Source of the DNA: Anoxybacteroides tepidamans
GTDB taxonomy: Bacteria; Bacillota; Bacilli; Bacillales; Anoxybacillaceae
Reading direction: 5' to 3'
DNA length: 64,000 bases
Assembly (NCBI RefSeq): GCF_014201465.1
Contig: NZ_JACHEP010000001.1
Coordinates: 228,833 to 292,832, forward strand
A model generated the notes under the pieces. That model was given only the letters and a program-made list of their open reading frames with translations. It was not told the origin of the DNA and searched no databases. Every line of letters starts with the position of its first letter. The stretch's first letter is position 1. Positions 1 to 64,000 of this stretch are shown one piece after another. A program made the translations under genes and the position numbers.

Positions 1-923
1 AACTCTTCTTTCCATTTTTCATGCTCGGATAGTTTTTGAAATGTTTCTTCCCAAAACTTTTTCGCATCTGCAGACATTTCTTTCGGACCAAACACCCCTC
101 GCCAAATTGTAAATTCTGCATCGAGGCCAAGTTCTTGCATCGTTGGGACATCTTTTAAATCTCCGTGAAGGCGTCCCGGCGCAGAAACAGCAAGTACTTT
201 TACTTTTCCAGCTTTCACATACTCACCGACCGAGGAAGCATCTGTCGCAATAACATCTGCGTTTCCACCAAGAAGAGCGGCAATGGCCTCACCGCCACCA
301 TCGTATGAAACGTATTTGACCACTTTCGGATCAATACCTGATTTATAAATTGGAAGGATCGCCACTAAATGGTCCATCGAACCTGGTGCCGATCCGCCAG
401 CGATTGTGACAGACTTTGGATCTTTTTTAATTTCATCAAGTAACTGAGATAATGACTGGAATTGGGAATCAGCTTTGACAACGATCGCGCCAAAATCTTT
501 CGTCAATTGCGCAAGCGGAGTAGTATCTTTATAGCCAAACGGGCTGTTCCCTTCTGCTTTTAAATTATTAATGATGATCGGCGGAGAATTGACAAATAGC
601 TTATAATCATTTTTTGTATCTTGAGTGGCATACTCTGCCATAAACACTGCTCCACCGCCACCTGGTTTATTTTCCACCGTCATCGTTTGCTCAACAAGAT
701 TAGTTTCACTTAATACTTTCGTAATCGCCCGTGCCGTTAAATCCCATCCCCCTCCAGCCCCTGAAGGAGCCACAATTACAATCGGTTTCGTCGGATAATC
801 AGACTGCTTTTCAGATGCCTTCGTTGCCGTATTCGTTCCTTTTGTTGCCGAACTGCTTCCACATGCGCTAATAACTAACACAACCAACCCTATAACCAAC
901 CAATTAACCCATTTTCTCACCAT
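1..923 (-). CDS. Tripartite tricarboxylate transporter substrate-binding lipoprotein (TctC/Bug family), 3' end outside window
   Basis: This would be the extracytoplasmic receptor of a TTT-type carboxylate importer. The protein starts with a short basic N-terminus and a hydrophobic stretch ending in VISAC, a lipobox with Cys21, so it should be a membrane-anchored lipoprotein. After a Ser/Thr linker the family pattern YPTKPIVIVAPSGAGGG is followed by a TctC-like mature domain with GGSAPGS and a Val-Pro-Thr motif near the visible end. The ATG lies six bases after a GGGGGA ribosome site. The gene runs off the left edge, so the membrane subunits (TctA, TctB) are not visible. The ligand cannot be read from the sequence; citrate-like or sugar-acid ligands are possible. 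Confidence 0.88.
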   Translation of the reverse strand, partial: MVRKWVNWLVIGLVVLVISACGSSSATKGTNTATKASEKQSDYPTKPIVIVAPSGAGGGWDLTARAITKVLSETNLVEQTMTVENKPGGGGAVFMAEYATQDTKNDYKLFVNSPPIIINNLKAEGNSPFGYKDTTPLAQLTKDFGAIVVKADSQFQSLSQLLDEIKKDPKSVTIAGGSAPGSMDHLVAILPIYKSGIDPKVVKYVSYDGGGEAIAALLGGNADVIATDASSVGEYVKAGKVKVLAVSAPGRLHGDLKDVPTMQELGLDAEFTIWRGVFGPKEMSADAKKFWEETFQKLSEHEKWKEE

Positions 924-942
924 TTTCTTCCCCCTTGTTTTT

Positions 943-974
943 TGATAGCGTTTACATATTCGGAAGTAATTATA
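943..974 (-). promoter_or_regulatory. -10 box and cre (CcpA) site upstream of the TTT receptor gene
   Basis: On the minus strand a TATAAT box lies at 974-969. TGTAAACGCTATCA at 956-943 matches the catabolite-responsive element consensus TGWAANCGNTNWCA at all but one position. The site lies just downstream of the predicted transcription start and about 20 bases before the ATG, a position typical for CcpA repression. The -35 region is weak. Confidence 0.55.
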
Positions 975-1035
975 GCAATAATTTTCTGAAAAATAAGTTT
1001 TTGAAAATAAAAATAATTTTGTGCATTTTGTGCAT

Positions 1036-1066
1036 GAAAAAACACTCCTCTTACTGAAAGGGAGTG
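1036..1066 (-). terminator. Rho-independent terminator-like hairpin, minus strand
   Basis: CACTCC (1043-1048) pairs with GGAGTG (1061-1066), and on the minus strand the stem is followed by a run of six T. It lies upstream of the receptor promoter. The leftward gene it would serve is not recognisable, so it may be left over from a lost gene. Confidence 0.4.
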
Positions 1067-1307
1067 ATGAATATCTGTTTTCGGAAATAAAAATTTTTCC
1101 CTCTCATCACAAAGCGTACTTAACAAACGGTATATTTTACATACTAAAGATTACGTTTGTACAACTTTTCAGAGCGTGAATTAAACGTGGTCTAAAAAGT
1201 CAAGTGTAACTTTCGGTGAAACGCCATTTTGTTGTATATTTTTCTCACCCTTTGTCTTTTCTTGTCCACACAATTCCGTTATACTATGGAAAGAGGAGGT
1301 GAGTGAC

Positions 1308-1673
1308 GTGGAAGAGAAAACGATGCTGAAGGAAATTTTAAAAGCATTGGATTTGTTTGCATCAGACGTTCGTTCACAGATCACAGCGTTAGACAAAAAA
1401 GTGCAAACGTTAAGCGAGCAAATGCAAGAGATGAACGACCGATTCGAAGCAAAATTCGAACAAGTAAATGAGCGTATGCAAGAAATGAATGACCGATTCG
1501 AAAAACGAATCGATCAGCTCGAAGACGAAATGAAAACAAAATTTAGCCGAATAGAAGCGAAACTGGACGGTTGGCGAGTGGAATTGATCGAAACGCAAGA
1601 AACAGTCGACTTCTTTTCACACAAAACGCTTCAGCACGAACAAAAAATCCGCAAATTATCCCAGCAACAATAA
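1308..1673 (+). CDS. Coiled-coil protein of unknown function
   Basis: The protein has 121 residues and is almost entirely charged heptad-repeat helix, with no membrane segment. The peptide MQEMNDRFE occurs twice, about 20 residues apart, which points to an internal duplication within the coiled coil. I chose the GTG at 1308 because the strong AGAGGAGG site ends at 1298-1299, which leaves normal spacing; the in-frame GTG at 1299 would touch the ribosome site. Such short coiled-coil proteins are common in Bacillaceae and no function can be assigned. The gene is followed directly by a terminator and appears monocistronic. Confidence 0.7.
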   Translation: MEEKTMLKEILKALDLFASDVRSQITALDKKVQTLSEQMQEMNDRFEAKFEQVNERMQEMNDRFEKRIDQLEDEMKTKFSRIEAKLDGWRVELIETQETVDFFSHKTLQHEQKIRKLSQQQ

Positions 1674-1700
1674 CCTCGTCAGCTCATGTTTCTCACCATG

Positions 1701-1733
1701 GAAACCCCGCCTCCTAAACGGAAGCGGGGTTTC
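1701..1733. terminator. Bidirectional terminator between convergent genes
   Basis: GAAACCCCGC (1701-1710) pairs perfectly with GCGGGGTTTC (1724-1733) around a 13-base loop. It separates the rightward coiled-coil gene from the leftward mtlD remnant, and its AAA/TTT flanks can serve both directions. Confidence 0.75.
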
Positions 1734-1734
1734 T

Positions 1735-2295
1735 TCACTTCTTAAGAACATCTACTTGTTCCTTGATTGCCAGCGCAAGCGGATGATCAGCCGACAATTG
1801 TGCGTATTGCAACAACGCTTCCTCGATTCCGCGTTCGTAGATTGTTTTCTGCAACTTGACTGCTTCTATGTCTTCTTTGTAGTCGAACAATAGAAGCGCG
1901 GCAATTCCTTTTACTAACCCTTGTGGAATTTCATCGAACAAATTGTAATATTGGGAAGCTGGGCTAACGAGGCGATCGTTCGCACCGAGCTTACGAATTG
2001 GCGAACGCGCCACCCGTGTCACTTCATCGGTAATCGCAGAGTTTGTGAATCTTTGAATAATTTTTTCGATATATGCTCCATGTTCTTCGGCGCTCCACCC
2101 GTACTTCTCGATCAACACGCGCCCCGACTCATGAAGCGCTTTCGTAACGTCTGCACGTACTGAAGCATCTTCCATCGCTTCGTTAATGGTCGGATACTGT
2201 TTGTAATACCCTAAATAAGCAGCAAGTGCATGACCAGTATTCACTGTAAACAATTTCCGTGTAAAGTAAACGTCATTTTGTCTGACATATTCTTG
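1735..2295 (-). pseudogene. mtlD: Mannitol-1-phosphate 5-dehydrogenase C-terminal remnant
   Basis: The readable frame gives about 186 residues that match the C-terminal half of MtlD, including [17 protein letters not shown], the conserved segment at the start of the C-terminal domain. MtlD proteins are about 380 residues, so the N-terminal NAD-binding half is missing. Reading upstream in frame gives [18 protein letters not shown] and then a TGA, so the frame extends beyond the apparent TTG start and no start with a ribosome site exists. No mannitol phosphotransferase genes are nearby. The dehalogenase terminator sits directly upstream, which suggests a deletion joined the two. Confidence 0.8.
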
Positions 2296-2310
2296 TCATT
2301 TTTAAAAAAC

Positions 2311-2346
2311 AAAAAAATCGCCCAGCGAACAAATGTCACAGGGCGA
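2311..2346 (-). terminator. Terminator of the haloacid dehalogenase gene
   Basis: On the minus strand TCGCCC/GGGCGA (2341-2346 with 2318-2323) forms a stem with a 17-base loop, followed by a T-rich tract of about 14 bases. It lies 30 bases beyond the dehalogenase stop. Confidence 0.5.
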
Positions 2347-2377
2347 ATCATGTTTTCACGTTTCAAGCACGACGGGC

Positions 2378-3046
2378 TCATTTTTTCATCAATTCGTTGA
2401 AGAGGGTTTGAAGATCATTGGCCGTATAGTTTGGTGTCACATCCAATACATCCATCACACCGCTTGTTCGATTAATCCATGCGGTTTGAAAGCCAAAGTG
2501 ACTAGCACCAGCAATATCCCATGCGTTTGAAGACAAAAATAAGATCTCTTCCGGTTTTACGTTTAATTGACTGCATACATGCTGATACGCAAGCGGAGAC
2601 AGTTTGTATTGCTTCACCTCATCTACGCTAATGATATGAGTAAAATATTTTGCAACCCCCGCATGATCGAGCAACGGTCGCAACATATCAAACGATCCGT
2701 TCGAAAAGACAGCCATCGTTTCATTGCTCAACATTTGCAGCACGCGTTCTACCTCTTCAAAAGGAGAAAGTTTTAAATAGGCTTGCAATAAATCTTCCAT
2801 GATTTCATTCGTAATCGGAACGTGCAAAGATCTGCATACATACTGCAGCGCCTCTTTCGTAATTTCATAAAAGGGCTTATAAGCGCCCATGACTTGACGC
2901 AAAAAACTATATTCTAACTGCTTTTGCCGCCATAATTGGCTGATGACCGTCCCTTTGTCAGCAAAATAAACCGTACATTTTTCACTAATCGAATACACAT
3001 CGAACAACGTCCCATACACATCAAAGACATACGCTTTATAGTTCAT
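2378..3046 (-). CDS. Haloacid dehalogenase, type II (HAD superfamily)
   Basis: The 222-residue protein carries the HAD signature in order: the nucleophile in FDVYGTLFDV (Asp9), the motif II serine in FSNGSFDML, a lysine in the middle of the chain and the acidic motif SSNAWDIAGASHFGF. This arrangement and length match L-2-haloacid dehalogenases, which hydrolyse short 2-haloalkanoic acids through an aspartyl ester, probably in the cytoplasm. Many members annotated this way act as general phosphatases, so the substrate is uncertain. The gene stands alone between a terminator and a decayed stretch. Confidence 0.85.
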   Translation of the reverse strand: MNYKAYVFDVYGTLFDVYSISEKCTVYFADKGTVISQLWRQKQLEYSFLRQVMGAYKPFYEITKEALQYVCRSLHVPITNEIMEDLLQAYLKLSPFEEVERVLQMLSNETMAVFSNGSFDMLRPLLDHAGVAKYFTHIISVDEVKQYKLSPLAYQHVCSQLNVKPEEILFLSSNAWDIAGASHFGFQTAWINRTSGVMDVLDVTPNYTANDLQTLFNELMKK

Positions 3047-3085
3047 ATACTATCACCTTATCGAATGTTGTTGTTTCAAGTTTCA

Positions 3086-3154
3086 CTATAAAAAGATTTT
3101 TCTTGGATTCAAAATGCCATTCAAGTCGAATTGTTGTTTAATGATTTCTTTTTT
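3086..3154 (-). pseudogene. Tail of a GlcD-like FAD-linked oxidase (remnant)
   Basis: The minus-strand frame ending at 3086 reads EIIKQQFDLNGILNPRKIFL and then a stop, the typical C-terminus of glycolate oxidase GlcD-type flavoproteins. A TAG three codons earlier closes the frame upstream, so only about 22 codons survive. It marks a deleted or frameshifted gene just upstream of the dehalogenase. Confidence 0.6.
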
Positions 3155-3556
3155 CTATTAAGAAACGTAAAAAACAAATAAGATCGAATATCCAGAATTA
3201 TGCATTCGTTGTTTTTATCATAATATTCATTTTCTTCCATGTCAACTTCTATCACATAAACATTTTTCAAGAAAAAGGCATGCATTAAACAGATAGTGCT
3301 TTCGTATTCAAAATAACTTATGAACCGCTCATTAGCCGGTAGAGGTCTTATGTGAAGTTCCGTCTCCAAATTTGTATTTCCCTTCTTGATCGTGACACGG
3401 AGATATATAGAGCGAGCAGGAGCGATCGAAACTTTTGAAATATGGTTATCGAATAGCGTCGGCTTGTGTTAAAGTTTTCGGAACACCATAAGCAACTTCG
3501 CTAATAATAGTGAATCCGTTCTTGTTCAAAATTATATAGAGAGAGCCGTATGATGT
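3155..3556. other. Decayed intergenic stretch with protein-like fragments
   Basis: No intact gene with a good start was found here. A frame at 3446-3556 on the minus strand continues in register from the pyruvate kinase stop and reads about 36 protein-like codons, including ISEVAYGVPKTLTQADAIR before its own stop. I do not recognise the family. The remaining open frame (3121-3369) has only a TTG start without a convincing ribosome site and overlaps the glcD remnant. Confidence 0.4.
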
Positions 3557-4636
3557 TTATAAAGGGCCCTCCTTTTCCATTTCTAACAGCGTCATTATAT
3601 CTTCAAAGTCAAACGGCGCTTCGCTTTTCAGCTTTTCAGCAAATGCGCTAATCGTTTGTAATACGGTCACGCTTTCAATCGGATGTTTTCCTGTTGCGCT
3701 TTCCGCCGACAGCATCACCGCATTCGTGCCGTCGAGCACCGCTTGAAAAATGTCGGTCACTTCGGCGCGCGTCGGCTTTTCTTGCTCAACCATCGACTGC
3801 AACATTTGTGTAGCTGTAATGACATACGTATGAAATCGATTGCATTCATAAATCATCGCCTTTTGCAAAAGCGGAACCCACGCCAACGGCAGTTCGACTC
3901 CTAAATCGCCGCGCGCCACCATAATTCCGTCTGCCGCTTCGCGAATGGCTCGAAAATTTTTCACCGCTTCTAACGTCTCTATTTTCGCGATGACCATCGG
4001 CTTTTTCGTGTTATTCATTGAAGCGATGAACTGGTGAGCTTCATGCAAATGAGCCGCTTCCCGAACGAATGAACACGCGACCATATCTACTTCTTCACGC
4101 AACAAAAATTGCAAATCGCGCTCATCTTTTTTCGTCAAAGCTGGCAATGATATTTTAGTCCCTGGCAAGTTGACACTTTTTCGACTCCCGATCGGCCCAC
4201 CGATGATTACTTCTGTTTCGATTTCTTGTTCTCCTATTCGTTTGACGACCAATTCCACCGCTCCATCATTTAACAAAATTTTTGCCCCGACTGTGACGTC
4301 TTTCACCATTTGCTCATGATCTACCCTTGCTTCTTTGTCTGTTCCAATGCAATCAGTCGTGCGCAACGTAAACCGTTGTCCTTTTTGTAACATGACGGTG
4401 CCGCCTTGTATGTCGCCTAACCGAATTTTCGGTCCTTGCAAATCCCCTAATATTTTTACTTCCTTTCCTAATTGTTTATTTAACGAACGAACCGTTTCGA
4501 TGACCTTTTGATGATTAGACTGTTCACCGTGCGATAAATTGAGTCTTACAACGGTCATGCCATGCTCCATTAAAGCTTGCAGCATGTCCCGGCGATTCGT
4601 CGCTGGTCCAATGGTGCAAATGAGATCGATTGCCAT
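3557..4636 (-). CDS. Pyruvate kinase, short form without C-terminal domain
   Basis: The enzyme family transfers phosphate from phosphoenolpyruvate to ADP in glycolysis. The 359-residue protein has the N-terminal ICTIGPAT, the VRLNLSHG motif, a complete B domain, the catalytic-lysine segment [24 protein letters not shown], the TQMLQSM segment and [14 protein letters not shown]. It stops right after the barrel. Usual bacterial pyruvate kinases are about 470 residues, and Bacillus forms are longer, so the C-terminal domain that carries allosteric sites and part of the tetramer interface is absent. It is probably a paralogue of the main pyk. It may be active but unregulated, or a decaying copy, since a 36-codon frame continues past its stop. 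Confidence 0.85.
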
Positions 4637-4710
4637 CTTTTCATCTCCTCTTTCAGAAAAATTTTCCTTTAGTTTGCCGCGATATCCTGTTTGTTAAACA
4701 AAATTTCTGC

Positions 4711-4744
4711 ACAAAAAAAGACGAACGGGACGGAAACCCGTTCG
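4711..4744 (-). terminator. Terminator of the MFS transporter gene
   Basis: CGAACGGG (4722-4729) pairs with CCCGTTCG (4737-4744), and the minus strand continues into a seven-T run. It lies about 80 bases beyond the MFS stop. Confidence 0.65.
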
Positions 4745-4797
4745 GAAAAGGCATGGGCAGCCGACAAACTAAGCGTTACTGACTACGGCAAAAAAGA
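4735..4797. repeat. Degenerate copy of the window's palindromic mobile repeat
   Basis: The stretch GTTCGGAAAAGGCATG and then GACTACGGCAAAAAAG aligns in order with the right part of the 247-bp element found at 15014-15260, which has GTTCGAGGAGGGCATG and GACTACGGCAGAAAAG. Similarity is partial and the terminal repeats are missing, so it is an old, truncated copy now lying at the end of the MFS gene. Confidence 0.4.
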
Positions 4798-4823
4798 TAC
4801 CCTCGCTAGTTGTCCAGTACTTG

Positions 4824-6023
4824 CTATGCGGCTATATTTCTGTCGCTGACGCTTCTCGACCATATTTTTCTCAAAGGCACCACTAAAAGGAGGTAAACAG
4901 AGCCAAAGAGTGCGAAACTGATAGCCAAAATTTTTTGCGGATCGGTATAAGCATGCAGCACTAGGAACAAGATGATTCCGATCATCCGCCCCAATCCTAA
5001 AGGAATTTCACGAATAACAATATAATCTAAGCGTCGTTCTTGATAGGCTGGATCTTTTTCGATCGAAGCATACGTCCACGCATTAAACGTTGTTGTAATG
5101 AGATTGAATCCAATCGTCGATAGAATCGTATAAACAACGAGAATGGAAAATTCTTGTTTCATGCTGAGTACAACTGATGATACGCAAAGCAGCAATGCTC
5201 CGGCAGTATAAATGTTCAACCGCCGTTCAGGGTTAGAAAATCTAGACAACACAAATGAAGTAAGCATCCCCATCAAAGAGGCAAAAGTAGCAAATCCGCC
5301 AAGGACGAGCTCACTTTTTAAGATCGAGTACGCCATCATCGTCACAAGAAACGTCGAATACGTCCCCTCGACAACACCGGAGCCCATAGTCACCCAATAC
5401 ATCCCTTTCCATTCTCGAGATGGGTTTTTCCACACTTCAAGCAACTGGGATTGCTTCGATACTTGTTTTCCTTTCAACCTAAAGGACATTAACACAACCA
5501 CTAAAAACCAAAGAAGGGTCATGCTAAAAACTAGATAATACCCTTTCATCCCTGCGTAACGCTCAATAAAATATCCTGCCAACATCGGAGCGAGCATCCC
5601 GCTGATGCTATTTAAAAGATTTCCTACGTAAAGAAACCGATCCCGCTTTTGGTCTTCCGTACTGTCCAAAGATTGCATATGCATTCCAATGGCAAAAAAA
5701 CTCGCTCCTAATCCCATCAAAAATCCGATCTCGTAAATATGCGCCGGACTTTGTTCTTGATAAAACAATACGAAACCGAAAGTCAAAATAAAAAAGATGA
5801 CGCCCAAACGCAAACTCGCCATCGGCGTTTTTTTACGAGCATAAGAAGCACAAAGCGGAAAACTGACTAAAATGACAAAAGACCAAATGAAACTGTACTT
5901 GGCCAAAAAAATGTATGATGAGTTCAACTTCCAAAGAAATACGTTGATGAACGTATTAGACATCCCGAATGCAAACGTAAAAAATGCCATCATCCACAAA
6001 TATAGTCGAGCTTCTTTTGTCAT
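4824..6023 (-). CDS. MFS transporter
   Basis: The 399-residue protein is hydrophobic throughout and shows about 12 membrane spans with a charged central loop, as in major facilitator carriers. The N-terminus reads MTKEARLYLWMMAFFTFAFG, and a GLGASFFAIGMHM segment falls in the first half. I chose the ATG at 6023, which follows an AAAGGTG ribosome site with seven-base spacing; the frame is open 22 codons further up but has no ribosome site there. The substrate cannot be predicted. The gene appears to be a single transcription unit ending at the terminator at 4711-4744. Confidence 0.8.
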   Translation of the reverse strand: MTKEARLYLWMMAFFTFAFGMSNTFINVFLWKLNSSYIFLAKYSFIWSFVILVSFPLCASYARKKTPMASLRLGVIFFILTFGFVLFYQEQSPAHIYEIGFLMGLGASFFAIGMHMQSLDSTEDQKRDRFLYVGNLLNSISGMLAPMLAGYFIERYAGMKGYYLVFSMTLLWFLVVVLMSFRLKGKQVSKQSQLLEVWKNPSREWKGMYWVTMGSGVVEGTYSTFLVTMMAYSILKSELVLGGFATFASLMGMLTSFVLSRFSNPERRLNIYTAGALLLCVSSVVLSMKQEFSILVVYTILSTIGFNLITTTFNAWTYASIEKDPAYQERRLDYIVIREIPLGLGRMIGIILFLVLHAYTDPQKILAISFALFGSVYLLLVVPLRKIWSRSVSDRNIAA

Positions 6024-6343
6024 TTCCTTACACCTTTCTAGAATAAAAGTTACCGTGAAACCATCCGTCTGCTCTACAACTGTAAGCAAAGAACGAAGCC
6101 GCTGCTACAGATGTCTTTCATCCCCCATTTCTACGCTTATGGAATCGATTTCATTTTTTTCGTTGAACAACGATGGCTGCTCGCATAGGAACACGCGCAC
6201 CGTATTCCCAGTCGGCAGAAAAGCCATTATTCAAGCATAACTTGATTTCATCCATACGCTTGAAGCAATTGCTGCTTGCTTTAGTATTCAGTAAAACATA
6301 TTTTGCAAAATAAATCAAAGCGAAACAATTGAACATCAAGCTC
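6024..6343. other. Intergenic region upstream of the MFS gene
   Basis: The stretch carries no frame with a credible start. It should hold the leftward promoter of the MFS gene, but I could not place clear boxes. Confidence 0.3.
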
Positions 6344-6443
6344 TTTCCATCACGCTTGAATTGTGGTACAATTTATGACATAGTCCTCCTTGTAATTAGG
6401 GATTTGGTGTATGGCTCCTTCCTAATTATAAGGAGTTTTTTAT
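6344..6443 (+). ncRNA. Promoter running straight into a strong intrinsic terminator (short hairpin RNA or leader)
   Basis: A -35-like TTTCCA (6344-6349) is followed 17 bases later by an extended -10, TGGTACAAT, with TACAAT at 6367-6372. Transcription would start near 6379. Only a few bases later a 15-bp stem begins, CTCCTTGTAATTAGG (6386-6400) with CCTAATTATAAGGAG (6421-6435); the single mismatch is a G-U wobble in RNA. Six T follow. The product would be a roughly 65-nt RNA made almost only of the hairpin. It could be a small RNA or the attenuator leader of the peptidase gene at 6580. Confidence 0.45.
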
Positions 6444-6579
6444 TGGATCAACGATTTTTTCATTTCTCTACTCGACAAGTGTAAAACTTGTTTTATGCAA
6501 CAACAGTCATCTCCATACTTTCTGCAAATTTAACTAATAATATAAAAATATCAAGTTAATTAAGGGTGTTGCAACAATC

Positions 6580-7452
6580 ATGTTAGGAATTATATTTTTT
6601 TCAGCTTTTATGATTGTTTTACTTTCTATTTTTCTTTTGCGAAACCCAACTAATAAGAAGTTATATAAACTAGCATTAGGATACAATACAGCTTTTTCCT
6701 TGCTGTTTGTCACTTTATTTGTTTATTATGCAAATTCCGAAAACGTGGTAAATGCTGTGAAAAATCTAGCACAAAGAACAACTGATAAAAATAAAGCGAA
6801 AGAGAGAACTCTCTCATTAGGACAACTAAAAGAACCAGTCATGATGGTATCAGCTCTCATTGATGCCCCTCTTCTCTCACAACTTCCAGAACTACCAAGG
6901 GGGTGCGAGGTCACAAGTCTGGCTATGCTATTGAACCATGCGGGAATCAAGGCAGATAAGATGACGCTAGCGAAGCAAATAAAGAAAAACCCAACTCCTT
7001 ATCGAGTATATAATGGAAAAATATTTTATGGACATCCAAATGAAGGGTTTGTTGGTGATATGTATACAAAAACAAAGCCAGGATACGGTGTCTATCATAA
7101 ACCTATAAAAGAATTAGCCGAGATGTATTTGCCTAATCAAATCGTTGATTTAACTGGACAATCATTTGAGGAAATATATAAATATTTGTCAAAAGGTATC
7201 CCTGTTTGGGTGATTACCAACACAACTTTTCGTGTACTCCCTCCGTCTGAATTTGTTGAATGGCAAACCCCACAAGGTCCTATAAAAATAACATACCGAG
7301 AACACTCTGTATTAATCACTGGATACGATGACCAATACATTTATTTTAATGACCCATTGACAGGTACAAAAAATAAAAAAGCACCTAAGTCTGAATTTAT
7401 AAACGCTTGGATCCAAATGGGCAAACAAGCTATTACCTATAACCGTAATTAA
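6580..7452 (+). CDS. C39-family (YvpB-like) cysteine peptidase with membrane anchor
   Basis: The 290-residue protein has two hydrophobic segments in its first 50 residues, so it is membrane anchored, with the rest probably outside the cell. The C-terminal 190 residues look like a papain-like C39 domain: the catalytic cysteine lies in [14 protein letters not shown], the histidine in [13 protein letters not shown] and the acidic partner in YFNDP. ABC or processing partners typical of bacteriocin C39 peptidases are absent, which fits the stand-alone YvpB-like group of unknown substrate. An AAGGGTG ribosome site lies 11 bases before the ATG. Confidence 0.8.
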
Positions 7453-7476
7453 TCTGGTAGTAGCTTGTTTTTTATT
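7426..7476 (+). terminator. Terminator overlapping the end of the C39 peptidase gene
   Basis: CAAGCTATTACC (7426-7437, inside the last codons) pairs with GGTAGTAGCTTG (7456-7467), with one G-U pair, and is followed by TTTTTTATTT. The stop codon lies in the loop. Confidence 0.75.
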
Positions 7477-7564
7477 TCATATCTTCCATTAACAATAAGT
7501 ATTTCTTTTAATTTATTTTGTATAACTTTTTTCTCCATAAATTTTGCACATTTATTTTTTATGA

Positions 7565-7587
7565 TGATGTTACTATGACTTACATCA
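7565..7587. promoter_or_regulatory. Inverted repeat upstream of the multicopper oxidase gene
   Basis: TGATGT (7565-7570) and ACATCA (7582-7587) form an interrupted palindrome 22 bases before the start codon. It does not resemble the CsoR operator at 12752-12768. It could be the site of another metal sensor or of the response regulator encoded at 18063-18743. Confidence 0.3.
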
Positions 7588-7608
7588 CAAGTTTATGGAG
7601 GGAAAGCG

Positions 7609-9225
7609 ATGAAGAAATTATTGTTAGGAACTGTTTTGGCAGGAGTTGTTGCGATTGGTGCAGCTTGCTCAAATAATTCTTCGATGCAAGGACACGACAT
7701 GTCCAACATGAATACAAAAAAAGAAAATACTTCCAACGAATCGAGTAAGCAGCAATTGCCTTTAGCAACCGATACAGAAGTGTTATCTGGGAAAGAGATT
7801 AACCTTACTGCGAAGGAAGCATTATTACAAATCAACGATCAAGTCAAACTCCCGGTATACACGTATAATGGATCTGTACCCGGTGCGCAAATTCGCGTGA
7901 AGCAAGGGGATAAGGTGAAAATTGTTTTAAAAAATGAATTGCCAGAACCGGTTACGATTCACTGGCACGGCTATCCTGTTCCAAATAACCAAGATGGAGT
8001 ACCGGGTGTCACGATGGACGCCATTAAACCGGGTGAAACGTTTACGTATGAATTTACAGCAACCGTGCCGGGAACGTATTGGTATCATTCTCATCAAAAA
8101 AGCGCAGAGCAAGTGGACAAAGGACTGTACGGAACATTAATCGTAGAACCGAAAAATGAAGAAAAAGTCGATCGAGATTACACGCTTGTATTAGATGAAT
8201 GGATGAGCAATCCGAATGCGGAAAACGGAAACAATATGAATATGAGCGGAAATATGGATATGAGCGGCATGGATCATAGCAATATGAATATGAGTAATAA
8301 TAATGGAAATAGCTCTAATAATCAACAAATGGACATGAATAGCATGGGGCATAACATGAATATGTACGATATTTTCACGATTAACGGAAAAAGCGGAACG
8401 TCTATCAAACCGTTAAAAGTGAAAAAAGGCGAAAAAGTGCGACTTCGTCTTGTCAATGCAGGATATATGTCCCACAAGCTTCATTTGCATGGACATGAGT
8501 TTAAAATTGTCGCAACAGACGGACAGCCATTAAAAGATCCGCAACCAATCAAAGATGAACTGTTGAATATCGCTCCGGGCGAGCGCTACGACATTGAGTT
8601 TATCGCCAATAACCCGGGTGAATGGTTACTAGAATGTCACGGGAATATGAAAGGTACCGATGGCATGAAAGTAAAAATTCAATACGAAGGACAAGCAAGC
8701 AACACGGACAAAGCGAACGCAAAAGAAAACCTCCCTGTGGTAGATATTACAAAATACGGAAAATATGAGACAGGTCCATTTACGTTAGACCAAAAATATG
8801 ATGTAGAGTACACAATGGATTTAGGAACAGCTATGGGCAAAAATGGTATGATTTTCACGATTAATGGTAAAACGTATCCTGACACAGCGCCGATCAATGT
8901 GAAGACAGGAGATTTAGTAAAAGTCAGAATTGTGAACAATTCACCAAAAGATGTACATCCGATGCATTTACACGGACATTTCTTCCAAGTATTAAGCAAA
9001 AACGGTAAGCCAGTCACAGGCTCTCCATTGATTAAGGATTCGTTAAATGTAAACCCTGGTGAAGAATATGTCGTCGCCTTTAAAGCGGATAATCCGGGAA
9101 ATTGGATGTTCCATTGCCATGACTTGCATCATGCTTCAGCGGGAATGGTCACAGAAGTAAAATATACCGATTACAAATCGGACTATACCCCAGATCCGAA
9201 TGACACAACGAATAAAGGGGAATAA
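7609..9225 (+). CDS. Multicopper oxidase (laccase/CueO-like), lipoprotein
   Basis: Multicopper oxidases oxidise substrates such as Cu(I) and reduce oxygen to water; copper-island members protect the envelope by converting Cu(I) to Cu(II). The protein has 538 residues. A signal peptide ends in AIGAAC, a lipobox with Cys20, so it should be tethered outside. Copper ligand motifs are visible in order: IHWHGYPVP and YWYHSHQKS in domain 1, HLHGHEF in domain 2, and HPMHLHGHFF with HCHDLHHASAGM in domain 3, the last carrying the type 1 Cys, His and axial Met. A Met/Asn-rich insert at about residues 205-250 resembles the Met-rich Cu(I) segment of CueO. A TGGAGGG ribosome site precedes the ATG. A Csp gene follows behind a terminator. 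Confidence 0.93.
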   Translation: MKKLLLGTVLAGVVAIGAACSNNSSMQGHDMSNMNTKKENTSNESSKQQLPLATDTEVLSGKEINLTAKEALLQINDQVKLPVYTYNGSVPGAQIRVKQGDKVKIVLKNELPEPVTIHWHGYPVPNNQDGVPGVTMDAIKPGETFTYEFTATVPGTYWYHSHQKSAEQVDKGLYGTLIVEPKNEEKVDRDYTLVLDEWMSNPNAENGNNMNMSGNMDMSGMDHSNMNMSNNNGNSSNNQQMDMNSMGHNMNMYDIFTINGKSGTSIKPLKVKKGEKVRLRLVNAGYMSHKLHLHGHEFKIVATDGQPLKDPQPIKDELLNIAPGERYDIEFIANNPGEWLLECHGNMKGTDGMKVKIQYEGQASNTDKANAKENLPVVDITKYGKYETGPFTLDQKYDVEYTMDLGTAMGKNGMIFTINGKTYPDTAPINVKTGDLVKVRIVNNSPKDVHPMHLHGHFFQVLSKNGKPVTGSPLIKDSLNVNPGEEYVVAFKADNPGNWMFHCHDLHHASAGMVTEVKYTDYKSDYTPDPNDTTNKGE

Positions 9226-9245
9226 CGATCTATCGTAGTAAGTAA

Positions 9246-9298
9246 AAGAGGCTGAGTTCAAAAGGTTAACAACCTTTTGAGACAGCCTCTTATTTTTT
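9246..9298 (+). terminator. Terminator of the multicopper oxidase gene
   Basis: AAGAGGCTG (9246-9254) pairs with CAGCCTCTT (9283-9291), and an inner stem TCAAAAGGTT (9258-9267) pairs with AACCTTTTGA (9271-9280). Seven T follow. Confidence 0.85.
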
Positions 9299-9374
9299 TG
9301 GTTTTTATTTCCAGTTTATTATTTTTTAGTTAGAAAAAAATAATAAAGAATTTAAATCATTGGAGGGATTATAT

Positions 9375-9722
9375 ATGACGACAGTTATTAATTCATCAGT
9401 TCAACAATTTCAAACGTGTATTGATGCTTGCAACCAATGTATGCAAGCTTGTGAAGAATGTCTGACTTCATGTTTAAAAGCAGCTGACGTACAGGCTAGA
9501 ACACATTGTATCAACATTTTAAGGGATTGTGCAGATATTTGTGCCATGGCGGCTCAATGGATGTCTCGCGGAAGCATGTATGCAAAACAGTTTTGCCAAC
9601 TTTGCGCCACAATTTGCGATGCTTGTGCCGCTGAATGTGCAAAATTCCAAGATACACACTGTCAGGAATGTGCCAATTTATGCCGTCAGTGTGCTGAAGA
9701 ATGCCGTAAAATGTCATCATAA
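9375..9722 (+). CDS. Four-helix-bundle copper-binding protein (Csp3-like copper storage)
   Basis: The 115-residue protein has regular CxxxC and CxxC spacing over its whole length, for example CIDACNQCMQACEECLTSC, CQLCATICDACAAEC and CQECANLCRQCAEECR. This is the pattern of Csp proteins, which bind many Cu(I) ions inside a Cys-lined four-helix bundle. No signal peptide is present, so it is the cytosolic Csp3 type. I chose the ATG at 9375, eight bases after GGAGG; the frame is open to a TTG at 9360 that overlaps the ribosome site. It lies between the copper oxidase and the copZ-copA-csoR operon, which supports a copper-buffering role. Confidence 0.9.
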   Translation: MTTVINSSVQQFQTCIDACNQCMQACEECLTSCLKAADVQARTHCINILRDCADICAMAAQWMSRGSMYAKQFCQLCATICDACAAECAKFQDTHCQECANLCRQCAEECRKMSS

Positions 9723-9732
9723 ATACTATTTG

Positions 9733-9770
9733 AGGGTGTCTGAAAAGTAGTCACTTTTCAGACACCCTCT
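9733..9770. terminator. Bidirectional terminator between csp and copZ
   Basis: GAGGGTGTCTGAAAAGT (9733-9749) pairs perfectly with 9754-9770 around a four-base loop. It separates the rightward storage gene from the leftward copper operon. Confidence 0.75.
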
Positions 9771-9775
9771 TTATG

Positions 9776-9982
9776 TTACTTCACATCATATCCTTGCTCT
9801 TCAATCGCTTCTTTCAGTTTTTCTACGCTTACTTTTGTTTCATCATAATCCACATCAACCGTACCTTCTTGCAAATGCACCTCTACACGGCTGACGCCAT
9901 CTAACGTTTGAAGTGCATTTGTCACCGCCGCTTTGCAATGTCCGCATGTCATTCCTTGTACTTGTAATGTAATCGTCATCAT
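9776..9982 (-). CDS. copZ: Copper chaperone CopZ
   Basis: The 68-residue protein is a single heavy-metal-associated domain with GMTCGHC (Cys13, Cys16) binding one Cu(I). It delivers copper to the CopA ATPase and to CsoR in the cytoplasm. It is the last gene of the csoR-copA-copZ operon, 18 bases after copA, with an AGGAGG-type ribosome site in the gap. Confidence 0.95.
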   Translation of the reverse strand: MMTITLQVQGMTCGHCKAAVTNALQTLDGVSRVEVHLQEGTVDVDYDETKVSVEKLKEAIEEQGYDVK

Positions 9983-10000
9983 TCATTCCTCCTTAAATGT

Positions 10001-12397
10001 TTATATTTTCACGCGTTTCAAACGAAGCGCGTTTGTCACAACCGATACAGAGCTAAATGCCATCGCTGCCCCAGCGATCCATGGTTCCAATAATCCGAGA
10101 GCGGCTACAGGAATGCCAACCGAATTATAGAACAAAGCCCAGAACAGATTTTGCCGAATGTTTTTCATTGTTTTACGGCTTAACTCAATTGCTTTCGGGA
10201 TATGCGCTAAATCGCCGCCGACCAAGGTAACATCCGCCGTTTCGATCGCGACATCCGCTCCTGTGCCAATCGCCATCCCAATATCGGCTTTCGCCAACGC
10301 TGGAGCGTCATTAATTCCATCACCGACCATCGCGACTCGTTTCCCTTGTTTTTGCAATTCCTCGACGATGTTCGCTTTGTCTTCCGGAAGCACCTCTGCA
10401 TAGACATGATCAATGTGCACTTGGTTTGCGATCGCTTCTGCTGTCCGTTTATTGTCTCCCGTTACCATGTACACTTCGATACCCATTTGTTTTAATGTTT
10501 GAATTGCTTCTTTGGAGCTTTCTTTTACTGTATCCGCGACAGCAATGATGCCGGCAAGCTGTCCATCGATGGCAACGAGCATCACTGTTTTCCCTTGTTT
10601 TTCAAGCTCTACCATTTTATCTTCATGCACAGAAATCGCTACAGAGCGTTCCTTCATCAATTTTCGCGTCCCAATAAGGATGCTTTTTCCGTCAATGACA
10701 GCTTCAATTCCGTGGCCGGTAATGGCGGAGAAGTGCTCCAATGGCTTCATCGAAATCGCTTGTTTCTTCCCGTATTCAACAATCGCATGAGCCAACGGAT
10801 GTTCCGAAGCGCTCTCGGCCGAAACAGCATAGTCAAGCATGTTTTCTTGGAATTGTAACACATCTGTCACTTCTGGTTTTCCTTTTGTCACTGTTCCTGT
10901 TTTATCGAGTAATACGGCATTGATTTTATGCGTTCCCTCTAGGTACTCACCTCCTTTAAAGAGAATTCCCTGTTCTGCCCCTTTGCCTGTACCGACCATA
11001 ATCGATGTCGGCGTGGCAAGACCGAGCGCACAAGGACACGCAATGACGAGAACGGCGATAGCCACCTCAAGCGCTTTTGCCAAATCACCCGGCGCAACAA
11101 AGAAGTACCATATAATGAATGCAACGACAGCAATTCCGACAACAATCGGTACGAAAATACCAGAAATGACATCCGCCATCCGCTGAATCGGAGCTTTCGA
11201 ACCTTGCGCCTCTTCGACGATTTTAATGATATTGGCGAGTGCTGTATCTTTCCCTACTTTTTCTGCGCGAATGGTCAGTACCCCATTTGTATTAATGGTT
11301 GCCCCGATCACATAGTCGCCTTCCTTCTTATCAACCGGAATCGATTCACCGGTAATCATCGATTCGTCTACGGAAGATGCTCCGGCAATGACAGTACCGT
11401 CTACCGGGATTTTTTCTCCTGGCTTGACAAGGATCGTATCGCCGATCACCACTTCCTCGAGCGGAACTTTTATTTCTTCCCCATTACGGATGACAGTAGC
11501 TTCTTTTGCCTGCAGGCTCAACAGCTTAGAGATAGCTTCTGTTGTTCGCCCTTTTGCAAGAGTTTCAAAGTATTTTCCGACAAGCACAAGCGTAATCAAG
11601 ACGGCACTCGTTTCAAAATATAATCTTGGCATATATTCAGGATTCCCAAGCGTCCGAAAAGCTTCATACAAGCTGTAAAAGTACGCGGCTGATGTTCCAA
11701 GCGCCACTAGGACGTCCATGTTCGCGCTCTTATTTCGTAACGCCCGGTACGCCCCGACATAGAAAGGACCGCCGATGTAGAACTGAACCGGTGTAGCTAA
11801 AAGAAGCTGGAACCACGGATTCATCAAGAGATGCGGCATCGGCAAGCCGATATCAAACGGCATATGGGCAATCATCGTATAAAGCAGCGGCAACGATAAG
11901 ATGATAGAAATGGCGAGTTGCCGTTGTTTTTGTTTAAGCCGCTCTTCTTTCCGGCCAGCATCGTCTTGTTCCTCGTTTCGAATTTGCCCTTTGTACCCAA
12001 GCTTTTTGATTTTCTCTAAAATGTCTTCGACAGATGTAACGCCTTCCTTGTATTCGACAACCGCACTGTTTGTCGCCAAGTTTACAGCAGCGCTTGTAAC
12101 ACCTTCCATCCGATTTAACCCTTTTTCAATCCGTGTCGCACATGCCGCACATGTCATACCTTCAATATCAAGCGTCACCTTTTCTGTCGCAACGCCATAC
12201 CCCAAATTCTCAATTTTTGTTTCGATATCGGCGATCACTTGCTTTGATGGATCATATTTAATCGTTGCTTTTTCCATTGCCAAATTGACATTGGCTTCTA
12301 CTCCATCCATCTTATTTAATACTTTCTCAATCCGATTGGCACACGCGGCACATGTCATGCCGGTCACTCTAAGTGTCACATGCTTTTGTTCACTCAT
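10001..12397 (-). CDS. copA: Copper-exporting P1B-type ATPase CopA
   Basis: The enzyme pumps Cu(I) out of the cytoplasm using ATP. With the start at 12397 it has 798 residues. Two N-terminal metal-binding domains each carry GMTCAAC. Then follow the membrane helices, the actuator motif TGES, the transport motif [12 protein letters not shown], the phosphorylation site [12 protein letters not shown] and the hinge [16 protein letters not shown]. The ATG at 12397 ([11 protein letters not shown]) follows an AGGAGTGGGAAG site; the frame is open seven codons further up. The start lies 17 bases after csoR, so both genes share the CsoR-controlled promoter. A second, His-rich copper ATPase is encoded at 23145-25346. 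Confidence 0.96.
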
Positions 12398-12414
12398 AAT
12401 GCTTCCCACTCCTC

Positions 12415-12726
12415 TCACTTTGAGAACTGTTTAATGACATCCATTAATTCGCGAATAGATTCTTCACCGCTTTCTTCGCGGATCGCTTTCGACACACAAT
12501 GGCTGACATGACGTTCTAACAAGCTTAATCCTACTTTATTTAACGCGGCCGTGATCGCTGAAATTTGCACTAAAATATCAATACAATAACGATTGTCCTC
12601 CACCATTTTTTGCACACCGCGCACTTGTCCTTCAATGCGCTTCAAGCGCTTAATAATGCTTTCGATTTCCTGTTCCGTTCGTGGAACCATTTTTTTATCC
12701 ATATTATGATCTTCATAATGGTTCAT
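12415..12726 (-). CDS. csoR: Copper-sensing repressor CsoR
   Basis: The 103-residue all-helical protein has the Cu(I)-binding set of CsoR: Cys in NRYCIDIL and His and Cys in ERHVSHC, plus the conserved [17 protein letters not shown] helix. Without copper it binds DNA; Cu(I) releases it. It is the first gene of csoR-copA-copZ and its own promoter contains the operator, so the circuit is autoregulated. The ATG at 12726 follows AAGGAGTG. Confidence 0.95.
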
Positions 12727-12748
12727 CAAACATCACTCCTTGAATTAC

Positions 12749-12777
12749 ATTATACCGGTAATGGGTATAAAGCGCAA
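12749..12777 (-). promoter_or_regulatory. csoR-copA-copZ promoter with CsoR operator
   Basis: On the minus strand TTGCGC (12777-12772) and TATAAT (12754-12749) are 17 bases apart. A GC-centred pseudo-palindrome, ATACC-GGTAAT-GGGTAT (12752-12768), lies between and overlaps the -10, which matches the known CsoR site architecture of flanking ATACC/GGTAT halves. Binding would block RNA polymerase until Cu(I) is present. Confidence 0.75.
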
Positions 12778-12913
12778 CTAGGATGTCTCACAAATCATGT
12801 TCGCCAACAATCCATAATAAACACTGAGTAGGGAAAATCCCATTTTCCACAAAAAATTCACAATTTTATTTTACAGTATCGTTATCAATATTGAAGAGAG
12901 AGGACCGATCAAT

Positions 12914-13621
12914 ATGAACGATATCAATGTATTTCTAGCTTTCGGAGCGGGATTGCTGTCTTTTATATCCCCTTGTTGTTTACCGCTATATCCAGCTTTT
13001 TTATCTTACATTACTGGAGTATCCGTTGATGAAATAAAGAAAGAGAATGGAATGCTTCAAAAACGCGCAATACTTCATACATTCTTTTTCTTGCTCGGTT
13101 TTTCCGTCATCTTCATCGCTATTGGTTTTGGTACTTCTGTAATAGGAAAACTATTCGTTGATTACCAAGATTTAATCAGACAAATTAGCGCCTTGTTCAT
13201 TATCTTTTTTGGTCTCGTCATTTTAGGTGTATTTTCACCTTCCTTTATGATGAAAGATAAACGGTTAGTTTTCCGCAACAAGCCTTCCGGTTATTTTGGC
13301 TCTATTTTAATTGGCATAGGATTCGCAGCGGGCTGGACTCCCTGCACAGGTCCAATTCTTGTATCAGTGATCGCGTTAGCAGCTACCAAACCGAGTGCAG
13401 CTATGTTATATATGTTCGCATATGTATTAGGGTTTGCTGTACCTTTCTTCATCATGTCATTTTTTATCAGCAAGTTGAATTGGATAAAAAGATATAACGC
13501 TGTCATCGTCAAAGTCGGCGGAGTTCTTATGATTATCATGGGAATTATGCTGTTTTTTGATTGGATGACAAAGATCATTATCTTTTTTACAGGTTTGTTT
13601 GGTGGGTTCACAGGTTTTTAA
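12914..13621 (+). CDS. ccdA: Cytochrome c biogenesis protein CcdA
   Basis: CcdA passes reducing equivalents from cytoplasmic thioredoxin across the membrane to extracytoplasmic thioredoxin-like proteins. The 235-residue protein has about six membrane helices and two Cys-Pro motifs, [12 protein letters not shown] in helix 1 and [11 protein letters not shown] in helix 4, which form the redox pair. An AGAGAGGA ribosome site precedes the ATG. It is convergent with a gene for a membrane-bound TlpA/ResA-like protein, its probable electron acceptor. Confidence 0.93.
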
Positions 13622-13640
13622 TATACTCCCGAAATCCCCT

Positions 13641-13677
13641 TGAGTGAATAGTAACAATTTTTGTTATTATCCACTCA
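13641..13677. terminator. Long hairpin between ccdA and the convergent thioredoxin gene
   Basis: TGAGTGAATAGTAAC (13641-13655) pairs with GTTATTATCCACTCA (13663-13677) with one mismatch and one wobble. T-runs are short on both sides, so termination strength is uncertain. Confidence 0.5.
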
Positions 13678-13698
13678 GGAGGGATCGTTATTTAGTTT

Positions 13699-14937
13699 TT
13701 ATTGAATATTCGAGATCATGCGATCCATCGTTTCATAAGACATAGGACCTATATATTTATCTCTAATAACCCCATTTTTATCGATGATATACGAAGTGGG
13801 GATCGTTATTGCACCGTATAGATTGCCAATTTCCCCTTGCTCATCAAGCACAACTTTAAATGTCACTCCCTTATTTTTCACAAAATCGTTCACCGCGTCA
13901 GGACCTCGTTCGCTATTCGTTAAGTTGACTGCCAAAATTTCTACATTGTTATTTTTATTGTTTTCGTAGAACTTTTGCATTTCTGGCATTTCAGCTCTGC
14001 AAGGCGGACACCAAGTAGCCCAAAAATTCAATATCACCGTTTTTCCACGCAAATCAGACAATTTTATTTTATCCCCTGTAATTGAAAGTAATTCAAAATC
14101 CGGGGCAACTTCTCCTTTATTCGTGCCGATTTTTTCCGAATCCAATGAAGTAGACACGGCCGGCTTTGGTTTGATCTTTCCTGCTTCCTGTTGATTGTTA
14201 AAAATAGAAGCTACAGCAATACTTACCATCATCACACCTAAAGCGAGTTGATTGATTGCATTTCTCCGTCCTTTATTCCCTTCCTCAAGAACCGCTTCTC
14301 TTTCTCGCCTCTCTAACCAATATGAAATACATATAAAAACGATAACGAGAGAGCCGTACAACCACACTTCTTTTGATATGATTCCTGTATTTACAAAATA
14401 TTTTTTATACAGGGCTAGTTCGAATTGGATGAGATGGAACCATATAAGAAGTTGCAATAAAGTTTTTTGAATTTTGACTCGTGATGCTACTATAAAAAAA
14501 CAAATCGCTACTATTGCTTGCAAAATGATGAAATAATTTTCGGAATTTTCCATTACCCGGATCGATGCAAAAGTACTAAAATAGCCAAAATATACTGGAA
14601 CCATTGCCCGCGTATAAGAAGCCACAGGAATATTCTGCTTTTTTACGTATAACCAAGTATAGATGGTGATAAAAACAATCGCCATACTAATGCCAACATA
14701 TCCCCCGTTAAAATAAAGGATTGTCATCGGATTTTGTAAAACTGAATTCGGATGTAAAACGACATAACTAAATTTCCAAATGAGTACACCGTTAATAAAA
14801 CTGTTCAAAATTAAATCCATGATGTTTCGTTCTATTTTTAATATCTTAATACCGTAATAAAACATGACATAGCTAATCAGTAAGCCGCTTATGAGCAAAA
14901 GATTTTCACCTTGGACTACAATATTGCCGAATTGCAA
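13699..14937 (-). CDS. Membrane protein fused to a TlpA/ResA-like thioredoxin domain
   Basis: The first 240 or so residues of this 412-residue protein form about seven membrane helices, with a layout that recalls prolipoprotein diacylglyceryl transferase-like folds, although I see no clear Lgt catalytic motif. After a linker the last 150 residues are a TlpA/ResA-type thioredoxin with the active site FWATWCPPCRAEMPEM and the cis-proline segment TIPTSYII. The domain should face outside and reduce or isomerise disulfides with electrons from CcdA. I chose TTG at 14937, seven bases after GGAGGG; the frame stays open into the adjacent mobile element, but that part is not protein-like. Confidence 0.82.
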   Translation of the reverse strand: MQFGNIVVQGENLLLISGLLISYVMFYYGIKILKIERNIMDLILNSFINGVLIWKFSYVVLHPNSVLQNPMTILYFNGGYVGISMAIVFITIYTWLYVKKQNIPVASYTRAMVPVYFGYFSTFASIRVMENSENYFIILQAIVAICFFIVASRVKIQKTLLQLLIWFHLIQFELALYKKYFVNTGIISKEVWLYGSLVIVFICISYWLERREREAVLEEGNKGRRNAINQLALGVMMVSIAVASIFNNQQEAGKIKPKPAVSTSLDSEKIGTNKGEVAPDFELLSITGDKIKLSDLRGKTVILNFWATWCPPCRAEMPEMQKFYENNKNNNVEILAVNLTNSERGPDAVNDFVKNKGVTFKVVLDEQGEIGNLYGAITIPTSYIIDKNGVIRDKYIGPMSYETMDRMISNIQ

Positions 14938-15004
14938 TACGCATCCCTCCAAAATTTTATGTAGTTGGCTTATTATAAAGAAAAAATATGAATTTATTAT
15001 GGAG

Positions 15005-15269
15005 ATAAAAAGACACGAGTGTTGATTATCCACTATTTTACTAAAAAACACAGAATCATATGGCTGAACACAAGCTTTTCTGCCTCTTCCCTCGAACAAG
15101 AACGCCGGCGGGCAAATGTCATTTGCCCGCAAAGCGTTCATTGTTCGAGGAGGGCATGCGTACAGCATGCCCAGTCGGCAAGCTAGCTTAGCCGACTACG
15201 GCAGAAAAGCTAGGAATAGGGTGATGTCAACTTGTTTTTATTGGTTAATCAACACGCATGATAAAAAGA
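15005..15269. mobile_element. MITE-like element copy A with 9-bp target site duplication
   Basis: The element spans 15014-15260 (247 bp) and is flanked by the direct repeat ATAAAAAGA at 15005-15013 and 15261-15269. Its ends form an imperfect terminal inverted repeat, CACGAGTGTTGATTATCCA at the left and CATGCGTGTTGATTAACCA at the right. No gene is encoded. The interior can fold as a stem, AGCTTTTCTGCC with GGCAGAAAAGCT, enclosing three arms. It is about 90% identical to copy B at 26038-26285. Insertion hit the U-tract of the terminator of the SHOCT gene. Confidence 0.85.
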
Positions 15270-15297
15270 AGTTGTTGACAATGCAATCAACAACTTC
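15261..15297 (-). terminator. Terminator of the SHOCT protein gene
   Basis: GAAGTTGTTGA (15268-15278) pairs with TCAACAACTTC (15287-15297), and the minus strand continues in TTTTTAT. The T-tract is part of the 9-bp sequence duplicated by the adjacent element. Confidence 0.7.
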
Positions 15298-15362
15298 CTT
15301 CATCTATGAAATGAAAAAAGGGGGGAGCAATAGTAAATCGCATCTCCTGTATAATATAACGA

Positions 15363-15563
15363 CTACAATTTTTTGGATAGCTGTTCAAATTCGTCTAAAG
15401 AAATCTCTCCTTTGGCTAATCGTATTTTCAAGATTTCCATCGGAGAGAGTTCTTCTTTACGATCATTGATAAAACGATATAAGAGATAAAAACCAACGGC
15501 GATTAATACAACCCAAAATAACATGATCCCAACCATCATGAAAGAACCGCCAAACATTCCCAT
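15363..15563 (-). CDS. SHOCT domain-containing small membrane protein
   Basis: The 66-residue protein has one N-terminal membrane helix rich in Met and Gly, followed by a cytoplasmic SHOCT motif (ILKIRLAKGEISLDEFEQL). SHOCT tails are thought to mediate protein contacts, and no enzyme activity is expected. A strong AAGGAGGG site precedes the ATG. It follows the DsbD-like gene by 24 bases and should be in the same operon. Confidence 0.85.
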   Translation of the reverse strand: MGMFGGSFMMVGIMLFWVVLIAVGFYLLYRFINDRKEELSPMEILKIRLAKGEISLDEFEQLSKKL

Positions 15564-15587
15564 TGAGTTTCCCTCCTTTTCCTAACT

Positions 15588-16316
15588 TTAAAACCAATAA
15601 GTGATCGTATCTAATATACCAAGTAAAACCATCACGATTCCGGCTGCTTTTTGAACAATCCCCCCTACCTGCCTTCCTTTTTTCATCAGAGTGCCGCTAA
15701 ATCCTAAGTACCAAAGGATGAAGATAAAGAAAATAACAGGTACAGAAGTTCCAACGGCAAAGATGCTCGGTAATAGCACCCCATAAGACGTTGAATAGAC
15801 GAGAGGCATGAGAGTGACAAAAAACAGTACAAACATCGTTGGACAAAAAGCTAATGAAAAGCCAAATCCCATGAAAAACGAACCGATTTTTCCTTTTTGC
15901 CATCTCTCAGGCACTTTGAACAAGGTAACGTTCCAATACATTTTAAAAAGCCCTAACAAATATAAGCCTACAAGAATGAGAATGGGACCAACGAGCTTTC
16001 TTAACCACGGAAAATACAATGTTAGCGTACTTTGAATCTCTTTCCCCATGAGCCAGACAATCAGGCCTAAACCGGAAAAAGCAACGATTTTACCGAAAAT
16101 AAATAAAAGCAACTCTTTCCAAGCCATTCCTTTTTGCAAAGACTGATTACTGTATAACGTGATCGCTCCTAAATTACCAGTGAGTTGACACGGAGCCATC
16201 GCTCCCACGATGCCAAGAAGAAAGGCTGACAAAATAGGAATCGCTGTCATGCTATTTGCCATATTAAGAAACGGTTGACTTAGAAGGTTACTGATTTGAC
16301 TCAAGAACGAATACAC
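15588..16316 (-). CDS. CcdA/DsbD-like (TauE/SafE-annotated) membrane protein
   Basis: The protein has about 242 residues and six membrane helices. Helix 1 carries GIVGAMAPCQLTGNLGA and helix 4 carries GFSLAFCPTMFVLFF, so each half has a Cys-Pro or Pro-Cys pair placed as in CcdA and DsbD. Databases often name this family sulfite exporter or UreH-like. The Cys-Pro pattern points instead to thiol electron transfer or heavy-metal handling. I chose GTG at 16316 after AGAAGGTGAGA; the frame is open to 16424 but that part lies in a terminator hairpin, and a TTG three codons later is also possible. It is the first gene of a two-gene unit with the SHOCT protein. Confidence 0.75.
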   Translation of the reverse strand: MYSFLSQISNLLSQPFLNMANSMTAIPILSAFLLGIVGAMAPCQLTGNLGAITLYSNQSLQKGMAWKELLLFIFGKIVAFSGLGLIVWLMGKEIQSTLTLYFPWLRKLVGPILILVGLYLLGLFKMYWNVTLFKVPERWQKGKIGSFFMGFGFSLAFCPTMFVLFFVTLMPLVYSTSYGVLLPSIFAVGTSVPVIFFIFILWYLGFSGTLMKKGRQVGGIVQKAAGIVMVLLGILDTITYWF

Positions 16317-16404
16317 CCTTCTTCTCACCTTCTTCTTTATCTGATGTTTATATTGTAGCAGTGAATTTTGCAGAAATTGTGGAGCGATATATTTTTCAGT
16401 AAGC

Positions 16405-16437
16405 AAAAAGACATGCACCCGCATGTCTTTTTATATT
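16405..16437 (-). terminator. Terminator of the BNR lipoprotein gene
   Basis: AAAAAGACATGC (16405-16416) pairs perfectly with GCATGTCTTTTT (16421-16432) around a four-base loop, giving a T-run in both directions. The lipoprotein stop codon lies inside the stem. Confidence 0.85.
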
Positions 16438-17405
16438 TTCCCTTTCGATGCTAGTTTTGTCCAGCTTGCACCGTTATTTTTTGTCATGAAAATATCCCCG
16501 TTCATCGTCGCAATCACTATTTCGTTGTCATTTGCTGGATTAGAAGTGATATACATGATATGATCTTTTTCATCCAATGCAGGAACGGAAAGAACTTCTT
16601 CTTGTTTTGTGTCTAGTGATTGTTTGATTAGGATAGGCTTATCGTTCTCTACAGCTGCAAATACAATGGATTTTTCTTGGAACGCAAACGTCGTCGTATT
16701 GATTTTTCGAGTGAACCGTTCAAACGTATTCCCATTATCTCTTGAAACAAAAATTCCTTCCGATGTACTAATTCCAACCATATTTTCATCCGTTGGGTGG
16801 GCAGCAATCGTTCCCGCTGCAGTTTGCGGCAAGCCGTTCAATTGACTTGGCGACCACGTTTTGCCGTCGTCCTTACTGTAAAATACCCCTTGTCCGAGCG
16901 TTTTGTTTTCTTCTTGGTTCACAACATAAATGGTATGGCTTTTATAGCCAACGGTCATATAATGAAAATCAGATTCTTTATAAAATCCTAAATTCATCAA
17001 TGTTTGTCCATTATCAAAACTTTTCACGAGACCAAGTGGATTTCCTAAAGATGAACCTTCTTCCGGATGCCCTGATGAATAAAAGCCGTCGTCTGTAGCT
17101 GAAAAGCCCATATAATCGTGTTTATTCGAAATCGTTTCATACCACTTATTATTTTGGTAAACGAATAAACCTTCATGTGTCGCAAAGTAAACCGCATTTT
17201 GGTTGCCTGCATAACCAATTCCATGTAAATGCTCGATCTTTCCTTCTTTCTTTTCTTTGAAAAAAGAATTATTGGTAACAGATACATTCGATTTTGCTTG
17301 TTCTTTGCTCGTAATAAAGGCTTGTTCTTTTTCGTTGGATGATGAACAAGCGCTTAGAAGAAGAATGGATGATGTAATGATGATTGCTTTCGTCATTTTT
17401 GTCAT
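16431..17405 (-). CDS. BNR/sortilin-like repeat lipoprotein (F510_1955-type family)
   Basis: The 324-residue protein begins with a signal peptide ending in LLLSAC, a lipobox, so it should be anchored on the outside. The mature part is a beta-propeller with Asp-box repeats such as SFDNGQT, SKDDGKTWS, SRDNGNTFE and TKNNGASWT, as in BNR/VPS10-like proteins. An HLHGIGY motif lies at the start of the propeller. Families of this type are annotated as glycosyl hydrolases from the fold alone, and no catalytic residues can be assigned. The start at 17405 follows AAAGGAGAG. Its position in the copper island suggests an envelope role. Confidence 0.8.
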   Translation of the reverse strand: MTKMTKAIIITSSILLLSACSSSNEKEQAFITSKEQAKSNVSVTNNSFFKEKKEGKIEHLHGIGYAGNQNAVYFATHEGLFVYQNNKWYETISNKHDYMGFSATDDGFYSSGHPEEGSSLGNPLGLVKSFDNGQTLMNLGFYKESDFHYMTVGYKSHTIYVVNQEENKTLGQGVFYSKDDGKTWSPSQLNGLPQTAAGTIAAHPTDENMVGISTSEGIFVSRDNGNTFERFTRKINTTTFAFQEKSIVFAAVENDKPILIKQSLDTKQEEVLSVPALDEKDHIMYITSNPANDNEIVIATMNGDIFMTKNNGASWTKLASKGKI

Positions 17406-17496
17406 GGTCGACTCTCCTTTGTATAATGTAGATTTCGCACATTTTATAACAGATATTTGCAGAATGTATGGAATTGCAAACCCCTTTTTCATTCGT

Positions 17497-18051
17497 TTAA
17501 GCCTTTTTTCGAGTGATTTTCTTCCAAGTAAATATAAATAAAAAAACAGATAGAAGTGTCGATATCACTTTCCCTTGCCATGTCCAATTCATCACTTGAT
17601 AAACCGAATATGCCTCTAACAGCAATGCTGGCAGCTTTCCAAGCGAGCTGGCAATGATAAAGATCAGTAAGGAGGTGTGTCCGATCGCTGCCACAAACGT
17701 CACAAGTCCTGACGGAACAAAAGGAAGAAGACGCAAAGACAAAACAAGAGAAAAGGCTTCTACCCCTTCTGCCTCAAGCAAACGTTTGACTTTCGGATAG
17801 GAAAACCATTTCGTTTCCGAAAGTTTACGAAAACCTTTTCGATACAACATGAACGAAACAATCGCCCCAACAGCTTCCCCTACAAACGATAAAAAGGTGC
17901 CTTTCCAAAAGCCAAATACCACCAAGTTAGCTGCAGTGAGAAATACGCTCGGTACAACGCCTAAAATACTGATCACAATATTGATCGCAATACTAATGAG
18001 ATAAGCAACGCTTTCATATGTATGAAACAATGTAATGAGCTTCTCTTCCAT
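17497..18051 (-). CDS. TVP38/TMEM64 (VTT domain) membrane protein
   Basis: The 184-residue protein has about five hydrophobic segments and the VTT-type core FVGEAVGAIVSFMLYRKG and LRLLPFVPSGLVTFVAA. DedA/VTT proteins are linked to lipid scrambling and membrane homeostasis. It starts 11 bases after the response regulator gene, so it is likely the third gene of a kinase-regulator-VTT operon. Confidence 0.85.
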   Translation of the reverse strand: MEEKLITLFHTYESVAYLISIAINIVISILGVVPSVFLTAANLVVFGFWKGTFLSFVGEAVGAIVSFMLYRKGFRKLSETKWFSYPKVKRLLEAEGVEAFSLVLSLRLLPFVPSGLVTFVAAIGHTSLLIFIIASSLGKLPALLLEAYSVYQVMNWTWQGKVISTLLSVFLFIFTWKKITRKKA

Positions 18052-18062
18052 TTCTTTTTACC

Positions 18063-18743
18063 TTATCCCCCCCATTTATATCCTACACCCCAAACGGTTT
18101 GCAGAAATTGATCGATCGGAAAACCAGCTTGGCGGAGCTTTTCGCGAATATTTTTCACATGCGAATCGACGGTCCGCTCTTCCGTATTAGCGTTATATCC
18201 CCATAATGTCACGATCAATTGCTCTCGGCTAAATACCCTGTTTGGATTTTTGAGAAAAAGTCCTAAAATGGCAAACTCTTTTGGCGTGAGAAAAATATCG
18301 TGCCCAGCATATTGGACTTTATGTTGCGCCTCATCCCAAACTAAGCCGTTAAACTCCAGTTTCGCTTGTTTTCCTACAGACCGGCGCAATACCGCCTCAA
18401 TCCGAGCGAGCAGCTCAGATTCGTCAAACGGTTTTGTAATATAATCATCTGCTCCGATTTTCAACCCTTGGACAACATCTGTCGTTTCCCCTCTTGCTGT
18501 TACCATAATAATTGGGACATTCGAAAACTCTCTTATTTGTTTGCACGTTTCCCATCCGTCCATCTCTGGCATCATCACATCAAGCAAAACGAGGTCCGCT
18601 TTATTATTTTCCAAATAGCGGATCGCCGCTACTCCTGACTCGCATTTAACACAATGATATCCTTTCGGTGCAAGATACAGCTCTAATAAATCCAACATTC
18701 GTTTTTCGTCATCAACCAATAAAACCGTGTACACCTTCATCAA
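18063..18743 (-). CDS. OmpR-family response regulator
   Basis: The 226-residue protein has a receiver domain with the acidic pair near the N-terminus (VDDEKR), the phosphoacceptor Asp in LVLLDVMMPEMDGWE, the Thr of VTARGE and the Lys of ITKPFDESE. A winged-helix domain follows, with RVFSREQLIVTLWGYN and ERTVDSHVKNIREKLR. It overlaps the end of the kinase gene by four bases, so the pair is translationally coupled. The location suggests envelope or copper stress genes as targets. Confidence 0.95.
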   Translation of the reverse strand: MMKVYTVLLVDDEKRMLDLLELYLAPKGYHCVKCESGVAAIRYLENNKADLVLLDVMMPEMDGWETCKQIREFSNVPIIMVTARGETTDVVQGLKIGADDYITKPFDESELLARIEAVLRRSVGKQAKLEFNGLVWDEAQHKVQYAGHDIFLTPKEFAILGLFLKNPNRVFSREQLIVTLWGYNANTEERTVDSHVKNIREKLRQAGFPIDQFLQTVWGVGYKWGG

Positions 18744-20113
18744 CCCCTCGGCAATGTAATGATCATGTTTGTCCCTTTTCCGAATTGGCTCGTTGCATAA
18801 ATCGAACCGCCGTGCGCTTCGACAATTTCTTTCACAATCGCCAAGCCTAATCCCGTCCCTCCGCCTGTTCGCGATCGTGATTTATCCACCCTGTAAAATC
18901 GTTCAAAAATATGCGGCAAATCTGCTTCAGGAATTCCTATTCCTTCGTCGTAAATCATGATCATCACGTTCTTTTTTTCGATTCTTACATCAATGGCAAC
19001 GGTAGAACCTTGATGAGAATATTTTAACGCATTGTCCAAAAGATTCATCATCACTTGCTCAAAACGCTGTTGGTCGATATGGACGGTAATGTTTTCATCG
19101 CAGTGGTAGACAAGAGACATATTTTTCGTCTGAAAAGCAGGATACATTTTCTCGTATACTTTTTTCAAAAAAAGGCACAGTGAAGTTGGCTCTTTCTGGA
19201 TTTGAAACGAATGTTGATCCATTTTCGCGAGCTCAAACAAGTCTTTCACTAATTTTTGCATATGCTCTGCTTCTTCATAAATAATGGACAAATATTTTGC
19301 TCTTTCTTCCTCCTCGATAGTTGGCCTTCTCGCGATGTCTGCATATCCTTTAACGTACGTGAGCGGAGTGCGGAGCTCATGAGAAATACTGGCGAGAAAT
19401 TCATTTCTTTCTTTTTTTAAGTATTCTAAATCCCTTGCCAACGTTTGAATCGCTTTGCCTAACTGTGCCAACTCATCTTCTCCTTTTACTTGCAGGCGGA
19501 CAGAAAAGTCCCCCTTACTTAATTTTTCGGTCGCTTGTTTCATCCGAATGAGCGGAATCGTAATGACTCTTGATAAAAAAGCAATCGTCATAATCGTCAA
19601 AAAGACGGAAAGAATGCCAACGACTAGAAAATGGTGTTTTAGCTTATCAATCATGTTTTGAATGGAAGCCGTGCGTTGAAACATATACACATATCCTTTG
19701 CTCTTCCCGTCAATCCGAATCGGGCTGGCGGTGGCGATATACGACTCCTTTTTCCAGTTTTTTTGCACGACCATCCCGCTATGAGGAATGTCGCGGACAT
19801 CGGCATACGGAATGATTTTTTTCGCAAACGGCAAAATGTGATCGGAAAAATACAAAATATTCCCTTTCGCATCTGTAATGACAACATCCGTTTCCGCTTC
19901 AGACTCCATCATGACGACATGTTCTAACGTGGAAGGGTGATAGTTTTTTTCCAATATATCACGGTGATTGTTCCCTCTTGCCAACAGTTGCTCAAATTCT
20001 TCATTAATTCTAACGTTAACAAGTGTCACATATAACGACGCAAATAAAACCGTTTCGATTCCTAGCACAAAGACAAAAAATAATAGCCCTAACTTAAACG
20101 AAATTTTTCGCAC
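18740..20113 (-). CDS. Membrane sensor histidine kinase
   Basis: The 457-residue protein has a transmembrane helix near the N-terminus, an extracytoplasmic sensor of about 125 residues, a second helix and a HAMP linker. The phosphoacceptor lies in SISHELRTPLTYVKG, and the ATP-binding domain has MMNLLDNALKYS, DEGIGIPEADL and GTGLGLAIVKEI. The start is a GTG at 20113 after AAGGGA. It is the first gene of the kinase-regulator-VTT unit. The sensor region has no Met- or His-rich stretch, so its signal cannot be called copper from sequence alone. Confidence 0.93.
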   Translation of the reverse strand: MRKISFKLGLLFFVFVLGIETVLFASLYVTLVNVRINEEFEQLLARGNNHRDILEKNYHPSTLEHVVMMESEAETDVVITDAKGNILYFSDHILPFAKKIIPYADVRDIPHSGMVVQKNWKKESYIATASPIRIDGKSKGYVYMFQRTASIQNMIDKLKHHFLVVGILSVFLTIMTIAFLSRVITIPLIRMKQATEKLSKGDFSVRLQVKGEDELAQLGKAIQTLARDLEYLKKERNEFLASISHELRTPLTYVKGYADIARRPTIEEEERAKYLSIIYEEAEHMQKLVKDLFELAKMDQHSFQIQKEPTSLCLFLKKVYEKMYPAFQTKNMSLVYHCDENITVHIDQQRFEQVMMNLLDNALKYSHQGSTVAIDVRIEKKNVMIMIYDEGIGIPEADLPHIFERFYRVDKSRSRTGGGTGLGLAIVKEIVEAHGGSIYATSQFGKGTNMIITLPRG

Positions 20114-20398
20114 GTTTGTCCCTTCCTTAATAAGAGCTCTTTATTCCTCTATAATAATAACAAACAAATGCGTAAAAAAGAATTGTTGTTTATCTTTTAT
20201 TGCCGCTATAAACCGTTTTAAATTTTTGTTTATTACCCATCGATAGACTGACTCCATAAGAGATCGATACTTCTTCGCCTCAAAAAATTCAACTTCTGAT
20301 TGAAACCATCCTTTAATTTAGATTATTTTTTATTTTACAGGATAAATTTGCAGAATTGATGGATTTCAATAAATTGTAACAGTTGAGAGCTATTTATT

Positions 20399-20425
20399 AA
20401 TGGCATCAGTATCATCGTATCGTAA
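20399..20425 (+). pseudogene. Last codons of a YVTN-propeller gene (remnant)
   Basis: The plus strand reads NGISIIVS and a stop. The larger YVTN fragment at 25616-25873 ends NGISIMP and a stop, and both are followed at the same distance by an AGCAGG/CCTGCT terminator. Only about nine codons remain here. Confidence 0.4.
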
Positions 20426-20430
20426 ATGTA

Positions 20431-20468
20431 AACAGCAGGTTGAGGTAAGCCTGCTGTTCTTTCCTTAT
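20431..20468 (+). terminator. Orphan terminator behind the YVTN remnant
   Basis: AACAGCAGG (20431-20439) pairs with CCTGCTGTT (20450-20458), followed by a weak T-rich tail. The remaining bases of 20114-20560 show nothing else except the presumed upstream region of the kinase operon. Confidence 0.6.
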
Positions 20469-20560
20469 GTATTTACTGAAATTTATGCATAAAAAAGAGG
20501 CTGGCTCAAAAGGTCGCCTGCCCTTAAACGGAACACAACATATAGATTTAGGTATTCTTC

Positions 20561-21847
20561 TTAATGCGCCGCACGTCCTTTTCCCGTTGCCGGAACAATT
20601 TCGAGCTTTTCGTCAATAATTCCTTGCGTTTGATAAGGGATGGAGCGGAATGTGCCAGATAAAAATGCATGGTTATACGGTCCCTCTGTTGGCTCAACAG
20701 TAAAAGTTGGTTTTAAACGAGCTAAAAATTCATATACATCCGTCGTTAATGCTCCATTCTCTAGCCATATTAAAGGTGCGTGCTTTCCTAGATGAGAAAA
20801 TGGTGCAGCTGCAATCGCTAATTCAGGGGTTTTCGTTGAAATAAATGATACGCCATGCCCCGGATTATTTAGCCCCCAGCCAAATTTTGTTTTTTCATCT
20901 TTATAAGTAGCAAAAGAAACGGATTGCTGCACCGGTGTATCGCCCGCGATTCGGACAACGGTGCCAAATGATGTTAATTCGTTTTCCACTTTTTTAGAGA
21001 TGACTGATTCGGGACCTAAAAGGTATATATTTGCTTTTCCTTTTCTTTGCTGTAACGCCTCTTTCGTTGGCTGTGGAATGTCATTTCCCGTAACATACAA
21101 CAACGGTTCTTCCATGTGGGCAATCCAATTGGCAGCTATAAGAGTGTACAATTTTGCCTTATCTTCCAAAGAACCAATCATCACGCTTTGCGGAGTCTTC
21201 CCGGCAATGTCGCTGTAAAATCGGTCAATTTCTTTCGCAAACGCAGCCGGATCTGTTTCACTAATTTGTTTCAGCTTAAAATTCTTTAATTTATTTAGTT
21301 CGCTTTTCTCGAGATTTCCCATCACCATAATTTGCGTACCGTCAGCTGTGCCTAAAGGCTGAAGGCGGTTTATTTCCTTTAAGACGGCATCCGGTATTTT
21401 TTGATCTTTTGTAAATAAAACAGGGCCGTTGTTCGGATGATGAATTAAGTCTACACTTGCCAATGCGATTTGCCAGCTTTCAACAGGTACTAAAATAATT
21501 CCGCCGGGCTGGTTTTCTTTATGAGTGGCAGGCCAAACCGTTTGTGAAACCATGACGGATAACTCAATAGGATCATCTGTGTTGATACGGGTAACGTTTT
21601 TCGTCGCTGTTACGATCATGTTTTGGCTTGCTAAACGGTTGAATGAGTTTGGCGGCTTCGCGAACTCCATTTCATTTGTTTTGTTACCTTTGTCTTTATC
21701 ATTGGCGGACATATCCATATTCGCACCATCCATTTTTTTTACCCCTTGATTCATTTGATTATGGTCATTGTTTTGATTGTTACATCCGGTAACAATCAAG
21801 ACAGGTAGCATAGCTACTAGGGCTCCCCTACGTAATTTACTGATCAT
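20561..21847 (-). CDS. CWB2-like cell-wall-binding repeat lipoprotein
   Basis: The 428-residue protein has a signal peptide ending in LIVTGC, a lipobox. Next comes a Met/Asn/Asp-rich linker (NQMNQGVKKMDGANMDM), possibly a soft-metal site. The main part has repeats of the cell-wall-binding type 2 fold, for example NIYLLGPESVISKKVENEL and VVRIAGDTPVQQSVS. Typical CWB2 modules occur in threes and attach proteins to the wall. No separate catalytic domain is visible. The start at 21847 follows a GGGAGG site. Its neighbours suggest a copper-linked envelope protein. Confidence 0.75.
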   Translation of the reverse strand: MISKLRRGALVAMLPVLIVTGCNNQNNDHNQMNQGVKKMDGANMDMSANDKDKGNKTNEMEFAKPPNSFNRLASQNMIVTATKNVTRINTDDPIELSVMVSQTVWPATHKENQPGGIILVPVESWQIALASVDLIHHPNNGPVLFTKDQKIPDAVLKEINRLQPLGTADGTQIMVMGNLEKSELNKLKNFKLKQISETDPAAFAKEIDRFYSDIAGKTPQSVMIGSLEDKAKLYTLIAANWIAHMEEPLLYVTGNDIPQPTKEALQQRKGKANIYLLGPESVISKKVENELTSFGTVVRIAGDTPVQQSVSFATYKDEKTKFGWGLNNPGHGVSFISTKTPELAIAAAPFSHLGKHAPLIWLENGALTTDVYEFLARLKPTFTVEPTEGPYNHAFLSGTFRSIPYQTQGIIDEKLEIVPATGKGRAAH

Positions 21848-21928
21848 ATGTAATCCTCCCTGAAAGAATCTTTTCTTTATTGTATTTATCCCCATTTGTT
21901 ATTACTTTTAAACTTTTCCCAAATTCCA

Positions 21929-21961
21929 AAAAAAAAAAAAGCCTAATGAAAGGCTTTTTAT
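21929..21961. terminator. Bidirectional terminator
   Basis: AAAAAGCCT (21936-21944) pairs with AGGCTTTTT (21951-21959), embedded in a 12-A run at the left and a T run at the right. It ends the leftward DUF302 gene. Confidence 0.8.
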
Positions 21962-21989
21962 CAAAAAATAATGTGATTTTCACTTTATT

Positions 21990-22379
21990 TTATTTACACT
22001 CATTGATGCAGGATATCAATCTTTTTTCAATATCCTCGGCTAAGTGTTCCAATTGTTCATTATTCATCATGCTGATCAACATGGTTGGTTTTGGCATCCC
22101 AATTTTTGTCGTTTCATTTTCTTTATACACCACGATTTTGCATGGCAAAAAATAACCTGCCAATAAATTTTCAGAAAGTACACGCGCTGCCTCTTGAGGA
22201 TTGCATACTTCCAAAATCACAAACGGTGTTTGAAAATCGAACCCTTTTTCTTGAAGCTTTTCCGTGACGCTAAATTTCCACAAAACTCCGAATCCTTCCC
22301 TTTTTAAACTCTCCTCCAATACTTCCATCGTTTCATTCATTTCCCTTTGTACTTCAACCGTATAATGAAACACTTTCAT
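21990..22379 (-). CDS. DUF302 domain protein
   Basis: The 129-residue protein matches the DUF302 pattern: an N-terminal FHYTVEVQREMNETMEVLEESLKREGFGVL region and a later core with ILEVCNPQEAARVL. DUF302 has no settled function but is often found near copper or sulfur redox genes. The ATG at 22379 follows AAAGGTGGG. It stands between two terminators, so it is monocistronic. Confidence 0.8.
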   Translation of the reverse strand: MKVFHYTVEVQREMNETMEVLEESLKREGFGVLWKFSVTEKLQEKGFDFQTPFVILEVCNPQEAARVLSENLLAGYFLPCKIVVYKENETTKIGMPKPTMLISMMNNEQLEHLAEDIEKRLISCINECK

Positions 22380-22460
22380 CACCCACCTTTCTCCAACATA
22401 TTTTTGCATGTTATTCCACTTAGTTGTATGTAAAACTTAATAATAATATAACATAAAAGC

Positions 22461-22499
22461 CAAGTGTGTACTAAAAGCGAGCACTTTTAGTACACACTT
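22461..22499. terminator. Perfect 16-bp hairpin, probable terminator
   Basis: AAGTGTGTACTAAAAG (22462-22477) pairs perfectly with CTTTTAGTACACACTT (22484-22499). It lies just beyond the stop of the small His-rich gene. It lacks a long T-run, so it could also be a transcript-stabilising end. Confidence 0.55.
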
Positions 22500-22507
22500 C
22501 TCACCAC

Positions 22508-22699
22508 TCATTTACTTTTTAATTGTTCCTTTAATTGTTCATTGTCTGCCTGTAATTGTGTAATCTGATCCTGTAATTTCTTGATGGAATGATGATCAGA
22601 AGAATGATGATCATGATGTTTATGATGCTTATGTCCTCTCATACAAAATAGCATCATTAAAGGACATAGTAACAATATTAACAGATTAGCCCAATTCAT
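22508..22699 (-). CDS. Small His-rich membrane protein with coiled-coil tail
   Basis: The 63-residue protein has one membrane helix (LLILLLCPLMMLFC), a His cluster (HKHHKHHDHH and SDHHS) and a C-terminal coiled coil. Similar DUF2933-like small proteins occur near copper ATPases. The His cluster suggests binding of Cu or another metal at the membrane surface. It is the last gene of the unit copper ATPase, cupredoxin, small protein, about 60 bases after the cupredoxin gene. Confidence 0.7.
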   Translation of the reverse strand: MNWANLLILLLCPLMMLFCMRGHKHHKHHDHHSSDHHSIKKLQDQITQLQADNEQLKEQLKSK

Positions 22700-22760
22700 T
22701 CAGTCTCTCTCTCCTCTTCCGCTTAGTTTACCTTTTATGAAAAAACCACTATGTCATCTT

Positions 22761-23141
22761 TTAATCCTGGACAACTACTTTCCCGCGATACATCCCCATT
22801 TGACATTGAAACGAATATTCTCCGCTTTCTTTTGGCAGAAATTCAACCGTCACCTTTTCCCCAACAGGGAGAACCGCACTTTTATTGAATTCAGGAAATA
22901 CAACCATTTCCGAACAAGAGTTTTCCTCTTTTCGAATAAATTGAAACTTCACCGGCTTTCCTTTTTTTACTACAACAATATGTGGAGTATAGCCACCTTT
23001 GACAATTATTTCTGCTTCTTGATATCCAGATGGGGTGAAGGTAGCTTTGTATCCGCCCTTTTTAGGCCCCCAGAAAAACCAAGCAACGAAAACAATAAGG
23101 AGCAGCCCACTCACATTAACGATCATTTGAGTCATATCCAT
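22761..23141 (-). CDS. Membrane-anchored cupredoxin-like protein
   Basis: The 126-residue protein has one N-terminal membrane helix and a single cupredoxin domain of about 95 residues. Possible ligands are the His of YTPHIVVV, the Cys of ENSCSEM, and the Cys and Met of FQCQMGM. This is the Cupredoxin_1 type seen next to copper ATPases and may pass copper to or from the pump. The ATG at 23141 lies eight bases after AGGAGG and directly behind the stop of the ATPase gene. Confidence 0.85.
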   Translation of the reverse strand: MDMTQMIVNVSGLLLIVFVAWFFWGPKKGGYKATFTPSGYQEAEIIVKGGYTPHIVVVKKGKPVKFQFIRKEENSCSEMVVFPEFNKSAVLPVGEKVTVEFLPKESGEYSFQCQMGMYRGKVVVQD

Positions 23142-23144
23142 CAA

Positions 23145-25346
23145 TCATACCTCCTTTGGTTTAAAACGTTTCAGGCGATTGGCGTTTGCTACAACGGTAA
23201 CAGAGCTAAACGCCATTGCCGCTGCGGCTACAAGCGGAGACAATAATGAACCGGTCAATGGATAGAGCACGCCAAGAGCGATTGGGATGCCTAGTGCATT
23301 ATAAATGAACGCACCAATTAAATTTTGATATACATTTCTCATCGTTGTCCGACTAATTTGAATCGCTTGCACTACCGATTTTAAACTTCCTTTAACAAGG
23401 GTAATATCACTCGCTTCAATCGCTACATCTGTACCGGTTCCAATTGCCATTCCGATATCTGCCTGCGTAAGTGCCGGAGCATCATTGATCCCGTCTCCCA
23501 CCATCGCTACTTTTTTTCCATCTGCTTGCAGTTTCCGAACAATTTCTGCTTTATTCTGCGGGAGCACATCGGAGATGACATTGGTAATCCCTACCTTTTT
23601 CGCGATTGCACGCGCCGTTCGTTCGTTATCGCCCGTAACCATGATTACCTCTAATCCGATGTTTTTCATTGCTGTAATTGCCTCTAAAGAATCTTGTTTC
23701 ACCGTATCCGCTACAGAGATGACTCCTTCCGGTTTTCCATCAACCGCCAAAAACATTGGTGTTTTTCCTTCGTCCGCCAATCTTTCAGCATGTTGTATAT
23801 AAACTTCTGTTGCAATGTTGCCTTTCTTCATGAGTTTCAAGTTTCCGAATAGAACATGGCGATCATCAATCCATCCTTGCACCCCATGCCCCGGTATAGC
23901 TTCAAAGTTTTTGGTTTTTCCTAGCAATATATTTTTCTCTTTAGCTGCTTCAAGTATTGCACCTGCTAACGGATGTTCCGATCCTTGTTCAAGCGTTGCC
24001 GCTAAATAAATTAATTCTTCTTCTTTGAGTGAACCAACAGCGATCACATCGGTTAATGAAGGTTTTCCCATGGTGATCGTCCCCGTCTTATCTAAAACGA
24101 TGGTCGTTAATTTCTGGGCGATTTGTAGCGCTTCGCCGGAACGGATGAGAATCCCGTTTTCCGCTCCTTTGCCTATCCCGGTTGTTAAAGACATAGGAGT
24201 GGCCATTCCTAATGCACAAGGACAGGCAATAATGAGCGTCGTCACTAAAACAATTAGAGCATACATACTTGAAGGTGAAGGACCGAAATTAAACCAAATT
24301 AAGTACCCAATGATAGATAAAATGATTACACTCGGAGTAAAAATCGCAGAAACTTTATCAACAATTCGTTGGACAGGGATACGGGAACCTTGAGCTTGCT
24401 TCACCATGTTGATGATATTAGATAATGCGGTATCATCCGGCGACTTTGTCACCTGAAATGTGAAGCTCCCTGTTTTATTCATCGTGCCGCCAAATACTTC
24501 GTCACCTTGAACTTTCTGTACAGGCAATGATTCGCCGGTCAACATCGATTCATCAACAGCTGAACTTCCGTCAAGAATGATTCCGTCCACCGGTATCTTT
24601 TCACCGGGACGTACAACAACGAGATCCCCGATCTGAATTTGCGATACAGGAATTTCTGTTTCCACTCCGTCTTTTAACACCCGAGCCGTCTTAGGTTGTA
24701 AACCAATGAGTCTTTTAATTGCTTCAGATGATTTGCCCTTCGCTTTTTCTTCCATCGCCATTCCTAATACGACTAACGCAGTGACAACCGTTGAAACATC
24801 GTAATACACTTCCGCCATCGATGGATCTGGAAATAAGTCCGGCCAAAGCAAGGCGACAACCGAATAAATCCATGCCGCACTGATCCCGATGGCAATCAGT
24901 GTATGCATATTGGCTGAACGTTGTTTTAATCCTTCCCATGCCCCAATGAAAAACTGGCTTCCGCTATAAATCATCACAATTAAGGCTACTACTGCCATGA
25001 GCAGTCTGCTAAACCAGAGTTGACTGCTTCCCATAGGCAACAAATTTCTTATGATTGGAAAAAAATCTGGATAAGATACCAATATAACAGGAACTGACAA
25101 TATTCCGGCAAACCACCATTTTTTCATTAGTTCTCGATACAATTGTTCATCATTTTCGTGTTTTTCTCTCTCTTCTGTTTGATGTGAGGTATCCGAGTGT
25201 ATCGAGCTAGAACTGAAAGTGTTGGATTCGTGATGGCATGAATGTTTCTTTTGATGGTGAGCGTGATGATGACCATGGTCATGATGATGGTGGTCATGAT
25301 GATGATTTTTGTTATGGGTGCTAGAAATATGTTTATTTCCCTCCAT
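23145..25346 (-). CDS. Copper-translocating P1B-type ATPase with His-rich N-terminus
   Basis: The 733-residue pump has no Cys-containing HMA domain. Its first 45 residues are instead a His-rich tail ([17 protein letters not shown]). The core carries [34 protein letters not shown] and [16 protein letters not shown]. The CPC motif, a YN pair in a late helix and MAFSS in the last helix fit Cu(I)/Ag(I) pumps of the P1B-1 group, although the His tail is CopB-like. It shares an operon with a cupredoxin and a small His-rich protein. Together with CopA it gives the cell two copper pumps. Confidence 0.92.
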
Positions 25347-25615
25347 AATTTCCCCTCCGTGAAAAAATTGTATATTTTTTCTTTATTTATATAATCATGT
25401 TAAAAATAAAACATGGAGATTCTATGGAGAAATTCAGAAAATTAAGTGACACCTGAATCCGTGATGAATGCATTTTAACTATATAGGTTGCAATAAAGAA
25501 TTTCCGCAAGACTGTTTCCAAATTTGGTTTGCAATAAAGTGATTCATCTTGCATGTTCACAAAAAATTAGGATGTAAAACAAAATTTCAATTTATATACT
25601 TCATTATAACCCTAA
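25347..25615. other. Intergenic region upstream of the His-rich ATPase
   Basis: The region is AT-rich and should hold the leftward ATPase promoter. A CATGTT/AACATG inverted repeat lies near 25405-25425. Two imperfect direct repeats, GGTTGCAATAAAG and GGTTTGCAATAAAG, lie about 40 bases apart near 25490 and 25530. No gene is supported. Confidence 0.3.
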
Positions 25616-25873
25616 TTTGCCTATGCAAATCAAGGGACGAAAAATGCACCATCTCATTCCGTAAGCAAAATAAACATAAAAACGAAACAAGTAGTTGCCA
25701 CAATTGAAACAGGTAAAGGAGCGCACGGAGTTGTCACAAGTCCGAATCAAAAATATGTTTTCGTCACCAATATGTTTGACAACACGGTGAGTGTCATTGA
25801 TAAAGAGCAAAGCAAAGTAATCAAAACGATTCAAGTAGGTGAAATTCCGAACGGGATCAGCATCATGCCATAA
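25616..25873 (+). pseudogene. YVTN beta-propeller protein, C-terminal fragment
   Basis: The frame reads 85 residues, beginning AYANQGTKNAPSHSVSKINI and containing QKYVFVTNMFDNTVSVID and TIQVGEIPNGISIMP before the stop. These are two or so blades of a YVTN/YncE-type propeller. An in-frame TAA closes the frame just before it and no start exists, so the N-terminal part has been lost. It is followed by its own terminator. Confidence 0.75.
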
Positions 25874-25879
25874 ATAAAA

Positions 25880-25920
25880 AGCAGCAGGTTGAATTTTTCA
25901 GCCTGCTGCTCTTCTTTTCT
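25880..25920 (+). terminator. Terminator of the YVTN fragment
   Basis: AGCAGCAGG (25880-25888) pairs with CCTGCTGCT (25902-25910) and is followed by a T-rich tail. It is nearly the same as the terminator at 20431-20458. Confidence 0.7.
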
Positions 25921-26028
25921 ATTTACGGAATGATGAAAAAAACAAGGGGATTTTCTTCTGATTTTCATTTTTATTGTGGCAGCATCCCTTTAGTCTTTTT
26001 TATTTTTCTCTTTTTCTCGGGCTCAGTA

Positions 26029-26294
26029 CAGCAATATCACGAGTGTTGATTATCCATTATTTTACTAAAAAACATAGAATCCTCTGGTTGAACACAAGCT
26101 TTTCTGCCTCTTCCCTCGAACAAGAACGCCGGCAGGCAAATGTCATTTGCCCGCAAAGCGTTCCTTGTTCGAGGAGGGCATGCGCACAGCATGCCCAGTT
26201 GGCAAGCGGAGCTTAGCCAACTGCGGCAGAAAAGCTAGGAATAGAGCGCTATCAATTGGTTTTTAATGGTTAATCAACACGCCTGCAGCAATAT
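26029..26294. mobile_element. MITE-like element copy B with 9-bp target site duplication
   Basis: The element spans 26038-26285 (248 bp) and is flanked by the direct repeat CAGCAATAT at 26029-26037 and 26286-26294. Its ends are CACGAGTGTTGATTATCCA and, reversed, CAGGCGTGTTGATTAACCA. It matches copy A over its whole length. One arm reads AGTTGGC/GCCAACT where copy A has AGTCGGC/GCCGACT, a paired change that keeps the stem. Confidence 0.85.
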
Positions 26295-26405
26295 AAACAT
26301 TGCCATCCTGAATATGGATAATAAAATTAACCAAATAATTAAAAATTTTTATAAAAATAGTTATTTTTGATCTGGCAATATGTTATCATCATATTGCGAA
26401 AGGTG

Positions 26406-27029
26406 GTGATTCCAATAAAAGCAAAAGAAGTATTAGAATTGCTTCAAATATCAAGACCTACTTTAACAAAATACGTTAAAGAAGGGGTAATCAAAGTAAA
26501 TATTCTACCTAATGGTAGATATGATTATGATAAAGATAGTGTGTATAAGTTGTTCAACAAAGGGGTAGAAAGAAAAACTTATATATATGCGAGAGTTTCT
26601 ACACCAAAACAGAAAGCTGATTTAGAAAATCAAATTCAGATGCTAAAACAATTTTGTTTTGCAAATGGGTATTCTGTGTCAAAAGTATTTTCAGATGTAG
26701 CAAGTGGCATCAGTTTTGAAAAGAGAAAAGACTTTTTCAAATTACTTGACGATGTCATGGCAGGAAAAGTAGAAAGGGTTGTCATTACTTATAAAGACAG
26801 ATTAAGCAGAGTAGGGTTTGAATTATTTTCTCATCTGTTTAAGAAATATCATTGTGAAATTGTAGTCATGAGCGAAGAAGGATCTCCAAAGCTAGACAGC
26901 GAAGAAGTGTTTGAAGAAATCGTTCATTTCTTGCATGGTTATTCGATGAGATTATACTCTAAAAGAAAAGGACAAAAAATAAAAAAGATATTAGAAGAAA
27001 AGGAGGTGAATGGCGAAGATGGAAGTTAA
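26406..27029 (+). CDS. tnpA: IS607 transposase TnpA (serine recombinase)
   Basis: The protein has an N-terminal MerR-like helix-turn-helix (AKEVLELLQISRPTLTKYVK) and a small serine-recombinase domain with the catalytic Ser in IYARVSTPKQKADLENQ and the Arg-containing segment TYKDRLSRVGFELF. The start is unclear. GTG at 26406 is very close to the AAAGG site. An ATA codon at 26415, where related proteins usually begin, has the better spacing. The coding end overlaps tnpB by 20 bases, which suggests coupled translation. It looks intact. Confidence 0.88.
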   Translation: MIPIKAKEVLELLQISRPTLTKYVKEGVIKVNILPNGRYDYDKDSVYKLFNKGVERKTYIYARVSTPKQKADLENQIQMLKQFCFANGYSVSKVFSDVASGISFEKRKDFFKLLDDVMAGKVERVVITYKDRLSRVGFELFSHLFKKYHCEIVVMSEEGSPKLDSEEVFEEIVHFLHGYSMRLYSKRKGQKIKKILEEKEVNGEDGS

Positions 27030-28236
27030 TCGTGTTGAAAGGCATATCATTTGTCCTACTCATCCTTATTATCACATGTTAGACGAATATTGCTTCCAAT
27101 CAAAGAATTTGTACAACTTTGCAAACTATCAAGTCAGGCAAACTTTTTTTCAAAATGGCACATACCTTTCTTACAATAAGCTAGACAAACTGCTCAAAAC
27201 GGAAGGAATGGACGCAGACTATCGGGCGATGCCGCTTGCTCAATGTGCACAACAAACGTTAAGAATGTTGCATCAAAACTGGAAATCGTTTTTTAAAGCA
27301 ATGAAAGATTGGAGTAAAAACAAAGAAAAATATACAGGCAGACCGAAGCCGCCGAAATATTTAAAAAAAGACGGACGATATGTGCTTGTGCTAACAAACC
27401 AATCATGCAAAATAAAAGATGATGACATTGTGTTCCCCGAATGTTTTCAAGGTTTTCGGCTAAAGACAGCGATAAAAGGAAAGTTACAACAAGTCAGATT
27501 CATTCCCAAACACCGCCATATCGTCATCGAAGTCGTTTATAAAATAAGTATTCCAAAACAAAAACAAGATCATGGTAAATATTTGAGTATTGATTTAGGA
27601 TTAGATAACTTCGCAACCATTGTCAACAATGTAGACGCCCAACCCGTCGCCATCAATGGTAAAGGTCTAAAATCCGTCAATCAATACTACAACAAACAAA
27701 TAAGCCATTATCGCAAAGTGGCGAAACAGATGAATCGCTTAGATTGGACAAAACGAATGAGTAGATGGACAGAAAAACGAAACCATATCGTTGAAAACTT
27801 TATGCACCAAGCAAGTCGCTTTGTCATCAAATATGCGTTGTCTTTGGACTGTTATACGATTGTTGTTGGGATGAATAAAGATTGGAAACGTGAAGTAAAT
27901 CTTGGAAAGCGCACGAATCAATCGTTCGTCCACATTCCGTATCAAACGTTTATTCATCAATTGAGGTACAAAGCAGAACAGCATGGTATTCGTGTCATCG
28001 TCACGGAAGAAAGCTATACATCCAAATGTAGTTTTTTAGACATGGAAGAAATCAAGAAACAAAAACAGTACAAAGGAAAGCGCATCAAACGAGGATTGTT
28101 TCAATCCGCAAACGGAACGCTCATCAACGCAGATGTCAATGGGGCATACAACATCATGAGAAAAGTATTCCCAAAGGCGTTTGCCAATGGGATAGAGGGT
28201 GTGGGGTTACACCCAATCAGAGTACATGTAGCTTAA
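27010..28236 (+). CDS. tnpB: TnpB RNA-guided nuclease of the IS607 element
   Basis: The 408-residue protein has an N-terminal wedge domain, then a RuvC-like nuclease with the first Asp in LSIDLGLDNFAT (about 195), the Glu in VTEESYTSK (about 333) and the last Asp in NADVNGAYNI (about 375). The zinc-ribbon region holds only one Cys (SKCSFLD), so the usual CxxC pairs are missing, as in some IS607 and IS605 TnpB groups. The family cuts DNA with an RNA guide made from the element's right end and helps keep the element in place. The ATG at 27010 lies three bases after GGAGG; the ATG at 27019 is an alternative. Confidence 0.9.
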   Translation: MAKMEVNRVERHIICPTHPYYHMLDEYCFQSKNLYNFANYQVRQTFFQNGTYLSYNKLDKLLKTEGMDADYRAMPLAQCAQQTLRMLHQNWKSFFKAMKDWSKNKEKYTGRPKPPKYLKKDGRYVLVLTNQSCKIKDDDIVFPECFQGFRLKTAIKGKLQQVRFIPKHRHIVIEVVYKISIPKQKQDHGKYLSIDLGLDNFATIVNNVDAQPVAINGKGLKSVNQYYNKQISHYRKVAKQMNRLDWTKRMSRWTEKRNHIVENFMHQASRFVIKYALSLDCYTIVVGMNKDWKREVNLGKRTNQSFVHIPYQTFIHQLRYKAEQHGIRVIVTEESYTSKCSFLDMEEIKKQKQYKGKRIKRGLFQSANGTLINADVNGAYNIMRKVFPKAFANGIEGVGLHPIRVHVA

Positions 28237-28245
28237 TCTACATGG
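28180..28245 (+). ncRNA. Candidate omega-RNA scaffold at the right end of the IS607 element
   Basis: TnpB guides come from the 3' part of tnpB plus the element end. Here GGGTGT (28197-28202) pairs with ACACCC (28209-28214), and CATGTAG (28225-28231) pairs with CTACATG (28238-28244). Both stems lie at the end of tnpB and next to the proposed right boundary. The guide would be the flanking bases from about 28246. The 5' limit is unknown. Confidence 0.45.
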
Positions 28246-28570
28246 ACTGATAAACAATTTTATTAAAATCTTTGTCGTTATTTTATGATTTTAATAAAAT
28301 TGATAACCTAAGCGTCAAATATATCTAACGGTCTTGGCGGCGGTCCTCCTACATTGATGCCGTATTCATCATATTACCTGCGGTTGAAGTGGGGGGCTTC
28401 TCGGCTAGAATGATAAAATATCCAAACAAAAGAGCCTCCGAATGGTCGGACATCTATGGTTGGAACGACCCGAAGCTACGCTTAGAAGAGACGAAAAGTC
28501 GCTTTCATCATAGTGAGAAGTTCTCACTTCAAGCGTTCGCTAAGTCGCAAGTAATTCACGATATCTTGTG
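28246..28570. other. Flank of the IS607 element with palindromes and a possible IS605-type end
   Basis: A perfect 16-bp inverted repeat lies at 28255-28270 and 28287-28302. Further on, GAAGTGGGGGGCTTC (near 28390) and the palindrome AGTGAGAA/TTCTCACT (28512-28528) look like structured ends of an IS200/IS605-type element, but no second transposase gene is present. A 61-codon frame here has no ribosome site and I do not accept it. Confidence 0.3.
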
Positions 28571-28699
28571 TTAATCTTTATTACGTAATGCGAGTTTTAC
28601 TGCAAAATAGACAACCAATCCAATGACAAGCAAATTAAGGAACCAGCCGAGAATTCCAAAGCCCATCATCCCCCAACCACTCATCATACCACCCATCAT
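28571..28699 (-). CDS. 42-residue Met/Gly-rich small membrane protein
   Basis: The frame reads MMGGMMSGWGMMGFGILGWF, then a hydrophobic helix and a basic end (LALRNKD). A GAGAGGTG ribosome site lies eight bases before the ATG at 28699; an upstream ATG at 28705 is too close to it. The Met-rich N-terminus followed by one membrane helix resembles the N-terminal part of the SHOCT protein at 15363. In this copper island it may bind Cu(I) at the membrane. Confidence 0.65.
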   Translation of the reverse strand: MMGGMMSGWGMMGFGILGWFLNLLVIGLVVYFAVKLALRNKD

Positions 28700-29137
28700 G
28701 ATCATCACCTCTCAAATTATTTAAACATTGCTCATCGTTATTCCTTTAGGTTCCATGTATTCAACGTTTTACTTAGCACTGCACCATTTATGCCACGGCA
28801 TGGATAATACATTTCTAGCTCGATTTCAAATAAATTAGGTTAATATTTTCTTCATAGGAGCATCTGACCGAAATTGAAAGTACCTTCGCCAACACCATTA
28901 CGATTTGCAAATACTTCAATTTCTATTCCTAATACTAACGTAACAACAAAGATCCTATTTACAATTTTTTCGCCATCCCCTTCCTTACTATGATTTTAGA
29001 ATAAAGAAAAAGTATGGAGAAAGTGTTGATAAAAATCCACAAATTTTTGTCGTGGGAGTTATTTGACAATTAGATGTTTTCAAAAATAAATTGCTCCTGT
29101 CATCATAATCATACTTTATGTTTACATAAAAATAAAA
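28700..29137. other. Intergenic region with a decayed small gene
   Basis: On the minus strand an AAGGAAGGGG site precedes ATG GCG AAA AAA TTG TAA near 28985. One base shift in the A-run would give a longer frame reading IVNRIFVVTLVLGIEIEVFA up to about 28855, which looks like a signal peptide start. It is probably a frameshifted remnant. Nothing else is supported here. Confidence 0.3.
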
Positions 29138-29154
29138 GCCGAGAATGTCTCGGC
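29129..29154 (-). terminator. Terminator of the membrane cupredoxin gene
   Basis: GCCGAGA (29138-29144) pairs with TCTCGGC (29148-29154), and the minus strand continues in TTTTATTTTTATG. Confidence 0.8.
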
Positions 29155-29169
29155 ATCCATTCCGCTTCT

Positions 29170-30114
29170 TTAAGAAACTTCGACGAATCCAACCATACCA
29201 GATTCTTTATGCCCAGGAACTGTACAATAAAATCGAAACACACCGCTTTTTATTGGTATGAACGTCATCTCCGCTGTTTTTCCCGGCAAAGAATGAATAT
29301 GAACGGTTTGATTTTTTGAATGATTCCCATGACCACTCTGTTGTAAAAGAGAGGCTTTCATATTTTCGAATGCAATATCATGTTCCATTTCACCGCTATT
29401 TTTAAAAATTAAGGCGACTGGTTGCCCTATAGTAAGTTTGAAATCCTTGGGGAAGTAAGCAAATTCGGTTGCTTCAATGACTACTTTTCTCAATTTTGCA
29501 TTCGAATTCAACGGCGAAACAGATAACTTATGATTGGTCATAGAGTAATTCATAGGGGAGTTTTTTATTGACGTATGATTGTTTTGATCAAGCTCGTGAT
29601 ATAAGCGGTTATATGTGTAGAAAAACAGCAAAAAGGCGACTGCTAATAACAGCGGATTATGAAATACTTTGTTCATAAAAGATAAACGATTAAAACCGGT
29701 TTCTTGTTGAAGCATGTACAAAACAATCAAAATCATCCCAACAAATATGACGAGCATGACACGAATCATTGAATGTTGGTATTCCGGTGAAATCATTTCT
29801 CCTAACATCGCTCCCATCATCCCGCCCATAATGCCCGACAAAACCCCGTCCATCATCGCCATGATACTAACCGGTAAACCGGCCAAAAAACCGGCTAACA
29901 ATCCAATTCCTGTTCCTAAAACGGTTGAGAAAAAGAGGTTACCGCTGTACAAAATGCCGACCTGCAAACCACCTGTTAGTCCGACTAGCATTCCTAAAGC
30001 CATCGCCACCATCATGCCAGTCATACATGTAATTTCCTTTCTTTTTATAAATACGAAAACAATAACAATCAAAGATAAAGCCGCTACAATGATCCCCGTT
30101 AATAAAATCGACAA
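29170..30114 (-). CDS. Polytopic membrane protein with C-terminal blue-copper (cupredoxin) domain
   Basis: The first 180 residues of this 314-residue protein form about five or six membrane helices rich in Gly and Met (MDGVLSGIMGGMMGAMLGEM). The last 110 residues are a cupredoxin with type 1 copper ligands: His in GEMEHDIAF and the Cys-His-Met set in FYCTVPGHKESGMVGF. The domain should face outside. The fusion suggests copper or electron transfer through or at the membrane. No other gene shares its transcription unit, and a terminator follows. Confidence 0.85.
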   Translation of the reverse strand: MSILLTGIIVAALSLIVIVFVFIKRKEITCMTGMMVAMALGMLVGLTGGLQVGILYSGNLFFSTVLGTGIGLLAGFLAGLPVSIMAMMDGVLSGIMGGMMGAMLGEMISPEYQHSMIRVMLVIFVGMILIVLYMLQQETGFNRLSFMNKVFHNPLLLAVAFLLFFYTYNRLYHELDQNNHTSIKNSPMNYSMTNHKLSVSPLNSNAKLRKVVIEATEFAYFPKDFKLTIGQPVALIFKNSGEMEHDIAFENMKASLLQQSGHGNHSKNQTVHIHSLPGKTAEMTFIPIKSGVFRFYCTVPGHKESGMVGFVEVS

Positions 30115-30252
30115 TGAATTGTCCCTCCCTGTAAGTTTTTATTTGTATACATATATGTGGGCAAGCAGTTCGTTAGTCCTTTATTAAATGAATGAATTAT
30201 TTTTTACTAAGTTAGCCAAATTAAGAAAAAACTTTTCATTAGGTGACTAATT

Positions 30253-31164
30253 ATGAAAGAAAACATTATTTCAACTGACCATCTGATCATCATCGTGACA
30301 GCTACTATTGTCGGAACAATGGCCCGAGCTTTAACCATTAAAGAAGATTTTAGACAATATCCCACTTATCCTAATGGATATTTAATACATCTAGTGACCG
30401 GTTTTGTTGCCGCTTCGTTAGGAGCAGTCGCTATCCCAGCCCTTATGACGAAAAATTTTGTCGCTGTTACTTTTTTGGCTTTAGCAATACAACAGTTTCG
30501 AGATGTTAGAAAAGCAGAAAAAGAAAGTTTGAAGGATTTAGAAAATACGGAGTCTGCTTATCGTGGTGATGCCTATATCGACGGGATTGCCAAGACATTT
30601 GAGGCACGTAATTACTTTGCCTTGATCGTTTCCTTTACAACCGCATTAACAATTCAGTTGGTTGATAGTAAATTCATATCGATCAATGTCATGTCAGGAA
30701 CAATAACAGGGCTTATCGTCCTTTATGTAATAAAGCGTTTTTCCAAAGGAAAAGTGCTTGGTGATATTGCTGACGTTAAAGAAGGAAAAATAGAAGTCAG
30801 AGAGTCGGAGCTTTTTGTCGACGGTATTTTTGTTTCCAATCTCCTTGGTACCGAAAACGCCGCAAATATGTTTCAAAAAGAAGGGTTAGCCGTTGTCATT
30901 ATTCCACGTGAAGAACATTTTAGAATTGCTTTAGACCATTATGGTCAAAGGCAGGCAGCCTTATTCGAAGCAACTCGAGCGGTTGGAGTAAAGCGTTATC
31001 ACTTTACACGAAAAGAGTACGAAAAAGGAAAAATTGTTATCACATTAGTCCCGATTATCAAAGATGTTAACAAACTGATCGAAGCAGTAAAAAAAACACC
31101 CGTTCTCGAGAGTGTAAAAAAGAGCCATTCCGTAATGGATACAAACTTATTTGGGAGGGAATAG
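30253..31164 (+). CDS. YIEGIA family membrane protein
   Basis: The 303-residue protein has about five membrane helices in its N-terminal 170 residues and a soluble C-terminal domain. The family motif appears here as AYIDGIAKTFEARNYFA. This family is restricted to endospore-forming Firmicutes and has no firm biochemical role. The next gene follows three bases later and is its regular partner. Confidence 0.88.
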   Translation: MKENIISTDHLIIIVTATIVGTMARALTIKEDFRQYPTYPNGYLIHLVTGFVAASLGAVAIPALMTKNFVAVTFLALAIQQFRDVRKAEKESLKDLENTESAYRGDAYIDGIAKTFEARNYFALIVSFTTALTIQLVDSKFISINVMSGTITGLIVLYVIKRFSKGKVLGDIADVKEGKIEVRESELFVDGIFVSNLLGTENAANMFQKEGLAVVIIPREEHFRIALDHYGQRQAALFEATRAVGVKRYHFTRKEYEKGKIVITLVPIIKDVNKLIEAVKKTPVLESVKKSHSVMDTNLFGRE

Positions 31165-31167
31165 CAG

Positions 31168-31374
31168 ATGGGACGTGAATCATCAGAACGACCTACCTAC
31201 ACAATATTAGCCATTATCACTTTAAAGAAAGAACGAATTTTAGGTGGAAGCCAGCTAGCGTTGTGGGCGGAGAATGAGGAACAACAAAAAGCGATGACAC
31301 AAGATATCGCAAAAGCAATGAAGGCAGATGTGGTAAAAATGAAAAACGGCGATTACCTTATCATCAGGGTTTAA
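31168..31374 (+). CDS. Capping complex subunit for YIEGIA
   Basis: The 68-residue protein reads as a small alpha/beta domain beginning SSERPTYTILAIITLKKERI, which matches the short partner usually encoded directly after YIEGIA. A GGGAGGGAA ribosome site overlaps the end of the YIEGIA gene. Its function is unknown beyond the conserved pairing. Confidence 0.82.
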   Translation: MGRESSERPTYTILAIITLKKERILGGSQLALWAENEEQQKAMTQDIAKAMKADVVKMKNGDYLIIRV

Positions 31375-31393
31375 ATCGACATCTATGACGCCA

Positions 31394-31516
31394 AAAAAGT
31401 ACATCACCCGCGGAAGGATGAAAACGCCCCTTGCCAAAATACTTCCTTGCCGCTGGGTGCTAGATCAATGATGAATAAACTAGTTCCAATTGGTTTTTAT
31501 TGGTGAATCAACACGC
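31394..31516. repeat. Truncated third copy of the MITE (right end only)
   Basis: CAATTGGTTTTTATTGG followed by TGAATCAACACGCTG (about 31488-31516) matches the right end of copies A and B at nearly every base. The left terminal repeat is missing. Upstream, CACCCGCGGAAGGA and TCCTTGCCGCTGGGTG can still pair as a decayed or divergent arm. Confidence 0.55.
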
Positions 31517-31557
31517 TGAACTTGCTCAATGCTTGTCGTTTCGAACCTTGCAAACGA

Positions 31558-32184
31558 TTAAACAATGATTTCACTACTTATGCGATACATGTAATATAAA
31601 CCATATACGATACTAATCAACGAAACGGCTTTAATGGTGAACTGATAAACCATTTGTTTACTTTTAATCCAAATAAATGGTAAACCAAGAAATGTCGTAA
31701 ATAGCATCATTCCCATAATCGTTCCGACTCCGAATATCAATATAAATAATACCGCTTGCAACCGTGTATCGACAGTCGTTAACGTCAACAGCACCATTCC
31801 GGCGCTGCCGGCTAACCCGTGAACAATACCAACCACTGTCGATTTCACATGAAGATGGCTTATGCTTACTTCCTTTTGACTAGAAATAACATTCGATGAC
31901 CGAAAACTCGTAATCCCTAAAACGACGATCATCACTCCAACCGCTAGTTCCAGCCACATCGCTGCGGTTTCCGGTATTTGTTGTTCCAGCCCGATCACGA
32001 TCATTCCTACGACAAATAATGTTGCTGTGTGGCCAATTCCCCAAAAAACCCCTGCGAGCGACGAAAGCGAAAGCTTCTTCGTCCGACTGGCAATCGTTGA
32101 TACAGCAATGACATGGTCCGGCTCTGTGGCATGTCTAATACCTAAAATAAATCCAAAAAGCAATGTCGGCCATACGGTGCTCAC
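31558..32184 (-). CDS. ureH: UreH-type nickel transporter (NiCoT-related)
   Basis: The protein has about 208 residues and six membrane helices. The signature RHATEPDHVIAVSTIASR in helix 2 has the HX4DH arrangement needed for nickel recognition, and HGLAGSAG lies in a later helix. It should import Ni(II) for urease. I chose GTG at 32184 after AGAAGGGG; the frame is open to an ATG at 32247 whose ribosome site touches the start codon. It is the last gene of the urt-ure block and overlaps or adjoins ureD. The nickel-pincer system at 52-63 kb would draw on the same metal pool. Confidence 0.85.
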   Translation of the reverse strand: MSTVWPTLLFGFILGIRHATEPDHVIAVSTIASRTKKLSLSSLAGVFWGIGHTATLFVVGMIVIGLEQQIPETAAMWLELAVGVMIVVLGITSFRSSNVISSQKEVSISHLHVKSTVVGIVHGLAGSAGMVLLTLTTVDTRLQAVLFILIFGVGTIMGMMLFTTFLGLPFIWIKSKQMVYQFTIKAVSLISIVYGLYYMYRISSEIIV

Positions 32185-32207
32185 TAATGTTCCAACCCCT
32201 TCTCTTT

Positions 32208-33023
32208 TTAGTACTTCCTTAAAAAAATCGGTTCTTCCTGAAAACATTCCTCCCGAATCAATTGGTGGATAAGTTGAAAAATAGTCTCAATAATGTACGT
32301 TTCGCGGGCTAAAATACGAACAACAAGTCCCGGAACAGCCGGAGTGGACCATCCAAAATGGGCTTCGTTAGGGAAATGCGCTGCAATGTTTTCAAATTTT
32401 TTAAGAACGTCCTTTGTGATCAAAGGACTAACGACAAAAAGAGATCCAATATAAGTATACTCTTCCATCTGAAAAATTCCAGTAATTCCTTTGCTTGGTT
32501 CTAAATAAAGGTGATCGAATAACTTTAAATGACCTTCGTAATAGATCTTTAATTTTGAACGAATCCAATCGTAGCGAAACAGCCCACCGCTTTCTGACCA
32601 GCCAGGCGTTATAATGTCTCCATATATAAACGTCGCGCTTTCTTTCATATACACAGTCGTCTCTTGATAAAATTTCGCTTTTTCGTAAGCGATAACCGGA
32701 TCAGGAAAAAATTCGAGCACGCTTTGATCATCAAGAAAAAACGATGTATATTGTTGTACCGGCGTCTTCACCGTCTTATAAATTTTCGTTGCCGACTGCG
32801 TTGTCACAATCATCCTTGCTTGTTTTTGCAAAGAGATCTCCGTCTTATATCGGTCTCCGTCGACATACCCCCCTCCTACATGCATCAAATAAATCGTTGG
32901 CTGGGAAGGGTGAAGATAGATGGGCCGGGCTAGCTTAAAAGCCCCTTCATAATAGCAGTCAGAAACAATCGTACGGCCATTTTTCTCCACGGCCGTACAT
33001 TGCAACAAGCCCGACCAGTTCAT
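32208..33023 (-). CDS. ureD: Urease accessory protein UreD
   Basis: UreD binds apo-urease and together with UreF and UreG forms the complex that installs nickel. The sequence shows the family core [17 protein letters not shown] and [11 protein letters not shown]. The ATG at 33023 overlaps the ureG stop as ATGA, which suggests coupling, and gives 271 residues; an ATG at 33062 would give 284 residues but lies deep in ureG. Confidence 0.93.
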
Positions 33024-33634
33024 CCCTCTAACCCTACCAATAATACTTGTTTTTTCATCCATTCGACCACTTCATCCAATCCAATTTCTTCCTTTAAATT
33101 TGTAAAAATAACTGGTTTCGTTCCACGTGCCGCTTTTGCATCTCTTTCCATCACTTCTAAACTAGCCCCGACATAAGGAGCAAGATCAATTTTATTAATT
33201 ACTAATAGATCGGATTTAATCATTCCTTGTCCGCCTTTACGCGGGATTTTTTCTCCTTGCGCCACATCGATGACATAAATCGAAAAGTCAACGAGCTCCG
33301 GGCTGAACGTAGCAGCCAAATTATCGCCGCCGCTCTCAATAAAAATAATCTCAACATCCGGATGGCGCCTTTTCAACTCATCAATTGCCGCAAAATTCAT
33401 CGAAGCATCTTCACGAATGGCGGTATGCGGACATCCCCCTGTTTCCACCCCGATAATCCGATCTTCCGGCAACACGCTATGTTTCACTAAAAATTGCGCA
33501 TCTTCCTTTGTGTATATATCATTCGTTACAACGGCGATGCTGAACTCACGATGCATCGCCCTCGTCAGTTTTTCAACAAGCATCGTTTTTCCGGCACCAA
33601 CCGGGCCCCCAATTCCAATTCTTACTGGTTCCAT
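33020..33634 (-). CDS. ureG: Urease accessory GTPase UreG
   Basis: The 204-residue SIMIBI-class GTPase has the P-loop [15 protein letters not shown], the nickel-binding Cys-Pro-His in [11 protein letters not shown], the switch segment [12 protein letters not shown] and the guanine motif NKIDLAP. It hydrolyses GTP to deliver nickel to urease. It follows ureF by 27 bases. Confidence 0.97.
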
Positions 33635-33661
33635 CTTTTATTCCATCTCCTTTTTCTAACA

Positions 33662-34336
33662 TTAAGACATAAATAAGCGGACAGAAAGCTGTTCATGCTG
33701 CATTTGGGCAATTTCTAGCCCCGGCGTTACAGCCCCTAGATCTTCTTCGGTTAAAGCATCAATGGTTTGAACCGCTTCAATTAGATAAGGTTGGACAAAA
33801 ACGAGCAGCTTTTGTCCGTCGGTTTGACCGAGCGGAATGCCGCGAACCGCATTTTGAACAAGCGTTTGGACAGATGTATATAAATACGATAAAACCGTTA
33901 TATCTTTCGGGATCTCTAAATGATCACATACAATCGCAAACACAATGGCTGGATGAATGTAATCTCGCTTTTCTTTATCATCGTTCCATATCTCAAAAGG
34001 ATAAATTTCACGGCAAAGCTTCCACATTCGTTCCCCGATCATCCGCGTTCCTTCTCTCGTTTCTCTCGCCAAACAAAGTGCAGCCAATATTTCATTTAAC
34101 CGCCATACATCATCCTTTGATTGTTTCTGTAAAAAATCATACGTTAAGCGGCATGCCAAGCCGTCTATATACGTTAATTGCGTTCGAATATAAGCACAAA
34201 GCGCCTCACGGAACGTTTTCTCGTTGTTGATTTTTTCGTTGTAAATGTACGTTTCAAATCCAAAGGAGTGCGAAAATGCTCCAGAAGGAAAATTGGAATC
34301 ACATAGTTGCAATAAAGGCAATAGCTTATCCAGCAT
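33662..34336 (-). CDS. ureF: Urease accessory protein UreF
   Basis: The 224-residue helical protein has the family start [19 protein letters not shown] and the conserved tail with RLFMS at the end. UreF bridges UreD and UreG in the nickel-insertion complex. It overlaps the end of ureE by 11 bases. Confidence 0.95.
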
Positions 34337-34775
34337 GGCTATGTCCTATATGGCGAAATGCTTGCTTTACTTTTCGCTTTTCCCGTTGATACGGAATATG
34401 TAGCTGTTTTAAAAGCTCCTCTACTAGGTAGTCGTACTGAACGAGCATTTCTTCTCCTTCGAATTGTGCAGGCAAATGGCGGTTCCCAAGCTGATGCGCA
34501 ATTTCCCCCATCTGCTTGATCGATGTCGGGCGAATGACCAACAAGTCATCAGGAAGGACGCTGACAACGATCATGTTTTTCTCATCCATGAATAAAATAT
34601 CGCCATCGGTTAATTCCTTTGCCTCTTGTAAACGAATGCCTATTTCGGTTCCATGATCCGTCACCACTCGTTGAATCCGTTTCACTAAATCATCACTATT
34701 CATATATACACGTTCCGTGTGTGGCGGGAAATGATCTAATGTTCGGATATTTCCAATAATTTTTTCAACAATCAT
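34326..34775 (-). CDS. ureE: Urease accessory nickel-binding protein UreE
   Basis: The 149-residue protein has the UreE N-terminal peptide-binding domain and the C-terminal metal-binding domain with [10 protein letters not shown]. The tail ends in HIGHSHAG, a short form of the His-rich tail of other UreE proteins. The ATG at 34775 follows GAGGTGG. It delivers nickel to UreG. Confidence 0.94.
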
Positions 34776-34786
34776 GTTTGACCACC

Positions 34787-36496
34787 TCAAAATAAAAAGT
34801 ATCGTTGTGCCATCGGAACGATTTCAGCTGGTTCACATGTAATAAGCTTGCCATCCACTTTCACTTCGTACGTTTGCGGATCGACCTCAATCTTTGGCAT
34901 CGCGTTGTTATGCACCATGTCATGTTTAGATAAGTTCCGAATATTCTCTACCGGCCGAATCATTTTTTGCAAATTCAATTTTTGTGGAATTTCAAGCTCC
35001 AACGCTGCTTTCGATACGAATGTAATCGATGTGTTATATAACGATTTTCCATAGCTCGCAAACATCGGCCGATATATGACTGGCTGCGGTGTTGGAATGC
35101 TGGCGTTTGGATCCCCCATTACACTATAGGCAATCATGCCACCTTTTAAAACGAGTTCCGGTTTTACGCCAAAAAATGCCGGATGCCAAACGACTAAATC
35201 AGCTAATTTGCCTACTTCTACCGATCCGACGTATTGATGAATCCCATGGGTAATCGCTGGATTGATCGTATATTTGGCGATGTAACGTTTGACGCGAAAA
35301 TTATCGCCTCTTCCTTTCTCCTCAGGCAATTTTCCAAATTGCTTTTTCATCTTATCCGCCGTTTGCCACGTTCGCAAAATTACCTCTCCGACGCGTCCCA
35401 TCGCTTGCGAATCGGAGCTAATCATGCTAAAGACGCCTAAATCATGGAGAATATCTTCCGCCGCAATCGTTTCTTTCCGAATGCGCGAATCGGCAAAAGC
35501 AATATCTTCAGGAACAGACGGATCTAAATGATGACAAACCATCAACATATCTAAATGCTCATCTAGCGTATTTTTTGTGTAAGGTCTCGTTGGATTCGTA
35601 GAAGAAGGTAATATATTTGGAAAACTTGCGACTTTAATAATATCTGGCGCATGCCCTCCGCCTGCTCCTTCCGTATGATAGGTGTGGATCACGCGCCCGT
35701 TAATCGCCCTTAGCGTATGTTCAACAAATCCCCCTTCATTCAGCGTATCGGTATGAATTGCCACTTGCACATCATATTCGTCAGCGACCTGCAAGCTCGT
35801 ATCAATCGCTGCGGCTGTTGTCCCCCAATCTTCATGAAGCTTCAACCCAATAGCTCCTGCGCGAATTTGCTCCGCTAACGGTTCTTTCGACGATGCGTTC
35901 CCTTTCCCTAAAAACCCTAGATTCATCGGAAACGCTTCAGCCGCTTCCAACATGCGATAAATGTTCCATTCTCCAGGGGTGCATGTCGTCGCATTTGTCC
36001 CTGTCGCCGGCCCTGTTCCGCCGCCGATCATTGTCGTAATTCCCGATGACAAAGCCGTTTCGATTTGTTGCGGGCAAATAAAGTGAATATGGGCGTCAAT
36101 TCCCCCTGCGGTGACAATTTTTCCTTCCGCTGCAATAATTTCTGTCGCTGCTCCGATCGTAATATTCACCCCGTCCATCAACAACGGATTACCCGCTTTC
36201 CCAATCGCCGCAATCTTCCCATCTTTAATGCCGATATCGGCTTTATAAATTCCCGTATAGTCAACAATGATCGCATTTGTCAGCACTAAATCCATCGATT
36301 CCGAACGTGTGGCAAGCGGATGCTGTCCCATTCCGTCACGAATCACTTTCCCGCCGCCGAATTTGACTTCATCACCATAAACGGTAAAATCTTTTTCAAT
36401 CTCAATCCATAAATCGGTATCAGCCAAACGGACGCAATCGCCTGTTGTCGGCCCAAACATATCTGCATATTGTTGCCGTGACATTTGAAAACTCAT
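34787..36496 (-). CDS. ureC: Urease alpha subunit UreC
   Basis: The 569-residue catalytic subunit hydrolyses urea to ammonia and carbamate with a dinickel centre. The nickel ligands are visible: His-x-His in [14 protein letters not shown], the carbamylated Lys in [12 protein letters not shown], His in [12 protein letters not shown] and [15 protein letters not shown], the flap segment MVCHHLDP and Asp in [12 protein letters not shown]. Length is normal. Its start overlaps ureB by four bases (ATGA). Confidence 0.98.
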
Positions 36497-36828
36497 CGCA
36501 TGACTCCCCCTTTCTCACCTTCATCCAGCGGCCCGTTGACTAACTGATTCAATCCGTAAACACGGCGCTCCCCGGAAAACGGGACTAATTCCACTTGTTT
36601 CGCATCACCAGGCTCAAAACGCACCGCCGTCCCTGCTGGAATATTTAAGTGTTTCCCATACGCCGATTGGCGATCAAATTCAAGAAACGAGTTCACTTCA
36701 AAAAAGTGAAAGTGAGATCCAACTTGAATCGGACGATCTCCACGATTTGTCACGACCAGTTTTGTAATCGGTTTATGGCGATTACAAACGATCGTATCTT
36801 CTTTTAACAAATATTCTCCTGGAATCAT
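36493..36828 (-). CDS. ureB: Urease beta subunit UreB
   Basis: The 111-residue structural subunit has the family core [11 protein letters not shown] and the [10 protein letters not shown] segment near the C-terminal third. It assembles with UreA and UreC. It starts 12 bases after ureA. Confidence 0.97.
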
Positions 36829-36840
36829 CGTATCCCCCCT

Positions 36841-37143
36841 TTAACGAATTGGCTGATGAACCGTCACGAGCTTTGTGCCGTCGGGAAATGTGGCTTCCAC
36901 TTGTATGTCTTCAATCATTTCTGGCACCCCTTCCATTACATCATCGCGAGATAAAATCGTTGTCCCGTATTGCATTAACTCCGCCACCGTCCGCCCATCT
37001 CGCGCACCTTCTAAAATTTCATACGTAATAAGCGCGACTGCTTCGGGATAATTTAACTTCACCCCTCTTTCTTTGCGGCGGCGTGCGAGATCGGCTGCAA
37101 CGACAATAAGCAACTTCTCCTGTTCACGAGCGGTTAACTTCAA
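36841..37143 (-). CDS. ureA: Urease gamma subunit UreA
   Basis: The 100-residue subunit reads [20 protein letters not shown] at its start and ends TVHQPIR, as in other UreA proteins. I chose TTG at 37143, which gives exactly the family length and has a GGAAGAGG site; the frame is open 13 codons further up without a family match. It follows urtE by 55 bases. Confidence 0.96.
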
Positions 37144-37198
37144 TGGCCTCTTCCCCTTCCTATATATTTCGCAAACTAGCATTTCTTCTCGAGATGAT

Positions 37199-37900
37199 TC
37201 ACACTGTCAAAAACTGTTGAACGTCGCTTTTGCTCGTTTTACTCACATGCCCTTGCGCAACAACTATGCCGCGATCGAAAATGTAAAAGTAGTCGGCGCA
37301 TGAAAAAGCTAAATCTAGGCTATGCTCGACAAGTACAATCCCGACCATTTTTTCTTTTGCAATTTTCATGATAACATCACGAATCAGTTGTACGATCGAT
37401 GGCTGAATGCCTTCCATCGGTTCATCAAGCAAAAGCAGCTTTGGCTGTCCAATCAGCGCACGGGCAATGGCAAGCTGCTGCTGTTGCCCGCCGCTTAAAT
37501 CTCCTCCTTTTCGATGCAACATGTCTTTTAATATAGGAAATAATTCATAAATCTCTTCTAAAACGTGTGACGAATTGATTTTTTTAGGAAGCGCCTCGAA
37601 TCCTAACAATAAATTTTCTTCGACCGTTAATGTCGGAAAAATTTCCCTTCCTTGTGGAACATAGCCAATTCCTCTTCTTACCCTCTGTTCCGGCGGCAAT
37701 GATGTAATATCCTCACCCTCCCATTCGATGTTGCCCCTCATCGGTTTGATCAATCCGATGATGCTTTTCATAAGCGTCGTTTTTCCGACACCATTTCGCC
37801 CTAGCACTGCCGTCACACATCCTTTTTGTACGTCCATGCTTACGTTTTCTAACACAACGCTTTGTTCATATCCGGCTGTCACATTTCGAACGCTTAACAC
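37199..37900 (-). CDS. urtE: Urea ABC transporter ATPase UrtE
   Basis: The 233-residue LivF-type ATPase has Walker A in [15 protein letters not shown], the signature [16 protein letters not shown] and Walker B in [14 protein letters not shown]. It powers urea uptake with UrtD. It overlaps the end of urtD by seven bases. Confidence 0.94.
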
Positions 37901-38643
37901 GCTTTCTCCTCTCTTCCTAAATAAATTTCGACTACTTTTTCATTTTGCTGAATGTCTTCCATCGTCCCTTCACACAATACTTTCCCTTCATGCATCACCG
38001 TCACTTGCTTTGAAAAACGACGCACAAAATCCATATCATGTTCGACAATCACAACTGCACAATCGCGAGCAATTTCATGGATCAATTCCCCTGTGCGTTC
38101 CCGTTCCGCGGCACTCATTCCTGCAATCGGTTCATCAAGCAGCAACAGTTGAGGAAACTGAATCAGCTGCATGCCGATTTCGAGCCACTGCTTCTGACCG
38201 TGTGAAAGAGAACCAGCCTTTTGATCAGCATAATCGAGTAATTCGATACGTTGTAATAACGTGATGATCATATCCCGATCTGCCTCTGACATCTTTGCCC
38301 GTAAAACAGCAAATAGCCCGCGATCTTGTTTTAAAGCCAGTTCCATGTTTTCCCATACGGTCAACTGATGAAAAATCGATGGGCTTTGAAATTTCCGAGA
38401 AATGCCAAGCTGTACAATTTTGTGTTCCGGCATATCGGTAATATCGTGTGAGTAAAATAACACTTTTCCGCTGCTTGCCCTTGTTTTACCGCAAATCACA
38501 TCTAATAGCGTCGTCTTTCCCGCTCCGTTTGGCCCGATTAAAAATCGTACTTCATGTGGATAAACTTTCAAATCAGCCCCTTGCAACGCATAAAACCCGT
38601 CAAAATCTACTGACACGCTGCAGCACATGAGAACTGGCTTCAT
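37894..38643 (-). CDS. urtD: Urea ABC transporter ATPase UrtD
   Basis: The 249-residue LivG-type ATPase has Walker A in IGPNGAGKTTLLDVICG, the signature LSHGQKQWLEIGM and Walker B in LLLLDEPIAGM. The conserved FQSPSIFHQLTVWEN stretch follows the Q-loop. The frame overlaps the end of urtC by 44 bases. Confidence 0.94.
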   Translation of the reverse strand: MKPVLMCCSVSVDFDGFYALQGADLKVYPHEVRFLIGPNGAGKTTLLDVICGKTRASSGKVLFYSHDITDMPEHKIVQLGISRKFQSPSIFHQLTVWENMELALKQDRGLFAVLRAKMSEADRDMIITLLQRIELLDYADQKAGSLSHGQKQWLEIGMQLIQFPQLLLLDEPIAGMSAAERERTGELIHEIARDCAVVIVEHDMDFVRRFSKQVTVMHEGKVLCEGTMEDIQQNEKVVEIYLGREEKAC

Positions 38644-39673
38644 TTGCTCTCACTTCCCCTTGTTTTTTTCGTTGTCTAACAGACTGATATACGCCTGTTA
38701 GCCCGTTTGGCAAGAACAGCACGACAGCAATAAATAATCCCCCTAAAAACAGCAGCCATATATCAGGATAATTTTCGCTAAAAAAGCTTTTCGCACCGTT
38801 CGTCACAATGGCACCGATGATCGCTCCGATTAACGAACTTCTTCCGCCGACGGCAACCCATAGCACCATTTCAATGGAAGGAATAATTCCCATCATTGCC
38901 GGAGAAATAAGCCCTACCTGCAGCACAAACATCGCTCCTGCTATTCCGGCAAAAGCGGCGGAAAGGCTATATACAAACACTTTATACGTAGTCGGATTAA
39001 ATCCTAAAAAGCGGACCCGGTTTTCACTATCCCGAATCGCAACAAGCACCCGACCGAATCGACTCCTCGTTAACCAGCGCGAGAAAAGAAACATCGACAA
39101 AAGCAAAACAACGGTTAATAAATAAAGAACGATTTGTGTAAGAGGAGAAGATAGCGAGAACCCAAAAACGGTAGAAAAATTCGTTAACCCGTTTGTTCCC
39201 CCGGTCCATTCTTGCTTTCCGATAAATAATGTCACAAAAACAACCACGATCGCTTGGGATAATAATGAAAAATAAACACCTTTAATTCGATTTCTAAACG
39301 TAAAATAGCTTAAAAACATCGCTAGAAGCACCGGAACAATAATGGCGGAAGAAATGGCAATAACCGGCTGTTCAAACGGTTTCCAAAACCAAGGGAGCTT
39401 ATTTACACCGCTCCATTCCATAAAGTCGGGTAAACGACCACCGGAAGCCTCCAGTTTTAAATACATCGCCATGCAATAAGCTCCTAAGCCAAAATATACA
39501 CCGTGACCTAAACTTAAAATGCCGGTATAGCCCCAAATTAAAGAAATGCCGATCGCAATCATCGCAAAACAAAGAAATTTCCCAAGCAGCGACAAACGAA
39601 ATTCCGTTAAATAAAACGGTGCTAAAAACAAAGCAAGAAAAAACAGCCAATACATCCAGTTCTTTTTGATCAT
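38600..39673 (-). CDS. urtC: Urea ABC transporter permease UrtC
   Basis: The 357-residue LivM-type permease has about ten membrane helices and the family segments GYTGILSLGHGVYFGLGAY and GVYFSLLSQAIVV. It forms the membrane channel with UrtB. It begins 12 bases after urtB. Confidence 0.94.
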   Translation of the reverse strand: MIKKNWMYWLFFLALFLAPFYLTEFRLSLLGKFLCFAMIAIGISLIWGYTGILSLGHGVYFGLGAYCMAMYLKLEASGGRLPDFMEWSGVNKLPWFWKPFEQPVIAISSAIIVPVLLAMFLSYFTFRNRIKGVYFSLLSQAIVVVFVTLFIGKQEWTGGTNGLTNFSTVFGFSLSSPLTQIVLYLLTVVLLLSMFLFSRWLTRSRFGRVLVAIRDSENRVRFLGFNPTTYKVFVYSLSAAFAGIAGAMFVLQVGLISPAMMGIIPSIEMVLWVAVGGRSSLIGAIIGAIVTNGAKSFFSENYPDIWLLFLGGLFIAVVLFLPNGLTGVYQSVRQRKKQGEVRANEASSHVLQRVSRF

Positions 39674-39685
39674 TTTTGACCCCCC

Positions 39686-40585
39686 TTAATCGAGTGATCT
39701 CGTTTTCATGCTCACAAGTCCAGAAGGCTTCCATTGCAAAAAGACAATAATCAACGCAAACGTAATCACTTTTGCCATCGTGGCACTTGTCGAATATTCG
39801 GTCAATGTACCAATCAATCCGATTCCAAATGCCCCTAAAACTGTTCCGATTACTTTCCCTACTCCCCCTAAAATAACGACCATAAATGCATCGACAATAT
39901 AATACGTTCCGATCGTTGGACCAATCGGACCGAGCAGCGTTAATGCACAACCTGCCAAACCCGCAAAGCCGGATCCGATCGCAAAAGCGTATGCGTCTAC
40001 TTTTTGCGTAGAAATGCCAAGGCATGCGGCCATATCCCGGTTAAGTGTAACCGCCCTTATTCTTCGGCCAGCTGCTGTTTTATTTAAATACATATAAAGT
40101 ACAAAGATTGACACGGCGACAAATGCTAAAATGAACAACCGTTTATACGGAAACACCATTCCCGCAACATGAACCCCTCCATCTAACCATTCGGGAGGAA
40201 GTACCGCCACATTGGGAGCACCGAAAATCGTCCGCGCCATTTGCTGTAAAATCAAGCTCACCCCCCACGTTGCCAGTAAACTATCCAACGGCCGGTGATA
40301 TAGGTGGTGAATTAACGATTTTTCCAATCCTAAACCAAGGAGAGCAGAAACAAAAAAGGAGACAGGAATAGCGATGACATAATAATAGTCCATCGATTGC
40401 GGTGCATACTGCGCAAAAAACTGTTGAACAACGTACGTCGCATAAGCTCCAACCATAATCAATTCGCCATGAGCCATGTTGATGACGCCCATTAACCCAA
40501 ACGTAATCGCCAACCCAATGGCAATGAAAAGCATGATCGAACCTAAGCTTAAACCGTTAAACAATTGTGTCACAAAAACTGACAA
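39686..40585 (-). CDS. urtB: Urea ABC transporter permease UrtB
   Basis: The 299-residue LivH-type permease has about eight membrane helices and the segments VINMAHGELIMVGAY and DAFMVVILGGVGKVIGT. The start is TTG at 40585, six bases after AAGGGGGGTA; the frame is open further up but lies in the short gap after urtA. Confidence 0.94.
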   Translation of the reverse strand: MSVFVTQLFNGLSLGSIMLFIAIGLAITFGLMGVINMAHGELIMVGAYATYVVQQFFAQYAPQSMDYYYVIAIPVSFFVSALLGLGLEKSLIHHLYHRPLDSLLATWGVSLILQQMARTIFGAPNVAVLPPEWLDGGVHVAGMVFPYKRLFILAFVAVSIFVLYMYLNKTAAGRRIRAVTLNRDMAACLGISTQKVDAYAFAIGSGFAGLAGCALTLLGPIGPTIGTYYIVDAFMVVILGGVGKVIGTVLGAFGIGLIGTLTEYSTSATMAKVITFALIIVFLQWKPSGLVSMKTRSLD

Positions 40586-40644
40586 GGAAATACCCCCCTT
40601 CTTTAGGAGAGGAAAGGAGCATAACCCCTTTCCCACAAATGTAT

Positions 40645-41904
40645 TTAATTCATCAAGTCTTTTGCCCATGGATAGCTTTTTAAATAAGGATCTGGCTTAA
40701 CAGCTTCCCCAGAATTCCATAATTCTTTAAATTGACCATCCGGTTGGATTTCTCCTATTCTCACAATCTTCCATGTATGTTGTGTTTCCCCGTCGATTTT
40801 TACCGTTCCGCCAGGCGCCTTATACTCGATGCCATCAGCTGCTTTTTTCACCTTATCTACATCAAACGAGCCGGCTTTTTTCACCGCTTCGGCCCATAAA
40901 TGAACAGCAAAGTACGCTGCTTCGATCGGGTCATCTGTGACGCGGTCTTTTCCATACTTCTCTTTATATTTCTCTACAAATACTTTGTTTTCCGGTGTGT
41001 CCGTTGACTGAAAATAGTTCCATACCGCAAGATGGCCGGCCAATACATCACCGCCAATTCCGCGAATTTCTTCTTCGGCGATGCTCACAGACATAACCGT
41101 TAAATCCTTTGCTGTAATCCCAGCGTCTTTTAATTGTTTGAAGAACGCGACATTGCTGTCCCCGTTGAGCGTGTTAAACACTACATCTGGCTTCACGTCT
41201 TTAATTTTGCTAATAATCGTGCTATAATCTGTATGGCCAAGCGGCGTATATTCTTCACCGACCAATTGCCCGCCTTCCGCTTTTAATTGAGCTTTAATAA
41301 TTTTATTTGCCGTGCGCGGGAACACATAATCCGAACCAAGCAAGAAAAATTTCTTTCCTTTATTTTGTAACAACCAGCTTACCGCTGGAACGATTTGTTG
41401 GTTCGTCGTGGCACCTGTATAAAAAATATTTGGTGAAGACTCCATCCCTTCATATTGGACTGGATACCAAAGCAACCCATTATTTTGTTCGACGACCGGA
41501 AGCATCGCTTTGCGGCTCGCTGATGTCCATCCGCCAAAGATTGTCACTACTTTATCTTTCTGTAGTAGCTTTTTCGCCTTTTCCGCAAACGTTGGCCAGT
41601 CTGAGGCCCCATCTTCAATGACAGGCTCAATTTTTTTTCCTAATAACCCCCCAGATTCATTAATCTCTTCAATCGCCATTAATTCCGCATCTCGCAGCGA
41701 TACCTCGCTGATCGCCATCGTGCCGCTCAATGAGTGAAGTATCCCTACTTTGACAGTGTCGTTTGTTTCCGATGTGCTGCTTTCTTTCTTCTTTTCTTTC
41801 GCCTCATCGACTGCCGATGATGCAGCACATCCGCTCAGTACCAATAAACTTCCGCATAAAAGCAAGCTGAGCCATTTCAATCCATTCCCTTTTAACCTCT
41901 TCAT
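40645..41904 (-). CDS. urtA: Urea ABC transporter substrate-binding lipoprotein UrtA
   Basis: The 419-residue receptor has a signal peptide ending in LVLSGC, a lipobox. The mature part is a LivK/FmdD-type periplasmic-binding fold with [44 protein letters not shown] and [12 protein letters not shown], all typical of UrtA. It captures urea outside the cell. It is the first gene of the urtABCDE-ureABCEFGD-ureH series, preceded by a GlnR-type promoter. Confidence 0.96.
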
Positions 41905-41921
41905 GTGAACACCCCTTACAA

Positions 41922-42020
41922 GATTCTAATTATTTATGATATAATTAGAATCAGGCATATACCGACGTATGTAATGCCTGATTTATAAGGAATTTTCTCA
42001 TGGCCGTGAGAAAATTCCTT
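41922..42020 (-). promoter_or_regulatory. urtA leader with three consecutive hairpins
   Basis: Three stems lie between the promoter and urtA: AAGGAATTTTCTCA (41987-42000) with 42007-42020, TCAGGCAT (41951-41958) with ATGCCTGA (41974-41981) plus an inner ATAC/GTAT, and GATTCTAATTAT (41922-41933) with 41941-41952. The last ends five bases from the ribosome site. The first has a T-run only on the plus strand. They match no riboswitch class that I recognise. Confidence 0.5.
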
Positions 42021-42038
42021 TTTTTCTTCACCCCCTTA

Positions 42039-42106
42039 TGTAATATTTTATTACAAAAGATGTAATATTCTCTGACATTATACATAATTTTATACAATTA
42101 AGTCAA
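42039..42106 (-). promoter_or_regulatory. urtA promoter with two GlnR/TnrA boxes
   Basis: On the minus strand TTGACT (42106-42101) and TATAAT (42082-42077) are 18 bases apart. TGTAATATTTTATTACA (42039-42055) fits the GlnR/TnrA consensus TGTNANAWWWTNTNACA at every position, and TGTAATATTCTCTGACA (42061-42077) fits with one mismatch. The boxes are 22 bases apart, two helical turns, and cover the -10 and the start region, so GlnR binding should repress when nitrogen is plentiful. Confidence 0.8.
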
Positions 42107-42214
42107 CAAAAAATTCTGAATACAATATATATTAAACGTGTATTGTTACAAAAATTATCACAAGGTGATTTTAAGTTCCTATAACTATATAAATACAACT
42201 GGGAGGCTTAACTT

Positions 42215-42289
42215 ATGGCGGACGAAAAAGCAGACTCCCTATTTTTTCGACTGTCGGAGGCGGTCCACCATGCAACAAAAAAGGACTGA
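42215..42289 (+). CDS. Possible 24-residue microprotein
   Basis: An ATG lies eight bases after GGGAGG and opens the frame MADEKADSLFFRLSEAVHHA ending TKKD. The peptide is an amphipathic, soluble helix. It points away from urtA, about 140 bases from the GlnR/TnrA boxes. A weak TATAAC lies upstream near 42180. The stop falls in the stem of the terminator of the facing mmsA gene. I recognise no family. Confidence 0.35.
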   Translation: MADEKADSLFFRLSEAVHHATKKD

Positions 42290-42309
42290 GTCTGTTGCTT
42301 CAGTCCTTT
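42272..42309 (-). terminator. Terminator of the adh-mmsA unit
   Basis: AAAGGACTGA (42280-42289) pairs with TCAGTCCTTT (42300-42309), and the minus strand continues in TTTTTTG counting the stem end. It begins 26 bases after the mmsA stop. Confidence 0.8.
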
Positions 42310-42334
42310 GCACTTAATTACAATAATTGCTGCT

Positions 42335-43804
42335 TCAATACCTCGCCGTCACCATTTTTTTGCGCGTATAAAATTCGACGCCGTCGCGGCCATTTGCATG
42401 AAGGTCCCCGTAGAAAGAGTTTTTATATCCAGAGAATGGGAAAAATGCCATCGGTGCCGGGACTGCCACGTTTACCCCAAGCATTCCGGCATCGATTTCT
42501 TCGCGGAATTGACGGATCGCTTTCGCGCTATCGGTATAAATGCACGCGCCGTTCGCAAATTCGGACTTGTTGGCGATTCGAATGGCTTCATCCAAATCAC
42601 GAGCCCGAACAACCGACAAGACAGGAGCGAAAATTTCATCTGTCCAAATCGTCATGCACGGTTTGACGTGATCAAAAATCGTCGGGCCGATAAAGTATCC
42701 TTCCCCGCTTGCCGCGGCGTCGCAGCGGCCGTCACGGACAAGCATCGCTCCTTCTTTTTCGCCGATTTCAATATATTTGATGGTCCGTTCTTTATGCGTC
42801 TGGCGAATGACCGGACCTAAAAAGACATCTTCCTGCAATCCGTTGCCGATTTTAATCTCGTCCGCCGCTTTCTTTAAACGTTCCACAAGCTCGTCGGCAA
42901 TATTGCCGACAGCTACGACAACAGAACACGCCATGCATCGTTCTCCTGCCGAACCAAACGCGGCATTAATGATATTGGTAACGGCATAATCTAAATCCGC
43001 GTCCGGCATGACGATCGAATGGTTTTTCGCCCCGGCTAGCGCCTGCACCCGTTTTCCATGAGCCGCTGCTGTTTTATATACATATTCCGCTACCGGCTGC
43101 GAACCGACGAAAGAAATAGCTTTAATGTCTTGATGCTCTAAAATTGCGTTTACTACATCATGCGCTCCATGAACAATGTTGAGTACTCCCGGCGGCAGAC
43201 CGGCTTCCATAAATAGTTCAGCTAAACGATTTGCCAGCATCGGAGTGCGTTCTGACGGCTTTAGCACAAACGTGTTTCCGCAAGCAATCGCCAAAGGGAA
43301 CATCCAGCATGGGACCATCATTGGAAAATTGAAAGGCGTAATTCCCGCAACGACACCAAGCGGATAACGGTACATGCCTGATTCGATTCCTGTGGCAATG
43401 TCTGGAAGTTGCTGCCCCATCATTAAAGTAGGAACCCCTGCGGCAAACTCTACGCATTCGATTCCACGTTGAACCTCCCCGTACGCTTCATCATAGCTCT
43501 TGCCGTTTTCTAATGTAACAAGACGTGCTAACTCTTCCCAATGTTCAACAAGAAGCTGCTGGTAGCGGAACAAAAGGCGGGCACGGCGCGGGACCGGAAC
43601 TTTTCGCCACTCTTGAAACGCTTCTTTCGCCGCCGCAACCGCTGCATCTAACTCTTCGCGTGAAGAGATAGGCACTTTTGCCAATACTTCCCCTGTTGCG
43701 GGGTTTGGCACGATTTCTTCCTTTCCCGAAGCTGAAGCAATCCATTTTCCCCCGATAAAATTTTTCAGTGTTTTCGTTTCCATCATAGACGTCATCAATT
43801 TCAT
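42335..43804 (-). CDS. mmsA: CoA-acylating methylmalonate-semialdehyde dehydrogenase
   Basis: The 489-residue aldehyde dehydrogenase has [20 protein letters not shown], the NAD-site [12 protein letters not shown] and the catalytic Cys in [17 protein letters not shown], the signature of the MmsA/IolA group. These enzymes turn methylmalonate or malonate semialdehyde into propionyl- or acetyl-CoA in valine, propanediol-related or inositol breakdown. It follows the alcohol dehydrogenase gene by 14 bases. Since no iol genes are near, the pair more likely oxidises an alcohol through its semialdehyde. Confidence 0.92.
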
Positions 43805-43818
43805 ACCCCTCTCCTTTT

Positions 43819-45015
43819 TTAATAGCGCATTACTTTATGATCGAATTGATAGTCATAGCAGACATGGTAAAGCTGGACAATTTCTTCGTGAGTCGGCACG
43901 CGCGGATTATTTCCCGGGCTGCCGCTCGCCAACGCATCGGCTGCCATTTTATCAACAACCTTGTCAAACTGCTCTTTTTCAATTCCCCATGTTTTCATAT
44001 TTGGAATATGGAGATCGCGGCAGAGCTGCTTCACTTCCGAAATAAGCACATCGGCTGCTTCTTCATCGGAGACATTCTTTAACTCCGCCTTGATCAGACG
44101 GGCGATCGCCGCAAGTCTTTCTATCGCGCTCTCTTTTGTAAATTCCAGCACCCCCGGTAGCAGCATCGCATTCGACACGCCGTGCGGAACATGAAACAGT
44201 GCACCAATCGGCCTTGACATCCCGTGGACAAGTGTCACCGATGCGTTGGAAAATGCAACACCTGCCACCATCGCACCGATTGCCATCTTCTCACGCGCAT
44301 CAATATCGTTGCCGTTTCCATACGCTTGACGCAAATTCCCCATGATCGCTTCGATCGCCGATAGCGCCAACACATCGGTCACTGCATGGGCGCGCCGCGA
44401 AATATACGCTTCGATCGCATGGCATAGCGCGTCTACTCCAGTTGCCGCGGTCACCGACGGCGGACACGATACGGTTAAAAGCGGATCGACAATCGCCACA
44501 GCCGGCAATAGTTCGGGCTGGGAAATCATCATTTTGACGTTCATATTTGTATCAATGATGACCGTAACTTTCGTGACCTCGGAACCGGTGCCTGCGGTCG
44601 TCGGAACAGCGATGAGCGGAAGCGGTTTGTTCGCAAACATCTTGACATTGCCAACATAATCGCTGATCGTTCCTTTATTTGTCATCATAACCGCCACCGC
44701 TTTTGCCGTATCAATGCAGCTCCCTCCGCCAACAGCAATGATGACATCACAGCCTTCCTCGCGGCAAATGTCTAGCGCTTCCTTCACATGAATATCGGTC
44801 GGCTCCTTATCCACCCCTGTATACTTGGCAAATGGAAGCGCTTCTTTCCGTAAATGCTCTTCACAAAGCGCGACATTACCAAGCTGTTCCATGATCGGAT
44901 CGCTGATAATAAGCACTTTGTTCCCAAGCAGACGCGCCTGATTCCCGACTTCGTTAAAAGCGCCGCGTCCATATAAAATCCGGCTCGGCATGAGAAGTTG
45001 ATACACTTGTGACAT
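43819..45015 (-). CDS. Iron-containing alcohol dehydrogenase
   Basis: The 398-residue protein belongs to the Fe-ADH family, with [13 protein letters not shown] for nucleotide binding and metal ligands in the segments [33 protein letters not shown] and the downstream His residues. The ATG at 45015 follows GGAGGAGG; the frame is open 16 codons further up into the regulatory region. It oxidises or reduces an alcohol and aldehyde pair with NAD, and the neighbouring MmsA would take the aldehyde on. A sigma-54 promoter lies 44 bases upstream. Confidence 0.9.
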
Positions 45016-45032
45016 CGTTCCTCCTCCTTTTT

Positions 45033-45074
45033 TGATAACGCTTTCAATATGATGATCATGCAAAAGTCATGCCA
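45033..45074 (-). promoter_or_regulatory. Sigma-54 promoter and cre site of the adh-mmsA unit
   Basis: TGGCATGACTTTTGCA (45074-45059, minus strand) has the -24 GG and -12 GC with ten bases between, as in the consensus TGGCAC-N5-TTGCW. TGAAAGCGTTATCA (45046-45033) matches the CcpA cre consensus with one mismatch and covers the start site. The promoter should need the adjacent activator and be shut down by preferred sugars. Confidence 0.8.
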
Positions 45075-45136
45075 ATCCGGAATCTCTATTTTTTAACTAG
45101 TTTAAATATTCAGTTTTTTATTACCACAATAATACA

Positions 45137-45164
45137 CCGACAATTTCCCGACATATCCCCGACA
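45137..45164. promoter_or_regulatory. Three CCGACA repeats at 11-bp spacing (likely enhancer of the sigma-54 activator)
   Basis: CCGACA occurs at 45137, 45148 and 45159, exactly one helical turn apart, about 65-100 bases upstream of the sigma-54 promoter and just behind the activator gene. This is the usual place of an upstream activating sequence. Confidence 0.55.
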
Positions 45165-45188
45165 TATTTGTACATTAGTCCAACAAGT

Positions 45189-46922
45189 TTATAGATTATA
45201 TTTTTTTAGTTTTTCATAAAGCGTGGACCGATGCATGCCAAGTTTTCTCGCTGCCGCTGCTTTATTTCCTTTTTCCTCAATTAATGCTTGCTTGATTCTT
45301 TCGCGTTCATCATAATCAACAATGTCGCGCCAATGAGCATCTGTTTGCTCGATGATCTTTTTTCTTTCTTCCATTTCACGACCGTTTTTCATCAACAAGG
45401 CGGAAGAAAGAAGATGGGAGGGCAGGTGCTCTTTTTCAATTTTTTGCCCGTCCACCATCCCGACCAGCCACTCCACCACATTGACAAGCTCGCGAATATT
45501 TCCCGGCCATGAATAATCCATAAGCGCTTGCATCGCCTCTTTTGTGAATTCCTTTTGTTTTAAGCCGAACTGCTCGCAAACCCTTTCCATATAGTAGGCA
45601 AGTAAATAAGGGATGTCCATTTTTCGCTCCCGCAGGGCAGGAATGTGAATGCGAATAATATTGAGGCGGTAGAAAAGATCTTCGCGAAACTGCCCTTTTC
45701 GCACCATTTCCTCTAGATTTTTATTCGTTGCAGCAATGATGCGGACATCAAGCTCTATTTCCGCCACGCCGCCGACCCTCTCCACTTTTTTCTCCTCTAG
45801 CACCCGAAGTATTTTCGCCTGCATGTATAGCGGCATATCGCCTATCTCATCTAAAAATAGCGTTCCTTTATGGGCAAGTTGAAACTTTCCCAGCTTTCCT
45901 CCTTTTTTCGCCCCGGTGAACGCTCCTTCTTCATAACCAAATAGTTCTGCCTCCAGCAACGACTCCGGTATGGCCGCACAGTTGACGCTGACAAAAGTGC
46001 CGTCGGCATACGGACTTGATTGGTGAATCGCTCTGGCCAGAACCTCTTTGCCCGTTCCACTTTCCCCGGTAATTAGCACAGTAAATGGCACACGTGCCGC
46101 TCTCCTTACCATTTGTTTGATTTTAGCTATCGCTGCGCTGCGGCCGACAAGGCTATCCAAACTTGAAGTTTGTTTTTTTGGAGAAGCCGCACGTTTTACA
46201 TTCTTTTCTTTTTGACTAGCTTGACGCGATAGCTCTTGTACTCGCTGAAAAATTTGATACACTTCTGAAACTCCTTGAAAAATAAGCATTCCAATTGCCC
46301 CGATTACATTTCCTTCTCGCCAAATCGGAATGCGATGCACAACCATTGGTTGATCAAAAATTTTCTGAATAAACCCTCTTTCCGGAATACCCGATTCAAT
46401 GCAAATATGTAATCTCGTATTCTCAATCACTTCAGTCACATGCTTTCCGATCGCGTCTTCCCTATGAATACCGAGAAACTGACAATATGCTTTGTTTATT
46501 TCCCGAATAATGCCTTGCGCGTCCACAACAACAATTCCTTCATATGCTGAATCAAGAACTGTTTTCATCGTCTCCGCCATGCTTTGCGCCTCTTGTAATT
46601 CCAGTTTCAGCCGCTGGACCTTGGCGATCAGCTTCGAGACGGACGCATGGCTTTCGAGTGGAACATCGATCGGCTGTCCCTCTGTATGTTCCACCGCCGT
46701 TTTCTGCGCATTCCATAGCGACTCTATTGTCGCGTCGTCATCCCATTTGTCCGCCAACGCTTTTAGCAATGTCTTGCATGTCAACCGTCCTATTTTCCGA
46801 CGCTGATGGTCGATGACCGGAATTTCGTTTATCTCATAGCGGATAAACAACTGCATTGCTTCTTTTAGCGTCTGATCGGCACGCAACACGATTTCTTCAC
46901 ATCCATACGCGTTGCCGCACAT
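45189..46922 (-). CDS. Sigma-54-dependent transcriptional activator with CBS and PAS domains
   Basis: The 577-residue protein begins with a CBS-type domain ([13 protein letters not shown]), followed by a PAS domain ([21 protein letters not shown]), a coiled linker and the AAA+ core. The core has Walker A in [15 protein letters not shown], the sigma-54 contact loop [11 protein letters not shown], Walker B in [13 protein letters not shown] and the arginine-finger region. A Fis-type helix-turn-helix ends the protein ([20 protein letters not shown]). The ATG at 46922 follows AAGGGGGGA; the upstream open frame is not needed. It lies directly before the sigma-54 promoter of adh-mmsA and should control it. 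Confidence 0.93.
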
Positions 46923-47006
46923 GCAAAATCCCCCCTTCATCCTTTTACCTATTTTCATATTTTTCGCCGCAGGCAAGAAAAATCCTTTACCTCGATCTAT
47001 CGCCAC

Positions 47007-47036
47007 AAAAAAGAAGCAAGCCCTCTCGCCTGCCTC
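47007..47036 (-). terminator. Terminator between two leftward genes
   Basis: On the minus-strand RNA GAGGCAGGC (47036-47028) pairs with GCUUGCUUC (47021-47013), with two G-U pairs, and a six-U run follows. It ends the unidentified remnant at 47046-47189. Confidence 0.6.
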
Positions 47037-47045
47037 TTTTTATGT

Positions 47046-47189
47046 CTATGCAAAAATTTTCTCAACCATATCTTCCGTTAATTGGACGACTACCGCTTTT
47101 ACATTTTTTAACTTGTTCCGGTTTGCTTGCGCCGATTGGTTAACGCGATTGCCGACGTTCTGCTGGCGCAATACCCGCGCGAACGCCAA
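47046..47189 (-). pseudogene. C-terminal remnant of an unidentified protein
   Basis: A 47-codon frame ends in NKLKNVKAVVVQLTEDMVEK and IFA before the stop and has its own terminator. An in-frame TAA precedes it and the only start is a TTG without a ribosome site. The end is protein-like, so it is probably the tail of a lost gene. I do not recognise the family. Confidence 0.35.
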
Positions 47190-47229
47190 TTAGGAAAGGG
47201 TGGACCCAAGTTCGGCGGTTACTTTAATA

Positions 47230-48234
47230 TTATACGTACAATTTCTTTTCTTTTAAATGCACTTTCTCTTTCACGCTAGGATTCACTAAATATTTAGGAT
47301 AATATCCCGATAATACATCAGCTACATTCTCGGCGGTTTTTCGTTTTAATTCGCTTTCAGATTCCTCAGAGTACCAAGCAACATGCGGTGTAATAATTAC
47401 ATTCTCCATTTTGAGAAGAGGATTATCTGGTTGAATAGGCTCATATTCTGTAACATCTAGGCCTGCACCTGCAATCTTCCCAGCCTGCAAAGCGCGAATT
47501 AATGCAGCCTCATCAATAACAGGACCGCGGGCTGTATTGACAATAAATAGTTCCTTTTTCGCAAGATCAAATTGTTCGTCGCTAATCATTCCACGTGTAT
47601 CTTTCGTCAACGGAGCATGGACGGAAATGTAATCAGATTGTTTAAATAGATCGTTTAATTCTACCAATTGAACATTTAATTGATTGGCTACCTCCTGTGG
47701 AATATATGGATCATAAGCAATGATATTTAAGCCAAAAGATTGTGCTTTTTTAGCTAATTCCTGTGGAATTCTTCCTAGTCCTACAAGCCCAAGTGTTCTG
47801 CCACGTAATCGATAAATTGGTTTTCCTAAATTAAAATTCCACACTCCATTTTTTGTTTCACTATTTAATTTCACAACCTTACGCGTTAATGAAAGCAACA
47901 AAGCAAAAGCATGGTCAGATACTTCATCTACTGAATAATCTGTTACATTGGCAACGATGATGCCCTTTTGGGTAGCCGCATCCACATCGATGGTATTGAC
48001 ACCTACTCCATATCGTGAAATAACTTTACAATTTTCTAAATTTGCAATTACTCTCGTGGAGATAGGGGCATATTGATTAATAATCGCATCGGCATCTTTG
48101 CAGACAGAAATAACCTCTTCCTCCGTACGACACTGTGCAGCTATGAGCTCTACATTTAATAAAGAAAGTACTTCTTTTTCTGGAGCTAGTGTTTGAAATT
48201 CATAATCGGTAACTACTACTTTAAATTTTTTCAT
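47230..48234 (-). CDS. D-isomer-specific 2-hydroxyacid dehydrogenase (CtBP-like)
   Basis: The 334-residue protein has the Rossmann motif TLGLVGLGRIPQELAKKA, the catalytic Arg in VNTARGPVIDEAAL, the Glu in LDVTEYEPIQPDNP and the His in VIITPHVAWYSEES. It interconverts a 2-oxo and a 2-hydroxy acid with NAD(P). The ATG at 48234 follows GAGGGAGGAG. It sits at the end of the sugar-acid cluster, so a 2-oxo acid or glycerate-type substrate is likely, but this is inference. Confidence 0.9.
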   Translation of the reverse strand: MKKFKVVVTDYEFQTLAPEKEVLSLLNVELIAAQCRTEEEVISVCKDADAIINQYAPISTRVIANLENCKVISRYGVGVNTIDVDAATQKGIIVANVTDYSVDEVSDHAFALLLSLTRKVVKLNSETKNGVWNFNLGKPIYRLRGRTLGLVGLGRIPQELAKKAQSFGLNIIAYDPYIPQEVANQLNVQLVELNDLFKQSDYISVHAPLTKDTRGMISDEQFDLAKKELFIVNTARGPVIDEAALIRALQAGKIAGAGLDVTEYEPIQPDNPLLKMENVIITPHVAWYSEESESELKRKTAENVADVLSGYYPKYLVNPSVKEKVHLKEKKLYV

Positions 48235-48286
48235 TTTTCTCCTCCCTCTCATCACAAACAATCGAGCGAATAAATATAAAGTTTAT

Positions 48287-49435
48287 TTACCACTCAGCAA
48301 CTGAACCATCTTTATGACGCCAAACAGGGTTTTTCCAATTGTGTCCTGTTTCTGCCATTTTCCTTACATACTCTTCGTTAAGCTCTATACCCAACCCTGG
48401 TCCCTCTGGAATTTTTACATATCCATTTTTATATTCAAACACAGAAGAGTTTACTAAATAATCCAGAAGATCATTTCCTTGGTTATAATGTATACCGAGG
48501 CTCTGTTCTTGAATAAAAGCATTGTAGGATACCGCATCAATTTGCAAGGAAGCCGCTAATGCAATTGGACCTAACGGACAATGTGGGGCTAATGCAACAT
48601 CATAAGCTTCAGCCATCACAGCTATTTTTCTCACTTCGGTAATACCACCCGCATGGGAAAGGTCGGGCTGAATAATATCTACATAACCCTCGGATAGAAT
48701 GTTTTTAAAACTCCAACGAGTAAACATCCTTTCTCCAGTCGCAATTGGAATATTGGAATGCTTGGCAACCTCACGCAGTGCTTCATTATTTTCCGGTAAT
48801 ACAGGTTCCTCGATAAACATAGGATGATAAGGTTCTAGTTCTTTTGCTAAAATCTTTGCCATTGGTTTATGGACACGCCCATGGAAATCAATTCCTATAT
48901 CGAAATCATCACCAGCAACTTGTCGGATAATTGCAACCCTTTCTATCGTTTCATCAATCTTTTTATGAGAATCGATATACTGAAGTTCCTCTGTAGCATT
49001 CATTTTTACAGCTGTAAACCCTGCATTTTTCGCCTTTTTTGCTGCTTCAGCAATATCGCTTGGGCGGTCCCCCCCGATCCAACTGTAAACACGGATAGAA
49101 TCTCGAACAGGACCGCCTAGCAATTGATAAACGGGTGCGTTAAAATATTTTCCTTTTATATCCCAAAGTGCTTGATCAATTCCTGATATGGCGCTCATTA
49201 AAATTGGGCCTCCACGATAAAATCCCCCGCGATAAAGAACAGTCCAGTGATCCTCAATTTTCAACGGATCTTTTCCTATTAAATATTCGCTTAATTCCTC
49301 TACCGCCGCTTTCACCGTATTTGCCCTTCCTTCTACAATTGGTTCACCCCAACCGACAATTCCTTCGTCGGTATTAATTTTGAGGAATAGCCATCGCGGT
49401 GGAACGATAAAAGTTTCCAATTTAGTAATCCGCAT
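48287..49435 (-). CDS. Galactonate dehydratase-like enolase-superfamily enzyme
   Basis: The 382-residue protein matches D-galactonate dehydratases of the mandelate racemase branch. It shows [19 protein letters not shown], the metal-ligand segments [29 protein letters not shown] and [10 protein letters not shown], and the His in [17 protein letters not shown]. Such enzymes remove water from an aldonic acid to give a 2-keto-3-deoxy acid. Galactonate is the best guess for the substrate, but related aldonic acids are possible. No DgoK or DgoA kinase-aldolase pair is visible. Confidence 0.88.
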
Positions 49436-49738
49436 TTCGCACTTTCTCCCCTATATCATCAGCGTTTCGTATTTTCCCGATAAACTTTTGGTCAATTTTT
49501 TTCAAATATTAAAGCATCCCTCTTCTTACTTGAAGTCATTTTTTATAGACAATATGAATGGGATGTAAAACAAAAATGTAACTTATATAGATTAACAATT
49601 AATAATATTCCATCAATTCTGGTTGCGATCGTATCTAAGTTATTGTGTAAACTCTTCTCTCTGTTCCATGAACTTTCATCATGGAACACAAATTGGCTTT
49701 TTGCCCGCTCTTTTTTACATGTACAATCTACGGAATTG
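49436..49738. other. Intergenic region with a perfect 10-bp palindrome
   Basis: TGTTCCATGA (49662-49671) pairs with TCATGGAACA (49679-49688) around seven bases. There is no T-run, so it may be an operator or an RNA-stabilising stem between the UxaA-type and dehydratase genes. No gene is supported. Confidence 0.35.
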
Positions 49739-50905
49739 TTAAAATGTGGGGCCAATTCTCCAAATGCCAAAATCATATTGCTTTAAAATTTCTGATTTCG
49801 TAAGCTTTCCGGAAACCGTTAATAAAAGCTCGTTAAAAATTCTTTCGCCTACCGATTCTAGAGACTCCGTTCCTTCAATGATTGTTCCTGCATTAATGTC
49901 CATGTTTTCCTTCATCTTTTCAAACATCGGAGTGTTAGTAGCAATTTTAATGACGGGTGCAATTGGCGAGCCTGTTGGTGTTCCACGTCCGCTCGTAAAT
50001 AAAACGATTTGCGCCCCACCGGCAACCATTCCTGTCAACTGTTCGATATCATGACCAGGGGTATCCATCCATACTAACCCTTTTTTGGTTGGTTGTTGGG
50101 CATAATCGATTAGTTGTTGCAATGGTCTAGTGCCAGCCTTGGCCGCTGCTCCAAGAGATTTTTCTTCTAGCGTTGTGAGTCCTCCTTTTCGATTCCCTGG
50201 ACTCGGATTTCCTGTACGAATATCCACTCCCATCATGATTGCTCGTTTTTCCATCGCCTCAATGACTTCATATACTTTTTTAGCTACTCGATCGTCAACA
50301 GCGCGATTTGCTAAAAGATGTTCTGCTCCGATTAGTTCGGTTGTTTCTGCTAAAATAACCGTACCTCCTCTGTCAACAATCATGTCGCTTACATAGCCAA
50401 CTGCCGGGTTGGCTGAAAGCCCCGAACAGGCATCTGATCCTCCGCATTCTGTTCCTACAATTAATTCACTAATATCAAATGGTTCTCGAACTATAGCAGA
50501 AGCATCCTGTACCATTTTTGTTGCAACTCTCGCTGCCTCTGCGATCGCTCCAAGCGTCCCCCCATGATCTTGAATCGATACAAGTTCAACAGGCTTGCCG
50601 CTTTTGGCAATTTCCTGTGCAATACTTCTTCCTTGGTGCGTTTCACAACCTAGTCCCATGACAATTACGCCATACACATTAGGATTTGTTCCCATTCCGA
50701 CGTATGTCCGAAATGTTTGATCATAATCAACACCTACTTGCGCGCAACCATGCTGATGAATAAAAGATACAGTGCCATGCACAAGTTCTGTTACCTGCTT
50801 TGCCGCCTGCGTAGCACAAACAATGGTAGGCAATATAAGCACATGATTGCGAACTCCTACTCGACCGTCAGAACGCCTATATCCCCATAGCTGATTGATT
50901 TTCAT
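49739..50905 (-). CDS. UxaA-family dehydratase, large (C-terminal) subunit
   Basis: The 388-residue protein matches the main domain of altronate/galactarate dehydratases, with YRRSDGRVGVRNHVLILPT, GCETHQGRSIAQEIAKSG, GTECGGSDACSGLSANPAVG and SGRGTPTGSPIAPVIKI. These enzymes remove water from sugar acids with a metal in the active site. The small domain is a separate gene just upstream, with a 29-base overlap. An AAGGGGAG ribosome site precedes the ATG. The substrate is not certain. Confidence 0.88.
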   Translation of the reverse strand: MKINQLWGYRRSDGRVGVRNHVLILPTIVCATQAAKQVTELVHGTVSFIHQHGCAQVGVDYDQTFRTYVGMGTNPNVYGVIVMGLGCETHQGRSIAQEIAKSGKPVELVSIQDHGGTLGAIAEAARVATKMVQDASAIVREPFDISELIVGTECGGSDACSGLSANPAVGYVSDMIVDRGGTVILAETTELIGAEHLLANRAVDDRVAKKVYEVIEAMEKRAIMMGVDIRTGNPSPGNRKGGLTTLEEKSLGAAAKAGTRPLQQLIDYAQQPTKKGLVWMDTPGHDIEQLTGMVAGGAQIVLFTSGRGTPTGSPIAPVIKIATNTPMFEKMKENMDINAGTIIEGTESLESVGERIFNELLLTVSGKLTKSEILKQYDFGIWRIGPTF

Positions 50906-51200
50906 TTATTTTATCTCCCCTTCCCCTTTTCCCCTCTACATTATGGGTATGCACATGCTCGCCTACGGCAATATTCTTAGAGGCAACTCCAATAACTTCC
51001 CCATATTTGAATATATCCATACCTTTCTCAATAGGAACAACAGCAAATTTATGACCAAACCCAATATTTTCTTTGATTTCAATCTCGTACTCTTTTTCCT
51101 GACATGTTACTTTTACTATACTACTAGCGGGGATGTAGTCTAAAGCAGTGGCGACGTTATCTTTGGGATTCATCATAACAGTACGGTAAAAAGACGTCAT
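50877..51200 (-). CDS. UxaA-family dehydratase, small (SAF domain) subunit
   Basis: The 107-residue protein is a SAF domain with the metal-binding His pair in VGEHVHTHNVEGKRGRGDK. In full-length altronate dehydratases this is the N-terminal part of a single chain; here it is separate. Split forms also occur in sulfolactate lyases (SuyA/SuyB). It follows the U32-like gene by 16 bases. Confidence 0.87.
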   Translation of the reverse strand: MTSFYRTVMMNPKDNVATALDYIPASSIVKVTCQEKEYEIEIKENIGFGHKFAVVPIEKGMDIFKYGEVIGVASKNIAVGEHVHTHNVEGKRGRGDKINENQSAMGI

Positions 51201-51216
51201 ATATCCCTCTTCTCCT

Positions 51217-52182
51217 TTAAACTGGCGTTTTTTTGAACGAACCGATTACTGGGATACCCAATCCTTCTGCTCCTAGCTTAGACATCACTGCTTCCGGGTA
51301 GTATTGCTCAATAATCCGCATTCCTAATGCTGCTCGACGAACTCTTTCCCGGCATAAATCAATATTAACTGATTCTAAATGTTTCCCTGATGGATAGACA
51401 TCAGGGTGATTGCGTAACCCAAATTTAATATAAACAGGGGATAAAATACGAATAATTTCGGGAATTTCGTAATGTCTAATAAATCCGCCAAAGCCGTCCG
51501 GTACCTCTACGTATATATCAATTGGAATGTCAGTTACTTGACGGATAGCTGCCAGTTTAGGCAAAGTTAAAGCGGTAGGAACGTTATACGTATCTGCACC
51601 TAGTTCCGCCATTAGCTTAATAGACACAGGATTAGAGGCCATCATTTGGACGGATACTTTAATCACAAAATCTTGTGGTAGTATTCCTTGTTTTTTCATT
51701 TCCTTCGTTAAAAGTAACAAACCTTCATCAGCAACTAAGGCACCACGTAATCCTAAACTTGCTCCTCTTTTTAAATCCTCAATGGCATAAACGAGCTGAT
51801 CGATGCCTTCGTGTCTAAGCCCCACAACTTTCCCTGAACTTGTAAATGGTTGAGCACTAATATCCCATGTACCCCTAGGGCCCACAAAAAGGCTTAACTC
51901 CATCCCTCTACCCGCGCAAATCTGGCACATTTCCCTGATCTCATCATCCGTTAACAACATAATCCCACTTCCTTGCGATACCCGATGAATGGTTACTCCC
52001 AATCGATCTGCTTCCTCAAGCGTTGCTTGTAAAGCACGTGGACCTTCTACACTCGGAATCTCAATCCGGTATTGCGCTCCATCAGGGAAGCGCTTGATGG
52101 ATGTAGGCAGATTATAGAGATCATTGCTTGGGTAACCTAATGATTGAAGAAATTCTCTCGTTTCTTTCATAAATACACGCAT
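51217..52182 (-). CDS. U32-like TIM-barrel protein of unknown function
   Basis: The 321-residue protein resembles the barrel of peptidase U32 proteins, with ADEGLLLLTKEMKKQG, NPVSIKLMAELGADTYNVP and VEVPDGFGGFIRHYEIPEI. It lacks the Cys-rich cluster of U32 RNA-modifying enzymes in the parts I can identify. Members of this group are found in sugar-acid clusters without a known role. The ATG at 52182 is very close to the AGGAAGG site, and an ATG four codons later is an alternative. Its place between a DapA-type lyase and the dehydratase genes suggests an isomerase or lyase, but this is inference. Confidence 0.6.
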   Translation of the reverse strand: MRVFMKETREFLQSLGYPSNDLYNLPTSIKRFPDGAQYRIEIPSVEGPRALQATLEEADRLGVTIHRVSQGSGIMLLTDDEIREMCQICAGRGMELSLFVGPRGTWDISAQPFTSSGKVVGLRHEGIDQLVYAIEDLKRGASLGLRGALVADEGLLLLTKEMKKQGILPQDFVIKVSVQMMASNPVSIKLMAELGADTYNVPTALTLPKLAAIRQVTDIPIDIYVEVPDGFGGFIRHYEIPEIIRILSPVYIKFGLRNHPDVYPSGKHLESVNIDLCRERVRRAALGMRIIEQYYPEAVMSKLGAEGLGIPVIGSFKKTPV

Positions 52183-52294
52183 CCTTCCTCTTATTTACTT
52201 TAAAGCTGATGAAGCATAGTGATAGAAGCTGATAGAAGCAACAATCAATTATGTTTTTTGTCAGTAATCCAATTTGCAATACGATGTTGAATGT

Positions 52295-53203
52295 TTATTT
52301 GTCGTAGGAAAATAAATGATTTTGTTTTAGAAATAAGTGAACATCCTTTTTTAAAGGATCACATTCTGTAATAGGCAACTGATGACTCGTTTGATACCCT
52401 AAAATCAGCTGATGAACTGCTTCCTTAACTGCAATAAATAGCGGCTGTGACAGTTCATAAATTGACATAAGCTTGAGAATAGATTCATTTAAAACTAGTA
52501 CTTCTTGGTATTGACCGGTTGTAAAACTCTCAAATAGTCGGACGGATAGTTCTGGAAGGAACGTAGCAGTACCATTAATTGCACCAGCTGCCCCCATTTG
52601 CAACGCAGGAAGGATGAGATCGTCGAAAGCGGCAAAAACAGCAAAATCGCTCCTTTGATGTGTAATACTAATTAATTGTCGAATATGCCCTAACCTTTCT
52701 GTCGTATCTTTAATCCCAACTATGTTCTCGTGGTCCATGGCTAGTCTTAATATAAGGTCAGGTGATAAATCTTGACCTGTAAGTGACGGAATATTGTATA
52801 TCACCAAAGGAATTTTAAGGTTTTGAACTACGTTCATATAGTAGTCATATAATTGGCGTTCCGTAAATTTCCAATAAAATGGATTTACTACTAGTACACC
52901 GTCCGCTCCAACACTTTCAGCGTGTTGTGATAAATAAATGGTATCTTTTAATGAGGTAGTTCCTGTACCAACTAAAACTGGAACACGTCCATCTACATAT
53001 CGAACCATTTTCTCTACAAAAAGTTTTCTTTCTTGAAGAGGCAAAGAGGAGAACTCCCCCATACTCCCCATATACAGCAATCCATGAACTCCTTTTTTAA
53101 TTAAATGATCCGCGAGTATATAATTGGCTTCCCAATCAAATTCCCCATCCTTATTGAACAACGTAACAACAGGTGGAATGATTCCTTTAAATTTATAATC
53201 CAT
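52295..53203 (-). CDS. DapA/NanA-family lyase or dehydratase
   Basis: The 302-residue protein has the family features GLLYMGSMGEFSSL, the Tyr in LVIYNIPSLTGQDLS and the Schiff-base Lys in NIVGIKDTTERL. Known members include 2-keto-3-deoxygluconate aldolase and L-2-keto-3-deoxyarabonate dehydratase. In this cluster it should act on the 2-keto-3-deoxy acid formed by the dehydratases. The ATG at 53203 lies eight bases after AAGGA; the frame is open to 53236, overlapping larC. Confidence 0.88.
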   Translation of the reverse strand: MDYKFKGIIPPVVTLFNKDGEFDWEANYILADHLIKKGVHGLLYMGSMGEFSSLPLQERKLFVEKMVRYVDGRVPVLVGTGTTSLKDTIYLSQHAESVGADGVLVVNPFYWKFTERQLYDYYMNVVQNLKIPLVIYNIPSLTGQDLSPDLILRLAMDHENIVGIKDTTERLGHIRQLISITHQRSDFAVFAAFDDLILPALQMGAAGAINGTATFLPELSVRLFESFTTGQYQEVLVLNESILKLMSIYELSQPLFIAVKEAVHQLILGYQTSHQLPITECDPLKKDVHLFLKQNHLFSYDK

Positions 53204-53232
53204 TTCTTTCATCCTTCCGAAATTAATATAAT

Positions 53233-54510
53233 TCAATTATGATTCTTCTCTCCTTGACCTTTCCTAGCGTATTCCATCGCTGCTGTATATACTTCTAAGA
53301 AAGTAACTTGATGATCAGTAGCCGCTTTTTTTACATCTTCGTATTCTGGTACTTGTCTTATTATTTTTTCATTTTGTATAGCCTGTTTTACACGAATATT
53401 TCCGTACGGCGTAGAAACACTCACACTCTTTCTTCCTAAAATACTTCTTGTACATACACTTTTCCTAACGCCAAGGGTCGTGGTTTCCTTAAGAATAAAT
53501 TGTTCACATTCTCCTACACTATTGAAAGAAGCCAAAACAGTAAGAAGAACCCCAGGACGATTTTTTTTCATAAAGATCGGTGTATAAAACACATCGACTG
53601 CTCCCTTTTGAAAAAGCCCCTCCATTACATATCCCAATGCTTCACCCGACATGTCGTCTACATGGCATTCTAAAATGTAAATTATTTCTTGTTGTTGCGA
53701 AGGTAATGGATAGTCACTCCCTAACGAATCATTAACCATTTCTCCTACTACAACACGTAAAACATTCGGCTGATTCGGGAAATCATGTGTTCCAGCACCA
53801 TACCCAATTGACAATATTGTCATTGCCGGAATTGGTCCAAACGAAGACACTTGACTTTTCACAATCCCAGCACCGGTCGGCGTTGTTAGCTCAAATGGCA
53901 AAGTGCTCGTCTTTATTGGTACATCGCGAAGTATCTCCAACGTCGCAGGAGTTGGAACAGGGTAGATTCCATGAGCACAATCGATATATCCGCTCCCAAC
54001 TGGGATAGGGGAAGAAACGATTTGATCAATTTGAAGCTCTTCTAACGCAACAGCCACGGCGACAATATCAACAATTGAATCAATTGCACCGATCTCGTGA
54101 AAATGAACCTTTTCAATAGGAATGTCGTGAATCTTTGACTCTGCCATGGCAATAGAATGAAAAATTTGTTCACTGCGTTTCTTTACTTCCGGACGCAATG
54201 CTGACTGATTGATCATCTCAACTATGTGAGCATAATGCCTATGTGAATGTGCGATTGAGCTATTTAGCGAATTTTGATAATGGGAATGGGATTCATGTTT
54301 GTGTTCGAAGTTGCCGTCTAGGATGACATCTAACTTCGTTGCAGAAATCCCTTTTTTGATGACTTGGTTCCATTGTAATTTATACCCCGAAATCGGCAGT
54401 TTTTTTAATTCTGTTTCAATTCGTTCCATTGATACTCCTGCGTCTACTAAAGCACCGACCATCATATCGCCACTAATTCCCGAAAAACAATCAAGATAGA
54501 GAACTTTCAT
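53233..54510 (-). CDS. larC: Nickel-pincer cofactor biosynthesis protein LarC
   Basis: LarC inserts nickel into the pyridinium-3,5-bisthiocarboxylate mononucleotide with CTP. The 425-residue protein starts LYLDCFSGISGDMMVGALVD, has a His-rich stretch (HKHESHSHYQ and SIAHSHRHYAH), FHEIGAIDSIVDIVA, ELTTPTGAGIV and the C-terminal LECHVDDMSGEALGYVMEGL. It is one uninterrupted frame, while in Lactiplantibacillus plantarum the two halves are joined by a ribosomal frameshift. It overlaps larB by four bases. Confidence 0.94.
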   Translation of the reverse strand: MKVLYLDCFSGISGDMMVGALVDAGVSMERIETELKKLPISGYKLQWNQVIKKGISATKLDVILDGNFEHKHESHSHYQNSLNSSIAHSHRHYAHIVEMINQSALRPEVKKRSEQIFHSIAMAESKIHDIPIEKVHFHEIGAIDSIVDIVAVAVALEELQIDQIVSSPIPVGSGYIDCAHGIYPVPTPATLEILRDVPIKTSTLPFELTTPTGAGIVKSQVSSFGPIPAMTILSIGYGAGTHDFPNQPNVLRVVVGEMVNDSLGSDYPLPSQQQEIIYILECHVDDMSGEALGYVMEGLFQKGAVDVFYTPIFMKKNRPGVLLTVLASFNSVGECEQFILKETTTLGVRKSVCTRSILGRKSVSVSTPYGNIRVKQAIQNEKIIRQVPEYEDVKKAATDHQVTFLEVYTAAMEYARKGQGEKNHN

Positions 54511-55313
54511 TTCTTCCCTCCTTGTTTCATTGCCTTTTCAATAGACTGTTCGATGACAGATAAAATAGTAGCAGCATAATATCCAGCACCAAAACCGTTA
54601 TCAATATTGACAACAGAAACTCCGCTAGCACATGAATTTAACATAGTAAGCAAAGCGGAAAGTCCTTGGAAATTAGCTCCATATCCTACACTTGTAGGTA
54701 CGGCAATAATAGGCTTTGACACAAGCCCACCTACCACACTCGCAAGTGCTCCTTCCATACCTGCAACTACGATCACAACATGTGCCTGTTCAATAACAGA
54801 TACTCTATCTAATAAACGATGAATACCTGCAACACCTACATCGTATATGCGCTTCACCTCACACCCTAAAAATTCAGCGGTTACAGCAGCTTCTTCGGCA
54901 ACAGAAAAATCTGATGTTCCTGCACTAACAACAGCTATATATCCTTGTTTTTTTGTTTCCACATACTCTTTAGCAATCCAATAAAATGTCCTTGCATTGC
55001 TATGATGGTGAAAGTATTCGAAAGGATATCGACTTTGTAAATTCTCCATCAGGTAATCTGCTTTTTCCTCATTGATGCGTGTGGCGAGTACTTTTTTGTG
55101 AAATTTCATTAATCTTTCGAAAATACCAAGTATATGTTCTTTAGTTTTTCCTTCGCCAAAAATGATTTCGGGAAAACCCTTTCGTTTTTCACGATGAATG
55201 TCCAATGTCGCATATCCAATATAATCATATGTGCGCAATGTTTCGTATGCTTCTTCTATAGAAATATTTCCATCTTTTAATTGTTCAAGTACTTCTCTAA
55301 GCGAATTCTTCAT
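54507..55313 (-). CDS. larB: Nickel-pincer cofactor biosynthesis protein LarB
   Basis: LarB carboxylates and hydrolyses nicotinic acid adenine dinucleotide to the dicarboxylated mononucleotide. The 268-residue protein has a PurE-like C-terminal domain with VVSAGTSDFSVAEEAAVTAE, YDVGVAGIHRLLD, VVAGMEGALASVVGGL and NIDNGFGAGYYA. The start overlaps the larE stop by four bases, so larE, larB and larC are translated together. Confidence 0.95.
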   Translation of the reverse strand: MKNSLREVLEQLKDGNISIEEAYETLRTYDYIGYATLDIHREKRKGFPEIIFGEGKTKEHILGIFERLMKFHKKVLATRINEEKADYLMENLQSRYPFEYFHHHSNARTFYWIAKEYVETKKQGYIAVVSAGTSDFSVAEEAAVTAEFLGCEVKRIYDVGVAGIHRLLDRVSVIEQAHVVIVVAGMEGALASVVGGLVSKPIIAVPTSVGYGANFQGLSALLTMLNSCASGVSVVNIDNGFGAGYYAATILSVIEQSIEKAMKQGGKK

Positions 55314-56137
55314 TTTACCATTCCTTTTTTCAAAACTTCATTCATACTTCCTGATCTATATCCTCCTAGGTCAAGGGTTACATATAGAAATCCTAGTTCT
55401 CTTAATTTATTATGGATTTCCTGATGATATTTAATGATACGTGGCATCTCTTCAGGCAAAACCTCAATTCTAGCTATTTCTCCATGATGACGAACACGAA
55501 CTTGGTAAAAACCAAGCTCCAAAAGGAATTCTTCGGATTGATCAAGTTGATCAATTTTCTCTTTTGTAATTTTCGTTCCATAAGGGATACGTGATGATAA
55601 GCAGGCAAAGGAAGGTTTATTCCATGTTTTTAGTCCCATTTCCTTTGATAGTGTGCGGATTTCCTCTTTGTAAAGTTCCACTTCTTGAAGAGGACTACGC
55701 ACACCAAGCTGTCTTGCTGCTTTTAGCCCTGGACGATATTCCCCGAAATCATCCATATTAGAACCGTCAACAACCGTGTATGTATCCCCATATTTTTTAA
55801 CTAACTCTTGTAACTGTGTGTACAAATTATTTTTACAATGAAAGCAGCGGCTAAAGTCGTTTTTTACAAAATCTTCATTTTCTAGCTCGTTAATTTGAAT
55901 CTTCAAATGCTTAACACCTATTTGTTTGGCAAGCCTAGAGGCAAACTGTACTTCCCGGGTAGGAAATGTATCGGAAACGGCTGTTACCGCCATCACCTGA
56001 TGACCAAGCGCTTGTTTTGCAACCGCTAACAAAAATGTGCTATCTACCCCACCTGAAAAAGCGACTAACACGTTTCCCATATCCCTTAATAGACGAATAA
56101 GTTTTTCTTTTTTTCTCTCCAACAGCACTTCACCCAA
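55310..56137 (-). CDS. larE: Sulfur-inserting enzyme LarE
   Basis: LarE turns the two carboxylates of the precursor into thiocarboxylates with ATP. The 275-residue protein has the PP-loop VAFSGGVDSTFLLAVAKQ. Three Cys are placed at C98 and C101 (FSRCFHCK) and C179 (PSFACLSSR). LarE with only the last Cys gives up its own sulfur, whereas forms with three conserved Cys can hold an iron-sulfur cluster and work catalytically, so this one is likely the latter. The start is a TTG at 56137 after GGGAGGAA. Confidence 0.93.
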   Translation of the reverse strand: MGEVLLERKKEKLIRLLRDMGNVLVAFSGGVDSTFLLAVAKQALGHQVMAVTAVSDTFPTREVQFASRLAKQIGVKHLKIQINELENEDFVKNDFSRCFHCKNNLYTQLQELVKKYGDTYTVVDGSNMDDFGEYRPGLKAARQLGVRSPLQEVELYKEEIRTLSKEMGLKTWNKPSFACLSSRIPYGTKITKEKIDQLDQSEEFLLELGFYQVRVRHHGEIARIEVLPEEMPRIIKYHQEIHNKLRELGFLYVTLDLGGYRSGSMNEVLKKGMVK

Positions 56138-56179
56138 TTTCCATTCCTCCCGTTAACATGTCCGAGTTTATTTGCTATA

Positions 56180-56212
56180 ATGGTTCCCCTCAAAATCTAT
56201 GAGGGAAACCAT
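56180..56212. other. Intergenic hairpin between the aldehyde dehydrogenase and larE
   Basis: ATGGTT and CCCTCA (56180-56192) pair with TGAGGG and AACCAT (56200-56212), with one mismatch. No T-run follows, so it may be a partial terminator or an mRNA processing or stability element that sets the larEBC level. Confidence 0.45.
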
Positions 56213-56217
56213 ATTGT

Positions 56218-57684
56218 TTAGGCTTTAATGAATACCGTTTTAATAGATGTGAAAAACTCTATTGCTGCTTGCCCCTGTTCTCTAGAATGCGAACTAGATT
56301 GTTTCATTCCGCCAAATGGCGCTTGAAATTCCACTCCGGCTGTTTCAGCATTAACTCTTACTAATCCAGCTTCTATTTCATCAATAAACGAGAGAATGTT
56401 GCTAATATCTTTCGTATAAATAGATGCGCTTAACCCGTATTCCGTATCATTAGCAAGTTTTAATGCTTCCTCGATATTATGAACTTTGATTAACGCGAGC
56501 ACAGGTCCAAATATTTCTTCACGTGCAATAGTCATATTTAAATCTACGTTTTCAAAAATAGTTGGTTCCACATAAAAGCCGTTAGCTAATTCACCTTCCA
56601 CACATCTTTTACCGCCGTAAATTAAATTTGCTCCTTCTGCTTTTCCTTGCTCAACATAGGAAAGAACAGTATTTAATTGCTCCTCACTTACACACGGCCC
56701 CATCCATGTTTCACTCTCCATCCCGTTTCCTATTGTTAGTTGTTTTACCTTAGACAAAAGTTTTTCTTTAAATGTTTCATATACTTCGCTTTCAACAAAG
56801 ACGCGACTTGTGGCAGTACATTTCTGGCCTGTTGAACGTAATCCTCCGCTTATCGTACCATCGACCGCAAGATCGAGGTCCGCATCTTTAGCGACAATGA
56901 CAGGGTTTTTTCCTCCCATTTCAAGCTGGTATTTCGCACCTCGTTCAAAAGCTGCTCTTCCTACCCGTTTGCCAACACTATTGGAACCTGTAAATGTTAC
57001 ACCATTAATATCCGGATGTTCGGCAATTCCTTGTCCAATTACAGATCCCGGACCGCATACCATATTGACGACTCCTTTTGGAAAACCGGCTTCATGGAAG
57101 CATTCAATCACTTTCGCAGCCGTTACAGCGGCTTCGCTTGCAGGTTTTAAAACAACAGCGTTTCCATATATAAGTGCAGGTGCCATCTTCCATATCGGAA
57201 TAGCTACAGGGAAATTCCATGGCGAAATGACACCGATTACCCCGAGCGGAACTCGAGTGGTGAACATTAGAGCCTCACTATCACTTGACGGAATAACGTC
57301 GCCAATTTTTCTAACCCCTTCTCCCGCATAATATCGTAATATACTAACTCCTCTCATCGTCTCCGCCTTCGCTTCGCCAAACGTTTTTCCCATTTCTTTT
57401 GTCATTGTTTCCGCAATTTCTTCGAGACGTCTTTCAAGAATATCAGCTGTCTTATATAAATATTCTCCTCTCGCTACTCCGGATAGTTTCCACCATGATT
57501 TTTGCGCCTGTTTTGCGGCGGTTACAGCTTCATTTAAATCCTCTATAGATGAACGTTGAATATACCCAACAATTTCATTTTTATTAGCCGGATTGGTGCT
57601 TGCCTCCACTTCGTTCGTTACCGAACTTACCCAATCTCCATTTATATAGTTAAAATATGTTTTTGCTTCAGTTTGTACCGCCAT
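56218..57684 (-). CDS. Alpha-ketoglutarate semialdehyde dehydrogenase-like aldehyde dehydrogenase
   Basis: The 488-residue enzyme has [35 protein letters not shown], the catalytic Glu in [13 protein letters not shown] and the catalytic Cys in [12 protein letters not shown]. The sequence style matches 2,5-dioxopentanoate (ketoglutarate semialdehyde) dehydrogenases, the last step of the non-phosphorylative pentose or glucarate routes. The gene follows the FAH-family gene by 83 bases and precedes larE, which fits a shared pathway. Confidence 0.87.
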
Positions 57685-57767
57685 AGCAACTTCACTCCCA
57701 TTTCTTAATTATTTTGAATGTAGAAACTTCAATTATCCTTGCTACCTTTATCTTAGAGATTTTGCAT

Positions 57768-58667
57768 TTACTTTGTAACCGTTCTTTGCACTAATGACTT
57801 TACATGGTTTGAAAGTATACCTATCTCTGGAATTTCGATCTCAATACGATCCTCGTCTTGAAGAGTAAAATTATTTGGTGGAACCACCGATGTACCCGTT
57901 AACAATACAGTTCCATCAAATACTTGATTATCGCGAATTAAGAAAGAAATTAACTCATCATATTTTCTTTTTAGTTGCCTTGTATTTGCACTCTCCTCTA
58001 CTACAAGTTGGTTGTTTCGATATATCCGACAAGTTATTTGAAGATTATACGGATTTTCTACAGTTTCCGAAAGTCGGATTGCCGGACCAATAGAACACGA
58101 ATTTTTCCATATTTTTGCCTGTGGTAAATAAAGAGGATTTTCTCCTTCAATATCTCTGGAACTCATATCATTACCAATTGTATACCCAACAATTTCTCCT
58201 TCTTTGGTGATTACTAAACCCAATTCAGGTTCAGGAACCTGCCAATTAGAATCACTCCGTAAATAAACCGGTTCATTAGGGCCTACTGTACGGGCAGCGG
58301 TAGATTTTAAAAATATTTCAGGTCTTTCCGCATTATATACTTTGTCGTAACATGTTTCACTACCGGTTGCTTTATCCGTACTCTCATAATTTCTTGCTTC
58401 ACGGCTTTTTTCGTACGTTACACCTGAAGCCCAAACCTCAGGAGCAACAATTGGCACAAGCAAGTTTAATTCACATAAATCTTTTTGCAAACTTTCTTTT
58501 CCAGAAATTAATCCATAGATGTAATTCAAAGGGGTCAATCCTACATTTTTTGCTTCGTAGATAATATCCATAAAATCGTTAAATGGAAGAGGGTATATTT
58601 TATTCTCATCCGTAACAGCAGCTAATACGATATCCGAATTTCCGTTTAAATATCGAATGATTCTCAT
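57768..58667 (-). CDS. Fumarylacetoacetate hydrolase family protein (probable 2-keto-3-deoxy acid dehydratase)
   Basis: The 299-residue protein has the FAH-fold metal site pattern in ASGVTYEKSREAR, QVPEPELGLVI, TIGNDMSSRDIEGENPLYLP and AKIWKNSCSIGPAI. Members with this sequence style next to ketoglutarate-semialdehyde dehydrogenase dehydrate 2-keto-3-deoxy-pentonates to ketoglutarate semialdehyde. The neighbouring dehydratase and dehydrogenase make this the likely role. Hydrolysis of a diketo acid is the alternative. Confidence 0.85.
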   Translation of the reverse strand: MRIIRYLNGNSDIVLAAVTDENKIYPLPFNDFMDIIYEAKNVGLTPLNYIYGLISGKESLQKDLCELNLLVPIVAPEVWASGVTYEKSREARNYESTDKATGSETCYDKVYNAERPEIFLKSTAARTVGPNEPVYLRSDSNWQVPEPELGLVITKEGEIVGYTIGNDMSSRDIEGENPLYLPQAKIWKNSCSIGPAIRLSETVENPYNLQITCRIYRNNQLVVEESANTRQLKRKYDELISFLIRDNQVFDGTVLLTGTSVVPPNNFTLQDEDRIEIEIPEIGILSNHVKSLVQRTVTK

Positions 58668-58741
58668 AAATCCGTCTCCTTTTGTTTTATATTAAAAAAC
58701 CTAGTTTTGTTATTTTGTCAAAAGATACACCCAAATTATAT

Positions 58742-59518
58742 TTATGGGTGTAAACTTCTATGTTTAACATACCCCATTTCTTTAGAAATGAGATTCGCAG
58801 CATTTTTTAATAATTGTACTTCTTCTATAAGTACCGAATCGTTAACTTTTGCAGACGGTTGGGATATGCTAATGGCTGCTATAACATTTCCAGAATGATC
58901 CCAAATAGGAACAGCCACACATGTAATGCCAGGTTCATTTTCCTCATTATCTAGTGCGTAGCCGTTTTTTCTAACTTTTTCAAGCTCGACAAGAAATTGT
59001 TCTTCACTGGTGATAGTGTTAGCAGTATGACTCTTATAAACATACCCTTTTAAAAATTCTTTAAGTTCTCTGTCGTCTTTGAAAGCGATTAATGCTTTTC
59101 CTACTGCACTGCTATGAACAGGAACTCTTCTTCCAATCCTCGAATATAAGACTGTTCCTGAAGTTCCTTCTACTTTATCAATATAAATACCTTCCTTTCC
59201 ATCAAGTATCACAAGATGAACTGTATTACCGGTTTTTGTAGATATATCAATTAGATACTTCTTAGAAATGGCACGAATATCAAGATGACGAATAACTAAA
59301 TTTCCTCTTTCGAACAATTTCATCCCCAATCTGTACTTACCGTTTTCCGGATTCTGTTCTATATAGTGATGATATTGGAGTGTTTTCAACAATGAATGTA
59401 CCGTACTTTTATGAAGTTGCATTTTTTCACTAATATCCGTAATTTTTAATTCCGTTTCATACTCATCAAATAAATCTAAAATACGAAGAGCACGGTCAAC
59501 AGATTGAATCAGCGGCAT
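58742..59518 (-). CDS. IclR-family transcriptional regulator
   Basis: The 258-residue protein has an N-terminal winged helix (LKITDISEKMQLHKSTVHSLL) and a C-terminal effector domain with GREVPVHSSAVG-like spacing (RRVPVHSSAVGKALIAF) and the segment NEPGITCVAVPIWDHSGNVI. The ATG at 59518 follows GAGGGTG. It lies inside the sugar-acid cluster, between the FAH-family and dehydratase genes, and should respond to a pathway intermediate. Confidence 0.93.
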   Translation of the reverse strand: MPLIQSVDRALRILDLFDEYETELKITDISEKMQLHKSTVHSLLKTLQYHHYIEQNPENGKYRLGMKLFERGNLVIRHLDIRAISKKYLIDISTKTGNTVHLVILDGKEGIYIDKVEGTSGTVLYSRIGRRVPVHSSAVGKALIAFKDDRELKEFLKGYVYKSHTANTITSEEQFLVELEKVRKNGYALDNEENEPGITCVAVPIWDHSGNVIAAISISQPSAKVNDSVLIEEVQLLKNAANLISKEMGYVKHRSLHP

Positions 59519-59671
59519 ATTCTTCACCCTCTTTAACATTTTATATTGGAACTATACATTTATTCTTTAGAACAATTTTAACAATTAGTTACTTTAATTA
59601 TAATTATAGAGAGTGAAGAGTACTAACTAAAAATAATTATTATCGCCACCACTTTAAATACTTTCAAAAAT

Positions 59672-59767
59672 TTATCGTATTCCCCTCCACTTTTTACTTA
59701 CTCCTGAATCCGCAGCTATCTTGGTTACAATCATATCAAATAGTGATTTGACGAAACCTTTAATCAT
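59672..59767 (-). CDS. Possible 31-residue peptide coupled to the dehydratase gene
   Basis: The ATG at 59767 shares one base with the dehydratase TGA stop. The frame reads MIKGFVKSLFDMIVTKIAAD and ends KKWRGIR. It is an amphipathic helix with a basic tail. There is no separate ribosome site at normal distance, so it would depend on translational coupling. It may be a chance frame. Confidence 0.25.
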   Translation of the reverse strand: MIKGFVKSLFDMIVTKIAADSGVSKKWRGIR

Positions 59768-61986
59768 CACGGATTCGGGTTGCTATTCAACTCCCTATAA
59801 GCCGGGAAAATAACATCTTTTTTATAATCGTATACTGCTTCTTCAGCAACATAGAAAGGGACTACTCCATTTGCAGCATCCGTATGTCCAATTAAACGAT
59901 TGCTGGCTGCGATACGCCGTTGACGTTTACGCATATTTTCTAACCTGCTTCTCGCTATCTCTTTTCTTTCCTGTTTTATGCTTTCAAATTCAAATAAAAG
60001 TTGATCATTTTGAAAAGCACTTTCATTCAAAAATTGAATTTTTCGTTCCCGAAGTCCAATATACAAGAGATCTCCTGTTTTCAAATAAAGTATACCTCCA
60101 CCTTCGATCGCTTCCGGGGTCATATGACCTATAGCGGCACCATATGTTACACCTGAATAGCGTCCATCACTAATAAGTGTGGCAATACGCTTTAACTGCC
60201 TATTCGCATTAATATGTTGCATCGGTGTAAACATCTCTGGCATACCAAACGCTTCTGGTCCTTGGCCAGATATAACTACAGCTATCTTTAGAGCTCCCTC
60301 TTTCACCATTGTTTCGAATAATTCATCATATTCCTTCACTTTTAACGAATCATATAAATGTGGAGAATTATGTTTTAGTACGGTCATTAAGCTTTTATAA
60401 CTAAAACTCCGCTTTAATTTAAGTTTTTCTAACAAATTAACATCTAAAAGCCCTTCATTCGCATCATCCTCATTCTCGTAATATAAAACAAATGCTACTT
60501 TCTTATCGAACTCATCAATTTGCGTTGTTGTCATCCCGCTAATTTTTACTACTGCACTTTCAAAGAAATTTCCTGATAAAACATCTACACCACTAAATGG
60601 TCGTCTTGGTTTAGAAAAGATAATCGGGTTATCTTTCACATTTTCAGCTAGTAATTGATCTTTCTTTATAGAAAGCCTTTCCCGCCATGTTGTTCCTGTA
60701 ACAGTTGGTGCATCAATGTCCATTGGAACTCCATTATTTATCAATTCATAAAATACGGTTTCCATTCCTCTTATTTTTCCACTGCAACACTGAATAGCTA
60801 AAGCATAGATATCTCTTCCTTGTGTGAGACTATAATCAAACAAATCTGGAACCGGTATTTCATGATGAATTTTATCGTACTCCCATAAATCGAACTTATA
60901 CCCTCCATAAATCATTGCAGCAACAATATGCATCATAATATTTGTAGACCCGCCAGTAGCACTGTGAATTCTAATAGCATTTTTAATATTCGTAGCCATT
61001 ATATTAGTAACCCCATATATTGGGTTATTCATCAAATATACTAAGCTATCCAGCGCTTCATTTATTTGTTCCTGTGTCGGTGGAGCAGTTAAAAGTTCCA
61101 GTGCAGGGTGAATCAATCCCAATCCTGCAATAATATGTCTTGAACTATTACCAGTCCCATTGAACGCACACACTCCACCTTTACTGTCACAAGTTGCCAC
61201 TGCTAAACGTTTTTCATAATCTTCGTGTTGTTCTTTCGTAATAATCCCTTTTTCCTTTGCCCTTTCTAACACACCTTGGAAAGCAGTGTTGGACGAACAT
61301 TGTAAAATATATGAAAGAGCATCGCGCAAATCGTATGCAATATCCTCTTCCCCTATTGCTTCAGCATGCCGTGCCACTTCTTCTAACTCGGCATATAACT
61401 TTGGCGGAATCGTTCCTCCTTTTAAAACATGTGCTGGAGCAAAGGTAGCAAAGAAAGGAGCTTCTCCTCTTTCTCTACGTACACGATCAATATGGGCTAA
61501 AGCACTGACAACTCCAAGCGGCTGTTTATCACATCCTTGAATGACAAAAGCACCATGATAGCTATGTGATTCTAGTTGATTAACGATCATTTGTGCGACA
61601 GCATTCCGACTTTGCAAAGAGTAGCTCATCCCTTGATTGCTCTGTGCCGTTCCATCACACATTACTGGGGTTGAAAATTGAAATGGAACTCCTCCATTTT
61701 GCCAAATGCGAATGGCAGCTCGAGCAATCGTTTGAAAATCCATAATATGCGCAGGGTGGTCAGCAGATCCCCCAATAATCGCAATTCGAGGAGCATTGTT
61801 ATGCAATCGATCATAAATTTCTTCAAGTGTCCAATCTGGTTGCATCCCTTTTAATTCGGCACCAAGGATTTGCTTAGAACGATCAAGAAGCCCTGCCACA
61901 CATATAGGTTCATTGGCCTTCCCTTGCACATTGTCGCGATATGGGTTAACTTTGCTTTCAATATACGGATATTTAATCGCCACCAT
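59767..61986 (-). CDS. IlvD/Edd-family sugar-acid dehydratase
   Basis: The 739-residue protein has the three cluster cysteines of the family in STPVMCDGTAQSNQG, VIQGCDKQPLGVV and ATCDSKGGVCAFNGTG, and a SGQGPEAFGMPEM segment near the C-terminal domain with LISDGRYSGVTYGAAIGHMT. It is longer than IlvD or Edd (about 560-610) and resembles the YjhG/YagF branch of aldonic acid dehydratases. It should convert an aldonic acid such as xylonate or arabinonate to the 2-keto-3-deoxy acid. An AAGAGGGAG site precedes the start. Confidence 0.88.
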   Translation of the reverse strand: MVAIKYPYIESKVNPYRDNVQGKANEPICVAGLLDRSKQILGAELKGMQPDWTLEEIYDRLHNNAPRIAIIGGSADHPAHIMDFQTIARAAIRIWQNGGVPFQFSTPVMCDGTAQSNQGMSYSLQSRNAVAQMIVNQLESHSYHGAFVIQGCDKQPLGVVSALAHIDRVRRERGEAPFFATFAPAHVLKGGTIPPKLYAELEEVARHAEAIGEEDIAYDLRDALSYILQCSSNTAFQGVLERAKEKGIITKEQHEDYEKRLAVATCDSKGGVCAFNGTGNSSRHIIAGLGLIHPALELLTAPPTQEQINEALDSLVYLMNNPIYGVTNIMATNIKNAIRIHSATGGSTNIMMHIVAAMIYGGYKFDLWEYDKIHHEIPVPDLFDYSLTQGRDIYALAIQCCSGKIRGMETVFYELINNGVPMDIDAPTVTGTTWRERLSIKKDQLLAENVKDNPIIFSKPRRPFSGVDVLSGNFFESAVVKISGMTTTQIDEFDKKVAFVLYYENEDDANEGLLDVNLLEKLKLKRSFSYKSLMTVLKHNSPHLYDSLKVKEYDELFETMVKEGALKIAVVISGQGPEAFGMPEMFTPMQHINANRQLKRIATLISDGRYSGVTYGAAIGHMTPEAIEGGGILYLKTGDLLYIGLRERKIQFLNESAFQNDQLLFEFESIKQERKEIARSRLENMRKRQRRIAASNRLIGHTDAANGVVPFYVAEEAVYDYKKDVIFPAYRELNSNPNP

Positions 61987-62174
61987 TGAGCTCCCTCTTT
62001 TCTAAATAATGTATTTATGAATAATTCACCTGAATTCTTAGTAATTTTGGTGACAATCACTGAAAAAAGTTGATATATCTGTGTTGCATCATTCCATCTT
62101 CTCACCTATTAGGTAAAAAATAGAGTACCAAAATCGCTTGACTTAACGAAACTTTTAAGAAACTAAACAGTTAT
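61987..62174. other. Intergenic region before the dehydratase gene
   Basis: No gene is present. Two GAAACT repeats lie 11 bases apart near 62146-62163 and could be part of an operator, but I could not place a clear promoter. Confidence 0.25.
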
Positions 62175-63446
62175 TCACCACGGATTGAGATACTTCAATG
62201 AAAAGTCCATTTCGAAAGGTTCCGATAAAATTTCTATCTCCTTTATTTGTCTCGCTTCATCTAGAAGACTCTCAGAAATCCAAATATTCCTGAGTTCTAG
62301 CGTATTTTTTATTCTGACTATCCTAACTCTGCTAATATCAAAAGCATTGCACGTTTTGATGGCTGCTTTTACTGCTAGTTCCTCTGTCTCTAAAAACATT
62401 GGTAACTTTACTACAGAAACGACTGTACTTGTTAGAGCATTAGCATACCCTTTTTCCCATACAATTTGTTCCATAACTTTATTTGTTGTAATATCAGCAT
62501 GGCCAATACCATTGGCATTGCCTTGTGTTTTTTCTGATAAACTTAATACCACTATACGTGTTACTTCCGGACCGCCAGTTGCATATGGAGTAGCGTACCT
62601 GCCTGTAATATTTGGATCCATTCCATCTCCTGAAATATCTTTTCCTATTTCATCTATTACAAGCACATCAATCGGGCTAAACATAATTCTTGGCATCAAC
62701 GCTTTCGCCTCCAGCAGTAGTTCAGGTTCCGCTGTTTCGAAATGCTCGGCTGGGACCGTAACGATTTTTGCGGGACGATCATATGCATTTTCTAAAACGG
62801 CCACACCAAAAATAATCGGTACCTTACTAATCACTATTTTGGCCATTTCGATAACATGTTTAGCCATATACTTGAAACTATATTGATGGGCAGCCTCTGC
62901 ACCCTTTTGCTTACCGAGACCAATTGTGATCATTTTCATTAATCCACTTTCCACAGGTCCTCGGAAAGCTGTATGTGGTTTAACCCTATTTATAACGATT
63001 ATTTTATCTGCCTCATATGCAAGCTTATCTATGTAAACTGGAAGACCATTATCTAACCGTCCGACTTCGACTACCTCCATACTAGAACAAATAGGTGCAC
63101 CGACAAACTCTTCTGTCACTCCCAAATGTATTAGTACATCTTTCTGCCCCTCCGCAGTTGCTCCTCCATGGCTACCCATTGCTGGAACGATGAAAGGAAT
63201 CCCGCCTACCTGTTTAACAGCATTCACAACTTCCCGAGTAATGATTGGTATGTCTGCCACTCCACGGCTTCCAACAGCGATTGCCACTCGATCACCAAGA
63301 GAAATTCTATGGAGAACATTGGCTCGCTTAATGCTCTCATGAACTGCTTTAGGAACATTTGTAATTTCAGGGGCATGAAAATTTTGTCTAACTCCTATCA
63401 TTTTGGGAATTGGTACGTCTTTAAGTAACTCCTTAATTATCCCCAT
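62175..63446 (-). CDS. LarA-family nickel-pincer racemase or epimerase
   Basis: LarA enzymes swap the configuration at C2 of a hydroxy acid through a nickel-pincer nucleotide bound to a lysine. This 423-residue protein is a LarA homologue (DUF2088). It has His93 in MGSHGGATAEG, His158 in RVKPHTAFRG, Lys171 in ESGLMKMITIG and His187 in EAAHQYS. The spacing 65, 13 and 16 residues is close to that of His108, His174, Lys184 and His200 in the lactate racemase. The ATG at 63446 follows GAGGGAGGAA. It lies between a TRAP receptor and a sugar-acid dehydratase, with larE-larB-larC in the same cluster, so an aldonic acid is a more likely substrate than lactate. Confidence 0.85.
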   Translation of the reverse strand: MGIIKELLKDVPIPKMIGVRQNFHAPEITNVPKAVHESIKRANVLHRISLGDRVAIAVGSRGVADIPIITREVVNAVKQVGGIPFIVPAMGSHGGATAEGQKDVLIHLGVTEEFVGAPICSSMEVVEVGRLDNGLPVYIDKLAYEADKIIVINRVKPHTAFRGPVESGLMKMITIGLGKQKGAEAAHQYSFKYMAKHVIEMAKIVISKVPIIFGVAVLENAYDRPAKIVTVPAEHFETAEPELLLEAKALMPRIMFSPIDVLVIDEIGKDISGDGMDPNITGRYATPYATGGPEVTRIVVLSLSEKTQGNANGIGHADITTNKVMEQIVWEKGYANALTSTVVSVVKLPMFLETEELAVKAAIKTCNAFDISRVRIVRIKNTLELRNIWISESLLDEARQIKEIEILSEPFEMDFSLKYLNPW

Positions 63447-63633
63447 TTTTCCTCCCTCTGTTGCCTGATTTTTCAATATACAAACAAGACAAAACGTGAA
63501 CCCATTACGCCTTATTAGGAAAATAGGGAAGAGACGTAAACGTTGCATTCTTTTATTTTCACAGATGCTTTCTCTTCCCTGTCTATCTTTTATTACAATA
63601 TTTTCTATATATTATCTTAGAACTACCATATTT

Positions 63634-64000
63634 TTATTGACGAATTTTTTCTAATTCACTGTACATTTCCTTTACAAGTTCTTCGCCAAATTTTTTAGCA
63701 TATTTATCAATAACAGGTTTAATTGCTTCTTCCATCTTCTTACGTTCCTCATCACTTACTTCATTAATCTTAATACCTGTTTTCTTTAATTCCTCTAGCG
63801 CCTTCTTGTCTTCTTGACGACTAAGCTCCCGTTGATACTTGCCAGCTTCCACAGCTGCATCCTTTAAAATCTGCTGCTCTTCTGGTGATAAATTATCCCA
63901 GAATTTTTTGCTGACCAAGAAAACAAACGGAGTATAAACATGTTTAGTAAGGCTCAAATAATTTTGCACCTCATAAAATTTATTAGATTTAATTGTTGCC
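63634..64000 (-). CDS. TRAP transporter substrate-binding protein DctP, C-terminal part
   Basis: The readable part has about 120 residues and continues beyond the right edge. It shows the C-terminal helices of DctP proteins, with LSLTKHVYTPFVFLVSKKFW, LSPEEQQILKDAA and a charged helix ending ELEKIRQ. It should capture a carboxylate or sugar acid outside the cell. It is the upstream neighbour of the LarA-family gene and probably brings in the substrate of the cluster. Confidence 0.9.
   Translation of the reverse strand, partial: ATIKSNKFYEVQNYLSLTKHVYTPFVFLVSKKFWDNLSPEEQQILKDAAVEAGKYQRELSRQEDKKALEELKKTGIKINEVSDEERKKMEEAIKPVIDKYAKKFGEELVKEMYSELEKIRQ

Follow-up and report, generated by a model that had tools for sequence, protein, structure and literature searches.

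The question raised by this locus is how an operon headed by a gene for an iron-dependent alcohol dehydrogenase (ADH) is controlled from the short region in front of it. In the window (the whole stretch of 64,000 nucleotides analysed here), the minus strand carries, in order, the gene for a sigma-54 enhancer-binding activator (EBP), the control region, the ADH gene, a semialdehyde dehydrogenase gene and, after a gap, a urea-type ABC transporter. An array of repeats, a promoter and a cre site all lie on the minus strand between the EBP and ADH genes (Table 1). The EBP stop codon is at 45191-45189, and the array begins 3 bp further on, so that the initial annotation was right to describe the activator gene as ending beside the control region. 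The genome (3.39 Mb in 54 contigs), that of a Bacillus-type and probably thermophilic bacterium, contains 12 matches to the sigma-54 activator domain, seven of them strong (E < 1e-60). Profile search found one Sigma54_DBD match, that is, sigL is present, and one protein scores above its cut-off as CcpA.

Table 1. Features of the operon and its control region, in the order in which they are read on the minus strand.
Feature	Position	Strand	Remarks
EBP gene	45189..47006	-	Pfam, translation, AlphaFold; true start codon uncertain
Array unit 1, TGTTGG (weaker)	45180..45185	-	
Array unit 2, TGTACA (weaker)	45169..45174	-	with unit 1 forms one TGT-N11-ACA dyad, 45185-45169
Array unit 3, TGTCGG	45159..45164	-	
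Array unit 4, TGTCGG	45148..45153	-	
Array unit 5, TGTCGG	45137..45142	-	first base 69 bp from the GG of the -24
-24/-12 sigma-54 promoter, TTGGCATGACTTTTGCATG	45057..45075	-	predicted +1 at 45048
cre (CcpA site), TGAAAGCGTTATCA	45033..45046	-	about +3 to +16
Shine-Dalgarno, AAGGAGGAGG	45020..45029	-	
Iron ADH, probable first operon gene	43819..45015	-	ATG at 45015; PF00465/PF25137
CoA-acylating (methyl)malonate-semialdehyde dehydrogenase	42335..43804	-	TIGR01722; PDB 1t90, 717 bits

Two neighbouring groups of genes may be described here. The urea-type ABC transporter genes (37894-41904) lie downstream of the operon on the same strand, UrtA being identified by TIGR03407 and the rest by eye. 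A sugar-acid catabolic cluster occupies 47230-54510; it includes a galactonate dehydratase (713 bits), a 2-hydroxyacid-dehydrogenase-like gene for which all scores are below cut-off, to which inspection by eye adds altronate-dehydratase-like pieces, a DapA-like aldolase and a LarC-like protein (53233-54510).

Pfam identifies four domains in the EBP, namely CBS (residues 39-85), PAS (147-240), PF00158 (286-454) and HTH_8 (567-603). The protein thus has the AAA+ sigma-54 interaction domain and the Fis-type helix-turn-helix (HTH) of an NtrC-type EBP, together with a GAFTGA motif read in the translation. Its CBS-PAS input had been called unusual, which does not hold: the PrdR model (NF041552) matches residues 39-604, and the layout is therefore not unique to this EBP. 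Assignment as PrdR itself was rejected (469.9 bits, against an NCBIfam equivalog cut-off of 795), as was assignment as AdhR, the input of which is GAF-PAS, Pfam listing CBS and PAS and no GAF. The nearest named relatives are in Parageobacillus thermantarcticus (89%) and P. caldoxylosilyticus (81%). When eight relatives were scanned, two CBS stretches were found in L045, L130, L138, L152 and L153, one in L099 and L103, and none in L047 (Ammoniphilus). The single CBS of the window therefore appears to be a two-CBS module in reduced form, the reduction having apparently taken place in part of the array clade. L045 combines two CBS stretches with the array and the cre, so that the CBS reduction and the array and cre events are separable. 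The AlphaFold model (mean pLDDT 68, pTM 0.43, 11 sequences) has one CBS-like unit (47-86), a long helix with the PAS domain (about 123-242), and a first helix of the DNA-binding domain at 559-577, the start of which is uncertain since residues 535-560 have pLDDT below 50.

The initial annotation reported three CCGACA repeats exactly 11 bp apart. These are present, as TGTCGG on the minus strand (units 3 to 5 in Table 1), but they are only the best units of a longer array, two weaker ones having been missed. Reading the intergenic regions of relatives, where the same spacing recurs, led to the recognition of five head-to-tail TGT half-sites with a spacing of 11-10-11-11 over 49 bp (45185-45137). 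Three TGTCGG units at 11-bp steps, with up to two mismatches, occur at this site only in the genome, and the reversed control gives none.

The array follows the EBP across the family. With up to two mismatches, the five-unit pattern is present in a single copy in 15 of the 41 family genomes (reversed control 0/41), and all 15 are among the 17 that have an EBP ortholog (E <= 1e-130); none of the 24 genomes lacking the EBP has it. The two EBP genomes that depart from the pattern are G029 (locus L111), with a spacing of 11-11-11-11, and G023 (locus L106), in which the array is irregular. In the 14 kb fetched around the EBP of G023 (L106/L179) there is no ADH and no semialdehyde dehydrogenase, which together with the irregular array would fit relaxed selection. 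The locus consists of the EBP, the array, the promoter and a cre with one mismatch, followed by what appears by eye to be a TRAP-transporter-like frame. At the level of the order, the pattern occurs in seven of 397 genomes, these being five family members with the EBP and two of 380 genomes outside the family, the latter not exceeding the reversed control (6/397). The pattern is blind to other spacings, such as the 11-11-10-11 of L045 and L046, which lie outside the family. An EBP adjoining an ADH with a -24/-12 match in between is found in many genomes of the order and class.

The near-consensus -24/-12 match of the initial annotation is present. In TTGGCATGACTTTTGCATG there are 12 bp from the second G of the GG to the C of the GC, and a match with identical GG-GC spacing is found at all 20 array loci. 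The distance from the last array unit to the GG is 59-60 bp at 10 of the 20 loci and 69-72 bp at nine; at L104 it is 50 bp, or 60 bp if an extra TGT is set aside, which would bring the shorter group to 11. The two groups are about one helical turn apart, and the grouping follows the tree.

A cre had been placed over the start point. The site is present and perfect, TGAAAGCGTTATCA fitting the consensus TGWAANCGNTNWCA fully, but its position has to be corrected: if the C of the GC is counted as -12, transcription would start at 45048, and the cre would extend from about +3 to +16, a little beyond this predicted start. Scanning from 60 bp upstream of the -24 to the ADH start finds a perfect cre at 14 of the 20 array loci, one with at most one mismatch at 18 and one with at most two at 19, for which dinucleotide shuffles give expectations of 0.00, 0.16 and 2.38. 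The corresponding counts at the other 30 loci are 0, 1 and 6 (expected 0.01, 0.27 and 3.12). At 17 of the 20 array loci the best cre starts 12-14 nt after the C of the -12, although at one of these (L099) it is a poor match with three mismatches. L045 and L046 have a perfect cre starting 37-38 nt upstream of this C, and in L047 the best cre is weak (two mismatches; 8 of 100 shuffles are as good). The operon thus has the consensus-matching, conserved cre expected of a member of the CcpA regulon. As judged from sequence conservation, the switch in the window is real and conserved, and it is probably controlled by sigma-54 and CcpA.

We then consider the geometry of the array. Fifty control regions were scored, the window and 49 others, after removal of the duplicates L043, L044, L128 and L151 (equal to L099, L097, L045 and L047, respectively); all are EBP-ADH intergenic regions except L106, which has no ADH and for which a fixed 300-bp stretch after the EBP was taken. 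In 20 near relatives including the window, direct TGT pairs at a distance of 10 or 11 bp form chains, for which 0-14 of 500 shuffles are as good. The window has four direct pairs (0/500 shuffles) as against one inverted pair (p 0.05), and its array falls outside the canonical Clostridiales class of upstream activating sequence (UAS), TGT-N10-12-ACA. Upstream of the -24, this inverted arrangement is absent from 14 of the 20 array loci, occurs once in four (the window, L108 with p 0.07, L100 with 0.112 and L099 with 0.212) and twice in two (L045, p 0.002; L046, p 0.016). The other 30 regions comprise 24 that are inverted TGT-N10-12-ACA by rule, five that are undecided (L131, L146, L156 and L167, treated as inverted for the tree, and L172, treated as none), and L152, which is direct by rule but was classed as mixed, since a pentamer microsatellite accounts for most of its 20 direct pairs. 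This long GATGT repeat lies between the EBP stop and mixed direct and inverted TGTC sites.

In a maximum likelihood tree of 55 EBPs (19 array rows; L107, for which the extracted protein had 17 residues, left out), a single branch (100/99) separates the array rows from the rest. There is one change of state, with dyad rows on several branches around the array clade. The head-to-tail array is likely to be derived from the inverted dyads of more distant EBP-ADH pairs, a direction that is likely rather than proven since the outgroup does not fall on one side of a branch and not all deep branches are starred. As the switch maps to a single branch, other changes shared by the array clade are correlations with n = 1. 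L153 has two TGTCGG-N6-CCGACA dyads before its -24/-12 match, that is, the same half-site in another geometry, and groups with the array clade at 91/84 (not starred, and on a long branch). It is one of ten loci with a relative of the EBP and no ADH; three of these (L153, L166 and L174) have an inverted pair up to about 105 bp upstream of the -24/-12 match, the other seven show no such inverted arrangement, and none of the ten has a chain of three TGT near the promoter.

Which protein would bind the array? Base 4 of the half-site varies with a recognition-helix residue of the EBP (L107 left out; residue unread for L165 and L172). At dyad loci with Gln, base 4 is A in 62, T in 6 and C in 2 of 70 half-sites, and with Glu it is C in 10, A in 9 and T in 1 of 20. 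Smaller groups are Asp (C 3, A 1), Ile (C 3, A 1), Arg (T 2, C 1, A 1) and Lys (A 2, T 1, G 1). At array loci, base 4 with Glu is C in 48, A in 24, T in 15 and G in 5 of 92, a count that takes in a few TGT from outside the array, and with Asp it is C 2, A 2, T 1. This covariation, confounded by descent and weak within Glu, supports the adjacent EBP as the predicted binder. A comparison of 16 of the 20 array-clade proteins (L107 left out) with 28 others ranks Trp559 first of 562 columns in separating both groups (16/16 against 0/28), with Gln244 and Lys148 tied with it in frequencies; Trp559 is also absent from 12 further, more distant rows. It stands at the start of the predicted first helix of the DNA-binding domain, a helix that in Fis-type domains probably forms the dimer interface.

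The gene families of the operon give clues as to the signal. The ADH scores below cut-off in all 17 NCBIfam models, the best being lactaldehyde reductase (324 of 523), and among solved structures it is closest to methanol, 1,3-propanediol and lactaldehyde oxidoreductases. The second gene is above its curated cut-off (TIGR01722, 639.8 bits against 448.5). Together with the permease and SDR genes found at related loci, this suggests a beta-hydroxy acid, or its semialdehyde, as substrate or signal. In the window the two genes are 14 bp apart (43804-43819) with no permease between them; it is likewise missing from this position in L175, L180, L183, L186 and L187. L187 has a permease copy after the dehydrogenase and L183 a 35% relative further on. 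A GntP-type permease lies between the ADH and dehydrogenase genes at seven of 17 loci (L043, L045, L046, L176, L177, L178 and L182), that of L177 being a 36% identical copy. The dehydrogenase precedes the EBP gene in L047, and none is shown for L179 and L184. L185 is without the iron ADH and has, between the EBP and the dehydrogenase, a 3-hydroxybutyrate-dehydrogenase-type SDR (644-1429, minus strand; 342 bits, cut-off 307). In L043 (P. caldoxylosilyticus NBRC 107762), the dehydrogenase matches as three pieces at 8497-9083, covering residues 263-457 only, and so looks broken.

We consider it quite probable, from the sequence features and their conservation, that this is a substrate-induced catabolic operon in which the EBP acts from the five-unit array on the sigma-54 promoter and CcpA acts at the cre. 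The EBP would sense an intracellular metabolite through its PAS domain, candidates being 3-hydroxypropionate or another beta-hydroxy acid, or the corresponding semialdehyde. It would bind the helically phased array of five TGT(C/A)GG-like half-sites in the same orientation, contact sigma-54 RNA polymerase about 70 bp downstream of the array and open the promoter. The ADH and the CoA-acylating semialdehyde dehydrogenase would then oxidise the substrate to the acyl-CoA, and in the presence of preferred sugars CcpA on the cre would block initiation or early elongation. The outline of the initial annotation, in which the adjacent activator works through the repeats with sigma-54 and CcpA represses, is supported by the conservation; the three-unit array, the cre over the start and the unusual CBS-PAS input are the parts that have been replaced. 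A more far-reaching proposal is that the dyads were rebuilt into a one-orientation array of five sites along with a remodelled helix (Trp559), so that monomers load on one face of the DNA, and that sensing of the metabolic state moved in the same lineage from the protein, in which CBS is reduced, to the DNA, in the form of the cre. Within the array lineage, the three family members scanned have one CBS each, the Ammoniphilus locus has none and L045 still has two. As a whole, this joint proposal is doubtful.

Binding to the array could also follow a more conventional pattern, with the EBP binding as ordinary dimers, the dyad at 45185-45169 nucleating, and the other TGT serving as weak or overlapping half-dyads, in which case the array would be an elaborated cluster of dyads. 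Fis-type HTH proteins usually bind dyads. Units 1 and 2 together make up a TGT-N11-ACA dyad not only in the window but also in L099 and L100 (the motif is present in L045 and L046 as well), and at least one TGT-N10-12-ACA pair is found at 6 of the 20 array loci, so that a dimer might bind to one dyad. It may be added that the site of a D. vulgaris EBP has been drawn with three half-sites (PMC4641369). However, the other 14 array loci have no such pair upstream of the -24, dyads of 17 bp would overlap at an 11-bp period, and the whole clade retains the 11-10-11-11 spacing or one close to it. We therefore regard dimer binding as somewhat unlikely. Direct repeats about 11 bp apart are also bound by OmpR-type response regulators such as PhoB and PhoP; the TGTC-type repeats resemble Pho boxes. 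In the family genomes, however, the array follows the EBP (15 of 17 genomes, against 0 of 24 lacking it), once per genome and beside its gene, with a half-site resembling that of the dyads at homologous loci, and we reject this reading as very improbable. We also reject, as practically negligible, the reading of the repeats as a chance purine-rich stretch, which is contradicted by their single occurrence in the genome and by the conservation of their spacing in the clade; outside the family, the matches do not rise above the reversed control.

The cre might be decorative, or its target might be transcription that reads through from the EBP gene and not the sigma-54 promoter. By eye there is no terminator between the EBP and ADH genes in the window's group, and for B. 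subtilis rocG it has been proposed that read-through meets a roadblock at the cre (PMC4348106). On the other hand, the perfect cre of L045 and L046 lies instead just upstream of the -24, and hence stays tied to the promoter region, and several g3 loci (including L101, L105, L107 and L111) have, by eye, a hairpin and T-run after the EBP and still a cre with 0-1 mismatch. This makes a decorative cre or one acting on read-through improbable, and the preferred reading is that CcpA acts on the sigma-54 promoter.

Several known systems resemble the locus in part. Pseudomonas aeruginosa PilR, the response regulator of pili and a sigma-54 activator, is said to have several tandem TGTC-type sites, and the enhancer of rocG is reportedly placed differently from that of the window. 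The rocG gene of B. subtilis (SigL, RocR, CcpA) has a SigL promoter with a cre just downstream and repression by CcpA, as predicted here, with another activator and another substrate; a sigma-54 promoter plus downstream cre is as such already known from there (PMC4348106). At adhA1-adhA2 of Clostridium beijerinckii, a sigma-54 activator, AdhR, with SigL likewise drives iron-type ADH genes, acting through three upstream sites of which mutation of any one severely impaired the promoters (PMC7017808). AdhR differs in its GAF-PAS input and its role in solvent formation, and the passages of that paper that concern it contain no cre; its motif is of the inverted TGT-N10-12-ACA class (PMC6615313), unlike the direct array. 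PrdR (NF041552) shares the CBS-PAS-AAA-Fis layout, but it controls proline reductase and has an inverted UAS (PMC6615313). In Pseudomonas denitrificans an mmsA-type semialdehyde dehydrogenase gene is induced by 3-hydroxypropionate; its regulator MmsR, unlike the EBP, is LysR-type and uses dyads and a promoter with a -35 element, not sigma-54 (PMC6441110). The general link is in print, a 2025 survey counting class IV ADH among the sigma-54 targets of Bacilli and Clostridia (PMC12316311). A mention of Geobacillus in PMC3162934 concerns CelR, a LevR-like activator.

Literature searches, with most subscription journals outside their coverage, found no description of this array or of a direct-repeat sigma-54 enhancer in these bacteria. 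What is possibly new, as far as these searches tell, is therefore the replacement of dyads by a helically phased direct enhancer of five units, in a clade that also shows CBS reduction and a cre; its parts are of known kinds.

The usual picture of sigma-54 activators is one of dimers that bind palindromic enhancers and come together into rings. An orthologous pair from the same protein family and with the same target gene, one using dyads and the other a direct array, would make it possible to test directly how site geometry, DNA-binding domain dimerisation and ring assembly are linked. The control region might also serve as a compact promoter, induced by a metabolite and repressed by sugars.
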